From contig MEOH01000013.1 of NCBI GenBank assembly GCA_001769535.1, positions 17,838 to 81,837 of the forward strand: a DNA stretch of 64,000 nucleotides, given 5' to 3'. Shown in pieces: positions 1 through 64,000 of the stretch. Source of the DNA: Bacteroidetes bacterium GWF2_38_335. GTDB taxonomy: Bacteria; Bacteroidota; Bacteroidia; Bacteroidales; GWF2-38-335. The notes under the pieces were generated by a model. That model was not told the DNA's origin, ran no database searches, and was given only the letters and a program-made list of their open reading frames with translations. Position 1 is the stretch's first letter. Each line of letters opens with the position of its first letter. The position numbers and the translations under genes were made by a program.

Positions 1-1591
1 TGGCAATGGTATATGTTGCCGTATTGTTGCTTTCGGTATAGGTGATACCGTCTATCCACAGATAGGAATTACAGGCAGTGATTGCATCTGTTCCTGTTGT
101 TGTATGGTTAATAACCAGATTAATGGTAATGACGCTGTCACATCCGCTGACATTTGGAATGGTATCCAGATATGTGTTACTTGCCGTCCAGGTATAATTT
201 CCACTGGGAGAAACATAACTTTCACAACTTGTAACAGAAATAGTACTTGCACTGGGAAAACAGGATTTAAAAAAGTATGCCGATCCGGCTCCGTTTACCG
301 TATTGCTTCCAAAAGGGTCTTCGTCTTCGGCAGGGGCACCGATTATTAGTTGATCGCCATCAATACATGAAGATGAAGCAAATTGATCTGCAATTGCTCT
401 GTCTGATGCCACTATTTTCTGTGAAAAATTCCAGACTCCCGTCCCTGAACGTTTAAATAGATAAGCTGAGCCCGCATTGCTCACAGAATCACCTTCTGTT
501 ACGTTATGATCTTCCACCGGGGCTCCAATTAATGCGGTGTTTCCTGATATACTTACGCTGTATGAAAACTGATCATTCTCTGCCCTTACAGGTGCGGTAA
601 TTTTTTGCACCTGCGACCAAACACCCGTACCGCTTTTTTCAAATATATAAGCAGAGCCTGATTCTGCCTTGGTATTCCCTCCCGAAACGTCATGGTCCTC
701 ACCGTTGGCCCCGATAATTGCATAATCGCCTGAAATGTCTGAAGTATAACCAAACCAATCTAAGCTGGCCCTGTCCGATGCAACAACTTTCTGGACCTGA
801 CTCCAGTTTCCAACCCCGTCATTTATAAAAAAATATGCAGCACCTGCAGCCGACATAAAGTTACTCCCCCCTACATCCCTTCCCTGAGCTTCAGCACCAA
901 TAACTGCCTGATCACCGGAAATACTTACCGAAATCCCGAATTCATCACCTGTGGTAAGATCAGAAGACAATACACGGTCTGTTTCATTCCACGTTCCTGC
1001 AAGCTTAAAAAAGTAAACAGCTCCGGCTTCGGTTTTTGTTCCAACCTGCTCAAGCGGAGCTCCAATAATTGCATAATTACCCGATATACAGGCAGATCTT
1101 CCAAAATAGCTGTTTTCAACTCTGACCGACGGTACTACTTTCCTTATCAGGTTCCAGTCACCGCTTACATTCCGCTGATAAAAATATGCAGAACCAGCAT
1201 TAGTAACAGAGTTGCTTTCAGTATCATCATATGAATCCCTGTAGCAACCAATAATTACATTATCACCTGAGATGCTGACAGAAAAGCCAAATCCGGCATT
1301 CGCCCTTCTCACGGTCTGAGTTATTTTCTTTACTTCGACCCAGTTTCCATTTACATCTTTTTCAAAAATATATGCAGCTCCTGCATCCTGGATATAATTA
1401 ATACCATTTACATCATAATCATAACGATATGCACCTACAACTGCATAATTCCCCGAAACAGATACTGAATAACCAAAAAGATCATTTACCTGCCTGTCTG
1501 ATGCAACAATCTTTACTGTTTCATTATACGACTGCGCAGAAGCTGACATAATAACAGAACTAAATAGAATACACAAAAATAATTGTTTCAT
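1..1591 (-). CDS. FG-GAP-repeat secreted surface protein, 3'-truncated by window edge
   Basis: The start codon is at 1591 and the frame stays open to base 1, so about 530 N-terminal residues are visible. A signal peptide (MKQLFLCILF... ending ASAQ) is followed by seven repeats of about 60 residues with the pattern FGxSVSISGDxAxIGA, each ending in an AYxFxKxxxGxW strand; this is the FG-GAP_2 / integrin-alpha-like beta-propeller family. Past about residue 440 the sequence changes to cysteine-containing modules (TSCESYVSPSGNYTW, then NVSGCDSVITINL, then a second unit). These modules are common in large Bacteroidota T9SS cargo and usually run to a C-terminal sorting tail, which here would lie outside the window. 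The likely role is a cell-surface or secreted adhesin-like protein. No enzyme motif is visible. The upstream neighbour is a long repeat-rich gap, so it is probably transcribed alone from the promoter at 1618-1625. Confidence 0.85.
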   Translation of the reverse strand, partial: MKQLFLCILFSSVIMSASAQSYNETVKIVASDRQVNDLFGYSVSVSGNYAVVGAYRYDYDVNGINYIQDAGAAYIFEKDVNGNWVEVKKITQTVRRANAGFGFSVSISGDNVIIGCYRDSYDDTESNSVTNAGSAYFYQRNVSGDWNLIRKVVPSVRVENSYFGRSACISGNYAIIGAPLEQVGTKTEAGAVYFFKLAGTWNETDRVLSSDLTTGDEFGISVSISGDQAVIGAEAQGRDVGGSNFMSAAGAAYFFINDGVGNWSQVQKVVASDRASLDWFGYTSDISGDYAIIGANGEDHDVSGGNTKAESGSAYIFEKSGTGVWSQVQKITAPVRAENDQFSYSVSISGNTALIGAPVEDHNVTEGDSVSNAGSAYLFKRSGTGVWNFSQKIVASDRAIADQFASSSCIDGDQLIIGAPAEDEDPFGSNTVNGAGSAYFFKSCFPSASTISVTSCESYVSPSGNYTWTASNTYLDTIPNVSGCDSVITINLVINHTTTGTDAITACNSYLWIDGITYTESNNTATYTIA

Positions 1592-1617
1592 GATATATTG
1601 GATTTCATTAATTTGTT

Positions 1618-1625
1618 CAAAAATA
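1618..1625 (-). promoter_or_regulatory. Bacteroidota -7 element (TATTTTTG)
   Basis: On the minus strand this is an exact match to the Bacteroidota sigma-ABfr -7 consensus TAnnTTTG, 26 nt before the FG-GAP gene start. No clear -33 TTTG is seen about 20 nt further upstream, so the call rests on the -7 element and its position. Confidence 0.4.
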
Positions 1626-1829
1626 AAGTATTATCTGAATATTTTCAGGAGAGTTGTACAGTTGGCAGATTATCAGTCAACTTTGGTATGGTGGTTTTAT
1701 CGCCTGGTAAATTACCATGCATACAATGAAATATATTTTAAATGACTATCGGAAAAGCATGCCCTGTGCGCCGACTTGTCCACGTGAGTTTACATCACGA
1801 TTGAAACATCGGGATTTGATCAAGCAATT

Positions 1830-1931
1830 AGCGTCAGCGATCACATGAACGCCACTAAAATTAACAATAGTGAATAACTTAGCGCCAGCGATCTCATGAA
1901 CGCCACTAAAAAATTGACACTAGTGAATAAA
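1830..1931. repeat. 51-bp tandem duplication, two units
   Basis: Units at 1830-1880 and 1881-1931 share most bases: both carry AGCG(T/C)CAGCGAT, then CATGAACGCCACTAAAA, then TAGTGAATAA. Related fragments (TTCTCATGcAgCAAAG, TTCTCATGAAACGAAG) follow at about 2090-2140. It is non-coding and appears to be a local duplication. Confidence 0.7.
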
Positions 1932-2345
1932 AAGGGAAAGCCCGTCCGGCTCGAGGACAAAACCCAAATCCCACCAACAAACCCCATCATTAACCCCAAA
2001 AGCAAAAAGAGAAAATTTAAATTAGTGACCAAACACCTCGACCCCTGTAAACACAAGCGCGCTGGCCCAAACAACTGAGCGAAGGGTTCTCATGCAGCAA
2101 AGTGTAATAACAAAGTAAATCGTTCTCATGAAACGAAGCATACTATCATTAGAAAGGAATCATACAAAAAACAATAAGATTGCTTCATCGCATCAACATA
2201 TCCCATAATCCATTTAATCTGTTTAAGCTCTTCGCAATGACGGTCAACAATAGGGTTACCGGAATTCAAAACGAAAAACTAAAATCAGTGACCAAACACC
2301 TCGAGTCCGTCACCCCCTAACCACGAAGTGGTTCCCCAGCCATAA

Positions 2346-3101
2346 CTACGGATTTCAATCCGTAGATAACTAAAAAACCCAAATCCCACCAACAAACCCC
2401 ATCCTAACCAAAATATACAATTTATCACAATCATGTGAAAAATAGCCCGGTGCTCTGCACCATTATTCCACCCATAAATGCTAAGCTAATAAACAAAAAT
2501 GGATCAATAAGCTCATTCTTAAAATAAAGCATATCGGGCAAGCTTGCCCTGCGCGCCGGCTTGTCCACGTGTGGTGCGAAAGGCGGGTAATCCTTGTCCG
2601 CTAGCTAGCGGATCATGGCCTGCGCGAAGGATTAGCCTGACTTTTTCACACGTGGTGGCTTTTTGTTTCTTTTGTGCGGCAGACAAAAGAAAAGAAGCCC
2701 GTCCGGCTCAAGGACAAAATATAAATCCAACCAATAAACACAATCGCAATACAATTGATATTATGGAGCGGTGCGCTGCACCTTTTTGTCATTTTAGACC
2801 ACAATTGCTACAGAGAGAGCGGTGCGCTGCACCTTTGATTTACGATAACTAAATATTTGAGGAATGATCAGCAAAATAGGAACATTTCGGAATTAGTCCA
2901 TGACAAAAAGTTACAAGAGATTTCTCCCTTCGGCGCCCATGACAGATTTACGTAAAAATCATATTGTCAATATTTTGCACTTATTAAGGTTAATAATTCC
3001 GCACTTTATCTTTAATTGCTTTCGCCCTTTCAGGGCTGATGTTTCCTTCGTCATTGCACAGGGCGCTGCCCTGTGTTTTTGCTGCGACCCCTCTTGGGGT
3101 C
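2346..3101. repeat. Cluster of short perfect hairpins with shared loops
   Basis: Perfect stem-loops: CTACGGAT-TTCA-ATCCGTAG (2346-2365); GGTGC-TCT-GCACC (2449-2461); GGTGC-GCT-GCACC (2770-2782 and 2821-2833); GCCCT-TTC-AGGGC (3024-3036); CACAGGGC-GCT-GCCCTGTG (3057-3075); GACCCC-TCTT-GGGGTC (3086-3101). The stems differ but the loops GCT/TCT and TTC recur, so these look like one hairpin family under structural constraint and not chance palindromes. A second cluster lies at 32885-33050. Confidence 0.7.
2565..2655. repeat. Fold-back element with nested inverted repeats
   Basis: Four inverted repeats nest around one centre: CCACGTGTG (2565-2573) with CACACGTGG (2647-2655); AGGC with GCCT; TAATCCTT (2588-2595) with AAGGATTA (2627-2634); and a perfect 14-bp palindrome CCGCTAGCTAGCGG at 2598-2611. 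The element could form a long stem or cruciform. It has no coding potential that I trust. The adjoining sequence (2656-2720) resembles the block at 1930-1965. Confidence 0.65.
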
Positions 3102-3141
3102 TTCCCTAAGACATGTAATGATCACATAAAACCGGACAGTC

Positions 3142-3176
3142 AAAAAAAACCGCCCCAATAGTGATCAGGGCGGTTT
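3142..3176 (-). terminator. Rho-independent terminator for the 3203-3739 gene
   Basis: Read on the minus strand, the stem AAACCGCCC with GGGCGGTTT closes a loop of about 12 nt and runs directly into eight Ts. It begins 27 nt after the stop codon at 3203. Confidence 0.88.
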
Positions 3177-3202
3177 CCGGTCGGGTTTATTCTTTCAATT
3201 TA

Positions 3203-3739
3203 TTAATAATCGCCAAAAATCATAAAAACACCCAGAGTAAAAACATTTGAATAATCCTGTTTTGTATTAAGCAAATAAGCCAGCCTTAAGCCCAATGGTT
3301 TTTCTTTTATTATTGCACGGATACCGCCATTAAAAAGCAAACCTGCAGCATCATTATAATCGGCACCAAAAGCACCATCAGCACCTATTTTGCTTATACC
3401 GAATCCTAATCCTGCAAAGCCGCCAAAAGAAGATTTTGTGTCAGGGTTAGCAGCAAGTCCAAAATTTAATTCTGCAACTATTGGTAGATCCAAAGCAAAA
3501 GAGTTTGCTCCTTCCTGTGAATTAAAAGACATACCTAATCCCAAATGTGTTCCTACCGAAAATATCATTTCATCGCCCATTTCCAAAACATTCAGTCTCG
3601 GAGAATACATGATTCCGGGTGCAGAAGCTAATGAACTCATATAAAATGCCCCCCCTAACGAATGAGAAAAAGAAACTTGTCCTAAAGAAAGTTGAACAGA
3701 AGTAAAAATACAGATACTAATAAATATTATTTTTTTCAT
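3203..3739 (-). CDS. Small outer-membrane beta-barrel-like protein, unknown function
   Basis: The 178-residue protein starts with a signal peptide (MKKIIFISICIFTSVQLSLGQ). The mature part is rich in glycine and aromatic residues in alternating hydrophobic strands, such as FGGFAGLGFGISKIG and LGLRLAYLL, and ends in FTLGVFMIFGDY. A terminal aromatic is typical of outer-membrane barrels recognised by BamA. The size would suit an eight-stranded barrel like the Bacteroidota outer-membrane beta-barrel (OMP_b-brl) families. No catalytic motif is visible. It stands alone: repeats lie downstream, a strong terminator follows the stop, and 385 bp without a gene lies upstream. Confidence 0.75.
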   Translation of the reverse strand: MKKIIFISICIFTSVQLSLGQVSFSHSLGGAFYMSSLASAPGIMYSPRLNVLEMGDEMIFSVGTHLGLGMSFNSQEGANSFALDLPIVAELNFGLAANPDTKSSFGGFAGLGFGISKIGADGAFGADYNDAAGLLFNGGIRAIIKEKPLGLRLAYLLNTKQDYSNVFTLGVFMIFGDY

Positions 3740-4124
3740 AAATACTATTTTTTATTTCCTACTCATGTGGCTTTTCAGATTACGCCCCGTTTTTTTTTAG
3801 TGATTTCCGGACTTCACTTTTTATTTCTGTTGTTCTTAATACAATTTACAATCATCAAAATGAATTTAAAACAGGTGGTTCTCTTGTCTGCATTATTTTT
3901 TGTATTTTTTTAAACTGCACATAACTAAAATATCCACACAACAGTGCGTAAATAATATTTAGTTGGAAATAGATCTACATTGGTCAAATATACACCATTT
4001 TTCCAAAAAGCAAAAAATATGAACTACACAATCACTTCTTCCATTTTATACTTTACAGCATGTTGGTAAGATGGTGTGGTGGCAATATTGTTTTCAGCAG
4101 TATTTTTTTGAAACGGGGCAGGTA
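3740..4124. other. Gene-free AT-rich stretch
   Basis: I see no gene, RNA or strong hairpin here. A 17-codon plus-strand frame at 3860-3913 begins like a signal peptide (MNLKQVVLLSALFFVFF) and stops in a T-run; it could be a relic of an exported-protein gene, but nothing downstream supports that. Confidence 0.4.
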
Positions 4125-4556
4125 TCAGTAAGTGTTTTTGTTGACCATGGCTTTACAACTCAGGCAAAAATCCCTGTGAACACACAGTCCGGCACCGCAA
4201 ACACTGCATTTCCATTTATGCTCTTCAACTTTCAGGAATTTATTCAGGCCATAGTCCTTTATATAATCAAGATTTTCAATCATGCTCATACCATATTTGG
4301 ATTTGTACCTTTTGTCAAGGTTTTTTAAACGTGTACACGGGTATTTTTCGCAATCAAAGCAGAATCCCGATTTGGTTACAGCCAGCAACTCACAATTAAC
4401 AATTTTGCAGCTCCGGCAAACCCCGGGTTTATTCACATCATCAATCTTAAAGCAGCCGCCGCAGGGCTTTTTCTCCCGTAAATGTCCGATGCACAAACCA
4501 CAATTCATGCCGCACGGAGCAATTAGCCCTTTATAATCAGTTTTTTTTGCAGTCAT
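4125..4556 (-). CDS. DUF3795 cysteine-rich protein
   Basis: The 143-residue protein has the DUF3795 signature: CGMNCGLCIGHLREKKPC near residue 15, then GGCFKIDD, CRSCKIVNC, CFDCEKYPC and a C-terminal pair of clusters CSVCGAGLC and CLSCK. Its many paired cysteines suggest metal (zinc or iron-sulphur) binding in the cytoplasm; the family has no established biochemical role. The start is set by a 4-nt ATGA overlap with a tiny upstream frame (4553-4657), which suggests translational coupling. No signal peptide or membrane segment is present. Confidence 0.85.
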   Translation of the reverse strand: MTAKKTDYKGLIAPCGMNCGLCIGHLREKKPCGGCFKIDDVNKPGVCRSCKIVNCELLAVTKSGFCFDCEKYPCTRLKNLDKRYKSKYGMSMIENLDYIKDYGLNKFLKVEEHKWKCSVCGAGLCVHRDFCLSCKAMVNKNTY

Positions 4557-4657
4557 AGTCTATCCATTTGCGCAGGCAGCTTTTCCCGTATCACAGAAAC
4601 AATCCCGTTGATCACATCCCGGTTCTTTTCCTGCAGTTGTTCTGTTGTGGTTTTCAC
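4553..4657 (-). CDS. Possible 34-residue leader or remnant protein coupled to DUF3795
   Basis: A GTG-started frame encodes a charged helical peptide (VKTTTEQLQEKNRDV, continuing INGIVSVIREKLP) and its TGA stop overlaps the DUF3795 ATG as ATGA. The composition looks like real coding sequence: amphipathic and lysine/glutamate-rich. It could be a genuine small protein, a coupling leader, or the last part of a gene whose front was lost; just upstream is the attC-like site at 4738-4846. I do not recognise it. Confidence 0.35.
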   Translation of the reverse strand: MKTTTEQLQEKNRDVINGIVSVIREKLPAQMDRL

Positions 4658-4737
4658 GCTGCTTTTATTTTACGGACTAAATTAGTATTTTTTATTGAAA
4701 GAAAATGGGGTGTTGATGAGTTGAGGGGACGGCGGTG

Positions 4738-4846
4738 GCGGTATGAAAAGTTGCCGTTTGCGGGCGATTTCCTGTCAAGTTACACAAAAGTTGAAGCGGG
4801 CTACAACCCTTGAATAACCTACTTTGTCGGCAATTTTTTATACTGC
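4738..4846 (-). other. attC-like imperfect palindrome (site 2), downstream of the DUF6624 gene
   Basis: The arms 4738-4756 (GCGGTATGAAAAGTTGCCG) and 4828-4846 are inverted repeats with 16 of 19 positions matching. The minus-strand left end (TGACACGCAGTAT) resembles the left end of site 1 (TAACAAGCGGTAT), and the right end (CCGCCACCGCCGTC) resembles that of site 1 (CCGCCGACCGTTATGC). It starts 22 nt after the DUF6624 stop. The GTT core of the outer box reads GTC, so the site may be degenerate. Confidence 0.45.
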
Positions 4847-4867
4847 GTGTCATGCACATACTATTCA

Positions 4868-5716
4868 TTAATATTTTACTTTTACGCTGTTTTTTCTTAC
4901 AATTAACTTAATTTCATCAAGAGACTTTAATCCAATTGAGAATCGATTCATGTTATACTCCATTCTTTGAACTTCAGTCATTTTCTCCCATGGAGTCGGA
5001 ATTGATTGAAATTTTTGTCTTTTGCCAACATTCATTAAATGCCTATCAATTATCCATGCATACATTCTTGGTTTAATTTTTCCTTCTTTTAATGCAATTT
5101 CTAAACTTTCTCCCATAATATGATTTGATGTATCTTTATCGTAATGAAGCAAAATTATTGAAACCATATCATTTGTTTCTTCACCAACTAATTTTTCAGA
5201 AGGGTAGCCATATTTTGAAATTACACTTTTAACAAATTCAACATTACTGCTATCAACTCGCCACCATTCTTCCATTAATTGTTTTGATTTCAATCGTTTC
5301 TTTTCGTTATAATTGAATTTCGTGTCAAATAAGCATTTTTTGTAATATTCTTTGGCTTTATAATATTTCCTTCCCCTAATTCTCTGGTCTTCTTTACCAA
5401 TACTATCTAACTTTGCTTTTAAGTTTGGATTAATATTTAACTTTGATTTACTTAATGCATTTTCAATATAACTCAATAACACTTTATCCTTTGTTTTTTT
5501 TGCAATTCGCTTTCCTAATTTTAGGTTTTCAATATGAACATAGTCGACCAATTCAAATGCTTGTTTCAAAAAAATAGTCAAACTATCATTTTGCTTATTT
5601 GCTTTGTATTGCCTTACTTTATTTATCAGTTGGTAATACTGAATATAGTCGTTTTGTGAATACAGTGTTGTTGAAAATAACAGAAGTATTAATCCAATAA
5701 ATAGTTTTTGTTTCAT
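4868..5716 (-). CDS. DUF6624-family exported protein
   Basis: The 282-residue protein has a signal peptide (MKQKLFIGLILLLFSTTLYS). Its C-terminal half shows the ordered motifs I associate with DUF6624: a DQRIRGR segment, DSSNVEFVKSVISKYGYP, KLVGEETNDMVSIILLHYD, a GES/EGK segment, and AWIIDRHLMNVGKRQKF near the end. The aromatic glycine turn (normally GWP) reads GYP. No function is established for the family. The base composition is AT-rich and poor in the G/C-ending codons of the neighbouring operons. The gene sits between two same-orientation attC-like palindromes (5741-5872 and 4738-4846), starting 24 nt after the first, as expected for a cassette gene. Function unknown. Confidence 0.75.
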   Translation of the reverse strand: MKQKLFIGLILLLFSTTLYSQNDYIQYYQLINKVRQYKANKQNDSLTIFLKQAFELVDYVHIENLKLGKRIAKKTKDKVLLSYIENALSKSKLNINPNLKAKLDSIGKEDQRIRGRKYYKAKEYYKKCLFDTKFNYNEKKRLKSKQLMEEWWRVDSSNVEFVKSVISKYGYPSEKLVGEETNDMVSIILLHYDKDTSNHIMGESLEIALKEGKIKPRMYAWIIDRHLMNVGKRQKFQSIPTPWEKMTEVQRMEYNMNRFSIGLKSLDEIKLIVRKNSVKVKY

Positions 5717-5740
5717 TCTACTTTCTCTTTATATAGTTGT

Positions 5741-5872
5741 GCATAACGGTCGGCGGAATGAAACGTTGGGGATTTCGGAGCTGTGTCTGTATCACCCGAT
5801 ACCGAACCTTGACGCGAGGCGGGGCGTCTATATAACCACTTAAACAACAATGTTTTATACCGCTTGTTAGTC
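5741..5872 (-). other. attC-like recombination site (site 1) between two cassette-like genes
   Basis: Read on the minus strand, the element begins GACTAACAAGCGG 14 nt after the stop of the 5887-7086 gene and ends CCGACCGTTATGC 24 nt before the DUF6624 start. The two roughly 36-nt ends are imperfect inverted repeats: both read TAAC, then GCGG, then AAAC, TTG and GG when one is reverse-complemented. The GTTATGC end resembles the attC R' box, although RYYYAAC/GTTRRRY is only partly met. The length (132 bp), position directly behind a stop codon and palindromic ends fit an integron attC site. The centre also holds GTATC-ACCC-GATAC. Confidence 0.55.
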
Positions 5873-5886
5873 AAAGTTTTTCATTA

Positions 5887-7086
5887 TTAATATATATCGT
5901 TTTCTTTAATTTCCAAGTCTGTTAATTTAATTAAATCTTTACAAACTGAGTATATTATTCCACCACACCATCTATCGACTACATGGTAATTACCTAAAGT
6001 CTTTCCTTCAAAAATCCATTGTGAACCATCTGATCCTAATAAACTTTTTTCTACTGTAGGTAAATTCCAAAATTTTATTGAATTAACTTTATTTTCAATC
6101 TTTTCCCAGTCGGCAACTGTTAACTCTTTCTTTCTATTTTCAATAAGCTTTCCAGGTTCATAACCTCCTGCTCCATCGGATACTTTCCAGTAAATTGAAA
6201 TCGTATCATTGGTATTTTCTATCCCAATAACAATTGGATTATCAAAAGTCCGTAAATATGTAAATCTAAAAATTTTTGTTGGCAATGAGTCACTCAATAC
6301 TGGCTCTTCAAGTGCTGTTAAATGTTTAGAATACCAATTGATACTAAAAATAGCAAATTCAACTCCATAATAATTAAAGTCTGAACCAGACACATAATCT
6401 ATAACATTTACAGAAAAATTAGTTTGCCATTCTTTTGGTAAATCGACAAAGGCAGATATAGGAAAATATGAAGACTGTATATTGTAGCTTTCATATTGCT
6501 TTTTCTTATTTAAGTCTCCTGTATAATTTGTAAGTTGTATTAAAGGAAACCTCAGAGTTTCCTTATATTCTTCATTTTGATTACATAGTTTAGAAAAGTA
6601 TTGGATAGCATTTGAAGAATAAAAATCGAGATTTGCATTTTTCTTGTTTTTATTAAATTCTTGGATAAAAAGTTCATAATACAACTTACCCAGCGTATAA
6701 ATCGCTTCTGTATTTACGCTATCAAGTTTATTGGCTTCTTTCAGAAAATTGATTTGCTGTGTGTATGTTAATCCTGCAAAATGAGCATTTTGCTCTCGAA
6801 CTCTTATTAAGTATGGTTCTGGACTTCTAGGGTGTTCCTTTATTAATTTTTCAAACAACCAACTGATTGAATCTTTTTTGTCATTTCTGCCATAGACCTC
6901 AACTAAGTAATTAATTGCGTTTGCGTTTAGACTGTCAATTTTTAGTAAGTTAAAGGCAATATCCTTTTTATTACCCCACTCTTCTTCAGAATTAAAATAA
7001 CTTAATTCGTATTCTAATTCTTTTACTGTCTGTGAAAAAGAAGTGATACTTATAAGTAAAAATAAACCTGTCAGTATTTTTCTCAT
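5887..7086 (-). CDS. Exported TPR-like protein, unknown function
   Basis: The 399-residue protein has a signal peptide (MRKILTGLFLLISITSFS). Residues about 25-180 look like tetratricopeptide helices (NLLKIDSLNANAINYLVEVY, KEANKLDSVNTEAIYTLGKLY). The C-terminal part (from about 290) is a beta-rich domain with WKVSDGAGG and a segment DGSQWIFEGKTLGNYHVVDR that I have seen in other Bacteroidota hypothetical proteins but cannot name. It is followed 14 nt after the stop by an attC-like palindrome, so it may be a second cassette gene, but no matching site is seen upstream of it. Composition is AT-rich like its neighbour. I do not recognise a function. Confidence 0.7.
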   Translation of the reverse strand: MRKILTGLFLLISITSFSQTVKELEYELSYFNSEEEWGNKKDIAFNLLKIDSLNANAINYLVEVYGRNDKKDSISWLFEKLIKEHPRSPEPYLIRVREQNAHFAGLTYTQQINFLKEANKLDSVNTEAIYTLGKLYYELFIQEFNKNKKNANLDFYSSNAIQYFSKLCNQNEEYKETLRFPLIQLTNYTGDLNKKKQYESYNIQSSYFPISAFVDLPKEWQTNFSVNVIDYVSGSDFNYYGVEFAIFSINWYSKHLTALEEPVLSDSLPTKIFRFTYLRTFDNPIVIGIENTNDTISIYWKVSDGAGGYEPGKLIENRKKELTVADWEKIENKVNSIKFWNLPTVEKSLLGSDGSQWIFEGKTLGNYHVVDRWCGGIIYSVCKDLIKLTDLEIKENDIY

Positions 7087-7659
7087 TCGGTTGTTTTTAA
7101 AATTTTGGCTAACTTGTTTATAACCATGACAAAATCTTACATATCATCCAACTTCAGCAAAATAACCGCACCTTTGTCACCCGCTATTTCTTCATCAATA
7201 CTACAAAAAAAACTTCAAAACATCAAATTTATTAGCCAAAGCAAGAAATCGTGGTTTTTGACAGGCACTGTCAGCTCCAGTTATTCTCCTTCTGAAAAAT
7301 GTATACACAATTGTCTATTAAGGCAATATATTTGCTTTTGGGCAACTTTAATATTCTTAGCTTTTTATTTTCAAAAACACTTCCGTCGATTTATAAGGTA
7401 TACTCAGTTATTTCACCATTTACTTTATAATATTTATTCCTGTTTTTCACTTCCTGATACTCGATACTAAATACCTGATACTAAACACCTGATACTTTCA
7501 GCTACCTTAAAATACAGACTGAATATCAGGCGACTGTTAAAAAAAAGATAAAAACGTCCGTTTTGTTATCATTTGTCAAACCTCTTCGTATAAGATAAAA
7601 ACAGGTCTGTTAAGTTCTGAAAAATAAGGTTTGCGGGTAACAACCAAATCAGGAAAAAG
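7087..7659. other. Gene-free stretch with short direct repeats
   Basis: A 121-codon plus-strand frame covers 7105-7470, but its composition is not protein-like. At about 7452-7498 the motif CCTGATACT or CGATACTAAA recurs four to five times. A GGTTATAAACAAG stretch close to 7110-7125 (minus strand) weakly recalls an attC end, but no partner arm is visible. Confidence 0.45.
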
Positions 7660-7959
7660 ATGAAAAAAAACTGTTGGGAAATAAAAAATTGCGGAAGGCA
7701 ACCGGGTGGTAAAAATGCAGATAAGTATGGTATTTGCCCAGCCACCGTTAACAATGAATTTGATGGTGTTAACGGCGGAACAAACGGTGGCAGGTTTTGC
7801 TGGGTGGTTGCCGGCACTTATTGCAATGGTGCAGTACAGGGTACCTATGCCATGAAACTTATGGATTGCATTAACTGTGAAGTTTTAAAGAAGATACATT
7901 TTGAAGAATCGAGGGAGTTTAAACTTACCCCCAATGAAGGCAAAGAAAAAAATGAGTGA
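7660..7959 (+). CDS. Two-CW domain protein
   Basis: The 99-residue cytoplasmic protein starts MKKNCWEIKNCGR and carries two CW motifs: NCWE at the N-terminus with PGG and GICPAT, and RFCWVVAGTYC in the middle, followed by VQGTYAMKLMDC and NCEVLKKI. This matches the small two-CW domain family, which often accompanies redox or signalling proteins; the cysteines probably bind metal. The role is unknown. It is a single gene, with the YhhQ transporter 251 bp downstream under its own promoter. Confidence 0.85.
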   Translation: MKKNCWEIKNCGRQPGGKNADKYGICPATVNNEFDGVNGGTNGGRFCWVVAGTYCNGAVQGTYAMKLMDCINCEVLKKIHFEESREFKLTPNEGKEKNE

Positions 7960-8161
7960 TCTGAAATTTTAAACCGAACTGGAGATATCCATCTTTCCTG
8001 TTATATAATTTTTACTGTAAAACCTGAAGTTATTCCTTTTTACACACAATTCAGGCTTTACGGCACTATTCCCGGAAATTTGTTTTCAGTTGTTTTTTAA
8101 CATCTTTCTATGATGTATTCAATAATTTATACGATTTTTCTTATTATTAATATAATATTAC

Positions 8162-8169
8162 TATATTTG
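8162..8169 (+). promoter_or_regulatory. -7 element (TATATTTG) for yhhQ
   Basis: This is an exact TAnnTTTG match 42 nt before the ATG, with a T-rich stretch (ATTTTTC) about 20 nt upstream in place of a clear TTTG. The short leader leaves little room for a riboswitch, and I see no preQ1 aptamer. Confidence 0.5.
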
Positions 8170-8210
8170 AAACTAATTATTGCTTTAATTAAAGCTGATG
8201 AGATAATAAA

Positions 8211-8921
8211 ATGCAGATAAAATCAAGGAAAGATATTGTTTTTATTTTATTAGCCGGGTTTTTCATTACAAATGCTATTGTCGGTGAACTTATTGGCGGA
8301 AAGCTGATTCAGATTGGGCCATTTATCATGAGTATTGGTATTATTCCCTGGCCCATCGTTTTTTTAAGCACAGACCTTATTAATGAATATTACGGCAAGC
8401 AGGGCGTTAAAAGACTAACCATGCTTACTGCTGTTCTTATCGCCTATGCTTTTATTTTGTTGTTTGCTGCCTTAAACGTTGGCGCCTCTGATAATTCACC
8501 TGTTTCTGATTCGGCATTTTTCACAGTATTTGGACAATCTTTATGGATCATCATCGGGAGCATCACAGCCTTTATTGCTTCACAGATGATTGATGTATTT
8601 GTTTTCTGGATGCTGCGAAAACGTACAGGAAAAAAACATATATGGCTCCGGGCCACCGGCTCCACAGCCGTTTCACAACTCATTGACTCATTTATCGTGA
8701 CCGGAATTGCTTTTTACTTACCGGGAAAGTTGAGCTTAGCAGATTTCATCAATACTGCCATCACTGGCTATACCTGCAAACTGATTATTGCAGTGCTGCT
8801 TACCCCAATGATCTATGTTGGCCATAACCTGATTAATATATATATCGGCCACGACGAAGCAGATAAAGCAATTGATGATTCAGCACATGAATCAATCAAC
8901 AAAGAGGAAGAAAATTCCTGA
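8211..8921 (+). CDS. yhhQ: Queuosine precursor transporter (YhhQ/QPTR, DUF165)
   Basis: The 236-residue integral membrane protein has about six hydrophobic segments and the DUF165/Vut_1 pattern: FITNAIVGELIGGKLI in helix 1, SIGIIPWPIVFLSTDLINEYYG (conserved STDLINE..YG), a SQMIDVFVFWMLRKRTG segment, and STAVSQLIDSFIVTGIAF. In E. coli this family imports preQ0/preQ1 for queuosine tRNA modification. The C-terminal tail is hydrophilic and acidic. It is convergent with a PTPS/QueD-family gene; in the pathway QueD acts in preQ0 synthesis, so the pair is suggestive but not an operon. The length is normal for the family. Confidence 0.9.
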   Translation: MQIKSRKDIVFILLAGFFITNAIVGELIGGKLIQIGPFIMSIGIIPWPIVFLSTDLINEYYGKQGVKRLTMLTAVLIAYAFILLFAALNVGASDNSPVSDSAFFTVFGQSLWIIIGSITAFIASQMIDVFVFWMLRKRTGKKHIWLRATGSTAVSQLIDSFIVTGIAFYLPGKLSLADFINTAITGYTCKLIIAVLLTPMIYVGHNLINIYIGHDEADKAIDDSAHESINKEEENS

Positions 8922-9018
8922 TTTTAATGTGTATTTTTCAGCCGGACTTGTCCTGATTTATTTTTGCATTGGAATGTCACAACCAGCTATCTTTGTTTAA
9001 TTCCTATCAACATTCCCC

Positions 9019-9429
9019 CTACCCCAAATACTCTGCATAATTTTTCTCAGTTTCCTGAATTTTGACTGAATGTAGCTGAATACCAAGAATATTAATTGGA
9101 GCTTCAAGCATTTTCCAAATTGCCACACACATATTTTCTGAGGTAGGAATTACACCCTTTAGAAAGTCAACATCCAGATTCAGGTTTTTGTGGTCAACAT
9201 GAACAATTACATTTTCATGTATTATCCTGCTCAACAGTTTCATATTCACCACAAATCCTGTATCCGGGTTCATTTCACCCTTTACGGTAACAAAGAGATT
9301 GTAATTGTGACCATGCCAGTTTTTATTTGAACATGGTCCGTATACTTCAAGATTTTTATCATCAGTCCAATCCAGATTAAACAACCGGTGGGCCGAGTTA
9401 AAAGTCTCTCTCCTTGTTACGTAAAGCAT
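9019..9429 (-). CDS. 6-pyruvoyl-tetrahydropterin / 6-carboxytetrahydropterin synthase family enzyme (PTPS/QueD)
   Basis: The 136-residue protein has the full PTPS active site: zinc ligands His14, His39 and His41, Cys33 as nucleophile, the Asp79-His80 pair (VDHKNLNLD), and Glu126 that anchors the pterin. The Cys-to-HGH spacing is C-x5-HGH, as in animal PTPS, and not the C-x3-HGH of E. coli QueD. The flanking sequence (GPCSNKNWHGHNY, GEMNPDTGFVVN) also looks eukaryote-like. The protein could make 7-carboxy-7-deazaguanine precursors (QueD role) or a tetrahydropterin. It begins 15 nt after the adhesin stop and is probably the last gene of that operon, so its product may be regulated with it. Substrate choice cannot be read from sequence. 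Confidence 0.85.
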   Translation of the reverse strand: MLYVTRRETFNSAHRLFNLDWTDDKNLEVYGPCSNKNWHGHNYNLFVTVKGEMNPDTGFVVNMKLLSRIIHENVIVHVDHKNLNLDVDFLKGVIPTSENMCVAIWKMLEAPINILGIQLHSVKIQETEKNYAEYLG

Positions 9430-9444
9430 AGTGTTCTGTTTTAA

Positions 9445-12400
9445 TTAATAAGCTATAATCAGTTTATTTGTTTCAATCACTTTAAATTGTTCTTTTAAAA
9501 CAATCATATAAATACCCTCGGCATATTTTTCAGTGTTTTTTCTGATGTACCTGGTACCGGAATTAACTTTGATTGTTTCAACCAGCTGACCAAGGTTATC
9601 ATATATTTCAAGAGTCCTCAAATTATTGGATTCCTCACTGAAAAGAATGTTAACCACATCGCTTGCAGGGTTGGGGTAAATGCTGAAGAAATTTTGCTCA
9701 CCCGAAATAACAGGATTTTCGATATCGGTAAAGACAATTGTAGTATCATCAGATATTGCCTGATATATTTCCTTGGTTATTTCATCCTGAACAAAAGCAA
9801 CCACATAAACCTGATCAGGATCATATACATTTGAATATGTCCAGGTAGCTGAAATGGTTTCAGATTGTCCGTCCCACCAGTTATGTGAAAAGTTTGTCCC
9901 ACCGGCGTTTGGAAGCATTTTCTTAAGCACACTCCTAAACATTGTTTCTCCATTGGTTCCGGTTAATGAGCTTATTTCCTTTTCAACCACAACCAACTGA
10001 CACGAAATATTTTTGCCAGTTATTGCTTCCTGAGACGTAATGGTCGCATTTACATCAACCCCAATGGTCGATTTTTCTGTGTTCAGTTCAATGGTAAACA
10101 AAGGATCTTCAAGTGCTCTTAATTCAACAATCTGGGGATTTTCAACAAAACCGGTTGAAAAGCCATTGTAAACAGTACCATCAACAACAGACCAGGGCAC
10201 AGATGAAGCGCCATAATACATTGACCGGGCACTCGGAGCAGAAGGATTGTCTTCATTCATCTGGTCAAATCCGGGGAAGCTGGTGTGGTATTGGACATCA
10301 ATAACATCACCCAAATAACCATTTACTATAGTGTTTACCTGAGGATTTATATCTGCACAGTTTTCATCAGAAGAATTGGTAAAATGTTCCACTAAAACCA
10401 TCCTTGAACGTTCACCTATCCAGATATCATCAAAGGCAAAGCCATCGGATGTTGCGTTTCCATCTGAACCAAAAGCAATTCTGAAACGAACATTATCATA
10501 ACCAACGAGCTGGTCAAGATTGTGGCGAACCTCTACCCAACCTGTGTCATTACCTGTCCATCCATAACTTCCCACATTTTGTATTCCACCCGGGTTACCG
10601 GTTATACCCACCCCATTGTACCAGTTAATTCCATCATCCATACTTCCGATATTTTCCCAATCTGTAACTCCGTCAATCCTTGCCTGCAACACCGCTCCAT
10701 CAGATCCGTTTTGTGTAGATGACCATTTTTTCATGATAATCATCGGACGTTTCAGGTTTGTAAAGTTAAAACAAGGACCAATAATTGCAGATTTTTCATT
10801 GTTCTCATAATTGTCAATCAAATTTGTACACCATGAATGTGTTCCTGAAGCAGCCCCAACAATGGTTGTTTTCATAGGCTCACCAAATTCCCATGAACTA
10901 ATTGGTTCTGAAGCGTCATCAACCCATCCGCCATTGCCAGCTTCAAAATCCTGTGAATATGGAAATGAAGTAACATATGGCCTGATAGACACATCCTGAG
11001 TGAGGGTATCAACACACTGGTTTGGCGTTTCAACAATAAGAGTCACACTATAAGTTATTGCCTCTGAATAGGTATGGGCAGGATTAACTTCATTGGAAAT
11101 ATAACTGTCACCAAAATTCCAACTCACATTACTGGTATCACTACTCAGGTTAACAAATTGAGTTGCTGTTGGCGATGCAGGATCAAAACACTCATTGGTC
11201 CATTCAAAATCGACAAACGGCTTGCTGCCCAATGTAATTTCAATAAAGTGGGAATGAACACATCCTGATTCTGTTGTCACTGTCAGTGTAACAATTTTAT
11301 CACCTTCGGTAAAGTAGAAGTGACTGGGGTTTTGCAGTAATGAAATGTTTTCCGGTGAACCTATATCACCAAAGTTCCAGTACCATGTTTCAATTATATC
11401 ATCAGAAGTACTAAGATCAGTAAAACTAATTGAATCAATAATACAAGCATCACCAATTTCAAAGTTGGCATTAGGTAAATTGTATATTCTAACAATTTGC
11501 CATGTAGAATTTACACAATGATTGGCATCCTCGTATGTATAAAATACAGTATCAACAGGACTTGCATCAGATGGATAAAAAGTTGCTGTACCATCGCCTT
11601 CATCAAACAAACCTGGTCCCCCTGTATAATAAAATGACCCATTGGCATTTTCAGGAAATCCACTGATAATTTGATCAGTAGCATCTTTACAATAACCGTC
11701 AGCAAGATTTATTATTGAGACGTTTGGAAGGTCATATACAAAAATATCTGTAAAATAATTATTTACACAACCATTGGCATCAGTGTTTGTATATTGAATA
11801 TTGTAAGGCCCTCCCACATCGGCTATGCCAGGATGAAAATAAGCTTCTCCGTCATTAATATCAGAATCATAAACACCAGTACCATAAAATCCACCAACTC
11901 CATCGGCTGTTCCACCAACCAATCCGGTAAGCAAAACAGAATCGCTGTTTACGCAATAACCTGACTCAATCGCAGAAATACTAAGATTTTCAACAAGATC
12001 TACACTGATAATATCAACCAAGGTATTGGAACAACTAGTTGAGGGATCAGTATAGGTGTAAGAGATTTCATGAGTGCCAACTACAGATGAATTGGGTGTG
12101 AAAATAACGGTATCAGTTCCCGAAAGGTTCGGACCAGAAAAATAACCATTTGCAGGGAGTCCAATTATTTCAACAGGATCTGAATTTGAGCAGAACTGAC
12201 TGTCAACTGAAAAACTGACAACGGGAATATCATAAACGTCGAGATAAATTGTTGTATCGCGGGTGCAACCTGCAAGACTGGTAACAGTGTAATTAACCGA
12301 TGTGTTTAACGTTGTTACAATTGACGGCGTAAAATAATTTCCGATCATACCATCACCTGAAAAAACTCCATTTGAAGGGTAGCCCAGGAGTTCCTCGGCA

Positions 12401-15400
12401 GGATTGTTTACACAATATTGAGAGTTTAAACCAATAATATTTACAGGGTTTATATAATCTACGTGAATGGTAGTTGTAATTGAAAGTTCAGTTCCAGACG
12501 GATCATTAAATCTAAAAACTATATCATGATAACCCGGAGTTACAGTCGCAGGATCAAAAACAACTGAATCGATTCCTATGGGAGTAAGTCCGTCACCCTC
12601 AAATAATCCGGGTGTTCCATCACTATTATAAGCTACACCAATCAAAGTATCTGTCAATCCATTGAAACAGTACTGATTTCCGGCATCAACACCTAAAATA
12701 TCTCCCTGAGCTTCAATCACCTCAGTATACATTGTGTCAGTATTCTGGCAACTATTCTCATTTGTATAAGTGTAAATTACCTGATGAGTGCCTAATCCCG
12801 CAATGTTGGGATAAAAATAATTTCCAATTATTCCACTACCGGTAAAAGAACCTCCTGAAGGCACTCCATGAAGTTCATAAGGTGGCTCGACAGAACTGTA
12901 TGTTGTTCGCAAGTCAAATGACAACAAAGGTAACGGATAAATCGTAACCTGCTTTATTGTATCTCTTTTACAACCTGTTGATGCAGTAAATTCATAGGTT
13001 ATATTATATGTACCCGGAGCAAGTTGACTTGGTTTAAAAATAGCCGAATGGCCTGCGCTAAACAAAGCAGATGCAGGAACACCGTAAAACAAACCACTTC
13101 CTGACTCGGGAGGTACTCCGGTCAAAACCACATCATCATCTGTTACACAGTAGGATGTATCCAACCCAATAAAGGATACCGGGTTAATATAATCAACGTT
13201 AACAGTAACATAAAGCTCAAACTGAACAACACTGTCGGCACCTGTATAAGTATATGTGATGGTGTGATTGCCGGGACCTGCTACCTGTGGATCAAAAGCA
13301 ATACTATCCGGGCCAAGTGGGGTAATACCCGCACCAGTCATTGAAAATACACCAGGAGCTCCATTTGTATTGACCGGGTTGCCAATCAGAGTATCAGCCA
13401 ACCCATCCCAGCAATATTGATTAAATGGATTAGCGCCATCAATGCTTCCGGTAGCAACCTGAACAATTGTTGGTTTTGAAACATAATCTGAACAACCGGT
13501 AACCGGATCGGTATAGGTATAATTAATATAATTTGTTCCAATGGTTGCCACGTCGGGCCTGAACTCATTTCCTATAATACCTGTTCCTGAAAACATCCCG
13601 CCGGGAGGGCTTCCGGTGAGAACTGCGGGAGGCTCAACCCTGTTATAAATTTCTCTTATTGTAAAGTCAACAACAGGAAGAGTTGTAACTTCTGTAGTTT
13701 TCACAGTGTCATCAAAACAACCATAAGCTGTAGTATATGTATAAGTTATTGAATAAATGCCGGGGGTTGCAAGATCGGGATTAAAAGTAGCTGAATTACC
13801 TGAACCTGAAAATGATCCTGTTGCCGGGGAAATTGACCAGGAGCCTGTGCCTCCAGATGGATAAAGGTTAACAGCATTCAGGTTATAAAACATTGCATCA
13901 TCTTCACAATAATTTGGCTCAAGTGTGATAAAATTAACCTCTCCCACGGAGTCAATGAAAACAGTATAATTTTTATAAAATTCCTGACCATTATCCGGGT
14001 CAATATATGAATAATGTATTATTGAATTTCCGGGACCAGCCACGGCAGGTGTGAATGTTGCCTGATTGTTTGAGGTTTTAACGATACCCGGACCAGTAAA
14101 ATCATAGTCAACGGTAAAAGGATGTATATCAGGAATACCCTGAAGCACTACTGTTGGGTCATAATAACAATAATAACTTAATATATTTGATATAGAAGCA
14201 CCTGACGAAACAACGGTGATTTCAAAAGTGTCACTGTTTGTACATCCATCAGTATCGGTATAAATATAAATAATTTCATAAGGTCCGCCTACTCCTGCAA
14301 TTGCAGGGTCAAACTCCTGAGTATATCCAATAACTCCGGGACCATAAAAACTTCCTCCTAATGGACTTCCATGAGTTGAAAGAGGTTCGGGTAATCCCCC
14401 TACCTGAAATATGTCATTTAAGCTAATAATTGAAACAGCAATCGGACCGGGTTCGGTCACTATAATTCCGCTGGCACTGCCTGTACAACCATGATCATCA
14501 GAAACAGTAACAGAGTATGTTCCGGCAGAAAGACCATTTAAAGTTGAATTTGACTGCCAGTCAGTTCCATTCAAAGAATAATCATACGGAGCGGTTCCAT
14601 TTGAGGCAGTGACTATAATTGTTCCATCATTTCCACCATTGCAAGTTGTCAGGGTGGTTGATGTTGACACAGTAACAGCAGCAGGTTGACTAATTGTTGT
14701 GGATGAAGTTGCAGAACAACCATTGCTGTCATAAACGGAGACTGTGTAAGAACCAGCGCTGAAACCAGAAGCAGTAGCTGTTGTTGCACCACCGGGCCAT
14801 GAATAAGTGTAAATGCCTGTTCCGCCATTTGGAATAACAGTTGCAACGCCATCAGAAGAACCAAAACATAAAGCATTAGAAACTACAGATGCTGTAGCTG
14901 TCACAGCTGAATTCTCAAAAATTGTTCTGGAAGTATAGGCACTACAACCAAATGAATCGTACACCGAAACGGAATAGGTGCCTGCTGTTAGTCCGTTTAT
15001 GGTAGCTGAAGTAGCAGAATTATTCCATATATAATTATAAGTACCTGTTCCACCACCGGCAGTAACAGTTAAAGAACCATCATTTCCGCCATTACAGGTA
15101 ACGTTTGTAAACGCAGAAATACCGGCAGTAACTGCAGATGGCTCAGTAATAGTAACGTTTGCGGTAGCCGGACAGCCATTTCCGTCATAAACGGTAACTG
15201 TATAGGTTGTAGCTAAAAGATTATCTGCAGTTGCAGAAGTTTGTGCAGGTGCAGAATCACTCCATAAATAAGTGTAAGTAGATGTTCCACCTGAACCTGA
15301 TGCAGTGGCAACCCCGTTACTGCCGCCGTTGCAGGAAACATTGTTTACAACTGTTGCTGAAGCTGTTACAACAGGGTACTGAAAAACGAGTACGTTATCG

Positions 15401-18087
15401 CTTGCAGTACATCCGTTGGCATCAGTTAAAGTAACAGTATAATTGTTTGGAGCAAGATCTGAATAAGTATTTGTTCCATTACCTGTATAACCATTTGGAC
15501 TCCAATTATATGAATATGCTCCTGTTCCACCCGAACCGGTAACAGTAGCCACGCCGTCAGATAAACCATTACAGGAGATATTGTCAACCACAACGGCATC
15601 AGCAGTGAGTGCAGAAGAAGGTTGGGTAATAATAACAGATGCCGATGTTGAACATCCTAATACGTCTGCAACAGTAACAGAATAGGTACCTGCTGTTAAT
15701 AAAGTTGCTGTGACGGTAGTCTGTGCAGGAGCGGGATCATTCCAGAGATAGTTTAATGCTCCTGATCCTCCGGAAGCAGTAACAGTTGCAGAACCAGTGT
15801 TACCGCCATAACAGAGAACATTGGTTGAAGCAGAAATATTGGCAATGATCTGAGTGTTTTGAGTTATGGTTACTGATGAAACAGCCTGGCATGATAAGCC
15901 ATCGGTAACAGAAACCGAATACAAACCGGCAGGTAAGTCGGAATAAGTTGCCGTTCCGTCATTTGTAAAACCATTTGGCAGCCAGTCAATGGTATAAGAG
16001 CTATTACCTCCGGCATACGCAACAGTGGCAGACCCGGTAGATTCACCAAAGCAATCAACATTATCTACAACAGAAGCAGTTGCAGTAATTTGTGGATTTT
16101 GGGTTATTGTCACCGTTTTGATAATGGAACAAGAATTTCCATCAGTTACAGTAACCAGATGGGCACCGGCATTCAGGGTTGCATTTGTTGCAGCAGAACC
16201 TCCGTTTGGCCATGAATATGAATAGCCACCAGTACCTCCTGCAGGAGTTACTGTTGCAGATCCAGTTGACATTCCAAAACAGTTCACATTATTGTTTACG
16301 GTAACATTTGCAGATAAAACCGCGGCGGGTTCGTTTATAGTTACAGTAGTGCTTGCAGTGCATGAGTTGGCATCAGTAACGGTAACAGTGTAAGTTCCAT
16401 CAGTTAAGCCTGTGGCTGTTTGAGCCACCTGATTTCCGGCTGCTGCATCCCACTGATAGGTATAAGGACCTGTTCCACCTGAACCGGTAGCTGTTGCCGA
16501 TCCGGTAGCATTGTCTTTACAAAGCACATCTACTTTGGTTGTAGTAACCGTAAGATTTGATAAAGGTTGGTCAACAGTAATTGAATTATTTGCGGTGCAA
16601 CCGTTATTATCAGTAACAGTAACTGCATATGAATTGGCTGTTAATCCGGTTGCAGTAGCAGTAGCCGAAGGAGGAATATTATCCCAGATATATGAATATG
16701 GATAGGTTCCTCCAGCCGGAGTAGCGGTTGCAGTACCATTATTGCCCCCAAAACAAGTAGCATTAGTTTTTGACATACTGATTGTCAGAGCAACAGGTTG
16801 CGTTAACGCCTGGCTTTTCGCAACAGTGCAGGAATTGGCGTCGGTAACAGTAACAGTATAAGTACCTGCAGGCAAACCGGTTGCAGTTGCTGTAGTTTGA
16901 ACAGGAGCAGAGTTCCATGAATAGGTATAGGGAGGTGTTCCCCCTGAAGGTATTGCTGTTACATCGCCATCTGAATATCCATTACAGGAAGCATCGGTTT
17001 TTATTGTGGTAACAGAAATAGAAGTCGGTTGAGTCAAGGCTAATGTGGATGTACCTTTACATCCTTTATTGTCAGTAATTGTAACGGCGTAGCTATTTGC
17101 GCTAAGGCCGGAAATTGATTGAGTCACCTGGCCACCACCCCAAAGATAAGTATATGGAGATGTGCCACTTCCAACTGCAATTAAGGCACCATTTGATCCG
17201 GAATTACATGAAATCTGTTGCGACACATAAGTATTTGCCTGAATATTTCCCTGCCAGTTAATCTCAAAACCTGCACCAGGAGAATTATTATCAGTTAAAA
17301 TACGAATTAATATTGAGTCATTTGTAAAATGGTGATTGTATGGTTCACTATCATCATTAGCTGAATTATACACAATTGGAGTATAAGATGTATTTGATCC
17401 CGGATAAATATAAAGTACGTCATCAGCATCGCCAAAAGCAATGCTTTGTATTGTAATATCAATTGAAGTAGCCAATGGTGGTGCAATAACTACAGAATAA
17501 TCTTCATCATCATCATAATTTGCAGATGCCCCACCCGAATCAAAAAGTATACCTGTACATAAAGGAATTGTACTGCTGGTAACAGCACTATCAAGCTCAT
17601 AACTTGTTGATGATGTGACACAAACATTAAAATCCCCAGTGTTATTTCCTTCAAAATCCCAAACCCTTAACCATAATACCTCGCCTGGTGTCCGGTTAAA
17701 AAGAGAAATTTTAGGCATTGTTTCAACAGTAGAAATCAAGTCATCATCACACACAAGCAAAGTGATATTTGAACAAACATTTCCGCTATATACAGCAAAA
17801 CAAATGTCAGATAAACCACCCGATGGTTCACCACCTTCAATAGTAACATTTCCTTTTGCCGGAACAACAAAATAAAACCAAACATCTTCCGTATTGCCCA
17901 AATCATAATCTCCACAGGGTGGTGCGGGGATGTTTGAATCGGTGAAAGTGGAATTGTTAAAGGTAGAAAATGAACATGTTGCCCCAACAGTCAATTGAGT
18001 TGCCTGACAAGGAGTATTGCCTTGTGAAAATAATTCCTTTGAGTAAATTATCAGCAAAAAAAGCAGAACGGGTATTAACTTTTTCAT
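9445..18087 (-). CDS. Giant SprB-repeat adhesin with PKD, Omp28-like and T9SS tail regions
   Basis: The 2880-residue protein has a signal peptide (MKKLIPVLLFLLIIYSKELFS). Next come a PPC-like beta domain (about 25-165) and a CUB-like domain (about 170-285, YDDDEDYSVVIAPP). Twelve SprB repeats follow (about 288-1215; pattern CxGxxxGxAxVxxxGGTGxYxYxW..GTYTVTVxDxxGC). Then come twelve further modules of about 80 residues (about 1220-2200) with YCxxxxxxxLxGxPxxGxFxGxG, two PKD-like domains (YWNFGD, SWNFGD), a region with an FDDIWIG motif and an Omp28-like stretch (EHFTNSSDENC), and a type IX sorting tail (FFSIYPNPASDVVNILF). SprB is the gliding adhesin of Flavobacterium. This protein is probably exported by T9SS and anchored or released at the surface. 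It is cotranscribed with the propeller lipoprotein 43 nt upstream. Confidence 0.9.
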   Translation of the reverse strand: MKKLIPVLLFLLIIYSKELFSQGNTPCQATQLTVGATCSFSTFNNSTFTDSNIPAPPCGDYDLGNTEDVWFYFVVPAKGNVTIEGGEPSGGLSDICFAVYSGNVCSNITLLVCDDDLISTVETMPKISLFNRTPGEVLWLRVWDFEGNNTGDFNVCVTSSTSYELDSAVTSSTIPLCTGILFDSGGASANYDDDEDYSVVIAPPLATSIDITIQSIAFGDADDVLYIYPGSNTSYTPIVYNSANDDSEPYNHHFTNDSILIRILTDNNSPGAGFEINWQGNIQANTYVSQQISCNSGSNGALIAVGSGTSPYTYLWGGGQVTQSISGLSANSYAVTITDNKGCKGTSTLALTQPTSISVTTIKTDASCNGYSDGDVTAIPSGGTPPYTYSWNSAPVQTTATATGLPAGTYTVTVTDANSCTVAKSQALTQPVALTISMSKTNATCFGGNNGTATATPAGGTYPYSYIWDNIPPSATATATGLTANSYAVTVTDNNGCTANNSITVDQPLSNLTVTTTKVDVLCKDNATGSATATGSGGTGPYTYQWDAAAGNQVAQTATGLTDGTYTVTVTDANSCTASTTVTINEPAAVLSANVTVNNNVNCFGMSTGSATVTPAGGTGGYSYSWPNGGSAATNATLNAGAHLVTVTDGNSCSIIKTVTITQNPQITATASVVDNVDCFGESTGSATVAYAGGNSSYTIDWLPNGFTNDGTATYSDLPAGLYSVSVTDGLSCQAVSSVTITQNTQIIANISASTNVLCYGGNTGSATVTASGGSGALNYLWNDPAPAQTTVTATLLTAGTYSVTVADVLGCSTSASVIITQPSSALTADAVVVDNISCNGLSDGVATVTGSGGTGAYSYNWSPNGYTGNGTNTYSDLAPNNYTVTLTDANGCTASDNVLVFQYPVVTASATVVNNVSCNGGSNGVATASGSGGTSTYTYLWSDSAPAQTSATADNLLATTYTVTVYDGNGCPATANVTITEPSAVTAGISAFTNVTCNGGNDGSLTVTAGGGTGTYNYIWNNSATSATINGLTAGTYSVSVYDSFGCSAYTSRTIFENSAVTATASVVSNALCFGSSDGVATVIPNGGTGIYTYSWPGGATTATASGFSAGSYTVSVYDSNGCSATSSTTISQPAAVTVSTSTTLTTCNGGNDGTIIVTASNGTAPYDYSLNGTDWQSNSTLNGLSAGTYSVTVSDDHGCTGSASGIIVTEPGPIAVSIISLNDIFQVGGLPEPLSTHGSPLGGSFYGPGVIGYTQEFDPAIAGVGGPYEIIYIYTDTDGCTNSDTFEITVVSSGASISNILSYYCYYDPTVVLQGIPDIHPFTVDYDFTGPGIVKTSNNQATFTPAVAGPGNSIIHYSYIDPDNGQEFYKNYTVFIDSVGEVNFITLEPNYCEDDAMFYNLNAVNLYPSGGTGSWSISPATGSFSGSGNSATFNPDLATPGIYSITYTYTTAYGCFDDTVKTTEVTTLPVVDFTIREIYNRVEPPAVLTGSPPGGMFSGTGIIGNEFRPDVATIGTNYINYTYTDPVTGCSDYVSKPTIVQVATGSIDGANPFNQYCWDGLADTLIGNPVNTNGAPGVFSMTGAGITPLGPDSIAFDPQVAGPGNHTITYTYTGADSVVQFELYVTVNVDYINPVSFIGLDTSYCVTDDDVVLTGVPPESGSGLFYGVPASALFSAGHSAIFKPSQLAPGTYNITYEFTASTGCKRDTIKQVTIYPLPLLSFDLRTTYSSVEPPYELHGVPSGGSFTGSGIIGNYFYPNIAGLGTHQVIYTYTNENSCQNTDTMYTEVIEAQGDILGVDAGNQYCFNGLTDTLIGVAYNSDGTPGLFEGDGLTPIGIDSVVFDPATVTPGYHDIVFRFNDPSGTELSITTTIHVDYINPVNIIGLNSQYCVNNPAEELLGYPSNGVFSGDGMIGNYFTPSIVTTLNTSVNYTVTSLAGCTRDTTIYLDVYDIPVVSFSVDSQFCSNSDPVEIIGLPANGYFSGPNLSGTDTVIFTPNSSVVGTHEISYTYTDPSTSCSNTLVDIISVDLVENLSISAIESGYCVNSDSVLLTGLVGGTADGVGGFYGTGVYDSDINDGEAYFHPGIADVGGPYNIQYTNTDANGCVNNYFTDIFVYDLPNVSIINLADGYCKDATDQIISGFPENANGSFYYTGGPGLFDEGDGTATFYPSDASPVDTVFYTYEDANHCVNSTWQIVRIYNLPNANFEIGDACIIDSISFTDLSTSDDIIETWYWNFGDIGSPENISLLQNPSHFYFTEGDKIVTLTVTTESGCVHSHFIEITLGSKPFVDFEWTNECFDPASPTATQFVNLSSDTSNVSWNFGDSYISNEVNPAHTYSEAITYSVTLIVETPNQCVDTLTQDVSIRPYVTSFPYSQDFEAGNGGWVDDASEPISSWEFGEPMKTTIVGAASGTHSWCTNLIDNYENNEKSAIIGPCFNFTNLKRPMIIMKKWSSTQNGSDGAVLQARIDGVTDWENIGSMDDGINWYNGVGITGNPGGIQNVGSYGWTGNDTGWVEVRHNLDQLVGYDNVRFRIAFGSDGNATSDGFAFDDIWIGERSRMVLVEHFTNSSDENCADINPQVNTIVNGYLGDVIDVQYHTSFPGFDQMNEDNPSAPSARSMYYGASSVPWSVVDGTVYNGFSTGFVENPQIVELRALEDPLFTIELNTEKSTIGVDVNATITSQEAITGKNISCQLVVVEKEISSLTGTNGETMFRSVLKKMLPNAGGTNFSHNWWDGQSETISATWTYSNVYDPDQVYVVAFVQDEITKEIYQAISDDTTIVFTDIENPVISGEQNFFSIYPNPASDVVNILFSEESNNLRTLEIYDNLGQLVETIKVNSGTRYIRKNTEKYAEGIYMIVLKEQFKVIETNKLIIAY
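11480..14430 (-). repeat. Second adhesin array with a three-module super-repeat
   Basis: Twelve modules of about 80 residues follow the SprB array. Modules 2-4, 5-7 and 8-10 form an A-B-C series repeated three times with a period of about 750 bp (starts near 14200, 13450 and 12700). In A the NQYCxxGLxDTLIG and VDYINP motifs recur (units 5 and 8); in C the VEPPxxLxGxPxGG and GxGIIGNxF motifs recur (units 4 and 7). The array probably grew by segmental duplication of the trio. Confidence 0.65.
14433..17225 (-). repeat. Array of twelve SprB repeats inside the adhesin gene
   Basis: Units of about 225-240 bp encode the SprB repeat. Each starts at a Cys-x-Gly-x-x-x-Gly turn and ends in an xQP or xEP linker. 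Units 6 and 8 share a longer middle (WxPNGxTxxGTxTYSDL), which points to unit-level duplication. Such arrays are prone to copy-number change by recombination. Confidence 0.85.
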
Positions 18088-18130
18088 AGCTTATATTTTT
18101 CTGTGTATAATAGGTCTAAATTTTAAAAAT

Positions 18131-19339
18131 CTATTTCAATTCAAAATCAGAATTGGTTTTGATTAAAGTTATCATACTGTTTTCTTCTGTAAGGGATGAT
18201 CCAACGATAACGAAGCCGCCCAAAGATGATTCGGCAACCGAATTGCCTTTTTCATCGCCGGTTCCGCCAAAATAATTTGATTTAATTTCATTTCCTGATG
18301 CATCAATTTCAATGATGTAGGCATCAGCATTGCCCTCGCCAAAACTTTCAGTTGCTCCCACGATTACGAAGTTTTCGCCTGAGGTAAAAATTATTTTTTC
18401 ACAGTACTCAGCTTTTTCCCCTCCATATTTTTTCTCCCAGGTCACATTGTGAATATTCTGACCTGTTCTTACGCAATAGACATCTGCATCAAGATCAACA
18501 GGGTCAAGTGATACTCCGGCAATCAAATATCCATCAGCCAGCTTAACCAATGATGCTGCGGTTTCATTTCCCAAGGCACCAAAAGTAAATTTATCGATCA
18601 GCAATCCGCTTTTATTTGTTTCAAGCATTACAATGTTTGATCCCTCCTGACCGGGTTCGGCAAAACTGAATGTGGTACCGAGCACAACATATCCTTCATC
18701 GTCTTTCTGACAAACATCAACACCGGTTTCAGATAATGCTCCCCCATATCTTTTGGACCACAAACTGTCTCCACTCTGGGATGTTTTTATCAGTAAAATA
18801 TCATTTTCACCTTCAGGGTTACCGTTGCCGGAATTTTCCTCATCAGAATATCCAACAATGATAAAGCCTCCATCGGATGTTTGTTTTACATTAATTCCTT
18901 CTTCTGAAGAACTGTTTCCATATGATTTTTCCCACAATAAGTTTCCATTATAATCTGTTTTTATCAGATATACATTTTCCTTTTCCTCGGGTTCTATTTT
19001 TGTACCAACAATAATATAACCGCCATCAATGGTTTTTTGCACACAATATCCTCTGTCATTGAGAGAGTCTCCGTAATTTTTGCTCCAGATTTCATTTCCA
19101 TTTGCATCTGTTTTGATAAGCACCACATCCGTTTCCCTTGTAACATTCATTGAGCTTCCAACGATCAAATAGCCATTATTTGAAACCTGAAGAACATCGT
19201 TTCCAACATCGGTGAGGGAACTGCCAAAAAACTTGATGAAATAGTCAGGTTGTTCAATTGCAGGATCATTTTTGGTGCATGCACCTGCAATTAGCGCCAA
19301 TAATAAAATCAGCCCTGTATATTTTATAAATATTTTCAT
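18131..19339 (-). CDS. Propeller lipoprotein of the adhesin operon
   Basis: The 402-residue protein has a lipobox (LLALIAGAC, Cys21). The rest is seven repeats of about 52 residues, each with a strand like DVVLIKTDANGNEIWSKNYG followed by a loop and DGGYIIVGTx; seven copies suit one seven-bladed beta-propeller. Similar lipoproteins are described as PQQ-like or delta-60-type repeat proteins in Bacteroidota. No catalytic residues are apparent, so a structural or binding role at the outer-membrane or periplasmic face is likely. Its ATG overlaps the stop of the upstream barrel gene (TAATG), so translation is coupled, and the giant adhesin follows by 43 nt. I infer it works with these two envelope proteins. 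Confidence 0.85.
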   Translation of the reverse strand: MKIFIKYTGLILLLALIAGACTKNDPAIEQPDYFIKFFGSSLTDVGNDVLQVSNNGYLIVGSSMNVTRETDVVLIKTDANGNEIWSKNYGDSLNDRGYCVQKTIDGGYIIVGTKIEPEEKENVYLIKTDYNGNLLWEKSYGNSSSEEGINVKQTSDGGFIIVGYSDEENSGNGNPEGENDILLIKTSQSGDSLWSKRYGGALSETGVDVCQKDDEGYVVLGTTFSFAEPGQEGSNIVMLETNKSGLLIDKFTFGALGNETAASLVKLADGYLIAGVSLDPVDLDADVYCVRTGQNIHNVTWEKKYGGEKAEYCEKIIFTSGENFVIVGATESFGEGNADAYIIEIDASGNEIKSNYFGGTGDEKGNSVAESSLGGFVIVGSSLTEENSMITLIKTNSDFELK

Positions 19340-20370
19340 TAAATATCTTTTTTCTTAGGTTTATAAAATGAATACATATAACCAAAGGATAACATATAGT
19401 TATTCAAAGTGAAATCATCATCAATATAGTAGTATTTGTAAATAAGTTCAGGCGAGGAATACCTGTTATTTTCGTTTACCTGATTCATAAGACCATACAT
19501 ATACCGAAGTTCCAGGAACAAATGCCCCCTTTTAATTTTATACTTTGCTCCGATTGCTCCGATAACGGAAGCATTATATTTACTTCTGAATTCATCGAGT
19601 CCGATATCCGAACCGGTAATATCGCGATGGCTGTTATCGGTATATCTCCTCACAGATGTTCCAAAAGCATTTAGCATCAATGAATTGTTAAATCCCACAC
19701 GAACAAACGGCTTAATTTTTTTCAATTCGAGTTGCCAGGTAAATGAAATCGGGATATCAATTCTGGTTTGTTTTTCATCAAAACTTACCACGGCATAGTC
19801 ATACAAGGAATCAATATATTCATAATTGCTTTGTGCCAGACCAAACTCAGCAGATGCTTCAAATCCCTTGTAGATATAACGATTAACTCTGATACCAAAC
19901 TGGTAGCCCATTCCTGATGAATTGTATTCATAAGCCGTATTTGAAACATTATTCACTCCATAAATCTGGGTTACACGAATTGCGGAATAATTAACTCCAC
20001 CGAACACCCCCAGGGAATAAACAGGTAAAGTTCTGTATTTATCAAGTAGACTTATAAATTCTGAGGGGTCAACAGATTGGTTGATTTCATATTCAGGTTC
20101 CAATTTCAACATCTTCAGCATATATTCCTCCGCTTTATCCTTTTTATCATCGAACAGGTAAGAGATAATAATCAGGCGGTATGCGCGAATTTTTTCATCC
20201 TTGGAGAACCCGTTTTTCAAACATTCATCCAAAAGGGCCGGAACATTTTCAATGACACCATTGTCAAACATTTTTTCAGCCTCTTTAAGAATAACTGCGC
20301 AATTTTGCTGGCTATGCAGAGCACCTGCAAACCCAATAAACAAAAATGCAATGATTAAAAGCTTTTTCAT
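19339..20370 (-). CDS. Periplasmic TPR-like plus outer-membrane barrel protein
   Basis: The 343-residue protein has a signal peptide (MKKLLIIAFLFIGFAGALHS). Residues about 22-115 are helical and TPR-like (ILKEAEKMFDNG, KAEEYMLKMLKLEPEY), followed by a DPSEFISLLDKYR segment. From about 118 the sequence becomes beta-barrel-like (SLGVFGGVNYSAIRV, FGIRVNRYIYKGFEASAEFGLAQ, LELRYMYGL) and ends in LSFGYMYSFYKP. The domain order matches Bacteroidota proteins with an N-terminal TPR that feeds into an outer-membrane beta-barrel. It lies between the STAND NTPase gene (16 nt upstream) and the propeller lipoprotein (1-nt overlap), which suggests it is the outer-membrane component of this operon. Confidence 0.8.
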   Translation of the reverse strand: MKKLLIIAFLFIGFAGALHSQQNCAVILKEAEKMFDNGVIENVPALLDECLKNGFSKDEKIRAYRLIIISYLFDDKKDKAEEYMLKMLKLEPEYEINQSVDPSEFISLLDKYRTLPVYSLGVFGGVNYSAIRVTQIYGVNNVSNTAYEYNSSGMGYQFGIRVNRYIYKGFEASAEFGLAQSNYEYIDSLYDYAVVSFDEKQTRIDIPISFTWQLELKKIKPFVRVGFNNSLMLNAFGTSVRRYTDNSHRDITGSDIGLDEFRSKYNASVIGAIGAKYKIKRGHLFLELRYMYGLMNQVNENNRYSSPELIYKYYYIDDDFTLNNYMLSFGYMYSFYKPKKKDI

Positions 20371-20386
20371 AAATAGTTTTCCATAA

Positions 20387-23300
20387 TTAAGGTTTCATAT
20401 CCATTGTATTCTTAAACGGAATGTCATTTCCAACATAAGTATTCCATTCATTCTGTGTCATATTTCTGGGTAACCTGGACAGTAAATTCTGAGCCATTGT
20501 TCGTGCTCTGATTTCCCATTTTTTAATATCCGAACCGGAACATGCTGTAACCAATTCTTTGTCATCAAAGCTAAATGCAAGTGAAAGCACCCATGATTCA
20601 TGGTCTTTCAATATTATGGGTTCAATATTCAGGTTATTCGATTGCCATATCTTAGCACTGTTATCGGAACTTGCAGAAGCAAGAAGTTTGTCGTCTGAGC
20701 TAAATTGCATGTCATTGATCCTGGCACTATGGCCCTTATATTTTGTAATAAGCTCCTTGTCTGAAGTATTCCACATGTAAATATTACCTGATTTATCTCC
20801 TGCGGCAACTGTTTTACCATCATTACTAAATACCACAACATTCATGGCTTCTGTACCGGTATATAAAACTTTTTTAGAAAATGTTTTAAAATCCCACAGT
20901 ACAATTTCTCCGCTTACCGTTGCTGCAGCAATATATTGGTCATTTCGGGAAACACTTACAGATTTAACTGCCGATCCACATTTTCCAACGATAGTTTTTT
21001 CGGATGAGGACACATTCCATTTCATCACCGTACTGTCGGATCCACCGGAAACCAGATATTTACTGTCACCTGAGAAATCAACAGAAACAACATTTCCTGC
21101 ATGGCCAATCAAATTGGTTTTTGCACCTGAAGCGAGGTCGATCATAAGAATTTCTTTGCTTTCGGAGGCACATGCCAGCCATTTCATGTCATCGCTGTGT
21201 GAAATATCCTGAAAGATTGTACTGCCCGAAAAAACCAGGCTTGAGTTACTGGATGTATCAGATAAATCCCATTTTAGAATTTTTCCATCGCTGCCTGCAC
21301 TATAAAACACTTTGCTGTTTGGCGAAAATGCAATAGACCTGACAGCATTATTATGGCCTTTAAACAGATTAAAGTTTTGTCCTAAAACGGCTTTTAATGA
21401 ATAATACAACCCACTGTAAATATCGGGGTTATATTCCCCGCCATTGTAATCTTTATTGAAAATGTATGCCTGATATGCCAGCAAGGATTTTCTTTCAGTA
21501 TTATCAGTGAGCTGCACAGATTTAACAGCCATTGATTGAGAAATGGAAAGCATTCTTAACTTGTAAGCCTCCTCTCGGGCTGCTTCGGCCAGTTTTTTCT
21601 CGGCAAATGCTTCCTGTGATTTTGTTTCTGCAAGTTGTCTTTGCTCATTGGCTTCCACAGATTTTTTATATGCAATTTCGCGCTGAAGACGGGCTTCTTC
21701 AAGACTTTTAAGCGCCAGACTTTTTTGATTATCAGCTTCCATTTTTTGTTTAATGGCTTCTGTTTGCTTCAAATTAGCAATCTGTCTTTGCTCATCGGCA
21801 AGTGATTTCTGCTTTTCAGCTTCTTCTTTTTGTATTTTTGCCTCTTTTTCTTTCTTTAGTGCGATCTGAGTTTGCTTTTCAGCTTCATCTCTTTGTTTGT
21901 TTGATTCACTTTGCATCATAATGGCATAAACCATAAATGCTAAAGAAATGATGGCTGCTGTACCAAGTACGATAGCAAAAATTCTTGATCTGCGGAGGGC
22001 TTTTTTCTGGAGTCGGATTTTATTTTGTTCTTCAGAAAGGTGTTCTTTTTCTGACGTTTCAAGGTAGGCCATGGTTCTTTCAAAAGCCGGGGCATATCTT
22101 TTTGCCCAGGTAAGAGTGGGCTGTTTTTCTTTACGCCAATTGAGAGCCAAATGAAGGTCGGGTGGTCTCCAAAGACCGATTTTTCCTTCCTGATAAGCAG
22201 ATGCTGCTTCAGAAAGTCTGACATACATCTGAACCGCAATAGATTCTTCATCAACCCATACTTTCAGTTTATCCCAAATCCTCATCATACTCTCATGTGA
22301 AATATCTACGATGGAATCTCTGGTAAGTTTTTGATCGGATGATGTAAGGAATGATCGTCCTTTTGACCGGAAACGGTCGATTACGGCAATTACTTTTGTT
22401 TCTCCGGATTGAGAAATAGATGCTATTTCATTTACACTAGAAGGATGTCTGATGCCCCGGTTATCGCTTCCGCGTTCGGTCAGAGTTTTAAATAGATTTT
22501 CACAAATTCTTTTTTCATCAGGATCGAGTTCATCATAAGCTTCATTGGCATGTTTGGATAACGCTGTTTCAATACATCCAATGGCTTCATAATGGACAAT
22601 ATCCATTTCTTCTTCCACTTTTCTGTTTGATATCCAATAATCCCAGGTACGCATTAAGGCATGTTGCAAAACCGGAAGTTGATCAGGGTTATCACCAACA
22701 TCATTAAGCAATTGATTAACCAGTTTATCAGATATTTTTCCTCCTCCCACGGCAACCGGACCTTCAATGGCAGCCCGCAGGTTATCACGAGTCATCTGGG
22801 GGACAAGATAATGGCTGTTGTTAATAAACTGAGTAAGCTCCTGATATTGTGAACACTCACCGATAAAGTCAGAACGCATGGTCATTACAACATAAACCGG
22901 AACATCTTTTTGTTTTACTGCTTCGAGCAACAGTTTAACAAAAGCGAATGATTCGTTGGAAGAATTTGTATTATCAAATTTCTTTTTAAATCTGAAAAGC
23001 TCTTCGAACTGGTCGGCAAGAATGAGGATATTTTCATCCTCTTCTTTATCAAGCTGTTTTATGGTTTCAACAAGTCCGAGTGAACTGCTTTCCAAAACTG
23101 ATCTTATAATTGCTTTATTATGTCCTTTTTCGGTTTTTTTATCATTCGAAGCAATTGCTTCGGCAAGGTTGCCAATGGGGTCGTTACCCGGACGGGTAAC
23201 AATAACTTTCCATTTTGCACCCGCTTCGGTAATAAATCCGCCATGTAGAATGGGTACTAATCCACAATACATAAGAGAAGATTTACCGCTACCCGACGAG

Positions 23301-23461
23301 CCAACAACGGCGACAAAACGGTTTTTTGACAGATTGTTCAAAACCTCCTCGCTTTGTCCCTCCCTGCCAAAAAACAAATGACTTTCCTCGATACTAAAGG
23401 GTCTGAGCCCCGGAAATGGATTAACCAAATCTGAATTTGATTTTTTACTGCTAATACTCAT
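20387..23461 (-). CDS. STAND-class NTPase (nSTAND1) with membrane helix and WD40 propeller
   Basis: In this 1024-residue protein, residues 14-33 hold the nSTAND1 entry motif (NPFPGLRPF..EESHLFFGRE). The P-loop is G54-SSGSGKS-S61, and Walker B is ILILAD145-150 followed by E153-E154. A helical winged region follows to about 490, then one membrane helix (about 492-515) and a long charged coiled coil (about 516-645) of EAEKQ/EKEA-type repeats. Seven WD40 repeats (about 700-985, e.g. GHAGNVVSVDFSGDSKYLVSG) give one full propeller, and the C-terminal tail reads LPRNMTQNEWNTYVG. STAND NTPases are switches that oligomerise on ligand binding. The membrane helix places the NTPase and propeller on opposite sides if it spans once. 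The TIR-like gene ends 4 nt upstream, so the two are likely coupled. Confidence 0.9.
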   Translation of the reverse strand: MSISSKKSNSDLVNPFPGLRPFSIEESHLFFGREGQSEEVLNNLSKNRFVAVVGSSGSGKSSLMYCGLVPILHGGFITEAGAKWKVIVTRPGNDPIGNLAEAIASNDKKTEKGHNKAIIRSVLESSSLGLVETIKQLDKEEDENILILADQFEELFRFKKKFDNTNSSNESFAFVKLLLEAVKQKDVPVYVVMTMRSDFIGECSQYQELTQFINNSHYLVPQMTRDNLRAAIEGPVAVGGGKISDKLVNQLLNDVGDNPDQLPVLQHALMRTWDYWISNRKVEEEMDIVHYEAIGCIETALSKHANEAYDELDPDEKRICENLFKTLTERGSDNRGIRHPSSVNEIASISQSGETKVIAVIDRFRSKGRSFLTSSDQKLTRDSIVDISHESMMRIWDKLKVWVDEESIAVQMYVRLSEAASAYQEGKIGLWRPPDLHLALNWRKEKQPTLTWAKRYAPAFERTMAYLETSEKEHLSEEQNKIRLQKKALRRSRIFAIVLGTAAIISLAFMVYAIMMQSESNKQRDEAEKQTQIALKKEKEAKIQKEEAEKQKSLADEQRQIANLKQTEAIKQKMEADNQKSLALKSLEEARLQREIAYKKSVEANEQRQLAETKSQEAFAEKKLAEAAREEAYKLRMLSISQSMAVKSVQLTDNTERKSLLAYQAYIFNKDYNGGEYNPDIYSGLYYSLKAVLGQNFNLFKGHNNAVRSIAFSPNSKVFYSAGSDGKILKWDLSDTSSNSSLVFSGSTIFQDISHSDDMKWLACASESKEILMIDLASGAKTNLIGHAGNVVSVDFSGDSKYLVSGGSDSTVMKWNVSSSEKTIVGKCGSAVKSVSVSRNDQYIAAATVSGEIVLWDFKTFSKKVLYTGTEAMNVVVFSNDGKTVAAGDKSGNIYMWNTSDKELITKYKGHSARINDMQFSSDDKLLASASSDNSAKIWQSNNLNIEPIILKDHESWVLSLAFSFDDKELVTACSGSDIKKWEIRARTMAQNLLSRLPRNMTQNEWNTYVGNDIPFKNTMDMKP

Positions 23462-23465
23462 AAAG

Positions 23466-24890
23466 TTAATTCATTAATTTTTCAATTAATGGTTTCATAA
23501 CATCCTCATAATTGCCATTAATACCATTTACAACAAAATAATCGTTGCTAAACTGAAAATTTTCGTTTTTGTTAATTGTAACCATTGCTTTGGCCTTAAA
23601 GAGTTTTTTTCGGCCAAAACCCAGTGATTTGAGCACATCATTCATTTTACTCTGAGTCCATTGACTTTCCGGATTATCAGTGACGATAACAATTCCGTCA
23701 CAGGTAGCCATATTTTCTCTGTGTTTCGAAATCATGCTTTGTTTTTCAATGTATTCATCAAGCTGGTTAATATTAATTCCCGATTTGCTAAGCAACGACA
23801 TTACCTTTTCGGCGTGAATCTTGTGTTTTGGTTCATACATTACATAAGTAATCAATCCTTCGGTTACTTCAGAACCTGCTTTTGGGTTTGCTGACTGGTT
23901 TAAAATTACCCTGTGAATTATAGATTTAAACTCTTCAATTGGAGTCTGAACAAGTTCAGCTCCCTGCAATTCTTCACTATTCCTTTTAAGTTTTTCAATA
24001 TTAATTCGTTGAGTTTCCTCTTCAAATAGCAAGTCAGGCGGAATCCAAATCAGTCGCTTAATTTTTCCTTTACTTTCTTTACAATATTTGGCACCCAACA
24101 CATTTTGAAATTCGGCCAGACTTTGATTTGTACCCTGAACGAGAGTACCTTCGACACTTCCAAAAATATGTACAGCGAGGTTTGAAAAACCAAGGCATTC
24201 CAAAATATATTTTTCGAGAAGTGATTTATCTTCAGGTAGTTGATTATCAGGAAGAACATTATAGCCGTAATGCATAAGTTCTCTTTTTATAATTTCTCTG
24301 TTAAACACCTGATCGGCACCAGTTTCAGCAAGAAAAACCGTTTTATTTGTTTTAACTGATGTGGATCTTATATTATAAGAGATATTGTAAGCAAGGTCGA
24401 CCAGTCTAAGTCTATATTCCCTCAAATCGTTGTATTCAGTATTTTTGGTAAAATCAACAGGGGCAACAGTTGAGTCATTCTTGGTAAAGAACCTGTACGG
24501 CAACAAATTTCGAACATACTCGGGCTGTGCGGCTTTCTTTAAATCAGAAACAAGAATTTTAAAAATCCGATGATCAGCCTTTTTCCCTGACATATCTTTT
24601 TGGATTACAGAAAGAATTGTAGCGAGTTCCTGAACCGATTTTGTTGATGATGCATAGCTGTCGTCAAGGATAACAACAAAAGCTGCGGTTTTTGAAAATA
24701 TCTCTACAGGGGCAACTGATGTAAAATCTTTGTCATTCAGCAGTTGAGTGCTGGTAAGAATGTTAGTTTCCCTTTTAAGGATTCTGTCCAAAACATCTTT
24801 CAGCAAAAGTCTGAAATCAGCAGCCCAGCCAATAATTTCGGGTTTATTTTCGGCTGTACAACTGATAAAAATATCATACTTATTATCCAC
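23466..24890 (-). CDS. Three-domain TIR/DUF4062-like protein
   Basis: The 474-residue cytoplasmic protein has three Rossmann-like segments. Residues 5-165 start YDIFISCTAE and include VILDDSYASSTKSVQEL; Glu88 sits where TIR NADases keep their catalytic glutamate. Residues about 182-300 resemble DUF4062 (TVFLAETGADQVFNREIIKREL, GYNVLP, CLGFSNLAVHIFGSVEG, then NQSLAEFQ). Residues about 350-474 form a second TIR-like fold (ITYVMYEPKHKIHAEKVMSLL, CDGIVIVTDN). TIR domains act as protein adaptors or NAD-cleaving effectors in bacterial defence, but activity cannot be judged here. The gene is 4 nt before the STAND NTPase and 18 nt after the phosphatase, an arrangement that suggests it is the STAND partner or effector. 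Confidence 0.75.
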   Translation of the reverse strand: MDNKYDIFISCTAENKPEIIGWAADFRLLLKDVLDRILKRETNILTSTQLLNDKDFTSVAPVEIFSKTAAFVVILDDSYASSTKSVQELATILSVIQKDMSGKKADHRIFKILVSDLKKAAQPEYVRNLLPYRFFTKNDSTVAPVDFTKNTEYNDLREYRLRLVDLAYNISYNIRSTSVKTNKTVFLAETGADQVFNREIIKRELMHYGYNVLPDNQLPEDKSLLEKYILECLGFSNLAVHIFGSVEGTLVQGTNQSLAEFQNVLGAKYCKESKGKIKRLIWIPPDLLFEEETQRINIEKLKRNSEELQGAELVQTPIEEFKSIIHRVILNQSANPKAGSEVTEGLITYVMYEPKHKIHAEKVMSLLSKSGININQLDEYIEKQSMISKHRENMATCDGIVIVTDNPESQWTQSKMNDVLKSLGFGRKKLFKAKAMVTINKNENFQFSNDYFVVNGINGNYEDVMKPLIEKLMN

Positions 24891-24908
24891 TTTATCCAGT
24901 ATTAATAG

Positions 24909-26969
24909 TTATTTTATTTTCACTCCAATTACAAGAATGTCATCAACTTGTTCATTGATACCCATCCAGTCAAACAAGCCCTTTTCAAGAAGGGTTTTCT
25001 GATCTTCCATTGGGTGATCCTGAACTTCGAGCAACATTTGACGAAATCTTTTATACATTATTTTTTTATTCAATGGTCCACCGAACTGATCGGCATAGCC
25101 ATCAGAAAAGATATACAAAGTATCACCTGATATGAGATCTATATCGTAATTTGTATAATTTTTGGCATCCTGTGGTTCATGTGATCCGATGGGTGATTTG
25201 TCACCTTTAAACTCTATAAGCTCGTTGTTTCTGACCAGGTAGAGCGGATTGTATGCACCTGCAAACTGACACTTTCTATTTTCGAAATCGACAGAACAAA
25301 GGGCAATATCCATACCATCTTTGATTCCACTATTAACTGCTTCACGTCTCATTGAATTTGTCACACCCACATTCAATTCATCCAAAATCTGGCCTGGTGA
25401 CAGAATTTCTTTAACATTGACAATATATGCAAGCTGGTCATTTCCCACAATTGACATGAATGCGCCCGGAACGCCGTGTCCGGTACAGTCAACGGCCGAG
25501 AAAAGCACCCTGCCTTCCTTTTGAGCAATCCAATAAAAGTCGCCCGAAACAATATCCTTTGGTTTGTAAAGAATGAAACTATCGGGTAAAAGCTTTTTAA
25601 TCAACTGATCAGGAGGTAGAATGGCAGTTTGGATTCTCTTGGCATACCTGATGCTGTCGGTAATGTGTTTGTTCTGAATTTCTATTTTCTCGTAAGCTGT
25701 TTCAAGTCTGCTGTTCTTATCAGAGAGCGCATCACGCTGAGCTTCAATCTCTTCCTTTTGGTGTTCGATTTCAGCAGTACGTTCCTTAACTTTTTGTTCA
25801 AGTTCATTGTAATATTCCTCAATGCGCTCAAGCATGTAGTTAAAATGCTCTGAAAGTTTCGTTATTTCATTGTTTCCTTCAACCTCGGCCCGAGCCTCAA
25901 GCTTACCTTCGGCAATTCTGTTTACATTATCGACAAGCTTTTTGATTGGTCTGGTAATTACCCTTGTTTTATTATAAATCAACAGGATAACAGCAATAAT
26001 GGTAAAGCCAAAAATAACAATGGCTTTCAGAAGTTCAAAAGTAAGAAGTTTTGTATCGTTTGATCTGTCGGTAATGATTTGAATAACGGAACCCTTGTAC
26101 AGGCTGGTATTTTTTCGTTCCATGTAAATGTAATCGATGGTAACATTTTTGTCACCGTCTTCCTTTTCAATGGTTTTTCCTTTTGCGGAGGCAAAAACAT
26201 CTTTCAGTGTTTCGCGCAGGTTTTCATTCAATTCAGCTCTACTGACAAGTGAAAAAGGGTTCACTTCTCCAATAAAGAGGTCAACAGAAACAATACCGGC
26301 ATCTTCATTTGAAAAGTCACTTATGGTTCTTTGGATTACTTCGATCAGTTCATCTGCTTTTGCAGAGTAAAAACCAATTTCAATGATATATTTTCCGTCA
26401 AGTGTGGGATGGTAAGTATATTTTTTCAGTCGACGGGTTTTTTGTTCAAGGGCAAATCGTTCGCTGACAAATTTTTTCTCTTTCAGAATATTAAGCAAGT
26501 AGTTTTTATGGTCTTCACCAAAATCGAAGAAGTTCAGATGGAGATCCTTTCTGAAAGTTGTATTTACAACTACTCCATTCGTATTGATCACATAAATATC
26601 CTCCATTTTCGGGTCCATGCGCAATTCTTTCCGAACAATTTCCAGGTCAATAGTTTCTATGCTGTCAGTAGAAACAAAAATTTCATTCACAAGTTTATTA
26701 CTGAGTTTTTCCATTTTCTCATCCAGTTTCTCCTCAATCAGACCAAGTGCCAGGTCCTGAAATTCCATAGTGTGTCTGATTTCATCAATAATGATTTTAT
26801 TTTTCACATCATATGATTCAATCAGAAGGTTTTTTGTCTGATAGTAATTTAACCCGGCAAGGGCCAATAGGGCAATAACAACCGGAATAACAACATTTAA
26901 AATCAACTGTTTAAAAATCGTAGTTGATTTCATTTTTTTAAATTTTTTGCTTCTAAATAATTCTAACAT
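24909..26969 (-). CDS. Membrane sensor with HAMP and SpoIIE/PP2C-type phosphatase domain
   Basis: The 686-residue protein has a first membrane helix at about 20-44 (LILNVVIPVVIALLALAGL), a periplasmic sensor region to about 310, and a second helix at about 320-345 (AIVIFGFTIIAVILLIY). A HAMP (RPIKKLVDNVNRIAEGKLEA) and a coiled coil (ELEQKVKERTAEIEHQKEE) follow. The SpoIIE-type PP2C domain runs from about 455, with metal aspartates in SGDFYW, AVDCTGHGVPGAFMS, FSDGYADQFGG and VDDILVIG. Such phosphatases dephosphorylate anti-anti-sigma factors or similar targets; no STAS or kinase partner gene is in the window, so its substrate is unknown. The start could also be the downstream Met (MKSTTIFKQ). 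It lies 19 nt behind the transporter-fusion gene. Confidence 0.88.
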   Translation of the reverse strand: MLELFRSKKFKKMKSTTIFKQLILNVVIPVVIALLALAGLNYYQTKNLLIESYDVKNKIIIDEIRHTMEFQDLALGLIEEKLDEKMEKLSNKLVNEIFVSTDSIETIDLEIVRKELRMDPKMEDIYVINTNGVVVNTTFRKDLHLNFFDFGEDHKNYLLNILKEKKFVSERFALEQKTRRLKKYTYHPTLDGKYIIEIGFYSAKADELIEVIQRTISDFSNEDAGIVSVDLFIGEVNPFSLVSRAELNENLRETLKDVFASAKGKTIEKEDGDKNVTIDYIYMERKNTSLYKGSVIQIITDRSNDTKLLTFELLKAIVIFGFTIIAVILLIYNKTRVITRPIKKLVDNVNRIAEGKLEARAEVEGNNEITKLSEHFNYMLERIEEYYNELEQKVKERTAEIEHQKEEIEAQRDALSDKNSRLETAYEKIEIQNKHITDSIRYAKRIQTAILPPDQLIKKLLPDSFILYKPKDIVSGDFYWIAQKEGRVLFSAVDCTGHGVPGAFMSIVGNDQLAYIVNVKEILSPGQILDELNVGVTNSMRREAVNSGIKDGMDIALCSVDFENRKCQFAGAYNPLYLVRNNELIEFKGDKSPIGSHEPQDAKNYTNYDIDLISGDTLYIFSDGYADQFGGPLNKKIMYKRFRQMLLEVQDHPMEDQKTLLEKGLFDWMGINEQVDDILVIGVKIK

Positions 26970-26988
26970 ATCTGTTATTTATTTGACA

Positions 26989-29900
26989 TTAGACTATTTT
27001 AACTAAGAATTCAGAAATCTTCGGATAATAAGTAATGTACTTACACAATGTTCCGAAGGAAATATTAATCAATACCGTTACATCTGTCGCCTCAATATTA
27101 TTTTCAAGTTCGGATAATTTGCTCAAGGGAATAAAGCTTTCAGCCAGGAGAGATTCACCCTGAAGTGCACCCTTTTTCCTGATTAAAACTGATCCGTGTC
27201 TGACAATTAGAATATCATTTTGTCTGCACACAGTATTCAGATTTATTTTATCACCCGGGTTCATCCTAATTTCTTTTGATTCCTCAGCAATTTCGAGTAA
27301 AACTTCCTCATCAACAAACTCAAAAAGTGTTGTGTTTTTTAGAAAAACCACATGATGATACAACAGATTGTCGGTTTCTTTTGATTTTAATACCTTAACA
27401 AGGCTGTTTCTTTTATGGATGTCAAGTCTTTCAAGACATTCGTTATAAAACCTGGGATCATTCCTGAATATTACACGAGCCGCGAGTTCGCTTAACAGTT
27501 TATCATTGTTAAAAAGCTGGGCAACAATATCTTTACTGATATTAAGGTTATCAATACTGTTTAAACTGTTTATGGCAATTGCCTTTACCCACCTGCCGAT
27601 GAGATTTAAATCACGGTTAATTAATGAATTGAGTAATTCAATGTTTTCCATTCGTTCAAGCGGGAAATGATCCTGAAAACGGCGAACACGTTCAACATCT
27701 GAAATATCTTCAAAAATGATCAGAAGTAATGGTTTAACACTCTCTTCGATAAACATATCAAGCAACTCAAGTGCAAAACTGATTCCTTCGGAAGTATCAA
27801 GTTCCAGATTTTCCCTGACATGCAAAACAGACTGTGGGTTGTAGGCTACCGAAAGGATCAGTAAAATATTTTCATGATTTTTTCTAATCTCTTTTTCAAT
27901 GGCTTTTGCAACATCCGAAAAAGTTTCTGTATCGCGTATGTTAATGAGAATGTTCAGGTTCCATGCATTAATACGAATATTCTCAACAAGCAGAATGTTC
28001 AGATGTGCCTTTTCCTCAGAAGTTGTAGCAAAATACCCGCACTTTCTCAGTGAATTGCATGCCTCAATTACTATTTCGTTGTTGTAATAGTTAAGTTTGT
28101 TCAATAAAAATTTAATTGATTGCTCCCCTCCTATTGCTCCAAAAAGTTTGATAATCTGCAGCTGAACCTTATGATTTAGTCCTGATTTGTAGAAGTACTG
28201 GTCAGCTTGGCCCAGCACATCCTTGCCATAGGCGAGCATTGCTTCATAGGCGTAAATGTGATAGAGGTCTGTACCAAGGTAATCAACAATAGCAGGAATA
28301 AAGTCCTTGTCTTTAATAACTGAAGCAGCTTTTATTGCAGCGATACGTACTTCGGGAAAAATATCCCTGAGAAGTACGACCAGGTACTTTGATAAATTTT
28401 CGTCTTTGCAATATGCCAGAATATTTGCCGCCATAACTTTATCACCGGGATAAACAGAGCTGACCAATTCGGCAATCAGGGTTCTTAAAGTTGCCGGCTC
28501 AGTTTTTTCTTTGAAGTGTTTGAGTATTTCTGTGGCATCTGACTTAAGCAATTCATTTTTTTCATTTTTTATGTATTGCTGCAATGTTCCGGCCAATTGA
28601 AACTGCTGTTCCGTGCTAATCCTCTGAAGAATTGCTTTTGACATTTCCTCTTTTCCTGAAAAAAGTGCAGATTCACAGAAGCCGTTATAGTTTAAGGGTG
28701 TGAGTTCCTTGGCAAAATCAAGCATTACATTTGCGTTTAAAGGAAGCGTATTGCTTTTTAAATAATCAGCAATCTGATCATTTAATATGTTTCGTTCTTC
28801 AGGTTCTTTAGCTTGTATATTGCCCTGTGATTTATCAAGAGTAACCTCGAGAGAAAACCTGTATTCCCTGTGCAACCGAATTGCAACAAAAACCCAGGCA
28901 ATGGCAATGGCAATGAGAAAAAACAAGTAATGCACCGGTTGAAAAAATTCAAAAAGACCTAAAATCATCAAAGTCAATCCGGACAAAATCGCAGCAATTT
29001 CATTTACCATACCGTCAACAGCCACCTGGACTCTGTGCCTTATTGACACGTCCATGGACTGATACAAAATTTTAAGGGATGGCACTTCGATACCGCTTTT
29101 AAGGGAAACAGATAATAATCGGCCAAGGGAAATCAGCAGAAAAAACAACATGAAACTGGATGATTCGATGGTATTTCCAAAAAAGATTCCCACAACAATT
29201 GCCATTAGAATGCATATACCGAGAATGAAAGAAGGTAAAATAAGATTAAGTTTCAATCCATAAACCTTGGTAAGTTTTGAGTAGGCGAAAGTTTTAAAGA
29301 GAAGAGTAAAAGTTAAAAGAGCCGCATTAAACATACCTAAAAAAGTCAGGTATTCGCCTTCGCCCGAGTATTTTGCTTTTGTAACGGGTAAAAATGAATA
29401 AAACATGAAAAAAGCGGCAAGCATTGAAAGTATCACAAAAAATGTCATTGCCCGAACATACTTGCTTTTAAACAAGCTAATCAGGTTGCCTGAATCATTT
29501 GAGGATTTACTTTTTTTGATACGGTCTTTATTCAGGTCAAATTTACTGCTTATAACAATCTGGATTACCAATGCACAAATAATGCTAACTGAAGAAATAA
29601 AAAGCAGGTTCTTTGTATCGGTAAGCCATGTCAATAACACCGGAACCATTAAACTGATGGTAATCATCCCGATAATCTGACCAGAGTCGATAAGACTGAA
29701 TAGTCTTTTTCCCTGACGAAGGGAAAACAATCTGGTTGCCATACCCCAAAACCCTACAAGGCCAAGCAGGTTAAGAGGGCCCATCATAACAAAAACCAGA
29801 AATACCAAAAATTTATTTGAAGTCAATTCGAATCCCAGTCTCAACATAAGTGTAATCAGAGAGATTGTAATTAAATTGATTACAATTAGTTTCGAAAAAG

Positions 29901-30144
29901 GTAATATCGACTGCAGTTTTGAATACCCGGCGGTTAGGGCAAATCCAACCAAACCGGAAACAAGAAAAGCTTTTGACAGCATTTCCTCGCCATAGGTATC
30001 CATAAACATGGCAGTAGAGGTAATGTCAAAAATGGAAAGAAAAACTCCTAAAAAGACTGTCTGTAGTAATAAGAGATAAACTGCCTGTTGTTCATCATCC
30101 TTAATATTCAAGGACTTGTTAATTATTTTAGCTATGGATGCCAT
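26989..30144 (-). CDS. Nucleotide-transporter-like MFS protein fused to HEAT repeats and a cNMP-binding-like domain
   Basis: In this 1051-residue protein, residues about 20-425 carry about 12 membrane segments with a layout like the Npt1/Npt2 ATP/ADP translocase family (GPLNLLGLVGFWGMATRLFSLRQGKRLFSLIDSGQIIG). Residues about 480-900 are alpha-helical HEAT-like repeats (DIFPEVRIAAIKAASVIKDKDFIPAIVDYLG). Residues about 945-1051 resemble a cyclic-nucleotide-binding fold (EIRMNPGDKINLN, then DILIVRHGSVLIRKKG). The canonical phosphate-binding cassette of cNMP domains is not obvious, so ligand binding is uncertain. It is the first gene of the operon behind the promoter near 30360. Membrane sensing is plausible; nucleotide transport is not demonstrated. 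Confidence 0.75.
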   Translation of the reverse strand: MASIAKIINKSLNIKDDEQQAVYLLLLQTVFLGVFLSIFDITSTAMFMDTYGEEMLSKAFLVSGLVGFALTAGYSKLQSILPFSKLIVINLITISLITLMLRLGFELTSNKFLVFLVFVMMGPLNLLGLVGFWGMATRLFSLRQGKRLFSLIDSGQIIGMITISLMVPVLLTWLTDTKNLLFISSVSIICALVIQIVISSKFDLNKDRIKKSKSSNDSGNLISLFKSKYVRAMTFFVILSMLAAFFMFYSFLPVTKAKYSGEGEYLTFLGMFNAALLTFTLLFKTFAYSKLTKVYGLKLNLILPSFILGICILMAIVVGIFFGNTIESSSFMLFFLLISLGRLLSVSLKSGIEVPSLKILYQSMDVSIRHRVQVAVDGMVNEIAAILSGLTLMILGLFEFFQPVHYLFFLIAIAIAWVFVAIRLHREYRFSLEVTLDKSQGNIQAKEPEERNILNDQIADYLKSNTLPLNANVMLDFAKELTPLNYNGFCESALFSGKEEMSKAILQRISTEQQFQLAGTLQQYIKNEKNELLKSDATEILKHFKEKTEPATLRTLIAELVSSVYPGDKVMAANILAYCKDENLSKYLVVLLRDIFPEVRIAAIKAASVIKDKDFIPAIVDYLGTDLYHIYAYEAMLAYGKDVLGQADQYFYKSGLNHKVQLQIIKLFGAIGGEQSIKFLLNKLNYYNNEIVIEACNSLRKCGYFATTSEEKAHLNILLVENIRINAWNLNILINIRDTETFSDVAKAIEKEIRKNHENILLILSVAYNPQSVLHVRENLELDTSEGISFALELLDMFIEESVKPLLLIIFEDISDVERVRRFQDHFPLERMENIELLNSLINRDLNLIGRWVKAIAINSLNSIDNLNISKDIVAQLFNNDKLLSELAARVIFRNDPRFYNECLERLDIHKRNSLVKVLKSKETDNLLYHHVVFLKNTTLFEFVDEEVLLEIAEESKEIRMNPGDKINLNTVCRQNDILIVRHGSVLIRKKGALQGESLLAESFIPLSKLSELENNIEATDVTVLINISFGTLCKYITYYPKISEFLVKIV

Positions 30145-30355
30145 TATTTACGACTTTAAAAACAAACTTTGATTCAATGTTGCATCCCTGTAAAATTCCA
30201 GAACCTATAAAAAGCAGATCATTCAAAAATAACACATATAAAACTGTTAACCAGTTGGTTGATGTACTAAAAACTTTCATTTTTTTATTATTTCTTTTAC
30301 ATACCAGGATGTATAAAACTTTGAATATTTAAATCTTAACTCTCGTGTTAGACAA

Positions 30356-30363
30356 CAAATATA
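30356..30363 (-). promoter_or_regulatory. -7 element (TATATTTG) for the 30.1-9.0 kb operon
   Basis: This is an exact TAnnTTTG match on the minus strand, about 210 nt before the first ATG (30144). The -33 region is a T-run without a clean TTTG. Transcription from here would give a 5' leader of about 200 nt. Confidence 0.45.
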
Positions 30364-30454
30364 GTATTTTACTTTATTAAAAAAATACTATTTGTCAATA
30401 AATTTTACTGATAAAAAAGTACTTGGATACTGCAATTTGAAACTTGAAAGAATT

Positions 30455-30489
30455 AATCAACAATCATGCTGAATGCTTGCATGTTGATT
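30455..30489 (-). terminator. Imperfect stem-loop downstream of the SDR gene
   Basis: The arms AATCAA..CATGC and GCATG..TTGATT form a stem with a bulge about 26 nt after the SDR stop. No clear T-run follows on the minus strand, so it is only a weak terminator candidate. Confidence 0.3.
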
Positions 30490-30514
30490 TCACTTTATTG
30501 GTAAAGGTTTCGGA

Positions 30515-31204
30515 TTAAAAATCATTAAAAACAACCTGGATTATTTTTCCATTATTTTTGTAATGACCGTTAAGAGAAAAATCAAAAATATATTCTGCCA
30601 TTTTTTCTGCAGATACTGAAGCCGATAATCCGGGAAAGGCATTTTCAAACATTTCGGTTTGTGCTGAACCAAGAGCAAGGCAGTTACAGGCAATGTCTTT
30701 ATCTTTTAGTTCAACCGCAAGACATTCTGATAAAACTGAAATTGCAGCTTTGCTGGCGCTGTAAATTGACAAACCCGGAAACTTCACACTTCCCTGCACG
30801 CCGCCCATACTTCCAATATTCACAATATGCGACTTACCTTTTATTGAAAATAATGGTATCAATTCTTTAATCAGAATAACCGGAGCGAATACATTTACTT
30901 CGAACATTTCTTTAATATGTTCAATGTCAATATCTTCAAAGTTATTTTTATAAAGCATTCCGGCATTATTGATGAGAATATCAACATGATTAAATTCTGA
31001 AAAAACTCTTTTTACCAATTCATTATTTTTCACATTAATTTCAGACAAATCAAACGCAATTGGCAGCAAATTTGTAAACTCAAGTTTTTCAAGCCGGGAA
31101 ATATCTCTGGAAACTGCAATAATTCTATTGTCTGGTATTTTGGCAAACTTTTTGGTTAACTCAAATCCTATCCCCTTTCCTGCTCCTGTAATTATGATGT
31201 TCAT
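30515..31204 (-). CDS. Short-chain dehydrogenase/reductase
   Basis: The 229-residue cytoplasmic enzyme has the classical SDR elements: the cofactor loop TGAGKGIG at residues 6-13, NNAG at 79-82, catalytic Ser132, and Tyr148-x3-Lys152 (YSASK). An Arg33 after the second strand (SRD) is the type that often favours NADPH. The length suits a minimal SDR such as a 3-oxoacyl-ACP-reductase-like or aldehyde/ketone reductase. It lies 42 nt after the PrsW-type gene on the same strand. The substrate cannot be told from sequence. Confidence 0.88.
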   Translation of the reverse strand: MNIIITGAGKGIGFELTKKFAKIPDNRIIAVSRDISRLEKLEFTNLLPIAFDLSEINVKNNELVKRVFSEFNHVDILINNAGMLYKNNFEDIDIEHIKEMFEVNVFAPVILIKELIPLFSIKGKSHIVNIGSMGGVQGSVKFPGLSIYSASKAAISVLSECLAVELKDKDIACNCLALGSAQTEMFENAFPGLSASVSAEKMAEYIFDFSLNGHYKNNGKIIQVVFNDF

Positions 31205-31246
31205 TTTGCGTTTTTTAAATCAATTTTTTGTATTCAACAATTTTTT

Positions 31247-31936
31247 CTATGCAGTATTTCTCTTTGAATTGAAAGGTGAATCCTTCACGTGCCATTTTAT
31301 TCTTCTTAAGCCAAAAAACCACATAAAAATAATAAACGGAATAAATAAAAGCAACAGGGTTTCATCCTTTGCCATTAGAATAAAATCATAAAATCCATGT
31401 AGCAGGAAAGGCATTAAAAAAGCTAAAAACAAATTTACCCCCCTATGTCCAGATAAAAATTTTGCACGTCCCAGATAAAAACCCATGGCAACACCGAATA
31501 GCATGTGCCCGGGAACAGCGGTAAATGCACGTACAATTCCAACCTGAAAATGATCACTGTTTCCATAGACATAAAAAATATTCTCGACAAGGGCAAATCC
31601 CATTGAAATAAAAACAGCATAGACAATCCCATCCATTTTTTCATTGAAATTTTTTCTACCCCAGATAAATATCATGAAAATCAACAACTTGAAAATTTCC
31701 TCACTGAATGATGCAACAAAAAAAGCAGTGTAAAAAGCTTTACCAAATTGACCATCAAAAATATAATCGTAACCAGAAACATACCTTTCAAGAAATATTA
31801 TTGGCACAACGGAAATAGCTCCGCCAAGCATGGCAAGCAACAATAAACCTATAGGTTCCCTTTCATATTTATCTCTGAAATACACATACAGAGCCAAAAT
31901 AATTACCGGAGCTAAAGCCAAAATAAGGTATTGCAT
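31247..31936 (-). CDS. PrsW-family intramembrane protease
   Basis: The start was placed at the second Met (31936, MQYLILALAP), because the longer frame to 31990 adds a polar stretch before the first helix. The protein of about 229 residues has eight or so hydrophobic segments and the PrsW motifs: the glutamate pair in SFSEEIFKLL, ALVENIFYV, the RAFTAVPGHMLFG segment and the late HGFYDFIL. In Bacillus subtilis PrsW cleaves the anti-sigma factor RsiW; in other bacteria its target is unknown. No anti-sigma factor is in the window. It is divergent from the exported metallopeptidase-like gene at 32040. Confidence 0.85.
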   Translation of the reverse strand: MQYLILALAPVIILALYVYFRDKYEREPIGLLLLAMLGGAISVVPIIFLERYVSGYDYIFDGQFGKAFYTAFFVASFSEEIFKLLIFMIFIWGRKNFNEKMDGIVYAVFISMGFALVENIFYVYGNSDHFQVGIVRAFTAVPGHMLFGVAMGFYLGRAKFLSGHRGVNLFLAFLMPFLLHGFYDFILMAKDETLLLLFIPFIIFMWFFGLRRIKWHVKDSPFNSKRNTA

Positions 31937-32039
31937 ATAAGAATTTTTAATAAAAATATGCGTTTTAAAGTTTTCATGCAAACGAATCAATTATTTTCGG
32001 CAAAATTTTTGTATTTTTATTGGGAAACATGAATTACAA

Positions 32040-32840
32040 ATGGCACAAAAATTTAGAAAAAACGGACTGATTTTATTACTGGTACTTATATGCAGTGTTG
32101 CCAAATCTCAAAATTACTGTATAGATACTGTTTCCGGTATTCCGCTTCAGGTAATAGCCGATGAAAACATTTTTCCTGATTCATGGACTGTTTCTCCGAT
32201 AAGCGGAAGGGCTGAATCGCTTGACAGTGCTGAATTTGAAAGAACAAAAGAAATTTTCAGAAAAGCACTGTTAAAGTATCCTGAAGAAGTGCTTCAAAAA
32301 AATATCATCAGGGTATATGCTTTTAAATACCTTGAATTTTACGGAACCGAATACGGCGGAACCAGTTCATCAAATGCAGTTTACATGACAAACGACGGCA
32401 TTGAAAACGGATACTCTGACGATTATGTTGAGCGTGTTTTTCATCATGAATTTTCAAATATTCTTATGCGCAATTATCCCGAATATCTTGACAAAGATGC
32501 ATGGTACAAATTAAACGGACCTGATTTTTCCTACGGAACCGGTGGTGTTGATGCATTATTGAACAATACAAGCAGCTCAGAATTTGATTCCATTTACCAT
32601 AATAGCGGGTTTTTAACCCAATATTCAGTTTCTGCTTTTGAAGAGGATTTCAATACCACCTGTGAATATTTGTTTTGTCCAAAATATGAAATAAAAGAAA
32701 TTATCAAAAATTATGAATCTATCAGAATGAAATTTGATATTACAATTAAATTCTATGAACAAATCGACCCTTTCTTTTCTAAAGATTTCTTTGATTCAAT
32801 AATATATTTGGATCCGGTTTACTTAGACGACTCTGAGTAA
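32040..32840 (+). CDS. Putative zinc-metallopeptidase-like exported protein with altered motif
   Basis: The 266-residue protein has a signal peptide (MAQKFRKNGLILLLVLICSVAKS). Its middle resembles the Bacteroidota putative zinc-binding metallopeptidase family (Peptidase_Mx1-like): YVERVFHHEFSNILMRNYP, then an Asn/Gly-rich loop with WYKLNGPDF, and later GFLTQYSVSAFEEDFN. In a working HExxH site the second His would be where the sequence has Asn (HEFSN), so catalysis is doubtful. It may be an inactive relative, or a subfamily with a different ligand. It is monocistronic and divergent from the PrsW-family gene. The window holds no SusD-like gene nearby. Confidence 0.6.
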   Translation: MAQKFRKNGLILLLVLICSVAKSQNYCIDTVSGIPLQVIADENIFPDSWTVSPISGRAESLDSAEFERTKEIFRKALLKYPEEVLQKNIIRVYAFKYLEFYGTEYGGTSSSNAVYMTNDGIENGYSDDYVERVFHHEFSNILMRNYPEYLDKDAWYKLNGPDFSYGTGGVDALLNNTSSSEFDSIYHNSGFLTQYSVSAFEEDFNTTCEYLFCPKYEIKEIIKNYESIRMKFDITIKFYEQIDPFFSKDFFDSIIYLDPVYLDDSE

Positions 32841-33245
32841 AATGAAATTTCTGGCTTCGTCAATACACCCCATCTTGTTTTTTTCACAGGGTTGCACTGT
32901 GTTTCACCCTGTGGTGTTACAAATCGGTCTTTCAGACCTTAAACTCAGATGATGCAAGGGCAAAGCCCTGGGATTGTGTCCGCGTAGGGTGAAATAAAAT
33001 GCAACCCTATGCGAAAAAAGCTATTGTAATACAAAGGGTTGCACTGTGTTCTATCCTCTTGTTTTGCTAGTGCGCCTCCCAATTCTCAATTTAGTTTTTA
33101 ATATCTACTTGTTAATAGCATTTTTAATTTACTTAGTTGATAAACTCATCTAATAAAAAGTTTGTTTTCTCAAATTTCACAACTGTTTAACGCTTCCATA
33201 CCCAAATATTATTTAATATTGGCGCGAAAAGATTAAGCAACCAAA
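32841..33245. repeat. Intergenic mini-hairpin cluster (second copy of the family)
   Basis: Hairpins: CACAGGGT / ACCCTGTG (32885-32913, 13-nt loop), GGTCT-TTC-AGACC (32926-32938) and AGGGC-AAA-GCCCT (32957-32969). A 16-bp direct repeat AGGGTTGCACTGTGTT lies at 32888-32903 and 33035-33050, with an inverted GCAACCCT at 33001-33008. The TTC loop and the CACAGGG stem resemble members of the 2.3-3.1 kb cluster. No gene is seen. The last 150 bp are AT-rich and probably hold the promoter of the GH18 gene. Confidence 0.6.
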
Positions 33246-36200
33246 ATGAAAATACTACTTATTATTTCTATTGCCTTAATGGCCCTAAAAGTTAATGGAC
33301 AGGAATCCAACTTTAAAACCGTTCATCAGGAAGAAGCAGAATATTATAATAATCAGATATTTGATGGAGATTATAGCACGATAAATATTCCTGCTGATAT
33401 AAGCTCACCAAAAGAAAAAGCATGTTCCCTCGAAAAAATCGTTTATGGATGGCATCCTTACTGGATGAACGGACTGGAAGCCAATTACGACTGGTCAATG
33501 CTCTCTCATCTTTGCTATTTTGGCTATGAGGTAAATCCTGCAGATGGCGGAACATCTGATTCCCATAACTGGTTAACAACTTCGGTTGTAACTAATGCTC
33601 AAAATGCCGGAGTAAAAGTTCATCTTTGTGCAACCATGTTTTCTGACCATGCCACTTTTTTTGGAAGCACTGCAGCAAAACAAAATTTAATCAACAATCT
33701 TATTTCCTATGTGAATTCAAGAAATGCTGATGGTGTCAACATTGATTTTGAAGCTGTACCTTCTACCCAATCGGCAAACCTTACCGCTTTCATGATTGAC
33801 CTTTGCAACCAGATGCACGCTGCCATTCCCGGCTCCCAGATAACCATTGCCCTACCTTCTGTTAACTGGAGCGGAACCTTTGATGTAGCCTCCATGGCTC
33901 CATATGTTGATATTTTTATCATCATGGGATATGATTATTATTATGGGGGAAGTACCACTGCCGGACCAACAGGCGGATTGTACAATCTGACTTCTACCTA
34001 TACTTACTGCCAGTCGAAATCCATTAATTACTATCTGGATGCAGGAGTTCCCGCCAGCAAACTGGCACTTGGAGTACCTTATTACGGAAGGGAATATGTT
34101 ACCGCCGGGGCCACTCCGCCTTCATCTGTAACCGGAGCATCAACCACCCGGACTTACAAATACATTATGGCTAATTCAACAGGTTATTATAATCAATCGG
34201 CCAAATTATGGGAAAACAATTGTTTCTCACCTTACTGGGCTTATAATGATGGAAACTGGAATCAATGCTTTATTGATGATGTTATGAGTTTGGGCAAACG
34301 GTACGACATGGTTAACAGGCGCGGTTTGGCCGGAATCGGCATCTGGTGTCTTGGAAACGACGATGGGTATAGCGATTTGTGGAACCTGATTTCAGATAAG
34401 TTTTCAAACTGTGCCACCACACCCTGCACCGATTCCATTTTTGATATGGGCGGTCCGGCATGGAATAATTATGACAACGAGGTTTATACCTATACCATCT
34501 CTCCCACCGACGCCACATCACTTACCTTGAACTTTGAAAACTTTGAACTCGAAGCAGGGTACGATTCTCTTTGGCTGTATGACGGACCATCTATTGCTTC
34601 TCCGCTTATAGGAGGATATTCAGGAACCACCTCTCCGGGGCTGATCAGCACAACAGGAAACTCACTTACCGTTAGATTTTACTCGGACAATGCCACAACA
34701 CGAACCGGATTTAAAGCAGTATGGCAATGCATCTACGACAATATAGTTCCAACCACATCCATTTCAGCCAGCACCTGGGTTACAGATGATTTTACTGCCA
34801 CCTTTACTGACAATGATAATTTAGCTCTTGGTGAGCTTTATTACCAGGTTTTGGATAATAATGGAATCGAATGGAGGGCAAACAACAGCCGTGGGTTTTT
34901 CAATGATAATTTTAGTGCAGTCATTCATCCGGATTGGCAGCAGGTATCAGGTACCTGGGTGATTAATTCGGGCCGGCTGAATCAAACAGTTGAAGCGAAT
35001 TCAAATACCAACATCTACGCTCCGGTAACTCAGGATGACTCAGAAACATGGCTATTCCACTGGCAGATGAACATCGGGGGAAGCGGAACAAACCGCCGTG
35101 CCGGACTTTATTTTTTCAGCGATGATGCCAGCATGGATCAAAGGAACAATGCCTATATGATCTACTTCAGGGTTGATAATAATAAATGCCAGATTTACCG
35201 GGCAACAGATAACGCTATTGTCATTCAAACCGACGATGATTGCACCGTTGCAGCCAACACGTTTTACGATTACAAAGTAACCTATAACCCTACATCTGGC
35301 GAAATTAAAGCGTATCAAAATAATGTGCTCGTATCATCATGGATTGATCCTGACCCTCTGACGGCAGGCAGTTTTATATCTTTAAGAACCGGCGATTGCA
35401 ATGTTTTGTATGATGACCTAAAGATTTATAAATCAAGGGCAAATACCTCTGATATTTCTGTTGGCGAAGTGTCTTCGGATGAGGTAAGGTATCAAAATTC
35501 AGCACCCACTTCACCTTCATGCAGAATCAAATCGGTGGTTATTGATGAGAGTGAAAACTGGTCGGTTATTGCAGGATTGGATGTAAATGTGGACTGGACT
35601 CCGCCGGTTAACGGAGGGTTTATCAACGATGGAATTTCAACTGATTTGGACACTACAACAGTTACAAACGAATTGTCGGCAAACTGGGAAGCAGCTGCGG
35701 ATGTTAATTCAGGAATTTTGCGTTATATGTATGCTATTGGCGACGGGCCCGGATTGACCAATATTGTTGGCTGGACCGATGCAGGTACTGATGTTTCTGT
35801 TACCCATAGCGGACTTAGTCTGACTTACGGCACAACCTATTATTTTCAGGTGAAAGCGCAAAATAATGCATACCTTGAATCGGCAGCTATTCAATCTGAC
35901 GGCATTTACATTAAGCCACCGGTAACCTTGCCTGATGCGGGCTTTTCAACCCTTTCGACAACCTATTGCACAGGTGAAGAAATCCAGTTTATTAACACCT
36001 CGTCAGATGCAACTTCATCATTTTGGACATTTGAAGGAGGAACACCCGGAACAAGCGACATTTCAAACCCTGTAATTATTTATGACAATCCGGGGACATA
36101 CGGCATTAAACTGGTTGTCAGCAATAGTTTTGGAAGCGATTCAGTTGAAATTTCAGATTACATCACCATTATTCCTTCACCGGTAGCCGGTTTCACAGTA

Positions 36201-36710
36201 AACACCACCGAAGGGGATGTGCCACTGATGACACTTTTCACAAACAATTCGGTGAATTCCACATCCTATTTATGGGATTTTGGAGATGGAAGCACCTCAA
36301 CAGATCTTAATCCGTACCATTATTATAATGAGCCGGGAGTTTACAGCGTAAGTCTTACAGCATTTGGGGGAGATTGTCCGGAAAACGTTGTTTTATACAC
36401 CGACTATATCACCGTCAATGATACAATTACTTATACGGAAAACATTTCCAACGGAACTTCAGTTTCAGTATATCCAAATCCCTTTAAAGACAAATTAAAC
36501 ATTCTATTGGATGGTTATGAAGGAAAAAAAATCAGCATTATTTTGACCGATATATTGGGGAAAGTGTCAGAATATAGTGTCATACCTGAAAATAATGAAT
36601 TTGAATTGCCCCTTGAAATAAACGGCTTGGGGGAAAGTGGAATAATCATGCTTCAGGTTTATTCTGAAAATGAAATGATTATCAGTACGAAACTCGTCAG
36701 GATAAATTAA
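33246..36710 (+). CDS. Secreted GH18 glycoside hydrolase with CUB, PKD and T9SS tail
   Basis: The 1154-residue protein has a signal peptide (MKILLIISIALMALKVNG). A GH18 barrel spans about 64-390: strand VYGWHPYW, then catalytic motif D162-GVNIDFE-169 with Glu169 as proton donor, and a later MGYDYYYGG. A CUB-like domain (about 395-495) follows, then a concanavalin-like region, a fibronectin-III-like region, two PKD domains (SFWTFEGG, LWDFGDGS) and a T9SS tail (VSVYPNPFKDKLNILL). GH18 enzymes cut beta-1,4 bonds next to N-acetylglucosamine, either in chitin or in the chitobiose core of N-glycans. With the glycoprotein locus nearby, an endo-beta-N-acetylglucosaminidase role is possible, but a chitinase-type role is equally open. 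It is exported to the cell surface. Confidence 0.85.
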   Translation: MKILLIISIALMALKVNGQESNFKTVHQEEAEYYNNQIFDGDYSTINIPADISSPKEKACSLEKIVYGWHPYWMNGLEANYDWSMLSHLCYFGYEVNPADGGTSDSHNWLTTSVVTNAQNAGVKVHLCATMFSDHATFFGSTAAKQNLINNLISYVNSRNADGVNIDFEAVPSTQSANLTAFMIDLCNQMHAAIPGSQITIALPSVNWSGTFDVASMAPYVDIFIIMGYDYYYGGSTTAGPTGGLYNLTSTYTYCQSKSINYYLDAGVPASKLALGVPYYGREYVTAGATPPSSVTGASTTRTYKYIMANSTGYYNQSAKLWENNCFSPYWAYNDGNWNQCFIDDVMSLGKRYDMVNRRGLAGIGIWCLGNDDGYSDLWNLISDKFSNCATTPCTDSIFDMGGPAWNNYDNEVYTYTISPTDATSLTLNFENFELEAGYDSLWLYDGPSIASPLIGGYSGTTSPGLISTTGNSLTVRFYSDNATTRTGFKAVWQCIYDNIVPTTSISASTWVTDDFTATFTDNDNLALGELYYQVLDNNGIEWRANNSRGFFNDNFSAVIHPDWQQVSGTWVINSGRLNQTVEANSNTNIYAPVTQDDSETWLFHWQMNIGGSGTNRRAGLYFFSDDASMDQRNNAYMIYFRVDNNKCQIYRATDNAIVIQTDDDCTVAANTFYDYKVTYNPTSGEIKAYQNNVLVSSWIDPDPLTAGSFISLRTGDCNVLYDDLKIYKSRANTSDISVGEVSSDEVRYQNSAPTSPSCRIKSVVIDESENWSVIAGLDVNVDWTPPVNGGFINDGISTDLDTTTVTNELSANWEAAADVNSGILRYMYAIGDGPGLTNIVGWTDAGTDVSVTHSGLSLTYGTTYYFQVKAQNNAYLESAAIQSDGIYIKPPVTLPDAGFSTLSTTYCTGEEIQFINTSSDATSSFWTFEGGTPGTSDISNPVIIYDNPGTYGIKLVVSNSFGSDSVEISDYITIIPSPVAGFTVNTTEGDVPLMTLFTNNSVNSTSYLWDFGDGSTSTDLNPYHYYNEPGVYSVSLTAFGGDCPENVVLYTDYITVNDTITYTENISNGTSVSVYPNPFKDKLNILLDGYEGKKISIILTDILGKVSEYSVIPENNEFELPLEINGLGESGIIMLQVYSENEMIISTKLVRIN

Positions 36711-36717
36711 AAAACCA

Positions 36718-37557
36718 TCAATCGCGCGGGTAAAGTCCGCCAAAAACAATGCCTTTTACCTTGTCATTTTCGATTTGAAATTCGAAAAAGCTCATGGTAG
36801 TTGTGTCTTTGATTGTAAGAGTGTTATATTTAATAGTATCTTTAAGTTGAAAGAAATCAAGCAAGGCAGATTTTTTCATGCCCACTTTTATTTTTTCAGC
36901 AAATACAAAAGCATCATCATAAATTTTCCCACCCATACAACCGATCAATGAATCGGGGGCATTTCTCTCATCAAAATACAGTAAAGATTCACCCCAGTGA
37001 AGTTCAGGAAAAAGATATTCTTCTCCGGCCACTTCAACATTGTCCATTTCCTGAAAATCTGTACGATCAGCCAAATAATCCTTTAAAGCAAAAAGATTCA
37101 TTTCAGCAGGAAAAGCAATAGATGCAAAACCTGAGTTTTCAACATACAGATGAGAATTCAAGCAAACACCTGTAGAATCGTAATAACTAAATAATCCTAC
37201 AGGAAAACCCTTTACATACAAGCCATTTTCCCAAATCTTACCATTTTCGTACCATAACCTCCAGATTCCGTTTCTGTAACCGGATTTCTTTCCACATTCA
37301 ACTCTTTTTTTTCCACTGGGATAATAACCGTTAACAGCAATCAAGTCTCCATTCTGAAAATATTTTTCTTCAACAACCTTACCATCTTCGCTGAAAAAAA
37401 TCCATTTATCCTTATCTCCGGTTTTTAATTTTTGAATTTTTATCTGTCCGTTTTCATAAAACTCATCACCACTTTCTTTGATAGAAGGTTTTTCATCAGA
37501 CGTACTGCATGAAGCCAAAATCAAAAGAAATACTATCCAAAAGAGGTTTTTCTTCAT
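36718..37557 (-). CDS. MORN-repeat lipoprotein
   Basis: The 279-residue protein has a lipobox (VFLLILASC, Cys17). Repeats of about 23 residues with the MORN_2 pattern follow: GDEFYENGQIKIQK, KYFQNGDLIAVNGYYPSGKK, GIWRLWYENGKIWENG and GLFSYYDSTG. Related proteins are labelled YwqK-like, but no toxin partner is present. The C-terminal half is unique, with a predicted alpha/beta fold and no motif. It sits 5 nt after the OmpA/PD40 gene and is probably in its operon as a periplasmic lipoprotein. It overlaps nothing on the plus strand; the convergent GH18 gene ends 8 nt before its stop. Confidence 0.8.
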   Translation of the reverse strand: MKKNLFWIVFLLILASCSTSDEKPSIKESGDEFYENGQIKIQKLKTGDKDKWIFFSEDGKVVEEKYFQNGDLIAVNGYYPSGKKRVECGKKSGYRNGIWRLWYENGKIWENGLYVKGFPVGLFSYYDSTGVCLNSHLYVENSGFASIAFPAEMNLFALKDYLADRTDFQEMDNVEVAGEEYLFPELHWGESLLYFDERNAPDSLIGCMGGKIYDDAFVFAEKIKVGMKKSALLDFFQLKDTIKYNTLTIKDTTTMSFFEFQIENDKVKGIVFGGLYPRD

Positions 37558-37562
37558 AGGAA

Positions 37563-39704
37563 CTATTGCGAAATTATAAATTCAACACGGCGATTTAGCT
37601 GATGATCGTTTTTGCTGCAAGCAGCACCATCAATGCAGTTGTTAATTGGTTTTGTTTCACCAAATCCTTTGACATCAACAATTCTGGCTCGATCAATACC
37701 GTTTTTGACAAGATATTCAACTGTTGATTCAGCCCTACGCTGTGATAATACAAAATTATATTCTGATGAACCAATGCAATCGGTATGAGCATGAACTGCA
37801 AACTTCATCTGTGGATTGTTTTTAAGAATACTGATATTTGAATTAAGAGTTAATGAAGCATCCGTTCTGATACCATTCTGATTAAATGAAAAATAAACAG
37901 GTTGCAATCCGGCTTTCAATGATTCTTCGGGTAATAAGTTGGTGTTGTTGGTGTTGTTGGTGTTGTTTGAACTGTTTTGATTTTCAATACTTTCTGTGTT
38001 TTCAGTTGTTTTAACAACGTCAGCAATAACAGGAGCTTCAGAAAGAACAAACACATTTTTTGAAATACAGAAATTTATTTCCTCCGAGGTTTCGTCATTC
38101 CATCCCTGACACTGTAAAGTTACTTTAAACAAACCATCATTTTCAAATGTGTTTTCAGCTACCTGTTTATCCAAAGCAATTTTACCATTTCCAAAATTCC
38201 AGAAATAATGACGTTCGGGGTTGTTTCCTGCTTTGAACAGAGTGGCTTCAAATTTAGCAGGTTTTTGGGTAAAAATTGAATCGGGGGAAATGATATCGAT
38301 GTTGTATTTACCCCAGTCTGAATCATCGAGATAAACACAATTATCAAAATCGGGTTGGTAAACAACCGGGAACACTGAATAAATATCCATAATACCAAAT
38401 CCACCTACTCTTGAAGAAGAAACATATGAAACACCTGTAGCGCCATTTCTTTTGAAAAATATGTCATCTGCGGGACTATTAATCGGATATCCCATGTTCA
38501 CAGGGGATGTCCACTCGCCGTCAATCAACTCACTTCTGAAGACATCATAATTGCCCATGCCCGGATGTCCGTTGGATGAAAAATACAGGGTTTTTCCATC
38601 GGGAGTAATTTCCGGACTATCTTCATCCCCGGATGTATTAATAACAGAACCTAAGGTTTGTGCGGGTTTCCATTTTCCATCATCATCAATTGTGGAATAA
38701 TAAATATCAAACTGATCACTTCCTGATTTGGGGTATGCACTGAAAAACATTGTTTTACCATCTGCGGTTATAGAAGCATGGCGCTGGTATTCGCCAAAAT
38801 TTATTTCTTTAGGAAGTTTTTTTGGTTTTTGCCATATACCCTCTTTCATTGTTGAAGTCCAAAGTTTTTGCTTTTGAAAAATTATCAATTTAGAATAATC
38901 GGGATATATGCTTACAATGGCTTTATGCCATGTGGATTTTTTTCCGAAATACGAGTATTTTGGTATAGTAGAAAAGTTTATCGGATCGGTAAATCTGCCT
39001 GTATTTTCAGACAAAGAACCCCCGGTTTTTTTTGTAAAGTACATATATTCCCAAAACTTGTCATATATTTTTTTGAGGGTATCTGTTTCGGCAGACCTTC
39101 GCGAAGTAAACAGCATGGTAGAGTCTTCGAATATCTGAACCGAGGCGTATTCTGAGAATGGCGTGTTGACCTCCGGCCCTACGTTCATAACCCTGAACTT
39201 CATGTTTTTTCTTTGTTTTTCCTCTTCATCCTTCGCGTAATTACAGCGTTCAATATAATTTGAAACATTTATTTTTATTTGTCCTTCTTTTAAAGGAAAA
39301 CCATCGTACAGCCTGAATATTTCAAGTGCTTTTTCATATTTTTGGATAAACTGGTATGCCTGTGCAAGATAGATGTAAACATTCCAGTCTGATTTTCCAT
39401 TTAAATTCAGGTCTGATTTCCCATTTAATTGGTTTGCAGCAGCATTAAGCCATCTGATTGATTTACCCTTATCCTGCATTTCATAAAAATACAACATACC
39501 CAATTCAAACAGATAAGTAAAGTAAGTGCTGTCAATACTTATCAGTTTCTGGTAATTACGTTCGGCAAATTCATATTTTTCCTCATCAATGAAGTCAAGT
39601 GTTTCAATGTAGAGTTCTTTTTCCTTAACGGAAGCATCAGGTCTGACCTGGGAATAGGTACACAGCGTAAAAATAAATGCTGTGAATAGTAAAATATTTC
39701 GCAT
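37563..39704 (-). CDS. OmpA-family protein with TPR, PD40 propeller and PKD domains
   Basis: The start was moved to MRNILLFTAF (39704), because the open frame continues upstream with no signal peptide. The 713-residue mature order is: TPR helices (about 20-160); a PD40/TolB-like propeller (about 175-430; SITADGKTMFFSAYP, EITPDGKTLYFSSNG, SSRVGGFGIMDIY); a PKD-like domain (HYFWNFGNGKIALD); an Asn/Thr-rich linker; and a C-terminal OmpA domain (FAVHAHTDCIGSSEYNFVLSQRRAESTVEYL) for peptidoglycan binding. The layout resembles PorE of the T9SS, but a PKD takes the place of the regulatory domain. It probably tethers an outer-membrane complex to the cell wall. Confidence 0.85.
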   Translation of the reverse strand: MRNILLFTAFIFTLCTYSQVRPDASVKEKELYIETLDFIDEEKYEFAERNYQKLISIDSTYFTYLFELGMLYFYEMQDKGKSIRWLNAAANQLNGKSDLNLNGKSDWNVYIYLAQAYQFIQKYEKALEIFRLYDGFPLKEGQIKINVSNYIERCNYAKDEEEKQRKNMKFRVMNVGPEVNTPFSEYASVQIFEDSTMLFTSRRSAETDTLKKIYDKFWEYMYFTKKTGGSLSENTGRFTDPINFSTIPKYSYFGKKSTWHKAIVSIYPDYSKLIIFQKQKLWTSTMKEGIWQKPKKLPKEINFGEYQRHASITADGKTMFFSAYPKSGSDQFDIYYSTIDDDGKWKPAQTLGSVINTSGDEDSPEITPDGKTLYFSSNGHPGMGNYDVFRSELIDGEWTSPVNMGYPINSPADDIFFKRNGATGVSYVSSSRVGGFGIMDIYSVFPVVYQPDFDNCVYLDDSDWGKYNIDIISPDSIFTQKPAKFEATLFKAGNNPERHYFWNFGNGKIALDKQVAENTFENDGLFKVTLQCQGWNDETSEEINFCISKNVFVLSEAPVIADVVKTTENTESIENQNSSNNTNNTNNTNLLPEESLKAGLQPVYFSFNQNGIRTDASLTLNSNISILKNNPQMKFAVHAHTDCIGSSEYNFVLSQRRAESTVEYLVKNGIDRARIVDVKGFGETKPINNCIDGAACSKNDHQLNRRVEFIISQ

Positions 39705-39837
39705 GGCTCTTTTATTTCTTATGTACAGCTCAATTAAACAATTACACAAAATAAATTATTAATAAACAGAGACAAATACGTAATATAAGTAAGTTATAAA
39801 CTATTATATGTTAGTATGGTTTTTTTTGACGAAAGAC

Positions 39838-39880
39838 ATTGCCACAAATACACAATTGAAATTTGTGCATTTGTGGCAAT
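39838..39880. terminator. Strong stem-loop between convergent reading directions
   Basis: The arms ATTGCCACAAAT and ATTTGTGGCAAT pair perfectly over 12 bp, with CACAA/TTGTG-type pairing inside after one mismatch. On the plus strand it is followed by TTTTTC, on the minus strand by mixed bases. It lies 8 nt after the stop of the 39889-43344 gene, so it likely ends that transcript or stabilises its 3' end. Confidence 0.6.
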
Positions 39881-39888
39881 TTTTCAGG

Positions 39889-42800
39889 TTAATAAACAGA
39901 AATTTTCTTTACTATCTGTGAGTCATCGCTCACAATCTTCATATAGTATAGTCCTTTGGAACAGGAATTCAAATTAAATTCCCGAACGAAATCTTCATCA
40001 ACAGTGTAATTACCTTCGGTTATAACATTTCCCAGTGCATCATATAAAAAGACTGTAACTTTACCTTTATAACCACTTAGGAATAAAGTAACATTTCCGT
40101 CTGTAGGATTTGGATAAACTTCGGCAGTTTTCTGTAATGAAAGTTCGTTTACATTTGAAACATCACCAATTGTGAAAGCATAGTGAATTGAACGGCCAAA
40201 CTCCTTTTCAAAATATTTAAGAATGCCGCCACCAATTTTTTTAATACGCATATAGCCAGTGCCCTGTTCGGGATAAGCCCAATAATAAAGCCCGTCATTC
40301 CCAAGGTCCATAAGTTCCAATTCATAGCAGCCCGGCTCAAGATGAAGTGTATCGTAATAAGTTGTATTTGCAATCAGTCCGGTTTTACTGTGAACAATAT
40401 TCCCGTTTATGTCATAGATATTATAATAATTTTCGTCAGGCAGATTATTACTACGCATAAGTATGATAAAATTATCCTCATAAAAGTCAGGTGCATTGAA
40501 GTGGGTTGAATAACCATCATTGATATCATACTCATCGGCACCTCCATTGGGATCGCTGACCGTCGCGGTGAAAATACTATTTTCGTCGCCAATCCAGAAT
40601 TCTTCTGAATTAACAGGCAGTTCAACCTGTTCTGTTTCCATAAAACCAAGGCTACCGGTCCAGTTATACACAAGTTGCGTTCCGCCCGACACACCATAGG
40701 TAATATTCAGTCCGTTCAACTCAGTGCTTCCATTATTTCTGATTACAATTTTCGGATCGGAGCAAACGGGGTTATTCCTTGAATAATACTCCCAGTCGGT
40801 GGGAGTTAAAATGTCGTAAACTTCAGCGTCCAGACTGTAATTAGGGGAAGCATACTGGAACATATCCATAGTTACCACGTAATTACCCCATCCCATTCCA
40901 AGATTTGCAGCCGGAACGTTGGTAATATCATAGTCAACTTTAATCGAGTCACCAGAAATATAATCGCCCACTTCAAAATCAGTATCCTGAACCACATCTC
41001 CGGGGCACCATCCTTCTCTGGCTCCGGGCCATGTTCCTCCCTGAGGATAAACTGCATTCAATGCACATTCATTGTACTTAAATATTTTCCAGGAATCAAC
41101 CATTGCTCCATTTATGAACAAGTAATGGGTATTGTCTTTCCATTCGCAGCAATGAGGATAACTGCCTGTATTACTGTTATGTCCATGTCCGGTAAGGCGG
41201 GTTTTTATTTTGATGGATTCAGTAGCGGGATCAACCGGAATGGTTTTTTCCTTTAGCACCACATCATCATCAAGATCTTTATAATAGTATGATTCCATTT
41301 GTCCCCAGATGCGATCCATTCTGGTCAGGTTTCTTGGAGGAGTTCCTTCAATCAGCAAAAATTTAACATCAATAAGTTCCTGATTATTTCCTGCAGCAAA
41401 ATCCACTGAATCGTGCAATAAAAAGGCATAATCAGTTACATCATAAGCCCATCTGAAACCGTTATCACCAAGATCAAGTCCGATGCCATAAGGAGTAATA
41501 AACCTGCCAAGTTCATAGCGGTTAATAACATCATAAGGTTCGCCCCAGTAGTACATTGTATCAAGAACGAGATTAACTGAGGGATCCACCAATAGAGAAT
41601 CGGCAATTGTATCATGATCATAAACATATACATATCCGGCAGGCCACACAAGAAGTGTATCTGTTGCAAGCGGCAGAATTGTTGTGTCATTAAAAAGCAT
41701 CAGGGTAACCGGAGAAACCATTACTGAATCGAGAAACATGAGAGAATCAAGATGAAAGTTATATTCGCCCTGAACAAAACCAATATTTGGTCTTTCACTG
41801 GTTACCTGCAGGTTTCTAAACAGTTCATCACCTTTCAATGATTTTCTGTCGGGTAATCCAAAAAGCATTGCATCATTTCCTGAACCCGTATTGTCATCGG
41901 CATATAATCCCGATCCCTCGTCAAAACGGTAGTATGCAACCAAATCAGAGTAGGCAGGATGTGAAGGATCGATATTTTTATACATCCATGAAGCAATAGT
42001 AGGTTCATCCAGAACAGTATCAAAAACAGCAAACTCGTTAATAAAACCATCATAATTTGTACCCCCCCACACGTTGCTGCCAATCCGGAATCTGGAAATC
42101 TGATCCATATCCCTGTATAAAGCTGTTCCTGAATGCCATAGAACGCCGTTCAGGTATATTTTCATTGTACCTTCATCCACATTTTTTGTAAAAGCCCAGT
42201 GATTCCATTTGCCTTCAAAATCGGTTGTCGCGGCTGCTTTATAAATTCTGTCATAACCGGTTGCATTTCCGGCATCCCAATAAACATTGCTGTTGCTCCA
42301 GGGAAGGTGAACATTTAAAACCCTGTTTCCGGCAGTGTTCATTGCCTCAAAGCAGTAATCATCCTGGGGTTGAATTGCGGGGTCGCCAAACTGCCAGAAA
42401 GAAACAGTCACAAAGCTGTCAATATCAGCAAGCGGGGTAACAGGAACATCAACATAATCGGGACCGTTAAACGACAGATATTCATCTTCAGAAACAGAAA
42501 ACAGGCCTGAGTTAAACCCGGTTGAACTGCCTTTAATTTCGGTTGATGTACCTGTTGTTGGATTGGAAAATGTAAATTCAACCAGAATACCAGAGATACC
42601 ATCCCATAAAAAAGGTTCAGAAAAATTGAAAGTAAACAATCCGGTTGAAGAAAAGGTCGTATTTTGGAGATATACAGTAGTAAAACCCGTATTTTCAAAA
42701 TCAGTTAAAGTCAGTTCAGACAGAGCTGAGTTCTTGAGATTAATTTTAAGATAATCAAGAGCAGATCCCAAACTGCTTATATCCATCTGTAATTTATTAA

Positions 42801-43344
42801 TTTCACCCGGGGACAATCCGGCTGCACTGAGCTCAGCAGCAGTGAAAAGGTATCGGGCCCGGGAAGTTTTGAGAACAGAATTAAAAGTATGGTCAAGATC
42901 AAGAGTACCTGTTCCTACGCTGTAGGTATTTTCGGAAATCACATCATCGTAAACAGGAAAATATTGCCAGTTTTGAAAATAGTTATATACAGGCACAACG
43001 GAGTATTCATAGGTTGCCGGAGAGCTGCCATTGACAGAAAACGACGGATGGTTAAGCAAAGCCGAATCAATAATTCCGGTGTGGTCGTAGATGAAATTAT
43101 AGGTAAGATAATCCCACTCCCCGCAATCATAACCGTCGGCTGTAGTGGCAGGATCGCATTTTAACGTATAGTACATCAGTACTTTTCTGTATGAATGAGA
43201 CTCATCAGGAAATTCCCAGATGCCACGTCTTTTTGTTATATCACTGAAGGTCAGAGTCTGAACAACAATAGTATCACCTGGATCAGAAAAAGAATCTGTT
43301 AAAAACAGAAAAATAAATGCAAGAAATAAAGTCAGTTTTTTCAT
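39889..43344 (-). CDS. PNGase F-like protein interrupted by a LamG-containing insert, T9SS tail
   Basis: The 1151-residue protein has a signal peptide (MKKLTLFLAFIFLFLTDSFS). Residues about 24-90 match the start of PNGase F (IVVQTLTFSDI, YTLKCDPA, CGEWDYLTYNFIY). Asp78 fits the catalytic aspartate of flavobacterial PNGase F. The next matching block (ELGRFITPYG) comes only at about 613, followed by YDVTDYAFLL, LTGHGHNSNTG, CCEWKDNTHYLFIN (Glu734 at the family glutamate position) and EGWCPGD. Between lie a beta domain and a LamG-type lectin domain (DYVDVPVTPLADIDSFVTVSFW, KIYLNGVLWHSG). A T9SS tail (AEVYPNPTDGNVTLFL) ends it. PNGase F releases N-glycans by amide hydrolysis of glycosyl-asparagine. 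It lies 148 nt behind the regulator gene, at the end of the glycan locus. Confidence 0.8.
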   Translation of the reverse strand: MKKLTLFLAFIFLFLTDSFSDPGDTIVVQTLTFSDITKRRGIWEFPDESHSYRKVLMYYTLKCDPATTADGYDCGEWDYLTYNFIYDHTGIIDSALLNHPSFSVNGSSPATYEYSVVPVYNYFQNWQYFPVYDDVISENTYSVGTGTLDLDHTFNSVLKTSRARYLFTAAELSAAGLSPGEINKLQMDISSLGSALDYLKINLKNSALSELTLTDFENTGFTTVYLQNTTFSSTGLFTFNFSEPFLWDGISGILVEFTFSNPTTGTSTEIKGSSTGFNSGLFSVSEDEYLSFNGPDYVDVPVTPLADIDSFVTVSFWQFGDPAIQPQDDYCFEAMNTAGNRVLNVHLPWSNSNVYWDAGNATGYDRIYKAAATTDFEGKWNHWAFTKNVDEGTMKIYLNGVLWHSGTALYRDMDQISRFRIGSNVWGGTNYDGFINEFAVFDTVLDEPTIASWMYKNIDPSHPAYSDLVAYYRFDEGSGLYADDNTGSGNDAMLFGLPDRKSLKGDELFRNLQVTSERPNIGFVQGEYNFHLDSLMFLDSVMVSPVTLMLFNDTTILPLATDTLLVWPAGYVYVYDHDTIADSLLVDPSVNLVLDTMYYWGEPYDVINRYELGRFITPYGIGLDLGDNGFRWAYDVTDYAFLLHDSVDFAAGNNQELIDVKFLLIEGTPPRNLTRMDRIWGQMESYYYKDLDDDVVLKEKTIPVDPATESIKIKTRLTGHGHNSNTGSYPHCCEWKDNTHYLFINGAMVDSWKIFKYNECALNAVYPQGGTWPGAREGWCPGDVVQDTDFEVGDYISGDSIKVDYDITNVPAANLGMGWGNYVVTMDMFQYASPNYSLDAEVYDILTPTDWEYYSRNNPVCSDPKIVIRNNGSTELNGLNITYGVSGGTQLVYNWTGSLGFMETEQVELPVNSEEFWIGDENSIFTATVSDPNGGADEYDINDGYSTHFNAPDFYEDNFIILMRSNNLPDENYYNIYDINGNIVHSKTGLIANTTYYDTLHLEPGCYELELMDLGNDGLYYWAYPEQGTGYMRIKKIGGGILKYFEKEFGRSIHYAFTIGDVSNVNELSLQKTAEVYPNPTDGNVTLFLSGYKGKVTVFLYDALGNVITEGNYTVDEDFVREFNLNSCSKGLYYMKIVSDDSQIVKKISVY

Positions 43345-43492
43345 ACAAAATGGTTAATAATTTATACTCAAATATCTAATAATTTAAAATCAATACCATT
43401 GCATTATGTAAGATTGGCTGATAATCCTACAAAAATACATTAAATAACGTAGGGGATAAAAAGTATAAAAAATTAAAAAAGTAGCTAATTAA

Positions 43493-45643
43493 TCAATCTG
43501 TTTGTTTTAATTCCTTTAATAATTCTTTTGGAAAATTTCTTGAAACAGGTATTTTAAAATCAAGGTCCTTTAATGTTAATTTATACCCCTGAGAGTTTCC
43601 CGAAACCTTCTCAATTTTATTTGTGTTTACGATATAAGATTTATGGCATCTGATAATTTTTTCATACTCTTTTAACTGATCTTCAATAACTTTCATGGAT
43701 ATTAACATGAGAGTTTTTTTGAGTTTCTTATTATTTATATAATTAAACTCTGCATAATTTCCCTTTGCTTCGGCGCAAATAAACTGTGAAAGCAAAATCT
43801 GAATATCCTCTTTTGATTTATCTGATTTAATGTGAATAAGATGGTCTTCAAAAGGTTTTTCCACGTTTTTTAGATGGTGCGAAATAACTTTTGCAATTTG
43901 TTCATGCCTGTTCAGGTAAATTTTCTCGATAAAGACAATAATCAGAAAAACCGGGAAAATTGTCAAAGAAAAAACGACAATCAGCACATCGAAAAAGCTA
44001 ATTGAAACCAATTCGTCAATTCCATAAAAACGGGCATAATTATAGCCCACGGTTGAAATTCCGATAAGCATAAAAAATACAAACAAGACATATTTTACCA
44101 CGTCCCATTTTTCATTTTTTACCCATTTTTCGATCAGATGAAAGATGACAAAGTTCAGGAATAAAATCGACATTGAAATAATACCAAAAGCGGCATAAAC
44201 CATTACTTTAAACAGAAAATCAAGCTCCGACAAACCAAAAGGCTGAAATAAAAACATAAAAAGGGTGAAGTAAATTCCCACAAGAAATACCACACCAACC
44301 TTAGAAAGAATGCCGGCTCCCAAAGAAAACTGTTTGGCCAGTTTAACCCTGTAATTAAATTTGCGGAGGTTACTCAATACCAAAATAATTAAAACCATTG
44401 ATGAAATAATAAAATAGTAAACCAGATTGGTTTTCTTTTTAAGTATTAAAGCTTGAATTTCTCTATCCTTTTCAAGTATTTTTATTTCCCTATCAAATTT
44501 GCGGTCAGAGAGCACAAACTCAAGTTGTGAGATTTTCTTTTCAACATTTTCGTTTGATATTGAATCCTTAAATGCAAAATATTTTTCAGAATATTCAAGT
44601 GCATTTTTATAATCAGAAAGTTTCGCAAAAGACTGATAAATAATAAAATAAGATTCTCGCTGCTGCAACAACAATTCATTGATTTTACTGGTTTCAATTG
44701 ATTGAAGGGCGTTCTCGATTGCCAATTGATAATTGCCCATTTTAAAATATGCCTGACTTACTTTATTTAATGATATGGAAAGTCCGGGAAAATCACTGTT
44801 TTTCCTATACAACTGTTCGCTGGCCAAAAATCGGCTTAAAGCTTCATCATACTTGCCCCGGTCAAGAAAAAAGTCGCCGATAAAATTCAGAATTTGTCCT
44901 TCGCCCTCGTCATTATTTGCCTTTCGGTACATTTCAAGGGCTTTATTGTAGTATTCAAGGGCTTTTTCATCCTTACCGCATACCTCATATGAATTTCCAA
45001 GATATCTGTAGCTTAGTGCAATATGGACTTTTTCGCCCAATTTTTTACGAATATCCAGGGCTTTTTTAAAGTAATAGAATGAGGAATCGCAATTATTTTG
45101 CTCTTTAAAAATCAATCCGATATTATTTGTGGAAGTTGCCTGACCGTACAAATCATAAACCTTTTTAAAGTTTTCATTGGCCATTTCATAATATTTTCTT
45201 GATTTTTCAAATTCCCTTTTTTGAAAATAAATATTTCCGATATTCACATAAACCCATGCATAGCCAAGTCTGTCTGATTTATTTTCAAAATAAAACATTG
45301 ATTTAAAAAAGAATTCCATCGCTTTATCATAAAATCCCTGCTCCTGATATATCATTCCAATAGTTCCATAAACAGGATAAATTTCAGTGGAATTTTTTAG
45401 TTTATATGATATTTCGATAGCTTCATAGGCATAACTCAGTGCCTTAACAGGCGACTTTTTCATATAAAACTGAGCCAGAAAATTAAGCGTACGAATACAG
45501 TTTTCGCTATATGGGTCATCCTGCATCAATCTGTCAAGTTCTCCTTTCAAGCTATCAACATTATCAATATCCTCTGAGTAAATGCCGCTTAATGAAAGCA
45601 GTATTACAAATATTGTCAACAGAAACCGTTTTATCTTTTTCAT
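43493..45643 (-). CDS. TPR - membrane - LytTR transcription regulator
   Basis: The 716-residue protein has a signal-type N-terminus (MKKIKRFLLTIFVILLSLSG). TPR repeats (about 60-370; IGMIYQEQGFYDKAMEFFFKSM, NNIGLIFKEQNNCDSSFYYFKKAL) are followed by a helix and several membrane segments (about 415-560). A C-terminal LytTR DNA-binding domain (about 600-716; HIKSDKSKEDIQ..., IIRCHKSYIVNTNKIEKVSG, FKIPVSRNFPKELL) completes it. This makes a one-piece membrane regulator: an outer TPR sensor linked to a cytoplasmic DNA-binding domain. It starts 2 nt after the NagB-fusion stop, inside the glycan operon, and is likely its local regulator. PULs more often carry hybrid two-component or ECF/anti-sigma regulators. 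Confidence 0.85.
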   Translation of the reverse strand: MKKIKRFLLTIFVILLSLSGIYSEDIDNVDSLKGELDRLMQDDPYSENCIRTLNFLAQFYMKKSPVKALSYAYEAIEISYKLKNSTEIYPVYGTIGMIYQEQGFYDKAMEFFFKSMFYFENKSDRLGYAWVYVNIGNIYFQKREFEKSRKYYEMANENFKKVYDLYGQATSTNNIGLIFKEQNNCDSSFYYFKKALDIRKKLGEKVHIALSYRYLGNSYEVCGKDEKALEYYNKALEMYRKANNDEGEGQILNFIGDFFLDRGKYDEALSRFLASEQLYRKNSDFPGLSISLNKVSQAYFKMGNYQLAIENALQSIETSKINELLLQQRESYFIIYQSFAKLSDYKNALEYSEKYFAFKDSISNENVEKKISQLEFVLSDRKFDREIKILEKDREIQALILKKKTNLVYYFIISSMVLIILVLSNLRKFNYRVKLAKQFSLGAGILSKVGVVFLVGIYFTLFMFLFQPFGLSELDFLFKVMVYAAFGIISMSILFLNFVIFHLIEKWVKNEKWDVVKYVLFVFFMLIGISTVGYNYARFYGIDELVSISFFDVLIVVFSLTIFPVFLIIVFIEKIYLNRHEQIAKVISHHLKNVEKPFEDHLIHIKSDKSKEDIQILLSQFICAEAKGNYAEFNYINNKKLKKTLMLISMKVIEDQLKEYEKIIRCHKSYIVNTNKIEKVSGNSQGYKLTLKDLDFKIPVSRNFPKELLKELKQTD

Positions 45644-45645
45644 TT

Positions 45646-47544
45646 CTAAAAATTATATTTTACAAACAATTCCATTGCTTCATATTCTGCCATTCCAAGT
45701 TTATCATAGAAGTCAGCTGTTTTGCGATTTCTTTCTTCGGCACGTTGCCAGAATTCTCTGGAATCAAAACCCGGAAACAGTGCTTTATCTTTTTGCGACT
45801 GGTGTTTAAAAATGGCACGTCGTTTTTGGATAAGTTCATGCGGACTTAAAGGCACAGCCATATCCACATCATTAATATCCCATTCCTGCCATGCACCACG
45901 GTATAGCCAAAAATAACAGTCTTTCATCCATTTATCCTTTTTAACCACCTCAAATGCCTTAAGTATAGCTTCAAAGCAAACGCGATGTGTGCCATGAGGA
46001 TCCGAAAGATCTCCTGCCGCATAAACCTGATGGGGTTCTATCTCCCTCAGCAAGTCGGCAATGATGCTTATATCTTTTTTGCTTAAAGGTTTTTTTCGTA
46101 CAGTTCCTGTTTCATAAAATGGCATTTCAAGAAAATGAATATTTTCTTTTTTTACTTTCATATACCGGCAGGCAGCCTTCGCCTCTCCCCTTCTGATTAT
46201 TGCTTTAATGTTGATAATTTCGGGTGAATCTACCTCTGCCGGCTTCTTGTTGCTTAGTGATTTGAATATTTTATTATAAAATTTTTCATCGTTTCTGACT
46301 TTTTCAGGGAAATATGATTTATCAAGTTCATCCACAAAATCAAGAAACCTCACCACATCATCATCAAAAACCGCTATACTTCCTGATGTCTGATAAGCTA
46401 CATGCACCTCATGCCCCTGCTGCACAAGTCTGAGCAGTGTACCACCCATTGATATTACGTCATCATCGGGGTGCGGACTAAATACCAATACTTTTTTCGG
46501 ATAGGGTTTTGCGCGTTCGGGACGATTTGAATCATCTGTTTTTGGCTTTCCACCCGGCCATCCGGTGATTGTATGTTGCAAATCATTAAACACCTTGATA
46601 TTAATGTTATACGCCGGTCCATATTGGGTAACCAAATCACTCATCCCGTTGTCATTATAATCTCTTTCAGTGAGTTTTAGAATGGGCTTTTCAACACGGT
46701 CGCACAACCAGACAACTGCCTTACGGATCACCCTGTCAGTCCACTCGCAATCACCAACAAGCCATGGTGTTTTTATCCTTGTAAGTTCAGAAGAAGATGC
46801 CTTATCAAGAAAAATTTTAGCATCAGGATGTTTTTGGAGATAGGTCGCCGGAACAGAGTCGGATATTTCCCCCTCTACAGTTGGCCTGATAATAGCGGAT
46901 TTTCCTTCACCCCAGGCCATCAGAATTATCTTTTTGGAATTCAGGATTGATCCGATCCCCATGGTAATTGCTCTGCGGGGTACATTTTCTTCGCCAAAGA
47001 AATCGCTTGCTGCATCTGTAATGGTAAGGTGGTCAAGGGTAATTAAGCGGGTTTGCGAGTTTACAGGCGATCCGGGTTCATTAAAACCTATATGACCTGT
47101 GCGGCCGATCCCTAAAATCTGTAAATCAATGCCTCCGGCTTTTTTGATTTTATCTTCAAACTCCCTGCAATAAGAATGAATTGTATTTTCAGGAATTGTA
47201 CCGTCGGGAATGTGCACGTTTTTTCGGATAATATCAATCCTGTCAAAAAGATGCTCATTCATAAACCGGTTGTAGCTCTGAAGTGAATCCTTTTGCATGG
47301 GATAATATTCATCAAGATTGAAGGTAATCACATTTTTAAAACTCAGACCTTCTTCTCTGTGCATTCTAACCAATTCTTCATAAACACCAACGGGTGATGA
47401 ACCGGTTGCCAAACCCAGGACACAGTTTTTCTTTGACTTTTGTTTTGCTTTGATCACCGAAGCAATTTCAGTGGCTACAGCTTTTGATGCTTCATGTGAG
47501 TTGGAATAAATTTCGGTTTTAATTTTTTCGAAACGGGTATTCAT
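45646..47544 (-). CDS. NagB-type glucosamine-6-phosphate deaminase fused to a PIG-L deacetylase domain
   Basis: In this 632-residue protein, residues about 1-270 are a NagB fold: LGLATGSSPVGVYEELV (43-59), FNLDEYYPM with Asp78, GIGRTGHIGFNEPGS (145-159) with His151 and Glu156. Thr149 stands where E. coli NagB has the catalytic Asp141, so standard deamination may be altered. Residues about 345-632 are a GlcNAc-PI/LmbE-type deacetylase: VFSPHPDDDVISMGG with the His358 and DDD metal cluster, and DLSDPHGTHR. This fusion occurs in Bacteroidota. The pair could convert N-acetylglucosamine phosphates by deacetylation and deamination. It lies 15 nt after the PNGase-like gene, as expected for an N-glycan locus. 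Confidence 0.88.
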   Translation of the reverse strand: MNTRFEKIKTEIYSNSHEASKAVATEIASVIKAKQKSKKNCVLGLATGSSPVGVYEELVRMHREEGLSFKNVITFNLDEYYPMQKDSLQSYNRFMNEHLFDRIDIIRKNVHIPDGTIPENTIHSYCREFEDKIKKAGGIDLQILGIGRTGHIGFNEPGSPVNSQTRLITLDHLTITDAASDFFGEENVPRRAITMGIGSILNSKKIILMAWGEGKSAIIRPTVEGEISDSVPATYLQKHPDAKIFLDKASSSELTRIKTPWLVGDCEWTDRVIRKAVVWLCDRVEKPILKLTERDYNDNGMSDLVTQYGPAYNINIKVFNDLQHTITGWPGGKPKTDDSNRPERAKPYPKKVLVFSPHPDDDVISMGGTLLRLVQQGHEVHVAYQTSGSIAVFDDDVVRFLDFVDELDKSYFPEKVRNDEKFYNKIFKSLSNKKPAEVDSPEIINIKAIIRRGEAKAACRYMKVKKENIHFLEMPFYETGTVRKKPLSKKDISIIADLLREIEPHQVYAAGDLSDPHGTHRVCFEAILKAFEVVKKDKWMKDCYFWLYRGAWQEWDINDVDMAVPLSPHELIQKRRAIFKHQSQKDKALFPGFDSREFWQRAEERNRKTADFYDKLGMAEYEAMELFVKYNF

Positions 47545-47559
47545 GGAAATAGTTTTTTA

Positions 47560-49755
47560 TTATAGTTTGATGAAATTCATGGCTTTAACTTTTCCTCCGG
47601 TAACAATCCTGATATGATATAAACCTGAAGAAAGTCCACTTATTTCAATACTTTCAGATCCTGATACAAATTTTGAATCTTTGCTCAGCATTATTTTTCC
47701 CTGTTGATTGAATACTAAAATTTTTACCCCCGAATCCAAACTTTCATTTATTCTGATTGTCAGATTGTCGGAAGCAGGGTTTGGATATATGGTAATTGAA
47801 TTGTCTTTCGAAGACTCGGTTATTTCGGTAAGCGGACTGTCAGAATATGTTACCAGATATGCCCTGATCCTGTAAAATGGCTCGGTATGCGAACCATCAT
47901 TGTATCCGGTATTTAAAAGATTTGTATAATCCTGAAGCACATAATCGAGGGCAATATCTGCGCCCGGAGTAAAATATCCGTCAAGGTCAAAATAGTCGGG
48001 TTGAACATCCTGACCGGGGCACCATCCTGAGCGTGACAATGTCCATGTTCCATACTGGTCTGAACAGGAATTTGAACCACAATCAGCTTTCCAAAAATCA
48101 TGTGCAAAAGTTGGAGATCCTGACACCCAAAGGTTATGGACTACATGTGAAAATTCAGCTGCGTTATCGGTATTTCCCTGTCCATGGCCTGTAATAGTCA
48201 TTCTAACCTTAGCTTTCTGCGCATTTTCATGAATTGTTTGGGTAAAAACCGGAAGGTCATGGGAAACTCCCGGATCTCCGTACACCCAGTGCTCAGCATC
48301 CCAGAGCTTATCAATTTTGATATAATCCCATTCGGGTATTCCCGGAACAAGCTCAATTTCAACTGTTACCAGCCATCCCGAAGCACCCCACACCTGGACA
48401 TAAGACACAAATTCAGATGAACCTGAAAGCAATGATTTGAAATCAGTTATATCATAAGTCCATCCACCACAGGCTTTCCCGTAAGGAGTAATGTATCTTG
48501 CCAACTCATACTGTTCAAGTCCCTTTTTCAGAAACACCATTCCGGCCTGATCCCATGGATCACATCCCCCGGCTGGACAGGTTAGATCAACATGAAGCAA
48601 AATCTGACTGTATCCGCTTAAATCACCGGCTACGCTATAAAGAACAGTATTGATCTGTCCATATGCACCAAAATTATGCTGCTGTGCATTGAATAAAACC
48701 TGGTTTTCGACAGGTGAAATAGAAGTAGATAAAGTATCGTTGAAATGATTCTGATCTTCAGAATGAGCTGTGTATGATTTAATGTCAATGGTAGAAATTC
48801 CAAGCAGGTTTTCTGTTCCTGAAAATGTGTGAATATATGTTCCGAAGGGAGGAATCACTGCCGAGATTGTTTCGGTAACCGGACTGCCCCCGTTTATTCT
48901 ATAAACCACATCAAAGCCGGTAGCGTCCTGTGTGGAAAAGTTTTTTATTTCAACCTGAACAGCTTCGCTGGTGGTGTAGGCCGGACCAATCTGGTAGGGC
49001 GCAGCAATCCTGACAACCCCCACATCTTTGGTTGCCGGCTCAAAACCTGGCACCCAGTCTGAGGCCGGAGTCATATTCAACATGGTGCCATTGTTTCCAT
49101 TACCTGTTACATCGGTAACTGTGCTTCCTGTTCCCTCATTAAAATTCCAGTACGCAACCAATCGGTCTTCTGTTCCGGTTAATTCACCGGTATAATTATC
49201 TACTATTTCAGTTTCTGTGCGGGAAGTATCCCATATTCTTATCTCATCAATAGTTCCCTGAAAATTTCTTCCTCCCCAGGTTGGGTTGTCTCCCATATAA
49301 AGGATTGTACCTGTTGATGCACCGTGCGTACCAGAGCATGGGGTTTCAGTCTGAAGAATCCCATTAATATATATTTTCACGGATGATCCGTCATAAACTC
49401 CGGCCAAATGATACCATGAATACAATCCCATGATGGGATCGGTAGTAGCAGTGACCCATAAACCTTCTACAGAAACGGTAAACTCCGCTTTTCCACCTTG
49501 TCCGGCAGTCAAACAATAGCTTCTGTCGGGCGATGTGGCCTGTTTTGAAATGATTGACCCGGCATAAACATTACTCTCCCAGTAATCTGCTTTTATCCAT
49601 GCCTCTACTGTAAAGGATGTTACAGGATTGAGTTCCGGAGCGTCGGCAACACCAATTTTATCATTTAAACCATCAAGTTGAAGTGCAAAATTCTGAGCAT
49701 TTACATTGATCAGCATTAAACAGAAAACACTAATGATCAGGGTTACTTTTTTCAT
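47560..49755 (-). CDS. LamG plus PNGase F-like amidase, T9SS tail
   Basis: The 731-residue protein has a signal peptide (MKKVTLIISVFCLMLINVNA). A LamG lectin domain spans about 22-215 (FTVEAWIKADYWESN, VKIYINGILQTETP, IDEIRIWDTSRTETEI). A PNGase F-like unit follows (about 350-650), here continuous: GGCDPWDQAGMVFLK with Asp402, ELARYITPYG, YDITDFKSLLSG, ITGHGQGNTDNAAEF with Glu534, SRSGWCPG. The third catalytic position, a Glu in TETW of PNGase F, reads YVQVW, so Gln454 replaces it. It ends in a T9SS tail (ITIYPNPASDNLTIRI). It probably acts at the cell surface on glycoproteins. It starts 7 nt after the upstream LamG gene. Confidence 0.85.
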   Translation of the reverse strand: MKKVTLIISVFCLMLINVNAQNFALQLDGLNDKIGVADAPELNPVTSFTVEAWIKADYWESNVYAGSIISKQATSPDRSYCLTAGQGGKAEFTVSVEGLWVTATTDPIMGLYSWYHLAGVYDGSSVKIYINGILQTETPCSGTHGASTGTILYMGDNPTWGGRNFQGTIDEIRIWDTSRTETEIVDNYTGELTGTEDRLVAYWNFNEGTGSTVTDVTGNGNNGTMLNMTPASDWVPGFEPATKDVGVVRIAAPYQIGPAYTTSEAVQVEIKNFSTQDATGFDVVYRINGGSPVTETISAVIPPFGTYIHTFSGTENLLGISTIDIKSYTAHSEDQNHFNDTLSTSISPVENQVLFNAQQHNFGAYGQINTVLYSVAGDLSGYSQILLHVDLTCPAGGCDPWDQAGMVFLKKGLEQYELARYITPYGKACGGWTYDITDFKSLLSGSSEFVSYVQVWGASGWLVTVEIELVPGIPEWDYIKIDKLWDAEHWVYGDPGVSHDLPVFTQTIHENAQKAKVRMTITGHGQGNTDNAAEFSHVVHNLWVSGSPTFAHDFWKADCGSNSCSDQYGTWTLSRSGWCPGQDVQPDYFDLDGYFTPGADIALDYVLQDYTNLLNTGYNDGSHTEPFYRIRAYLVTYSDSPLTEITESSKDNSITIYPNPASDNLTIRINESLDSGVKILVFNQQGKIMLSKDSKFVSGSESIEISGLSSGLYHIRIVTGGKVKAMNFIKL

Positions 49756-49762
49756 ATCTATT

Positions 49763-51271
49763 CTATTTAATAATTAATTTTTTAATTGTTTCATTGGTTT
49801 TGTCGGTCAATCGGACCAGATAAAAACCAGATTTCAGATGACTGATGTCTGTATTTTCAATCAAACTGTCTATTTTTTTATTCATTACTGTCCTTCCTGA
49901 AAGATCAATAATCGAAAGTTCAAATCCATTGGCATTTTTAACAGTAATCAACTCGTCGGCCGGATTGGGATACATTTCAACAAGCAATTCCCTTGAAATT
50001 TCGGAAACACCTGCAGGATCAGCAAGTTTTTCAGAACCCTGACCAAGAGAATAATAGCCATCAGATAGCTGAACATTATTAAAATACACATAATAATATT
50101 CTGAATCAAAATAAGCAAGGTCGGCAGAGTGCAGCGGATAAAATTCGCCCAGTATTTCATCCCATTTTAAAAGAGTGTAAAGCGAATCGGGTTGGAAAAG
50201 TGTGAGTGTGTCTCCAGGTGCCGCATTTTCCTTAAGATCAAATTTAAGAGTTGAAGTAAAAGAGCCACCTTTATTTACGTACCAAATGGTTTTAAGCATT
50301 TTGAAATCTGCAGGCGCAACAGCCGGAATATTTTCTGTGGTTGTTCCTGTGGAATCATTGTGACCGGCAACCACGTATTTTCTGAATTCTTTGTCATTAA
50401 TATCTGCAATAATGGTGAGTCCGTTCAATGTATCAATATAATTGAACTGGGAGTTTCTTTTACCAAACCATGCGGCCTGGACATCATGCATTGAATACAT
50501 CATTGAATCTCCAACAGGAGCATAGGATGTTTCCCACCAAAAACATGGTTGATCATATTTTTTAATTACCCCGTTATTACCATTTGGCGACTGGTCGAAG
50601 AAAACAGAATCCTGATTGTTGTTGAAATCATAATAAGCAACCAGTCCGGGTTCATCGCCATTCAACTGTTTGTGCTTATAGGAATTTATTTCTGCTTCAG
50701 TCCTTTCAGAAGACCAAACCCTGATTTCGTCGATATCACCGTAATACACAAAAGCGTAATCCCATGGAGCCCTGCCGATTATGAATGGAGCGTCATTTGC
50801 CGGAATGGGATTTTGAGGAAAAATATCAGATGTTCCCTGCAGCACACCATTAATATACTCTTTAAGCTGACCGTTATATGCGTAAGTCACACTCAGGTGC
50901 ACCCAGGCTGAATCTTGCGGCAATGGCCCGGTTCCGGGATACACCACCGAGAAGGTAGCCGGATTCATAACTTCAGTATATACGTTGAGATTTTGAAATC
51001 CCATTACATATCCGGGCTGGAGTTCGGGAGGAAGTTTTCCGCAAAGCTTCCGGTTTTCGCCAAAAGAATATGCCCTGACCCACATCTCGATTGTTAGATA
51101 CTCTCCGGTATTAAACAGATCGCTGTTACCGCAATCGCCATGCACATCAGGGTAACCGAGGTCATCCCAAATCAGGTAATCATTATAATAGCAATTTCCG
51201 GAAGATGTTTCCTGTGCAGAAAGAAACACAACCAGAACTCCAAAAATAATTGTAAGTAAGCTTTTTTTCAT
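49763..51271 (-). CDS. LamG-domain secreted protein with T9SS tail
   Basis: The start is taken at MKKSLLTIIFGVLVV (51271), 13 nt after the SusD stop, because the longer frame overlaps that gene and lacks a signal peptide. The 502-residue protein has one LamG domain (about 30-215; LTIEMWVRAYSFGENRKLC, GQLKEYINGVLQG, IDEIRVWSSERTEAEINSY). A beta-rich middle without a known motif follows, then a T9SS tail (VEMYPNPADELITVKN). It carries no PNGase motif. It is probably a surface glycan-binding protein working with SusD and the amidases encoded next to it. Confidence 0.85.
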   Translation of the reverse strand: MKKSLLTIIFGVLVVFLSAQETSSGNCYYNDYLIWDDLGYPDVHGDCGNSDLFNTGEYLTIEMWVRAYSFGENRKLCGKLPPELQPGYVMGFQNLNVYTEVMNPATFSVVYPGTGPLPQDSAWVHLSVTYAYNGQLKEYINGVLQGTSDIFPQNPIPANDAPFIIGRAPWDYAFVYYGDIDEIRVWSSERTEAEINSYKHKQLNGDEPGLVAYYDFNNNQDSVFFDQSPNGNNGVIKKYDQPCFWWETSYAPVGDSMMYSMHDVQAAWFGKRNSQFNYIDTLNGLTIIADINDKEFRKYVVAGHNDSTGTTTENIPAVAPADFKMLKTIWYVNKGGSFTSTLKFDLKENAAPGDTLTLFQPDSLYTLLKWDEILGEFYPLHSADLAYFDSEYYYVYFNNVQLSDGYYSLGQGSEKLADPAGVSEISRELLVEMYPNPADELITVKNANGFELSIIDLSGRTVMNKKIDSLIENTDISHLKSGFYLVRLTDKTNETIKKLIIK

Positions 51272-51284
51272 ATTTAAAATTGTT

Positions 51285-52781
51285 CTAATTGTTCCACCAT
51301 AATTTTGTAAATTCGTTATCAGCGCCCTGCACTGCAATTGCTTTTAAATAGTTTTCACGGTTAAGGGTTGTTTCAGAATTCGGGTAAATAAATCTTTTTG
51401 GGAAAATTGACTTTTCGATTTCTGTTCCGTCATAATTTTTTAATACAGGAAATCCGGTCCGACGATATTCGGCATAAGCCTCATAACCGTTTTCAAAAAC
51501 AAAACTCAGCCATTTTTGTGTAATAATATCTTCGAGTGTGCAGGTTGTTATAGATGAGAGATAGCTGTCAATCTGCCCAGATGTTATCAGGACAGAGCCA
51601 TCTCCATGCAGGTTATAAAATTCCATATTTGCTCTGATCCCGTTATTTAAAAGAGTTTGGGCATCAGAAAGTGAATATGCACCGTCCAATGAGGCCTCTG
51701 ACAAAAGAAAGCAAACCTCAGCGTAACTTAATAAAACACCAGGCGTGTTATCGCGCAAAAACCAATTTCCTATGGCAGAGACATCACGCCAGTCATCATC
51801 AAAAGTACTCCAAACCGGATCGGAATTGGGCAATAAATTTGGAATTCCCTGATATTCATCATACCATGGATAATCAATTGACATCACAGTTTTTTCAAGG
51901 ATGACACTTATTCGGGGATCATTTGTTGAAACAAGCATATCAACAAGAAATTTACTTGGATTATTCTGTGCAGCTGCCTGATTGGTATACCATGCCTCAT
52001 AAAGATGATTTTTTTTCTGACCATTAAAAGGGAACAGGGCTGATTGTTCATTTGATGAAATAAGATCTTTTCCTGAGAGATCATCCATTTCCTCCAGATA
52101 CCGATCGTGATCTGCATTTTTAATACGGGTTGCCAAGCGCAATCTGAGTGAATTGGCGAATCTTATCCAGCTGTTGATATCTCCACTGAAAATCAAATCA
52201 GCATCAGCATTGAAGAAAGGTGCCGAGCTGTTAAATGACAAGGCAGCATTTTTCAACTCATCCAGCATATTCAAATAAATTTCATGCTGTTGATCGTAAC
52301 CCGGAGCATAATTCAGGTCTGAGTAGCCTTTAAGCGCATCAGAATAAGGAACTGCTCCCCAAAGATCAGTGAGACGGTGAAAAAGGAAAACTTTCCAGAT
52401 TCTGGATGCCGATTTTTTATTAACCATGTTTTCATCGTTTCCTGAAATATTTATAACCTCCTGGATTTGCATGAGCGCATTAATATACTGTTCGTTCCAA
52501 AAAGCATCCTTGCCGCTTGGGATCACATATTCATTGCCAGAAATCACACCACCGCGTGCCGCCAGATACATCACCCAATTCATTAATCCCCATTGTTCTA
52601 CATTGACATCTGAATTATAGCTTCCGGCGCCTTCCTTCAATGATTGCTTAAAAAGATAATCGGGATTTATGGATGTTTGGTCATTAGGATTCTCATTAAG
52701 CCCGGCCAGATCTTTTTTGCAGCCTGCAAAAACTGAAAAAACCAGAATAATTAATAGTATATATTTTATAACTCTCATCAT
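51285..52781 (-). CDS. SusD/RagB-family glycan-binding lipoprotein
   Basis: In this 498-residue protein the lipobox VFSVFAGC (Cys21) is followed by LAGLNENPNDQTSINPDYLF, typical of the SusD-like_2 family. TPR-type helices and SusD markers follow: WGAVPYSDALKG, NDGDWRDVSAIGNWF-like stretches around residue 340, and a late YEAYAEYRRTGFPVL. SusD partners the SusC porin and holds the oligosaccharide over its channel. The ORF has two adjacent Met codons; MRVIKY is the likely start. It lies 3 nt after the SusC stop. The locus suggests N-glycan-type ligands. Confidence 0.92.
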   Translation of the reverse strand: MMRVIKYILLIILVFSVFAGCKKDLAGLNENPNDQTSINPDYLFKQSLKEGAGSYNSDVNVEQWGLMNWVMYLAARGGVISGNEYVIPSGKDAFWNEQYINALMQIQEVINISGNDENMVNKKSASRIWKVFLFHRLTDLWGAVPYSDALKGYSDLNYAPGYDQQHEIYLNMLDELKNAALSFNSSAPFFNADADLIFSGDINSWIRFANSLRLRLATRIKNADHDRYLEEMDDLSGKDLISSNEQSALFPFNGQKKNHLYEAWYTNQAAAQNNPSKFLVDMLVSTNDPRISVILEKTVMSIDYPWYDEYQGIPNLLPNSDPVWSTFDDDWRDVSAIGNWFLRDNTPGVLLSYAEVCFLLSEASLDGAYSLSDAQTLLNNGIRANMEFYNLHGDGSVLITSGQIDSYLSSITTCTLEDIITQKWLSFVFENGYEAYAEYRRTGFPVLKNYDGTEIEKSIFPKRFIYPNSETTLNRENYLKAIAVQGADNEFTKLWWNN

Positions 52782-52784
52782 CTC

Positions 52785-55700
52785 CTAAAAATTAAAGTTT
52801 AGACTTACCCCGATGCTTCTTCTGGTTGGGAAAGAATATAACTCATAACCCTGTCCGTTGCCATTAGTATGAAATGATTCCGGATCAACATTCGGTACTT
52901 TGCTGTAGATAAGCCACAAGTTTCGTCCGATTATGGATACCGAAGCATTTTTCATTTTAATTTTTGCTGCAATTTTTTCGGGGAGTGTCCAAGAAAAGGA
53001 CAGTTCCCTCAGTTTCACAAAACTGGCATCGTAAACAAAAGGTTCATGTATTTCATTTGTCCAGCTGGCAAACTGATTCCAGTAATTGAATGGATTTATA
53101 TATGTTTCGTTTGGTTGACCTGAGACATCAACACCATCAATAACAGTACCTTCGGAATAAACACCTTCGGCAAGATAACCGCCTGTTGCTTCCCACTCAT
53201 CAGGATCAATGCCCGCCGCTATTCTGGCTTCCTCCGAAGCATACCATTCTTCCCTGCCTTCAAGCGACTCGATAAAATTACCTGAGTAGCCATTTCCGTA
53301 CATGTTTGTTCCCGAAAACATTTCACCTCCGATGCGGGCATCAATAAGAAAAGATAAGGTAAAGCTCTTGAAAGAAACCGCATTTTTTACTGAAAAAGCA
53401 AAATCGGCATTGATGTTTCCAAGAACAACTGTGGTATCAGTTCTGAGGTACAAGCCATTTTCATCCACCAGCTTTTTTCCGGTTCCATCGCGCTGAATGC
53501 CGTAACCGACAATATCTCCGTAAGGATGGCCGGGTCGGGCTTCTATGCTTAATCCCCAATGTTCAAGAATTTGAAGATTGTCAATTCCCTCGGCAAGTTC
53601 AATTACTTCAGAATTGTTTTTGGTATAGATAAAATTCAACTGCCAATTCCATTTATCTTTGGCAATGGGTTTTGTTTTCAGTTGCAATTCTATTCCGCTG
53701 TTTCGGATATTGCCTGCATTAATGAGCGCCCTTGAAGCTCCGGAAGCCGAGGACACATCCACACCCACAATCTGGTTAAATGAGTTGGTATTGTAATAGG
53801 TGAAATCAAGGCCAATGCGGTTGGTAAAAAATCTTAAATCTGTTCCAATTTCACGAGAAACCAATTCTTCGGGTTTTAGATCTTTGGCCGGAATCTGTTT
53901 CACAATATAACCATAGGTTCCATAAACATCATTGGAATCCTGATAATATGTGATATCAAGCTGATAGGGATCTGTATCGTTTCCCACTTTTGCCCAGGAA
54001 GCTCTTATTTTTCCGTAAGGAAACACTTTTTTTCTTTTGGAATTTTCAGGCAAAAGCTCGGTAAAAACAAAACCTGAACTTATAGATGGATAGAAATAGG
54101 AATTATTTTCCTCGGGTAGCGTACTTGACCAATCATTTCGGCCAGTTAAATCAAAAAACAGAAATCTTTTATAATCAACCTGAGCAAAAGCGTAGAGTGA
54201 ATTTACTGCTTTCTCGTGAAGAGTTTTGTTGCGTGCCGGAATTCCTATACTGTTTTCAATAGAATAAACATATGGATCAACCAAACCCACAGAGGTTGAT
54301 GCTGAAGCAGAATTTACCTTGTCATACAATGCATTTCCCCCAAAATTATATGTCAGGTTAAGCTTATCATTCAATTTATGAATATAAGAAAGCAAAAAAT
54401 CGGTATTGGTCTGCCATCTTTCAATATTATTGTAACTGTAACTACCTGTTGATGAAATTAGTCCGTTATAAGCTCCAATATTTTCGAAATGATGCCATGA
54501 ATAGTCCTGGGCAGTGCGTACAAGGAGGTTAAACACTTCCGAAAATTTCCAGTTTGCTGAAAGATTTCCGAATGTTCTGTCCTTTTTATCCATGCTCAGC
54601 TCATAAGTATCATTCCAGAATGGATTGGTTTGCCAATTCCAAACCATATACCAGGTTTGTTCTTCCCCATCGGCATTCATGATATTGTCCTTAAGTGATT
54701 GAGTGCTTATGTGCCGGGGCATGACTGTGTAGTTTCTGGCAGGGTTATTAAGTGAATTAGCCAATGCAGCACGGTTTTCCGCCTTCTGAAACACGTATGA
54801 TACATAGCCCTGGATAAAAAGTCGCTTAAACAAATTGATATTTGTATTTAGCCCGATATTCGTACGGTTTACAGAAGAGCCCGGAATAATATCGTTATTT
54901 CGCAGGTCACTGATTGTGCCCCGCAAAGAAATTTTCTTTGAACCGCCATCTATAGAAACAGAATTATTTATAGTATAACCTGATCTGAAGTATTCTTTGT
55001 AATTATCTGGTTGTGGAAGAAACTTTTTCTTTTTACCATCCCAGTCATAAATATCCTGACCATCCATTTTTGGTCCCCAGCTTCCGTAATAGGATGCCTG
55101 ATCGGCGTAATAATGAGGAACTCCGGCACTGTCCAGTTTCCAATGTGTCTCAAATTTTCCGTCACTGCCAGCACCATATACATCCTGAAAATTAGTATGA
55201 ATATAAGCTTTATCAAGAGTCGAGCTGGTGCTGAATCCAATTCTTACACCTTTTCCTGCCACTCCTTTTTTAGTAGTAATCAGAATTACGCCATTTGAAG
55301 CTCTCGATCCGTATAAAGCAGAGGCGCTGGCTCCCTTAAGAACCGAAATACTTTCAATATCGTCGGGGTTAATGTCAGAAATCCCGTTTCCAAAATCTTT
55401 TCCACCCCATTCATCTTCGGAGTTACTGACAGTGGAATTATCGATGGGAACGCCATCAACAACAATAAGGGCCTGGTTGTTATTAAAGGAATTATTTCCT
55501 CTTAACACGACACGGCTTGATGAAGCAGCACTTCCGTTTGTTGCAGTAACCTGCAATCCGGCAACTTTTCCTGACAAAGAATTGGCAACGCTAACTTCCT
55601 TGTTGGTATTAACCTCATCGCCTTTAACCTCATCAACAGAATATCCCAGCGATTTTTCTTCTCTTTTTATACCCAGTGCTGTTACAACAACTGATTCAAG

Positions 55701-56006
55701 CTGAACAACATTGGGGGCAAGTTGAACAGAAAGAGCAGTTTGCCCTTTTATTGCAATTTCCTTATTATTATAGCCAATAAATGAAAAAACAAGGGTATCG
55801 TTCTGCGAACTTGTTTTGATGTTGAATTTCCCGTCAATATCTGTAACCGTTCCTATTTTAGTACCTTTTACTAAGATATTTACACCGGGCATAGGCAATC
55901 CATCCTCCAGGGATGTTACCTTTCCGGTAACACCCTGTGAGTAGGATAAATTAAAACCTGTTACACTAATTAAAACGACTATCTGTATTAACTTAAAAAA
56001 ACTCAT
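52785..56006 (-). CDS. SusC/RagA-family TonB-dependent outer-membrane transporter
   Basis: The 1073-residue protein has a signal peptide (MSFFKLIQIVVLISVTGFNLS). A carboxypeptidase-regulatory-like domain comes first (about 25-110; TGKVTSLEDGLPMPGVNILVKG, GTVTDIDGKFNI). The plug region follows with SVANSLSGKVAGLQV, IVVDGVPIDNS and ISVLKGASASALYGSRASNGVILITTKKG, and then a long TonB-dependent barrel that ends in GVSLNFNF. No N-terminal sensory (STN) domain is seen, so signalling through an anti-sigma factor is unlikely. It imports large oligosaccharides with TonB energy. It starts 34 nt after the ROK kinase stop. Confidence 0.95.
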   Translation of the reverse strand: MSFFKLIQIVVLISVTGFNLSYSQGVTGKVTSLEDGLPMPGVNILVKGTKIGTVTDIDGKFNIKTSSQNDTLVFSFIGYNNKEIAIKGQTALSVQLAPNVVQLESVVVTALGIKREEKSLGYSVDEVKGDEVNTNKEVSVANSLSGKVAGLQVTATNGSAASSSRVVLRGNNSFNNNQALIVVDGVPIDNSTVSNSEDEWGGKDFGNGISDINPDDIESISVLKGASASALYGSRASNGVILITTKKGVAGKGVRIGFSTSSTLDKAYIHTNFQDVYGAGSDGKFETHWKLDSAGVPHYYADQASYYGSWGPKMDGQDIYDWDGKKKKFLPQPDNYKEYFRSGYTINNSVSIDGGSKKISLRGTISDLRNNDIIPGSSVNRTNIGLNTNINLFKRLFIQGYVSYVFQKAENRAALANSLNNPARNYTVMPRHISTQSLKDNIMNADGEEQTWYMVWNWQTNPFWNDTYELSMDKKDRTFGNLSANWKFSEVFNLLVRTAQDYSWHHFENIGAYNGLISSTGSYSYNNIERWQTNTDFLLSYIHKLNDKLNLTYNFGGNALYDKVNSASASTSVGLVDPYVYSIENSIGIPARNKTLHEKAVNSLYAFAQVDYKRFLFFDLTGRNDWSSTLPEENNSYFYPSISSGFVFTELLPENSKRKKVFPYGKIRASWAKVGNDTDPYQLDITYYQDSNDVYGTYGYIVKQIPAKDLKPEELVSREIGTDLRFFTNRIGLDFTYYNTNSFNQIVGVDVSSASGASRALINAGNIRNSGIELQLKTKPIAKDKWNWQLNFIYTKNNSEVIELAEGIDNLQILEHWGLSIEARPGHPYGDIVGYGIQRDGTGKKLVDENGLYLRTDTTVVLGNINADFAFSVKNAVSFKSFTLSFLIDARIGGEMFSGTNMYGNGYSGNFIESLEGREEWYASEEARIAAGIDPDEWEATGGYLAEGVYSEGTVIDGVDVSGQPNETYINPFNYWNQFASWTNEIHEPFVYDASFVKLRELSFSWTLPEKIAAKIKMKNASVSIIGRNLWLIYSKVPNVDPESFHTNGNGQGYELYSFPTRRSIGVSLNFNF

Positions 56007-56040
56007 TTTATATTATTATTTGGCATTGATAAACCTTTGC

Positions 56041-57141
56041 CTATAAATTTTTAAGTGCATAAACATAAGCACCAATTGAAATTGCTTTGCTTGTTCCGAT
56101 TTTCGAAAACCCGATCCCAATGCGTTGCATGGAATCATAGGTAAGTTCCCTGCCCGAAACAGGCACTTCAACTTTTTTCGCATCACCGGCAACAAAGGCC
56201 TTCACATCATTTTCATTTTCAAGATTAAAAACTTTCTGAGCCAGTCGGGGATACTCCTCCCCTTTCTGGTTTCGGTATTTAGAGCGCATTTCTTTCATTA
56301 CGGCAGGCATAAAAAGATCACGCGCCCCGGAAATACCACCGCCGATAACAATAAGTCCGTCAAATAAAGTTGCTAAATTAGATAAGGAATCGCCGAGCAT
56401 TTTCCCCATAGCCTCAAAGGACTTTATGGCAGCATATTTATCACCGGGAGTCAATCCCTTTCCTATTTTATAAATTGTTTCGGGTGAAAGCATAATATCA
56501 GCCGGACGACCAGATAACTCAGCATAAAGACGCTGTACAGCCCTGATTGACACACCCTCTTCGGCATTTCTTTTGGGCTGATGTCTTGAACTGAGCAGCC
56601 AAACCTCTCCTGCGTTTGAATTATCGCCAATTATCATGTTTCCGTCTGAAATCAATCCGGCCCCAAATCCGGTTCCCAGCGTAATACCCACAATATTTCT
56701 GAATTTTTTTGTACTGCCTGATTGCTTAAGCTTTTTGTTTATTTCAGGCAAAAAGCCAGCTATGGACTCGCCATAAGCGTATAGATTACCATCATTATTA
56801 ATAAAAACAGGCATTTTGAAAGCATCCTGAAGCATCGGACCAAGAGCAACTCCACCCCTGAAACCGGGGAGATTGCCCAAATCACCGATAATACCGTTTG
56901 GGTAATCGGCCGGACCGGGAAAAGCAAAGCTAATGGCAACAATTTTTTCACCTTTTAAAGAGTCTTTCATTTGAGAAAACCCTGAAACGATATTTGACAG
57001 GCATTTTTTCAGGTTATTCCCATTGGATTTCATTTTTATTGGCTCAATAATTTCCTCATAACCCTTTAATGCCGAGAAAACAAAGTTAGTACCACCTGCA
57101 TCAAGCGTTAAAACGACGCGTTTATCCTTTGAGTAATCCAT
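56041..57141 (-). CDS. ROK-family sugar kinase
   Basis: In this 366-residue protein the ATP-binding phosphate loop LTLDAGGTNFVF is near residue 12. The sugar site carries PGPADYPNG and FINNDGNLYAYGE with the catalytic Asp of the NND motif, and the second nucleotide segment is GITLGTGFGAGLI. The usual ROK zinc motif (GxCxCGxxGCxE) is absent: where GEIGH would be, the sequence reads NAGEVWLLSSRHQPKRNAEE. This version is known in Bacteroidota, but the ligand could differ from that of a standard glucokinase. A sugar kinase between SusC and a sugar permease fits phosphorylation of imported hexose (mannose, glucose or GlcNAc). Confidence 0.88.
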   Translation of the reverse strand: MDYSKDKRVVLTLDAGGTNFVFSALKGYEEIIEPIKMKSNGNNLKKCLSNIVSGFSQMKDSLKGEKIVAISFAFPGPADYPNGIIGDLGNLPGFRGGVALGPMLQDAFKMPVFINNDGNLYAYGESIAGFLPEINKKLKQSGSTKKFRNIVGITLGTGFGAGLISDGNMIIGDNSNAGEVWLLSSRHQPKRNAEEGVSIRAVQRLYAELSGRPADIMLSPETIYKIGKGLTPGDKYAAIKSFEAMGKMLGDSLSNLATLFDGLIVIGGGISGARDLFMPAVMKEMRSKYRNQKGEEYPRLAQKVFNLENENDVKAFVAGDAKKVEVPVSGRELTYDSMQRIGIGFSKIGTSKAISIGAYVYALKNL

Positions 57142-57144
57142 AAG

Positions 57145-58341
57145 TTATTTTTTAAGATTAGCGATTGAAATTATGGCAATATACCCGACGCATGCCATTG
57201 GAACCAAAAACCCCACAAGTAAGCTGACATTATCGGCTACATAGCCCATAACAGGAGGAATGAGAGCTCCGCCGACGATTGCTGTGACCATCAATCCAGA
57301 AAGTTCATTTGAACGATCGGGCATTTTTTCTATTGCCATGGAGAAAATCAATGGAAAAATGTTTGAAAAACCCAGTCCAATTAATACAATTCCTGCAAAA
57401 GTGAGTTCTTTTGATTCAACAAACATTGCAAGCAATCCTGCCAATGAAATTATTACTGAAATAAAAAGAAATATTCCAGGCTTCAGTTTCCTGAGAATCA
57501 ATCCGCCCATGAATCTTCCAAAAAGAATAGGCAAAAAGAATAAGGCCCACGAAACCATAAGGCCTAGCTCAGTAATCCCAAAATTCTCTTTCATCAGCAT
57601 TGGCACACTTGAACTCATTGAAACCTCAGCGCCAACATAAAAGAATATTGCCATAACCATTGCAAGAACATAACCGTTTCCTAAAAGGCCAAAGCAAGAG
57701 GCAAGACTGGCAGTTTGGCTGGTAGATTTTTTCTCTTCAAATTTCACTGAATTAAACCATATTAAATTGACTAAAATCAATCCGGAATATATAGGAAATA
57801 AAATAGACCAGTCTAAATTAAAAGCTTTTAAGGCAAATGGAGGCAATAGAAATCCCAATGAGGATCCAATGGCTTTAACCGACTGTGCAAAAGACAAATT
57901 ACTGGAATATTTTCCTTCCCGGGAAACATCCCTCATAATAGGATTTCCAACAACTTGCAATGTGGTAGCTCCGGCGCCAAGCAGCAATATCGATAAAATC
58001 AGGGCATAAAACTTGCTTTCATCCGCGTTTGCCAGATCAACTTTCGGACCATACATTCCGCTAAAAACAGGGACTAGCAATCCAACCAGAGCAATGATCA
58101 AGCCCAGATTCATGATGAACTTTTTGCCTTTCTTATCTTGAAGAAGTCCCATTGGTATAGATAAAACACCAAACATGATAAACCCGGAAAATGTTATAAA
58201 CTGAGCCTGAAAAGTAGGAATTTGAAAGGATTCCTTAACCAGTCCAACCAAGGGTCCTACCACATCTCCAAACCCCATACATAAAAAAGATAGGAAAATT
58301 GGCCAGGCCATCATTTTGTTGATTTTGTTATCTGTTGTCAT
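57145..58341 (-). CDS. Sugar MFS permease (FucP/GluP-like)
   Basis: The 398-residue protein has about 12 membrane segments. The FucP-family style shows in FLCMGFGDVVGPLVGLVKESF, GFIMFGVLSIPMGLLQDKKGKK and the late LIGLGFSNIFPLIFSMAIEK. The family carries L-fucose, glucose/galactose or N-acetylglucosamine across the inner membrane with a proton. It starts 3 nt before the ROK kinase gene. Upstream lie a 10-bp tandem repeat and a hairpin. The substrate is likely a monosaccharide freed by GH92 or related enzymes. Confidence 0.85.
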   Translation of the reverse strand: MTTDNKINKMMAWPIFLSFLCMGFGDVVGPLVGLVKESFQIPTFQAQFITFSGFIMFGVLSIPMGLLQDKKGKKFIMNLGLIIALVGLLVPVFSGMYGPKVDLANADESKFYALILSILLLGAGATTLQVVGNPIMRDVSREGKYSSNLSFAQSVKAIGSSLGFLLPPFALKAFNLDWSILFPIYSGLILVNLIWFNSVKFEEKKSTSQTASLASCFGLLGNGYVLAMVMAIFFYVGAEVSMSSSVPMLMKENFGITELGLMVSWALFFLPILFGRFMGGLILRKLKPGIFLFISVIISLAGLLAMFVESKELTFAGIVLIGLGFSNIFPLIFSMAIEKMPDRSNELSGLMVTAIVGGALIPPVMGYVADNVSLLVGFLVPMACVGYIAIISIANLKK

Positions 58342-58360
58342 TTGGTTTATAGTTTAGTTG

Positions 58361-58388
58361 TTCTTGTTTGTTCTTGTTTGTTCTTGTT
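58361..58388. repeat. 10-bp tandem repeat before the MFS gene
   Basis: The unit TTCTTGTTTG repeats almost three times, 20 nt upstream of the MFS start. The repeat is outside any coding frame and could vary in length. Confidence 0.7.
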
Positions 58389-58416
58389 GTTTAGATATTT
58401 TTGATGTTTGTATGCT

Positions 58417-58439
58417 GTTCCAAGTTTCTAACTTGGAAC
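58417..58439. promoter_or_regulatory. Perfect 10-bp hairpin between GH92 and MFS genes
   Basis: The stem GTTCCAAGTT with AACTTGGAAC closes a 3-nt TCT loop. It lies 30 nt after the GH92 stop and about 75 nt before the MFS start. No T-run follows, so it may process or partially terminate the transcript and separate expression of the two genes. Confidence 0.5.
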
Positions 58440-58468
58440 TTGGAAACAGTAATTACTAATTACTATTT

Positions 58469-61426
58469 CTACTTAATACTAATCTCATCGCAAAATATCC
58501 ATGATTTTCCTCCTGATCCGGGGTGCCAGTCCGGACAAGGTCCCATATTTTTAGCCACAACCTTAACAAATCTTGTTTTTTTGTTATAGGGATTGCCTAC
58601 AGTGAAGTTTTTCACTTCGGTTGTCCAGTTATTTTTTTCAAGATTGTAGGTAAAAGTTTTAGCAGGTTCAAACTTCGATCCGTCGGGTGAAATCATAATA
58701 ATAACGGTTTGCGGGAAAAATATCCACGCGCCGGGATCCTGAATAAATCCAACCGAAATTTCTTTAAATGGTTGAATGGAGCCTAAGTCAACCAATGCTT
58801 CCATATCAATTCCTTCATATCCCTGCCATGCTCCCGTCCTATAATTGTTCATCCCCTTAATAAAATCGATAAGGGCGAGATCACCACCGGCTGAATATTG
58901 ACTGGCATATTTGGAATACAATTTTATTGTTCTGCCCAGCGGAATTTTATTGAATTCTGCTGTAATATACATACCATTTTCCTTGCCGGGTGAAGCGGCA
59001 AATGCCTTTAATATTGTAGTTTTCTCAATAATAAATGGCTTTTCATAGACTTTCGATTTTTCTGTAGGAACAGATCCATCAGTAGTATAATATATTATTG
59101 CGTCTTTGTTTAGCACACCAAGTTCAATGGAAGTTGTATCCATAAAAGTGCGTTTTCCTTTGGTAACAAAGGGAACCGGCTGAATGAGAAAATCGGTTAT
59201 TGATGAAACAGGCACATCTTCATCTTTTACTCCGAAGGACTTGGATGGCGAATTGCCCATAATAAGAGTAAGTGTTCCACCATCAACAATGTCTTTATGG
59301 GAAATATAAGAATGTGAGTATTTTTTGCCGTTAAGCATGGCTGACTGGATATAAATGTTGTCATCTGACAGTCCATCAGCTACAACCACAAATTGTTTTC
59401 CATTTTCCAGTGATATGGTAGCTTTATCAAATAATGGTGACCCGATAACGTAATAATCTGAACCCGGAACAACAGGATAAAAACCCATAGCTGAAAAAAC
59501 AAGCCATGATGACATCTGACCACAATCCTCGTTTCCACATAAACCATCAGGTTTATCAGTATACAGGTCATTCATAATCTGTTTAACGATTTTCTGTGTT
59601 TTCCAGGGTTGATTGATGTAATTAAAAAGATACGCCATGTGATGGCTGGGCTCGTTTCCGTGGGCATATTGTCCGATTAAGCCTGTAATATCAGACTGTT
59701 CGCGACCTGTAGTTTCAGATTTTTCGGAAAACATCCGGTCGAGGGTTTTTGCAAGATTTTGCTTTCCTCCGTGCAGTTCTATTAAACCCGAAATATCCTG
59801 AGGCACATAAAAACTGTATTGCCAAGAATTTGCTTCGGTATAATTGAAATTCACTTCTTTGGGATCAAAAGGAGTAAACCATGACTGGTTCATTTTTGCG
59901 ACCATAAACTTTGAAGCAGGATCAAAAACGTTTTTATAGCTTTGAGCCCTCATCATATATTTTTTGTATTCTGCTTCCTTACCCAATTCTTTTGCCATCA
60001 AGGCAATGCACCAATCATCGTATGCGTATTCAAGAGTTTTGGATACAGATTCTGATTCATCTGAAGCAGAAATATATCCATATTTTTTATAGTTTGAAAG
60101 CCCGAAATGATCCTGTTCAGAACTTTTTACCATGGCCTCAAATGCTTTTTCAGCATCAAATCCCCTGATTCCCTTCATATAAGCATCAACAATAACAGGA
60201 ATGGCATGATAACCAATCATACAATAAGTTTCATTGCCGGCAAGTTCCCAAACGGGAAGTAAACCACCCTGTTCATATTGTTTTATAAAAGTATTGATGA
60301 AATCAACAGTCCTTTTTTGCTGAGTGATAGTAAATAGCGGATGTGTAGCGCGATAGGTATCCCATAGTGAAAATACCGTATGATTGGTAAACTCATCGGA
60401 TTGATGATTTTTTAAATCCCTTCCGCGATAACTTCCATCCACATCCATAAAAGTATTCGGGTTCAGGTAAGCATGATATACTGCAGTATAAAATGCAGTT
60501 TTTTGCTTATCCGTGCCACCTTCAACTACAATTTTATTCAACTCATCAGTCCATTCCTTAACAGCCATATTCCTTGTTTTTTCAAAATCCCATCCCGGAA
60601 TTTCTGTTTCAAGATTTTTCCTGGCACCTTCAACACTTACAGCGGAAATTCCAATTTTTACTAAAACCGGACCTTTTACATTTTCAAAAGTAAGCAAAGC
60701 TTTTAAGTCCAGGCCAGACACTGAATCCATTACATCAGAAATTTTTCCGTCAGAATATATTTCTGCAGTTTTAATCGGCGAGGAGAATTTTGCAACAAAA
60801 TAAATCACCTGGTCATTTGCCCAAGCCTGTGAACGGCGCATACCTGATATTTCATCCCTTGAAACAATAGTCAGAGAGGATCCTGTAACTTTATCACGAT
60901 GGGCCAAATCAATCAGTATTTCAGGATTTGTTTTTCCTTTAAAATCATATTTATGAATTCCGGACCTCCGGGAAACAGTTAGTTCAGTTTCAACTTTATA
61001 ATCATCGAGAAAAACCTTGTAATAACCGGGGGAAGCTTTCTCCGATTCGTGTTTAAAGCCAGATGCAGGTTTTACAGCAGGATTGTACTTTCCGGTCATT
61101 GGAAGTAACAGAATATCGCAATAATCGGGAACGCCCGTTCCACTTAGGTGTGTATGGGTAAATCCATAGATTTTACCGTCAGAATAGTGATATCCGCCAC
61201 AGCCATCCCAACCTTCGAGACGGGTATCCGGACTTAATTGCATCATGCCAAATGGAAGTGACGCACCGGGATAAGTATGCCCATGACCTCCGGTTCCAAT
61301 AAACGGATTGACATATTCATAAGGAGAAAGCTTTTTATCGGTATTTGATTTTTCAGTTTCCTTACTATCTGAACATCCTGAAATAAGCCATGCAGTTAAC
61401 AGGAAATATGCAATTCTTTTTATCAT
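58469..61426 (-). CDS. GH92-family alpha-mannosidase
   Basis: In this 985-residue protein the lipobox AWLISGC (Cys18) marks a lipoprotein. The GH92 N-terminal domain follows (about 35-270; YVNPFIGTGGHGHTYPGAS, GYHYSDGKIYGFTHTHLSGTG). The catalytic domain runs to about 740 (AYHAYLNPNTFMDVDGSY, FSLWDTYRATHPLFT, GYHAIPVIVDAY, GNEDCGQMSSWLVFSAMGFYP; the Glu of GNED matches the general acid of the family). A CHB_HEX_C-like domain (TTDGSVPTEKS) and an F5/8-type-like end complete it. GH92 enzymes are calcium-dependent exo-alpha-mannosidases that trim high-mannose N-glycans. It is the first gene of the locus, behind a promoter at about 61545. Exact linkage preference is not readable. Confidence 0.93.
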   Translation of the reverse strand: MIKRIAYFLLTAWLISGCSDSKETEKSNTDKKLSPYEYVNPFIGTGGHGHTYPGASLPFGMMQLSPDTRLEGWDGCGGYHYSDGKIYGFTHTHLSGTGVPDYCDILLLPMTGKYNPAVKPASGFKHESEKASPGYYKVFLDDYKVETELTVSRRSGIHKYDFKGKTNPEILIDLAHRDKVTGSSLTIVSRDEISGMRRSQAWANDQVIYFVAKFSSPIKTAEIYSDGKISDVMDSVSGLDLKALLTFENVKGPVLVKIGISAVSVEGARKNLETEIPGWDFEKTRNMAVKEWTDELNKIVVEGGTDKQKTAFYTAVYHAYLNPNTFMDVDGSYRGRDLKNHQSDEFTNHTVFSLWDTYRATHPLFTITQQKRTVDFINTFIKQYEQGGLLPVWELAGNETYCMIGYHAIPVIVDAYMKGIRGFDAEKAFEAMVKSSEQDHFGLSNYKKYGYISASDESESVSKTLEYAYDDWCIALMAKELGKEAEYKKYMMRAQSYKNVFDPASKFMVAKMNQSWFTPFDPKEVNFNYTEANSWQYSFYVPQDISGLIELHGGKQNLAKTLDRMFSEKSETTGREQSDITGLIGQYAHGNEPSHHMAYLFNYINQPWKTQKIVKQIMNDLYTDKPDGLCGNEDCGQMSSWLVFSAMGFYPVVPGSDYYVIGSPLFDKATISLENGKQFVVVADGLSDDNIYIQSAMLNGKKYSHSYISHKDIVDGGTLTLIMGNSPSKSFGVKDEDVPVSSITDFLIQPVPFVTKGKRTFMDTTSIELGVLNKDAIIYYTTDGSVPTEKSKVYEKPFIIEKTTILKAFAASPGKENGMYITAEFNKIPLGRTIKLYSKYASQYSAGGDLALIDFIKGMNNYRTGAWQGYEGIDMEALVDLGSIQPFKEISVGFIQDPGAWIFFPQTVIIMISPDGSKFEPAKTFTYNLEKNNWTTEVKNFTVGNPYNKKTRFVKVVAKNMGPCPDWHPGSGGKSWIFCDEISIK

Positions 61427-61561
61427 TTCGTCAAATATTAATTACAAATTAAAAAACAACGTAAAACTATAATAATTAAAGGATATAAACAGCAAACATT
61501 ATTACAAAAAGCAACTGTATTACTACAATTATTGATAAAATGCAAAGGTATTTGACGAAAT
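61425..61561. repeat. 13-bp perfect inverted repeat around the GH92 promoter
   Basis: The arms ATTTCGTCAAATA (61425-61437) and TATTTGACGAAAT (61549-61561) are exact reverse complements 111 bp apart. One arm covers the GH92 start codon, the other the spacer and first bases of the -7 element. This placement is suggestive of paired operator sites. Confidence 0.55.
61543..61550 (-). promoter_or_regulatory. -7 element (TACCTTTG) for GH92
   Basis: This is an exact TAnnTTTG match on the minus strand, about 117 nt before the GH92 start, with a CTTG about 20 nt upstream as a weak -33. It gives a 5' leader of about 110 nt. Confidence 0.5.
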
Positions 61562-62056
61562 ACAAGGGTTAAAATACATCAATATTTTTCTGGTGGGATA
61601 TAAAAACAAAAAAGTTGAAGGAGTGAAGAAAAAATTAAGAAATAAAAACCCATTTACACTTAAAATTAATGAAAAATAATCACAATTACTTTTTTGAAGG
61701 CAAGTAAAGAATAAGGATTCACTCCATTCAACTAATTTGTTTAAAAGAACTTTTTCAAAACTCATTGTAAAGATACAACCACAAAAACAGTAAAACAATC
61801 AGAGATTAATGTATTTTATGTAAGTGATAAAACCTACATCAATTAACCGACGATTATTGAATTTCTTTTATTAATTCATTGTATTTCAATTTTTTATATA
61901 TTATAAATCATATCCGTTTTATTTCTATCTTTTTAAAACAAAGGAAAATGTGTCATAAATATTAGTCCATTAATCAACATTTTATTGTCTTTTATCTATT
62001 AATGCTATTTAGCTCCTGATTTTTCAATCATTCATCTACCTATAGGTACAATTTAC
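61562..62056. other. AT-rich gene-free region
   Basis: I see no gene. A 89-codon minus-strand frame at 61529-61798 is Phe/Ser/Leu-rich and overlaps the GH92 promoter, so it is not credible. Confidence 0.5.
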
Positions 62057-62064
62057 TATCTTTG
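62057..62064 (+). promoter_or_regulatory. -7 element (TATCTTTG) for the acyl-CoA ligase
   Basis: This is an exact TAnnTTTG match only 17 nt before the ATG, which would give a very short leader. No clear TTTG is seen at -33. Confidence 0.5.
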
Positions 62065-62080
62065 GACTTTATTTAAAAAA

Positions 62081-63892
62081 ATGGAAGTAAGACGAATTTT
62101 TGACCTAACTGAGCGGTATCTCACTCTATACCAGGATAAAGATATTGCTGTAGCCGGAAAAAAAGACGGGAAATGGTACCAATATTCGATTTCTGAATAT
62201 ATCGATCACATCAATAATATAAGTTACGGATTGCTTGAAATGGGCTATACCAAAGGCGATAAGATAGCTACAGTTTTCACAAACAACCGTCCGGAATGGA
62301 ACATAATGGATCTTGCAATTTTACAGGCAGGCATGATTCATGTTCCGGTTTACCCAACAATAAGTGATGAAGATCATAAATATATTTTAATCCACTCTGA
62401 TATTAAACTGCTAATCCTGTCTGACAACAGCCTTTATAAGAAGCTTAATAATATCGCTTCAGAAATTCCGGCTATAAAGGAAATATTTACAATTAATGAA
62501 GTTGAAAATGCAAGAAACTGGCAGGAAATAGTAAATCTTGGCCGCAATAATGCACATAAGCATAAAGATACGGTAACTAAAACAAGAGATGAAATTGGTC
62601 CCCATGATATGGCCACAATATTATATACCTCAGGAACTACTGGCAGTCCGAAAGGTGTAATGCTCTCACATAACAATCTTGTAACAAATTTTATTGCCGC
62701 CTCAAAAATACTGCCATTGGAAAAACAGCACAGGGTTTTGAGTTTTCTTCCACTCTGTCATGTGTATGAACGGATGATGAACTACGCATATCAATACAAG
62801 GGAATTAGTATTTATTATGCAGAAAACCTGGGTACCATAGCCGACGATCTGAAATTTGTTAAACCACATGCTTTCAACACAGTACCCAGATTACTCGAAA
62901 GATTTTATGACCGGATAATAAATGTTGGAAAAGACCTTAAGGGCTTTAAACGAATGATTTTTTTCTGGGCGGTTCGCATTGGAAATAAATATAAACTTAA
63001 CGGAAACAATCCATTTTACAAGTTCAAACTAAATATTGCCAGAAAACTTGTTTTTTCAAAATGGAGACAGGCTTTCGGAAATGAAATATTGATAGTTGTT
63101 TGCGGAGGATCGTCTTTGCAGCCCCGACTTGAAAGGATTTTTTATGCTGCGGGGGTTCCTGTATTGAATGGGTATGGCCTGACCGAAACTTCACCGGTAA
63201 TTTCGGTTAATAATCCCGATTATATTAATCAGATGTTTGGTACAGTTGGTCCTGTCCTTGAAAATATTGAAGTAAAAATAGATGAGGATGGAGAAATTCT
63301 CTGCAAAGGTCCAAATGTGATGATTGGATATTACAAAGATCCTGAATTTACACGTACGGTTATCGATCAGCAGGGATGGTTTCATACCGGTGATATTGGC
63401 CGTTTTGAACAAGGAAGGTTTCTGAAAATTACCGACAGAAAGAAAGAAATATTTAAAAATTCTGCAGGTAAATACGTTGCTCCGCAAGTCATTGAAAATA
63501 TGCTGAAAGAATCTGATCTCATTGAACAGGTCATGATAGTAGGCGAATCAGAAAAATTTGTTTCAGCTTTGATTGCCCCTGACTTCAGTTATTTGAAAAA
63601 TTTTGCATTAAAACATAAAATTCCATTTAACGACAATCAGGATCTAATTAAAAATCCTGTTATTCTAAAAAAATACCAGGAAGAAATAAATAAATTCAAT
63701 AAAAAACTTGGTCAAATTGAGCAGATAAAACGATTTAAACTTGTTCCCGACGATTGGACTCCTGATACAGGTGCCCTTTCTCCCACTCTGAAGCTGAAAA
63801 GAAAATTTCTCTATGAAAAATATGATCTTCTTTTAAAAGAAATTTATTCATACAGCGAAGGAGAAACCAATAAAGCCTTAAAGGACAATTAA
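62081..63892 (+). CDS. Long-chain fatty-acid--CoA ligase (AMP-forming)
   Basis: The 603-residue cytoplasmic or membrane-associated enzyme is a member of the adenylate-forming family. Motifs: TILYTSGTTGSPKGVMLSHN (about 186), the FLPLCHVYERMMNY segment, GYGLTETSPVIS (about 365), GWFHTGDIGRFEQG (about 438) and DRKKEIFKNSAGKYVAP (about 455). The C-terminal catalytic Lys region is LSPTLKLKRKFLYEKY. It activates long-chain fatty acids to acyl-CoA through an acyl-AMP intermediate; the long form with a FLPLCH loop is typical of bacterial long-chain ligases. It is not linked in function to the glycan locus and starts a new unit with elbB 21 nt downstream. Confidence 0.92.
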   Translation: MEVRRIFDLTERYLTLYQDKDIAVAGKKDGKWYQYSISEYIDHINNISYGLLEMGYTKGDKIATVFTNNRPEWNIMDLAILQAGMIHVPVYPTISDEDHKYILIHSDIKLLILSDNSLYKKLNNIASEIPAIKEIFTINEVENARNWQEIVNLGRNNAHKHKDTVTKTRDEIGPHDMATILYTSGTTGSPKGVMLSHNNLVTNFIAASKILPLEKQHRVLSFLPLCHVYERMMNYAYQYKGISIYYAENLGTIADDLKFVKPHAFNTVPRLLERFYDRIINVGKDLKGFKRMIFFWAVRIGNKYKLNGNNPFYKFKLNIARKLVFSKWRQAFGNEILIVVCGGSSLQPRLERIFYAAGVPVLNGYGLTETSPVISVNNPDYINQMFGTVGPVLENIEVKIDEDGEILCKGPNVMIGYYKDPEFTRTVIDQQGWFHTGDIGRFEQGRFLKITDRKKEIFKNSAGKYVAPQVIENMLKESDLIEQVMIVGESEKFVSALIAPDFSYLKNFALKHKIPFNDNQDLIKNPVILKKYQEEINKFNKKLGQIEQIKRFKLVPDDWTPDTGALSPTLKLKRKFLYEKYDLLLKEIYSYSEGETNKALKDN

Positions 63893-63913
63893 TAAAACCG
63901 TAATTTAAAAAAT

Positions 63914-64000
63914 ATGAAAACAAAAAAAATAGCTGTTATCCTTGCCGGATGTGGAGTTTACGATGGCGCTGAAATACATGAAGCCACTCTCACATTATAT
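63914..64000 (+). CDS. elbB: ElbB (DJ-1/PfpI-type glyoxalase), 5' end only
   Basis: The first 29 residues are visible (MKTKKIAVILAGCGVYDGAE, then IHEATLTLY). They match the start of ElbB, where the nearby GCGVYDGAEIHEA motif is highly conserved. E. coli ElbB is a DJ-1-superfamily protein with glyoxalase activity. It begins 21 nt after the ligase gene and runs off the window. Confidence 0.9.
   Translation, partial: MKTKKIAVILAGCGVYDGAEIHEATLTLY

Follow-up and report, generated by a model that had tools for sequence, protein, structure and literature searches.

N-glycans are routinely removed with PNGase F, the standard tool for this purpose. Among GH33 enzymes, the Vibrio cholerae neuraminidase has one lectin domain inserted. 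The protein reported here, encoded on the reverse strand of the window (the whole stretch of 64,000 nucleotides analysed), resembles PNGase F from Elizabethkingia meningoseptica (structures 1png, 1pnf and 3pms) in its double jelly roll, which aligns over 281 of 310 residues, and in the aligned positions of the WD aspartate and the CxEW glutamate. It differs from it in several respects: the solved chains of PNGase F have neither a hairpin insert, nor a lectin, nor a T9SS tail, and feature a Glu118 with which no acid of the nested protein is aligned. The same fold (Z 20.4-21.7) is found in PNGase F-II, PNGase Pm and the PNGases of B. fragilis and B. vulgatus (4r4x, 7zgn, 3ks7, 4qhb), for which excerpts of PMC9522356 report accessory parts and an altered Glu118 position. 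Zebrafish lysosomal Ngly2 (9lwg, Z 24.0) and the six PNGases of PMC12381499 share the PNGase fold and also carry accessory modules, some of them over the active site; these modules, in contrast, are described as lying outside the catalytic unit, and the word "insert" is absent from the main text of that paper. Appended modules are not new to PNGases (PMC12381499, PMC9522356, PMC12753239), and variable loops have been named in their jelly rolls (PMC8812541).

The insertion of an ancillary domain into the catalytic domain of a carbohydrate-active enzyme is also already known, from CE20 esterases (PMC12313940) and from the GH33 sialidases NanI and NanJ of C. perfringens (PMC11525138). In the former, the catalytic domain is split by a beta-sandwich in some members only, and its halves close; these enzymes, however, are SGNH hydrolases, their insert contributes to the active site, and no LamG cartridge is described in the excerpts of PMC12313940 used here. 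In the latter, which are sugar-cleaving enzymes, an additional domain, remote from the active site, is inserted in the catalytic fold; that fold is, however, a beta-propeller, and the excerpts of PMC11525138 describe neither a series of nested states nor an exchange of lectin types. Searches of the open-access literature listed no paper describing a LamG-bearing or split PNGase; one may exist in print elsewhere.

Two pieces of a PNGase F unit

The open reading frame starts with ATG and encodes 1151 residues, with zero internal stops. Its parts are reported in Table 1, along with the paralogue found in the same window.

Table 1. Location of the parts of the nested protein and of its paralogue, with the evidence for each
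Feature	Position	Strand	Evidence
Nested PNGase F-superfamily protein (P0001)	39889..43344	-	ORF, Pfam, AlphaFold2 model, superposition
PNGase F unit, piece 1 (residues 22-92), with CGEWDY and catalytic Asp78 (codon 43111-43113)	43069..43281	-	Alignment of the model to 1png from residue 24; alignment with insert-less PNGases
Outer (~110-residue) module, front half (residues 93-143)	42916..43068	-	HMM of 110-residue inserts (model 1-33 at insert 2-34, weak alone, domain E 0.23); strand 120-143
Beta-sandwich module (residues 144-284), without Pfam family	42493..42915	-	Model strands; no Pfam family above cut-off; module recurs in other large ORFs
LamG / pentraxin-like domain (residues 286-510), type T1 of the putative exchangeable slot	41815..42489	-	Pfam, fold match, typing
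Outer module, back half (residues 511-604)	41533..41814	-	HMM of 110-residue inserts (model 39-99 at insert 447-505, domain E 2.7e-8); strand 521-542
PNGase F unit, piece 2 (residues 605-834), YELGRFITPYG...CCEW (Glu734, codon 41143-41145)...REGWCPG	40843..41532	-	Pfam, PNGase F alignment, superposition, family alignment
Conserved C-terminal beta region (residues 835-1055)	40180..40842	-	Alignment, model strands
T9SS sorting tail (residues 1076-1150)	39895..40119	-	Pfam PF18962, 57.1 bits; TIGR04183, 52.3 bits
Paralogue (comparator): N-terminal LamG, then continuous PNGase F unit, T9SS tail	47560..49755	-	Pfam; PNGase F alignment

An earlier note on this DNA had described a PNGase F unit split by a LamG-containing insert, next to a paralogue with an unbroken unit, and both observations are borne out. 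The unit is interrupted after the strand of CGEWDY (residues 74-79) and resumes about 515 residues on, at YELGRFITPYG, where GRFITPYG occupies residues 613-620; the insert proper, about residues 93-604, is itself nested. In the paralogue, PNGase F aligns in a single piece, over residues 367-644, and the LamG is N-terminal to it (31-184). For the nested protein, the Pfam search reports Laminin_G_3 at residues 294-451 (53.1 bits, cut-off 27.6) and N-glycanase_C at residues 698-809 (38.1 bits, cut-off 25). N-glycanase_N goes unreported because of the nested insertion in the hairpin; when PNGase F chains are compared with the protein by sequence, the alignment starts only at residue 609. The C-terminal sorting domain, recognized by both PF18962 and TIGR04183, marks the protein as T9SS cargo.

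The complete protein was modelled by AlphaFold2 from a 48-row alignment (mean pLDDT 87.8, pTM 0.53). In the model the two pieces close on each other and superpose jointly on PNGase F, as determined by VIA-align: the whole chain matches 1png with a Z score of 25.4 and an rmsd of 3.2, over the model range 24..834. Other PNGases follow, with Z scores of 21.7 for 7zgn, 21.6 for 4r4x and 21.2 for 3ks7. Foldseek alone aligns only 242-249 PNGase F columns, the three best chains having TMt values of 0.56-0.58; VIA-align spanned the insert. A relative with a shorter insert, of about 110 residues, gives a model which matches 1pnf with a Z score of 26.8 and an rmsd of 2.7 (282 residues aligned, model 3..405). 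One insert-less relative, L064, fuses query residues 1-86 straight to 608-1150 and can be aligned with PNGase F without interruption, CGEWD falling on CDEWD and CCEW on CAEW; Asp78 and Glu734 of the window protein share alignment columns with the aspartate and the glutamate of these two motifs. That the LamG is genuinely nested within the enzyme is indicated by the joint superposition on 1png, by the single-run alignment of L064 and by the shared columns of Asp78 and Glu734. The model thus supports the assignment of the N-terminal and C-terminal pieces to a single PNGase F fold: the outcome which would have spoken against it, a failure of the two to assemble, is not seen, and a truncated PNGase unit is rejected on the same grounds.

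Length classes, nesting and apparent losses of the insert

Of the 63 related loci retrieved, many match over query residues 1-1150; in addition, N-glycanase_C was detected in 61 of the 395 genomes of the phylum submitted to domain searches. After the removal of 23 overlapping or cut loci and of identical ORFs, the separation between the two core parts was determined by HMM in 104 different PNGase-type proteins. It is 1-11 residues in 10 of them, 106-112 in 9 and 497-534 in 75, with nothing in between: the hairpin can carry 0, about 110 or about 515 additional residues. The remaining 10 lack a measurable N part, 6 being cut by contig ends and 4 being other proteins (the window paralogue, L135, L090 and L084). 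The 75 long-insert proteins comprise the one in the window, 56 from species-level genomes and 18 further ones; the hosts of the 56 include Flavobacteriales, Bacteroidales, Saprospiraceae, Ignavibacteria, Kapaibacterium and Chloroherpeton. The separation being shared by 75 proteins and by the related loci, the split is not due to chance; judging from the sequences compared, it is an old, conserved architecture.

The inserts of about 110 residues, found in nine relatives, share homology with both outer ends of the insert of about 515 residues. An HMM built from the nine matches 46 of the 75 long inserts at E <= 1e-3, and none of the 75 shuffles; at E <= 10 it matches 71 long inserts and 6 shuffles. 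In 69 of these 71, the match of the back half falls at insert position 400 or beyond, and in 33 both halves are found in place. The window insert scores E 1.3e-10 as a whole and 2.7e-8 in the back half, the front half reaching only 0.23. A further control set of ORFs contained duplicates of the family, the only unrelated match shown being a GH18 ORF (E 0.64); the shuffles provide a cleaner comparison. Since the HMM matches at both ends, the short insert corresponds to an outer shell, with a block of about 380 residues inside. This inner block is composed of the beta-sandwich (144-284) and of the LamG. The beta-sandwich has no Pfam family above cut-off, and its HMM has 0 matches in the 1039 other ORFs of the related loci; a genome search, in contrast, finds the module in many other large ORFs, in 32 of 198 genomes, and the idea that it is private to the nested PNGase family was rejected.

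A tree was built from the core only, with 55 rows and 514 columns, including 38 of the 75 long-insert proteins (hand-picked for spread), all nine of the 110-residue class and 8 of the 10 insert-less ones; L130 and L133 were excluded for a poor N match or a long branch. On this tree the 38 long-insert rows form, together with insert-less L064 and L002, one clade of 40 rows (support 100/99). L064 is sister to L030 (99/86). L002, which comes from the same genome as the window, falls within the long-insert clade (100/95), its placement being less sure because of its long branch (1.74). A single clade made of the long-insert rows is rejected (delta lnL 66.4, p-AU 3.4e-6). One group of the 110-residue class is sister to the long-insert clade, the join being supported by 98/94. 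In the simplest account, the block was apparently gained once and completely lost twice, in L064 and in L002, restoring a short hairpin.

LamG types in the insert

The domain at residues 286-510 has both a LamG profile above cut-off and the LamG/pentraxin fold: it matches the LamG of PAPP-A (Z 23.3, 203 residues aligned) and pentraxins (Z about 21). Identity to this domain among relatives is bimodal, 36-50% in 25 of them and 18-29% in 27, with a C core 54-64% identical in both groups. When the 75 LamGs are grouped at BLAST scores of at least 100 bits, four types result, with 44, 14, 10 and 7 members; the number varies with the cut-off, as two groups (68 and 7) are obtained at 80 bits or more and a single one at 60 bits or more.

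LamGs of the same type are 37% identical where cores are 25-35% identical (13 pairs) and 41% identical where cores are 62-70% identical (197 pairs). For pairs of different types the corresponding values are 19% (19 pairs) and 21% (208 pairs). At a core identity of 62-70%, the beta-sandwich shows little difference between same-type and cross-type pairs (28 v 24%) and the outer module a somewhat larger one (30 v 22%). On the core tree, the type changes at least 6 times among the 38 long-insert rows, the least possible number being 3.

Similarity to LamGs outside the family was also evaluated. The T4 LamG of L023 matches, at 107.7 bits, an 875-aa non-PNGase ORF from a genome without N-glycanase_C; this LamG matches none of the 15 T1 PNGase slots of the same genome sample at E <= 1e-8. 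For the T1 LamG of the window, other T1 slots reach 142-211 bits, against 59 bits for unrelated LamGs, 48 for a T2 slot and 39 for one of type T3. With a small set of 20 outside LamGs, the median best score within the family but across types, versus the median best outside score, is 64 v 53 for T1, 75 v 64 for T2, 73 v 70 for T3 and 56 v 59 for T4; for three of the four types the family score is the higher one, which speaks against an exchange. Judging from the identities within and across types, the LamG slot appears to hold a swapped cartridge, its four types being about 21% identical to one another where the enzyme cores are 62-70% identical; the aiming part seems to have an evolution of its own, distinct from that of the cutting part.

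Proposed role and competing explanations

The explanation we favour, and regard as likely, is that of a secreted deglycosylase of the PNGase F superfamily, probably active, whose catalytic domain is discontinuous and which has a hairpin slot and an exchangeable LamG binding cartridge. The insertion slot would be the hairpin of the first jelly roll which comes after the catalytic WDY motif: a beta module of about 110 residues would have entered at its tip, followed by the beta-sandwich and LamG block at the tip of that module's own long ribbon, with both enzyme halves joined around the slot in a single PNGase F fold. The LamG would tether the enzyme to a glycoprotein or to a surface, and its replacement may shift the aim, leaving the enzyme unchanged. 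A wider proposal, for which we see about even chances, is that PNGase F-type enzymes have in their WD hairpin a natural plug-in slot two deep (an adaptor module within the enzyme, beta-sandwich and LamG within the adaptor), filled and emptied scarlessly, where only the LamG is swapped, by recombination with LamGs of unrelated proteins, re-aiming the enzyme at different glycoproteins. The family would then illustrate clearly how domains can be inserted one within another and exchanged as cassettes. As it combines differing LamGs in a tolerated internal slot with natural insert-less members, it is material for testing the effect of an accessory lectin on substrate choice.

The insert might, instead, be a mere spacer, or a dimer or cell-surface contact, whose LamG binds no glycan and diverges by loss of constraint. 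This reading, which we hold to be rather doubtful, fits with the much lower conservation of the insert (mean commonest-residue frequency 0.35-0.50, versus 0.59-0.75 for the core, residues 601-900) and with the intact enzymes left by the apparent clean losses in L064 and L002. The length, however, is held at 497-534 in 75 proteins, and an identity of about 37-41% within LamG types, whatever the core divergence, is unlike the result of lost constraint.

Slightly less probable is the position assigned to the lectin by the earlier note, according to which its nesting in an enzyme loop would bring it to the active-site rim; from there it could gate or guide the substrate into the cleft. The nesting stands, given the joint fold and L064, while the rim finds little agreement with the anchors of the insert. 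In the model, Asp78 is just ahead of strand 80-92, the insert comes next, and strand 605-616 returns to ITPYG: both anchor strands span 12-13 residues from the catalytic aspartate to the far end of the hairpin. The model of the 110-residue class has the same strand order (strands 56-67 and 171-181). From strand order, not from distance, we infer that the insert hangs from the hairpin end away from the catalytic aspartate; in excerpts of PMC11525138, the inserted beta-sheet domain of NanI and NanJ is not near the active site. The rim would be compatible with the accessory modules over the active site of other PNGases, which are, however, appended and not inserted (PMC12381499; PMC12753239), and with the contribution of the inserted beta-sandwich to the active site of CE20 esterases (PMC12313940). 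Strands 120-143 and 521-542, of 22-24 residues, are also long enough to fold back: in the model (pTM 0.53) they may form a long ribbon able to bend, carrying the lectin elsewhere.

It is improbable that the catalytic unit no longer releases N-glycans, the protein being a binding protein or acting on another amide. N-glycan genes are absent near most related loci, and no acid is aligned with Glu118, the position of which falls on the variable residue 654, an invariant Glu656 lying two residues on. Glu118 is, however, a specificity residue not common to all proven PNGases, being replaced elsewhere by Asp or Gly, with another Glu substituting (excerpts of PMC9522356). The equivalents of Asp60 and Glu206 are retained: the former, within the PNGase motif aromatic-Asp-(aromatic or positive), is found in W77-D78-Y79, and the latter, within C-x-E-W, is aligned with Glu734. 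In zebrafish Ngly2, replacement of either of the two equivalent acids abolishes all activity (excerpts of PMC12753239). Over 36 aligned proteins of all three insert classes, Trp77-Asp78, His720, Glu734 and Arg776 fall in invariant columns (Trp-Asp, the His of GH, the Glu of CxE, the Arg and WCPG of R..WCPG), kept in 36 of 36. A looser motif count in the 94 classed proteins gives WD in 94, R..WCPG in 94, [CAG]E[WF] in 92 and GH[GA] in 86. The window gene, moreover, stands beside an N-glycan-type locus.

Finally, that the CGEWDY segment is unrelated and the PNGase unit incomplete, or that the split is an assembly error, may be dismissed, as both sequence and model already refute it: plain sequence search does align PNGase F only from residue 609, but the identical split is present in 75 proteins, insert-less relatives join both pieces, and the two superpose jointly on 1png.

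Genomic localization is consistent with the favoured deglycosylase. The window gene adjoins a run of GH92, MFS, ROK, SusC, SusD, LamG-T9SS, PNGase paralogue, NagB-PIG-L and TPR-LytTR genes, with a GH18 on the other strand, and the neighbourhood has the look of an N-glycan utilisation locus. Conserved gene neighbours were not found in the 63 related loci, with the exception of a TPR-LytTR-like ORF in L043; because these loci do not keep it, the context backs the function in this genome only. Here the nested protein would be an outer-surface or secreted N-glycan-releasing enzyme, held to its target by its LamG. Another locus of the same genome, L117, contains a match to the GH92 query (E 2.7e-32).

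Putative N-glycan locus

Two segments of the window, on opposite strands, are likely to form an N-glycan utilisation locus, whose content includes GH92, MFS, ROK kinase, SusC/SusD, a TPR-LytTR regulator, the PNGase paralogue, NagB fused to PIG-L and a LamG-T9SS protein, the last flanked by SusD and the PNGase paralogue. A GH18-CUB-PKD-T9SS protein is encoded on the opposite strand.

PNGase-type proteins and the beta-sandwich module

The third PNGase-type protein of this genome, located on contig C16, has 548 aa and lacks the insert; no T9SS-like tail region was aligned in it. The beta-sandwich module of the split PNGase F-superfamily protein, which has no Pfam family, recurs across many large Bacteroidota ORFs.

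Other large proteins

A protein of 2880 aa carries 11 SprB-repeat stretches, together with PKD and a T9SS tail.

Localization of the described features (window positions, unless otherwise indicated)
Feature	Position	Strand
SprB-repeat protein	9445-18087	-
nSTAND1 NTPase, WD40-repeat-bearing	20387-23461	-
Likely N-glycan locus	43493-61426	-
Likely N-glycan locus	33246-36710	+
Beta-sandwich module	42493-42915	-
Fusion of glucosamine-6-phosphate deaminase with a PIG-L/LmbE-type de-N-acetylase	45646-47544	-
LamG-T9SS protein	49763-51337	-
Third PNGase-type protein	L117 (locus elsewhere in the genome):1470-3116	-
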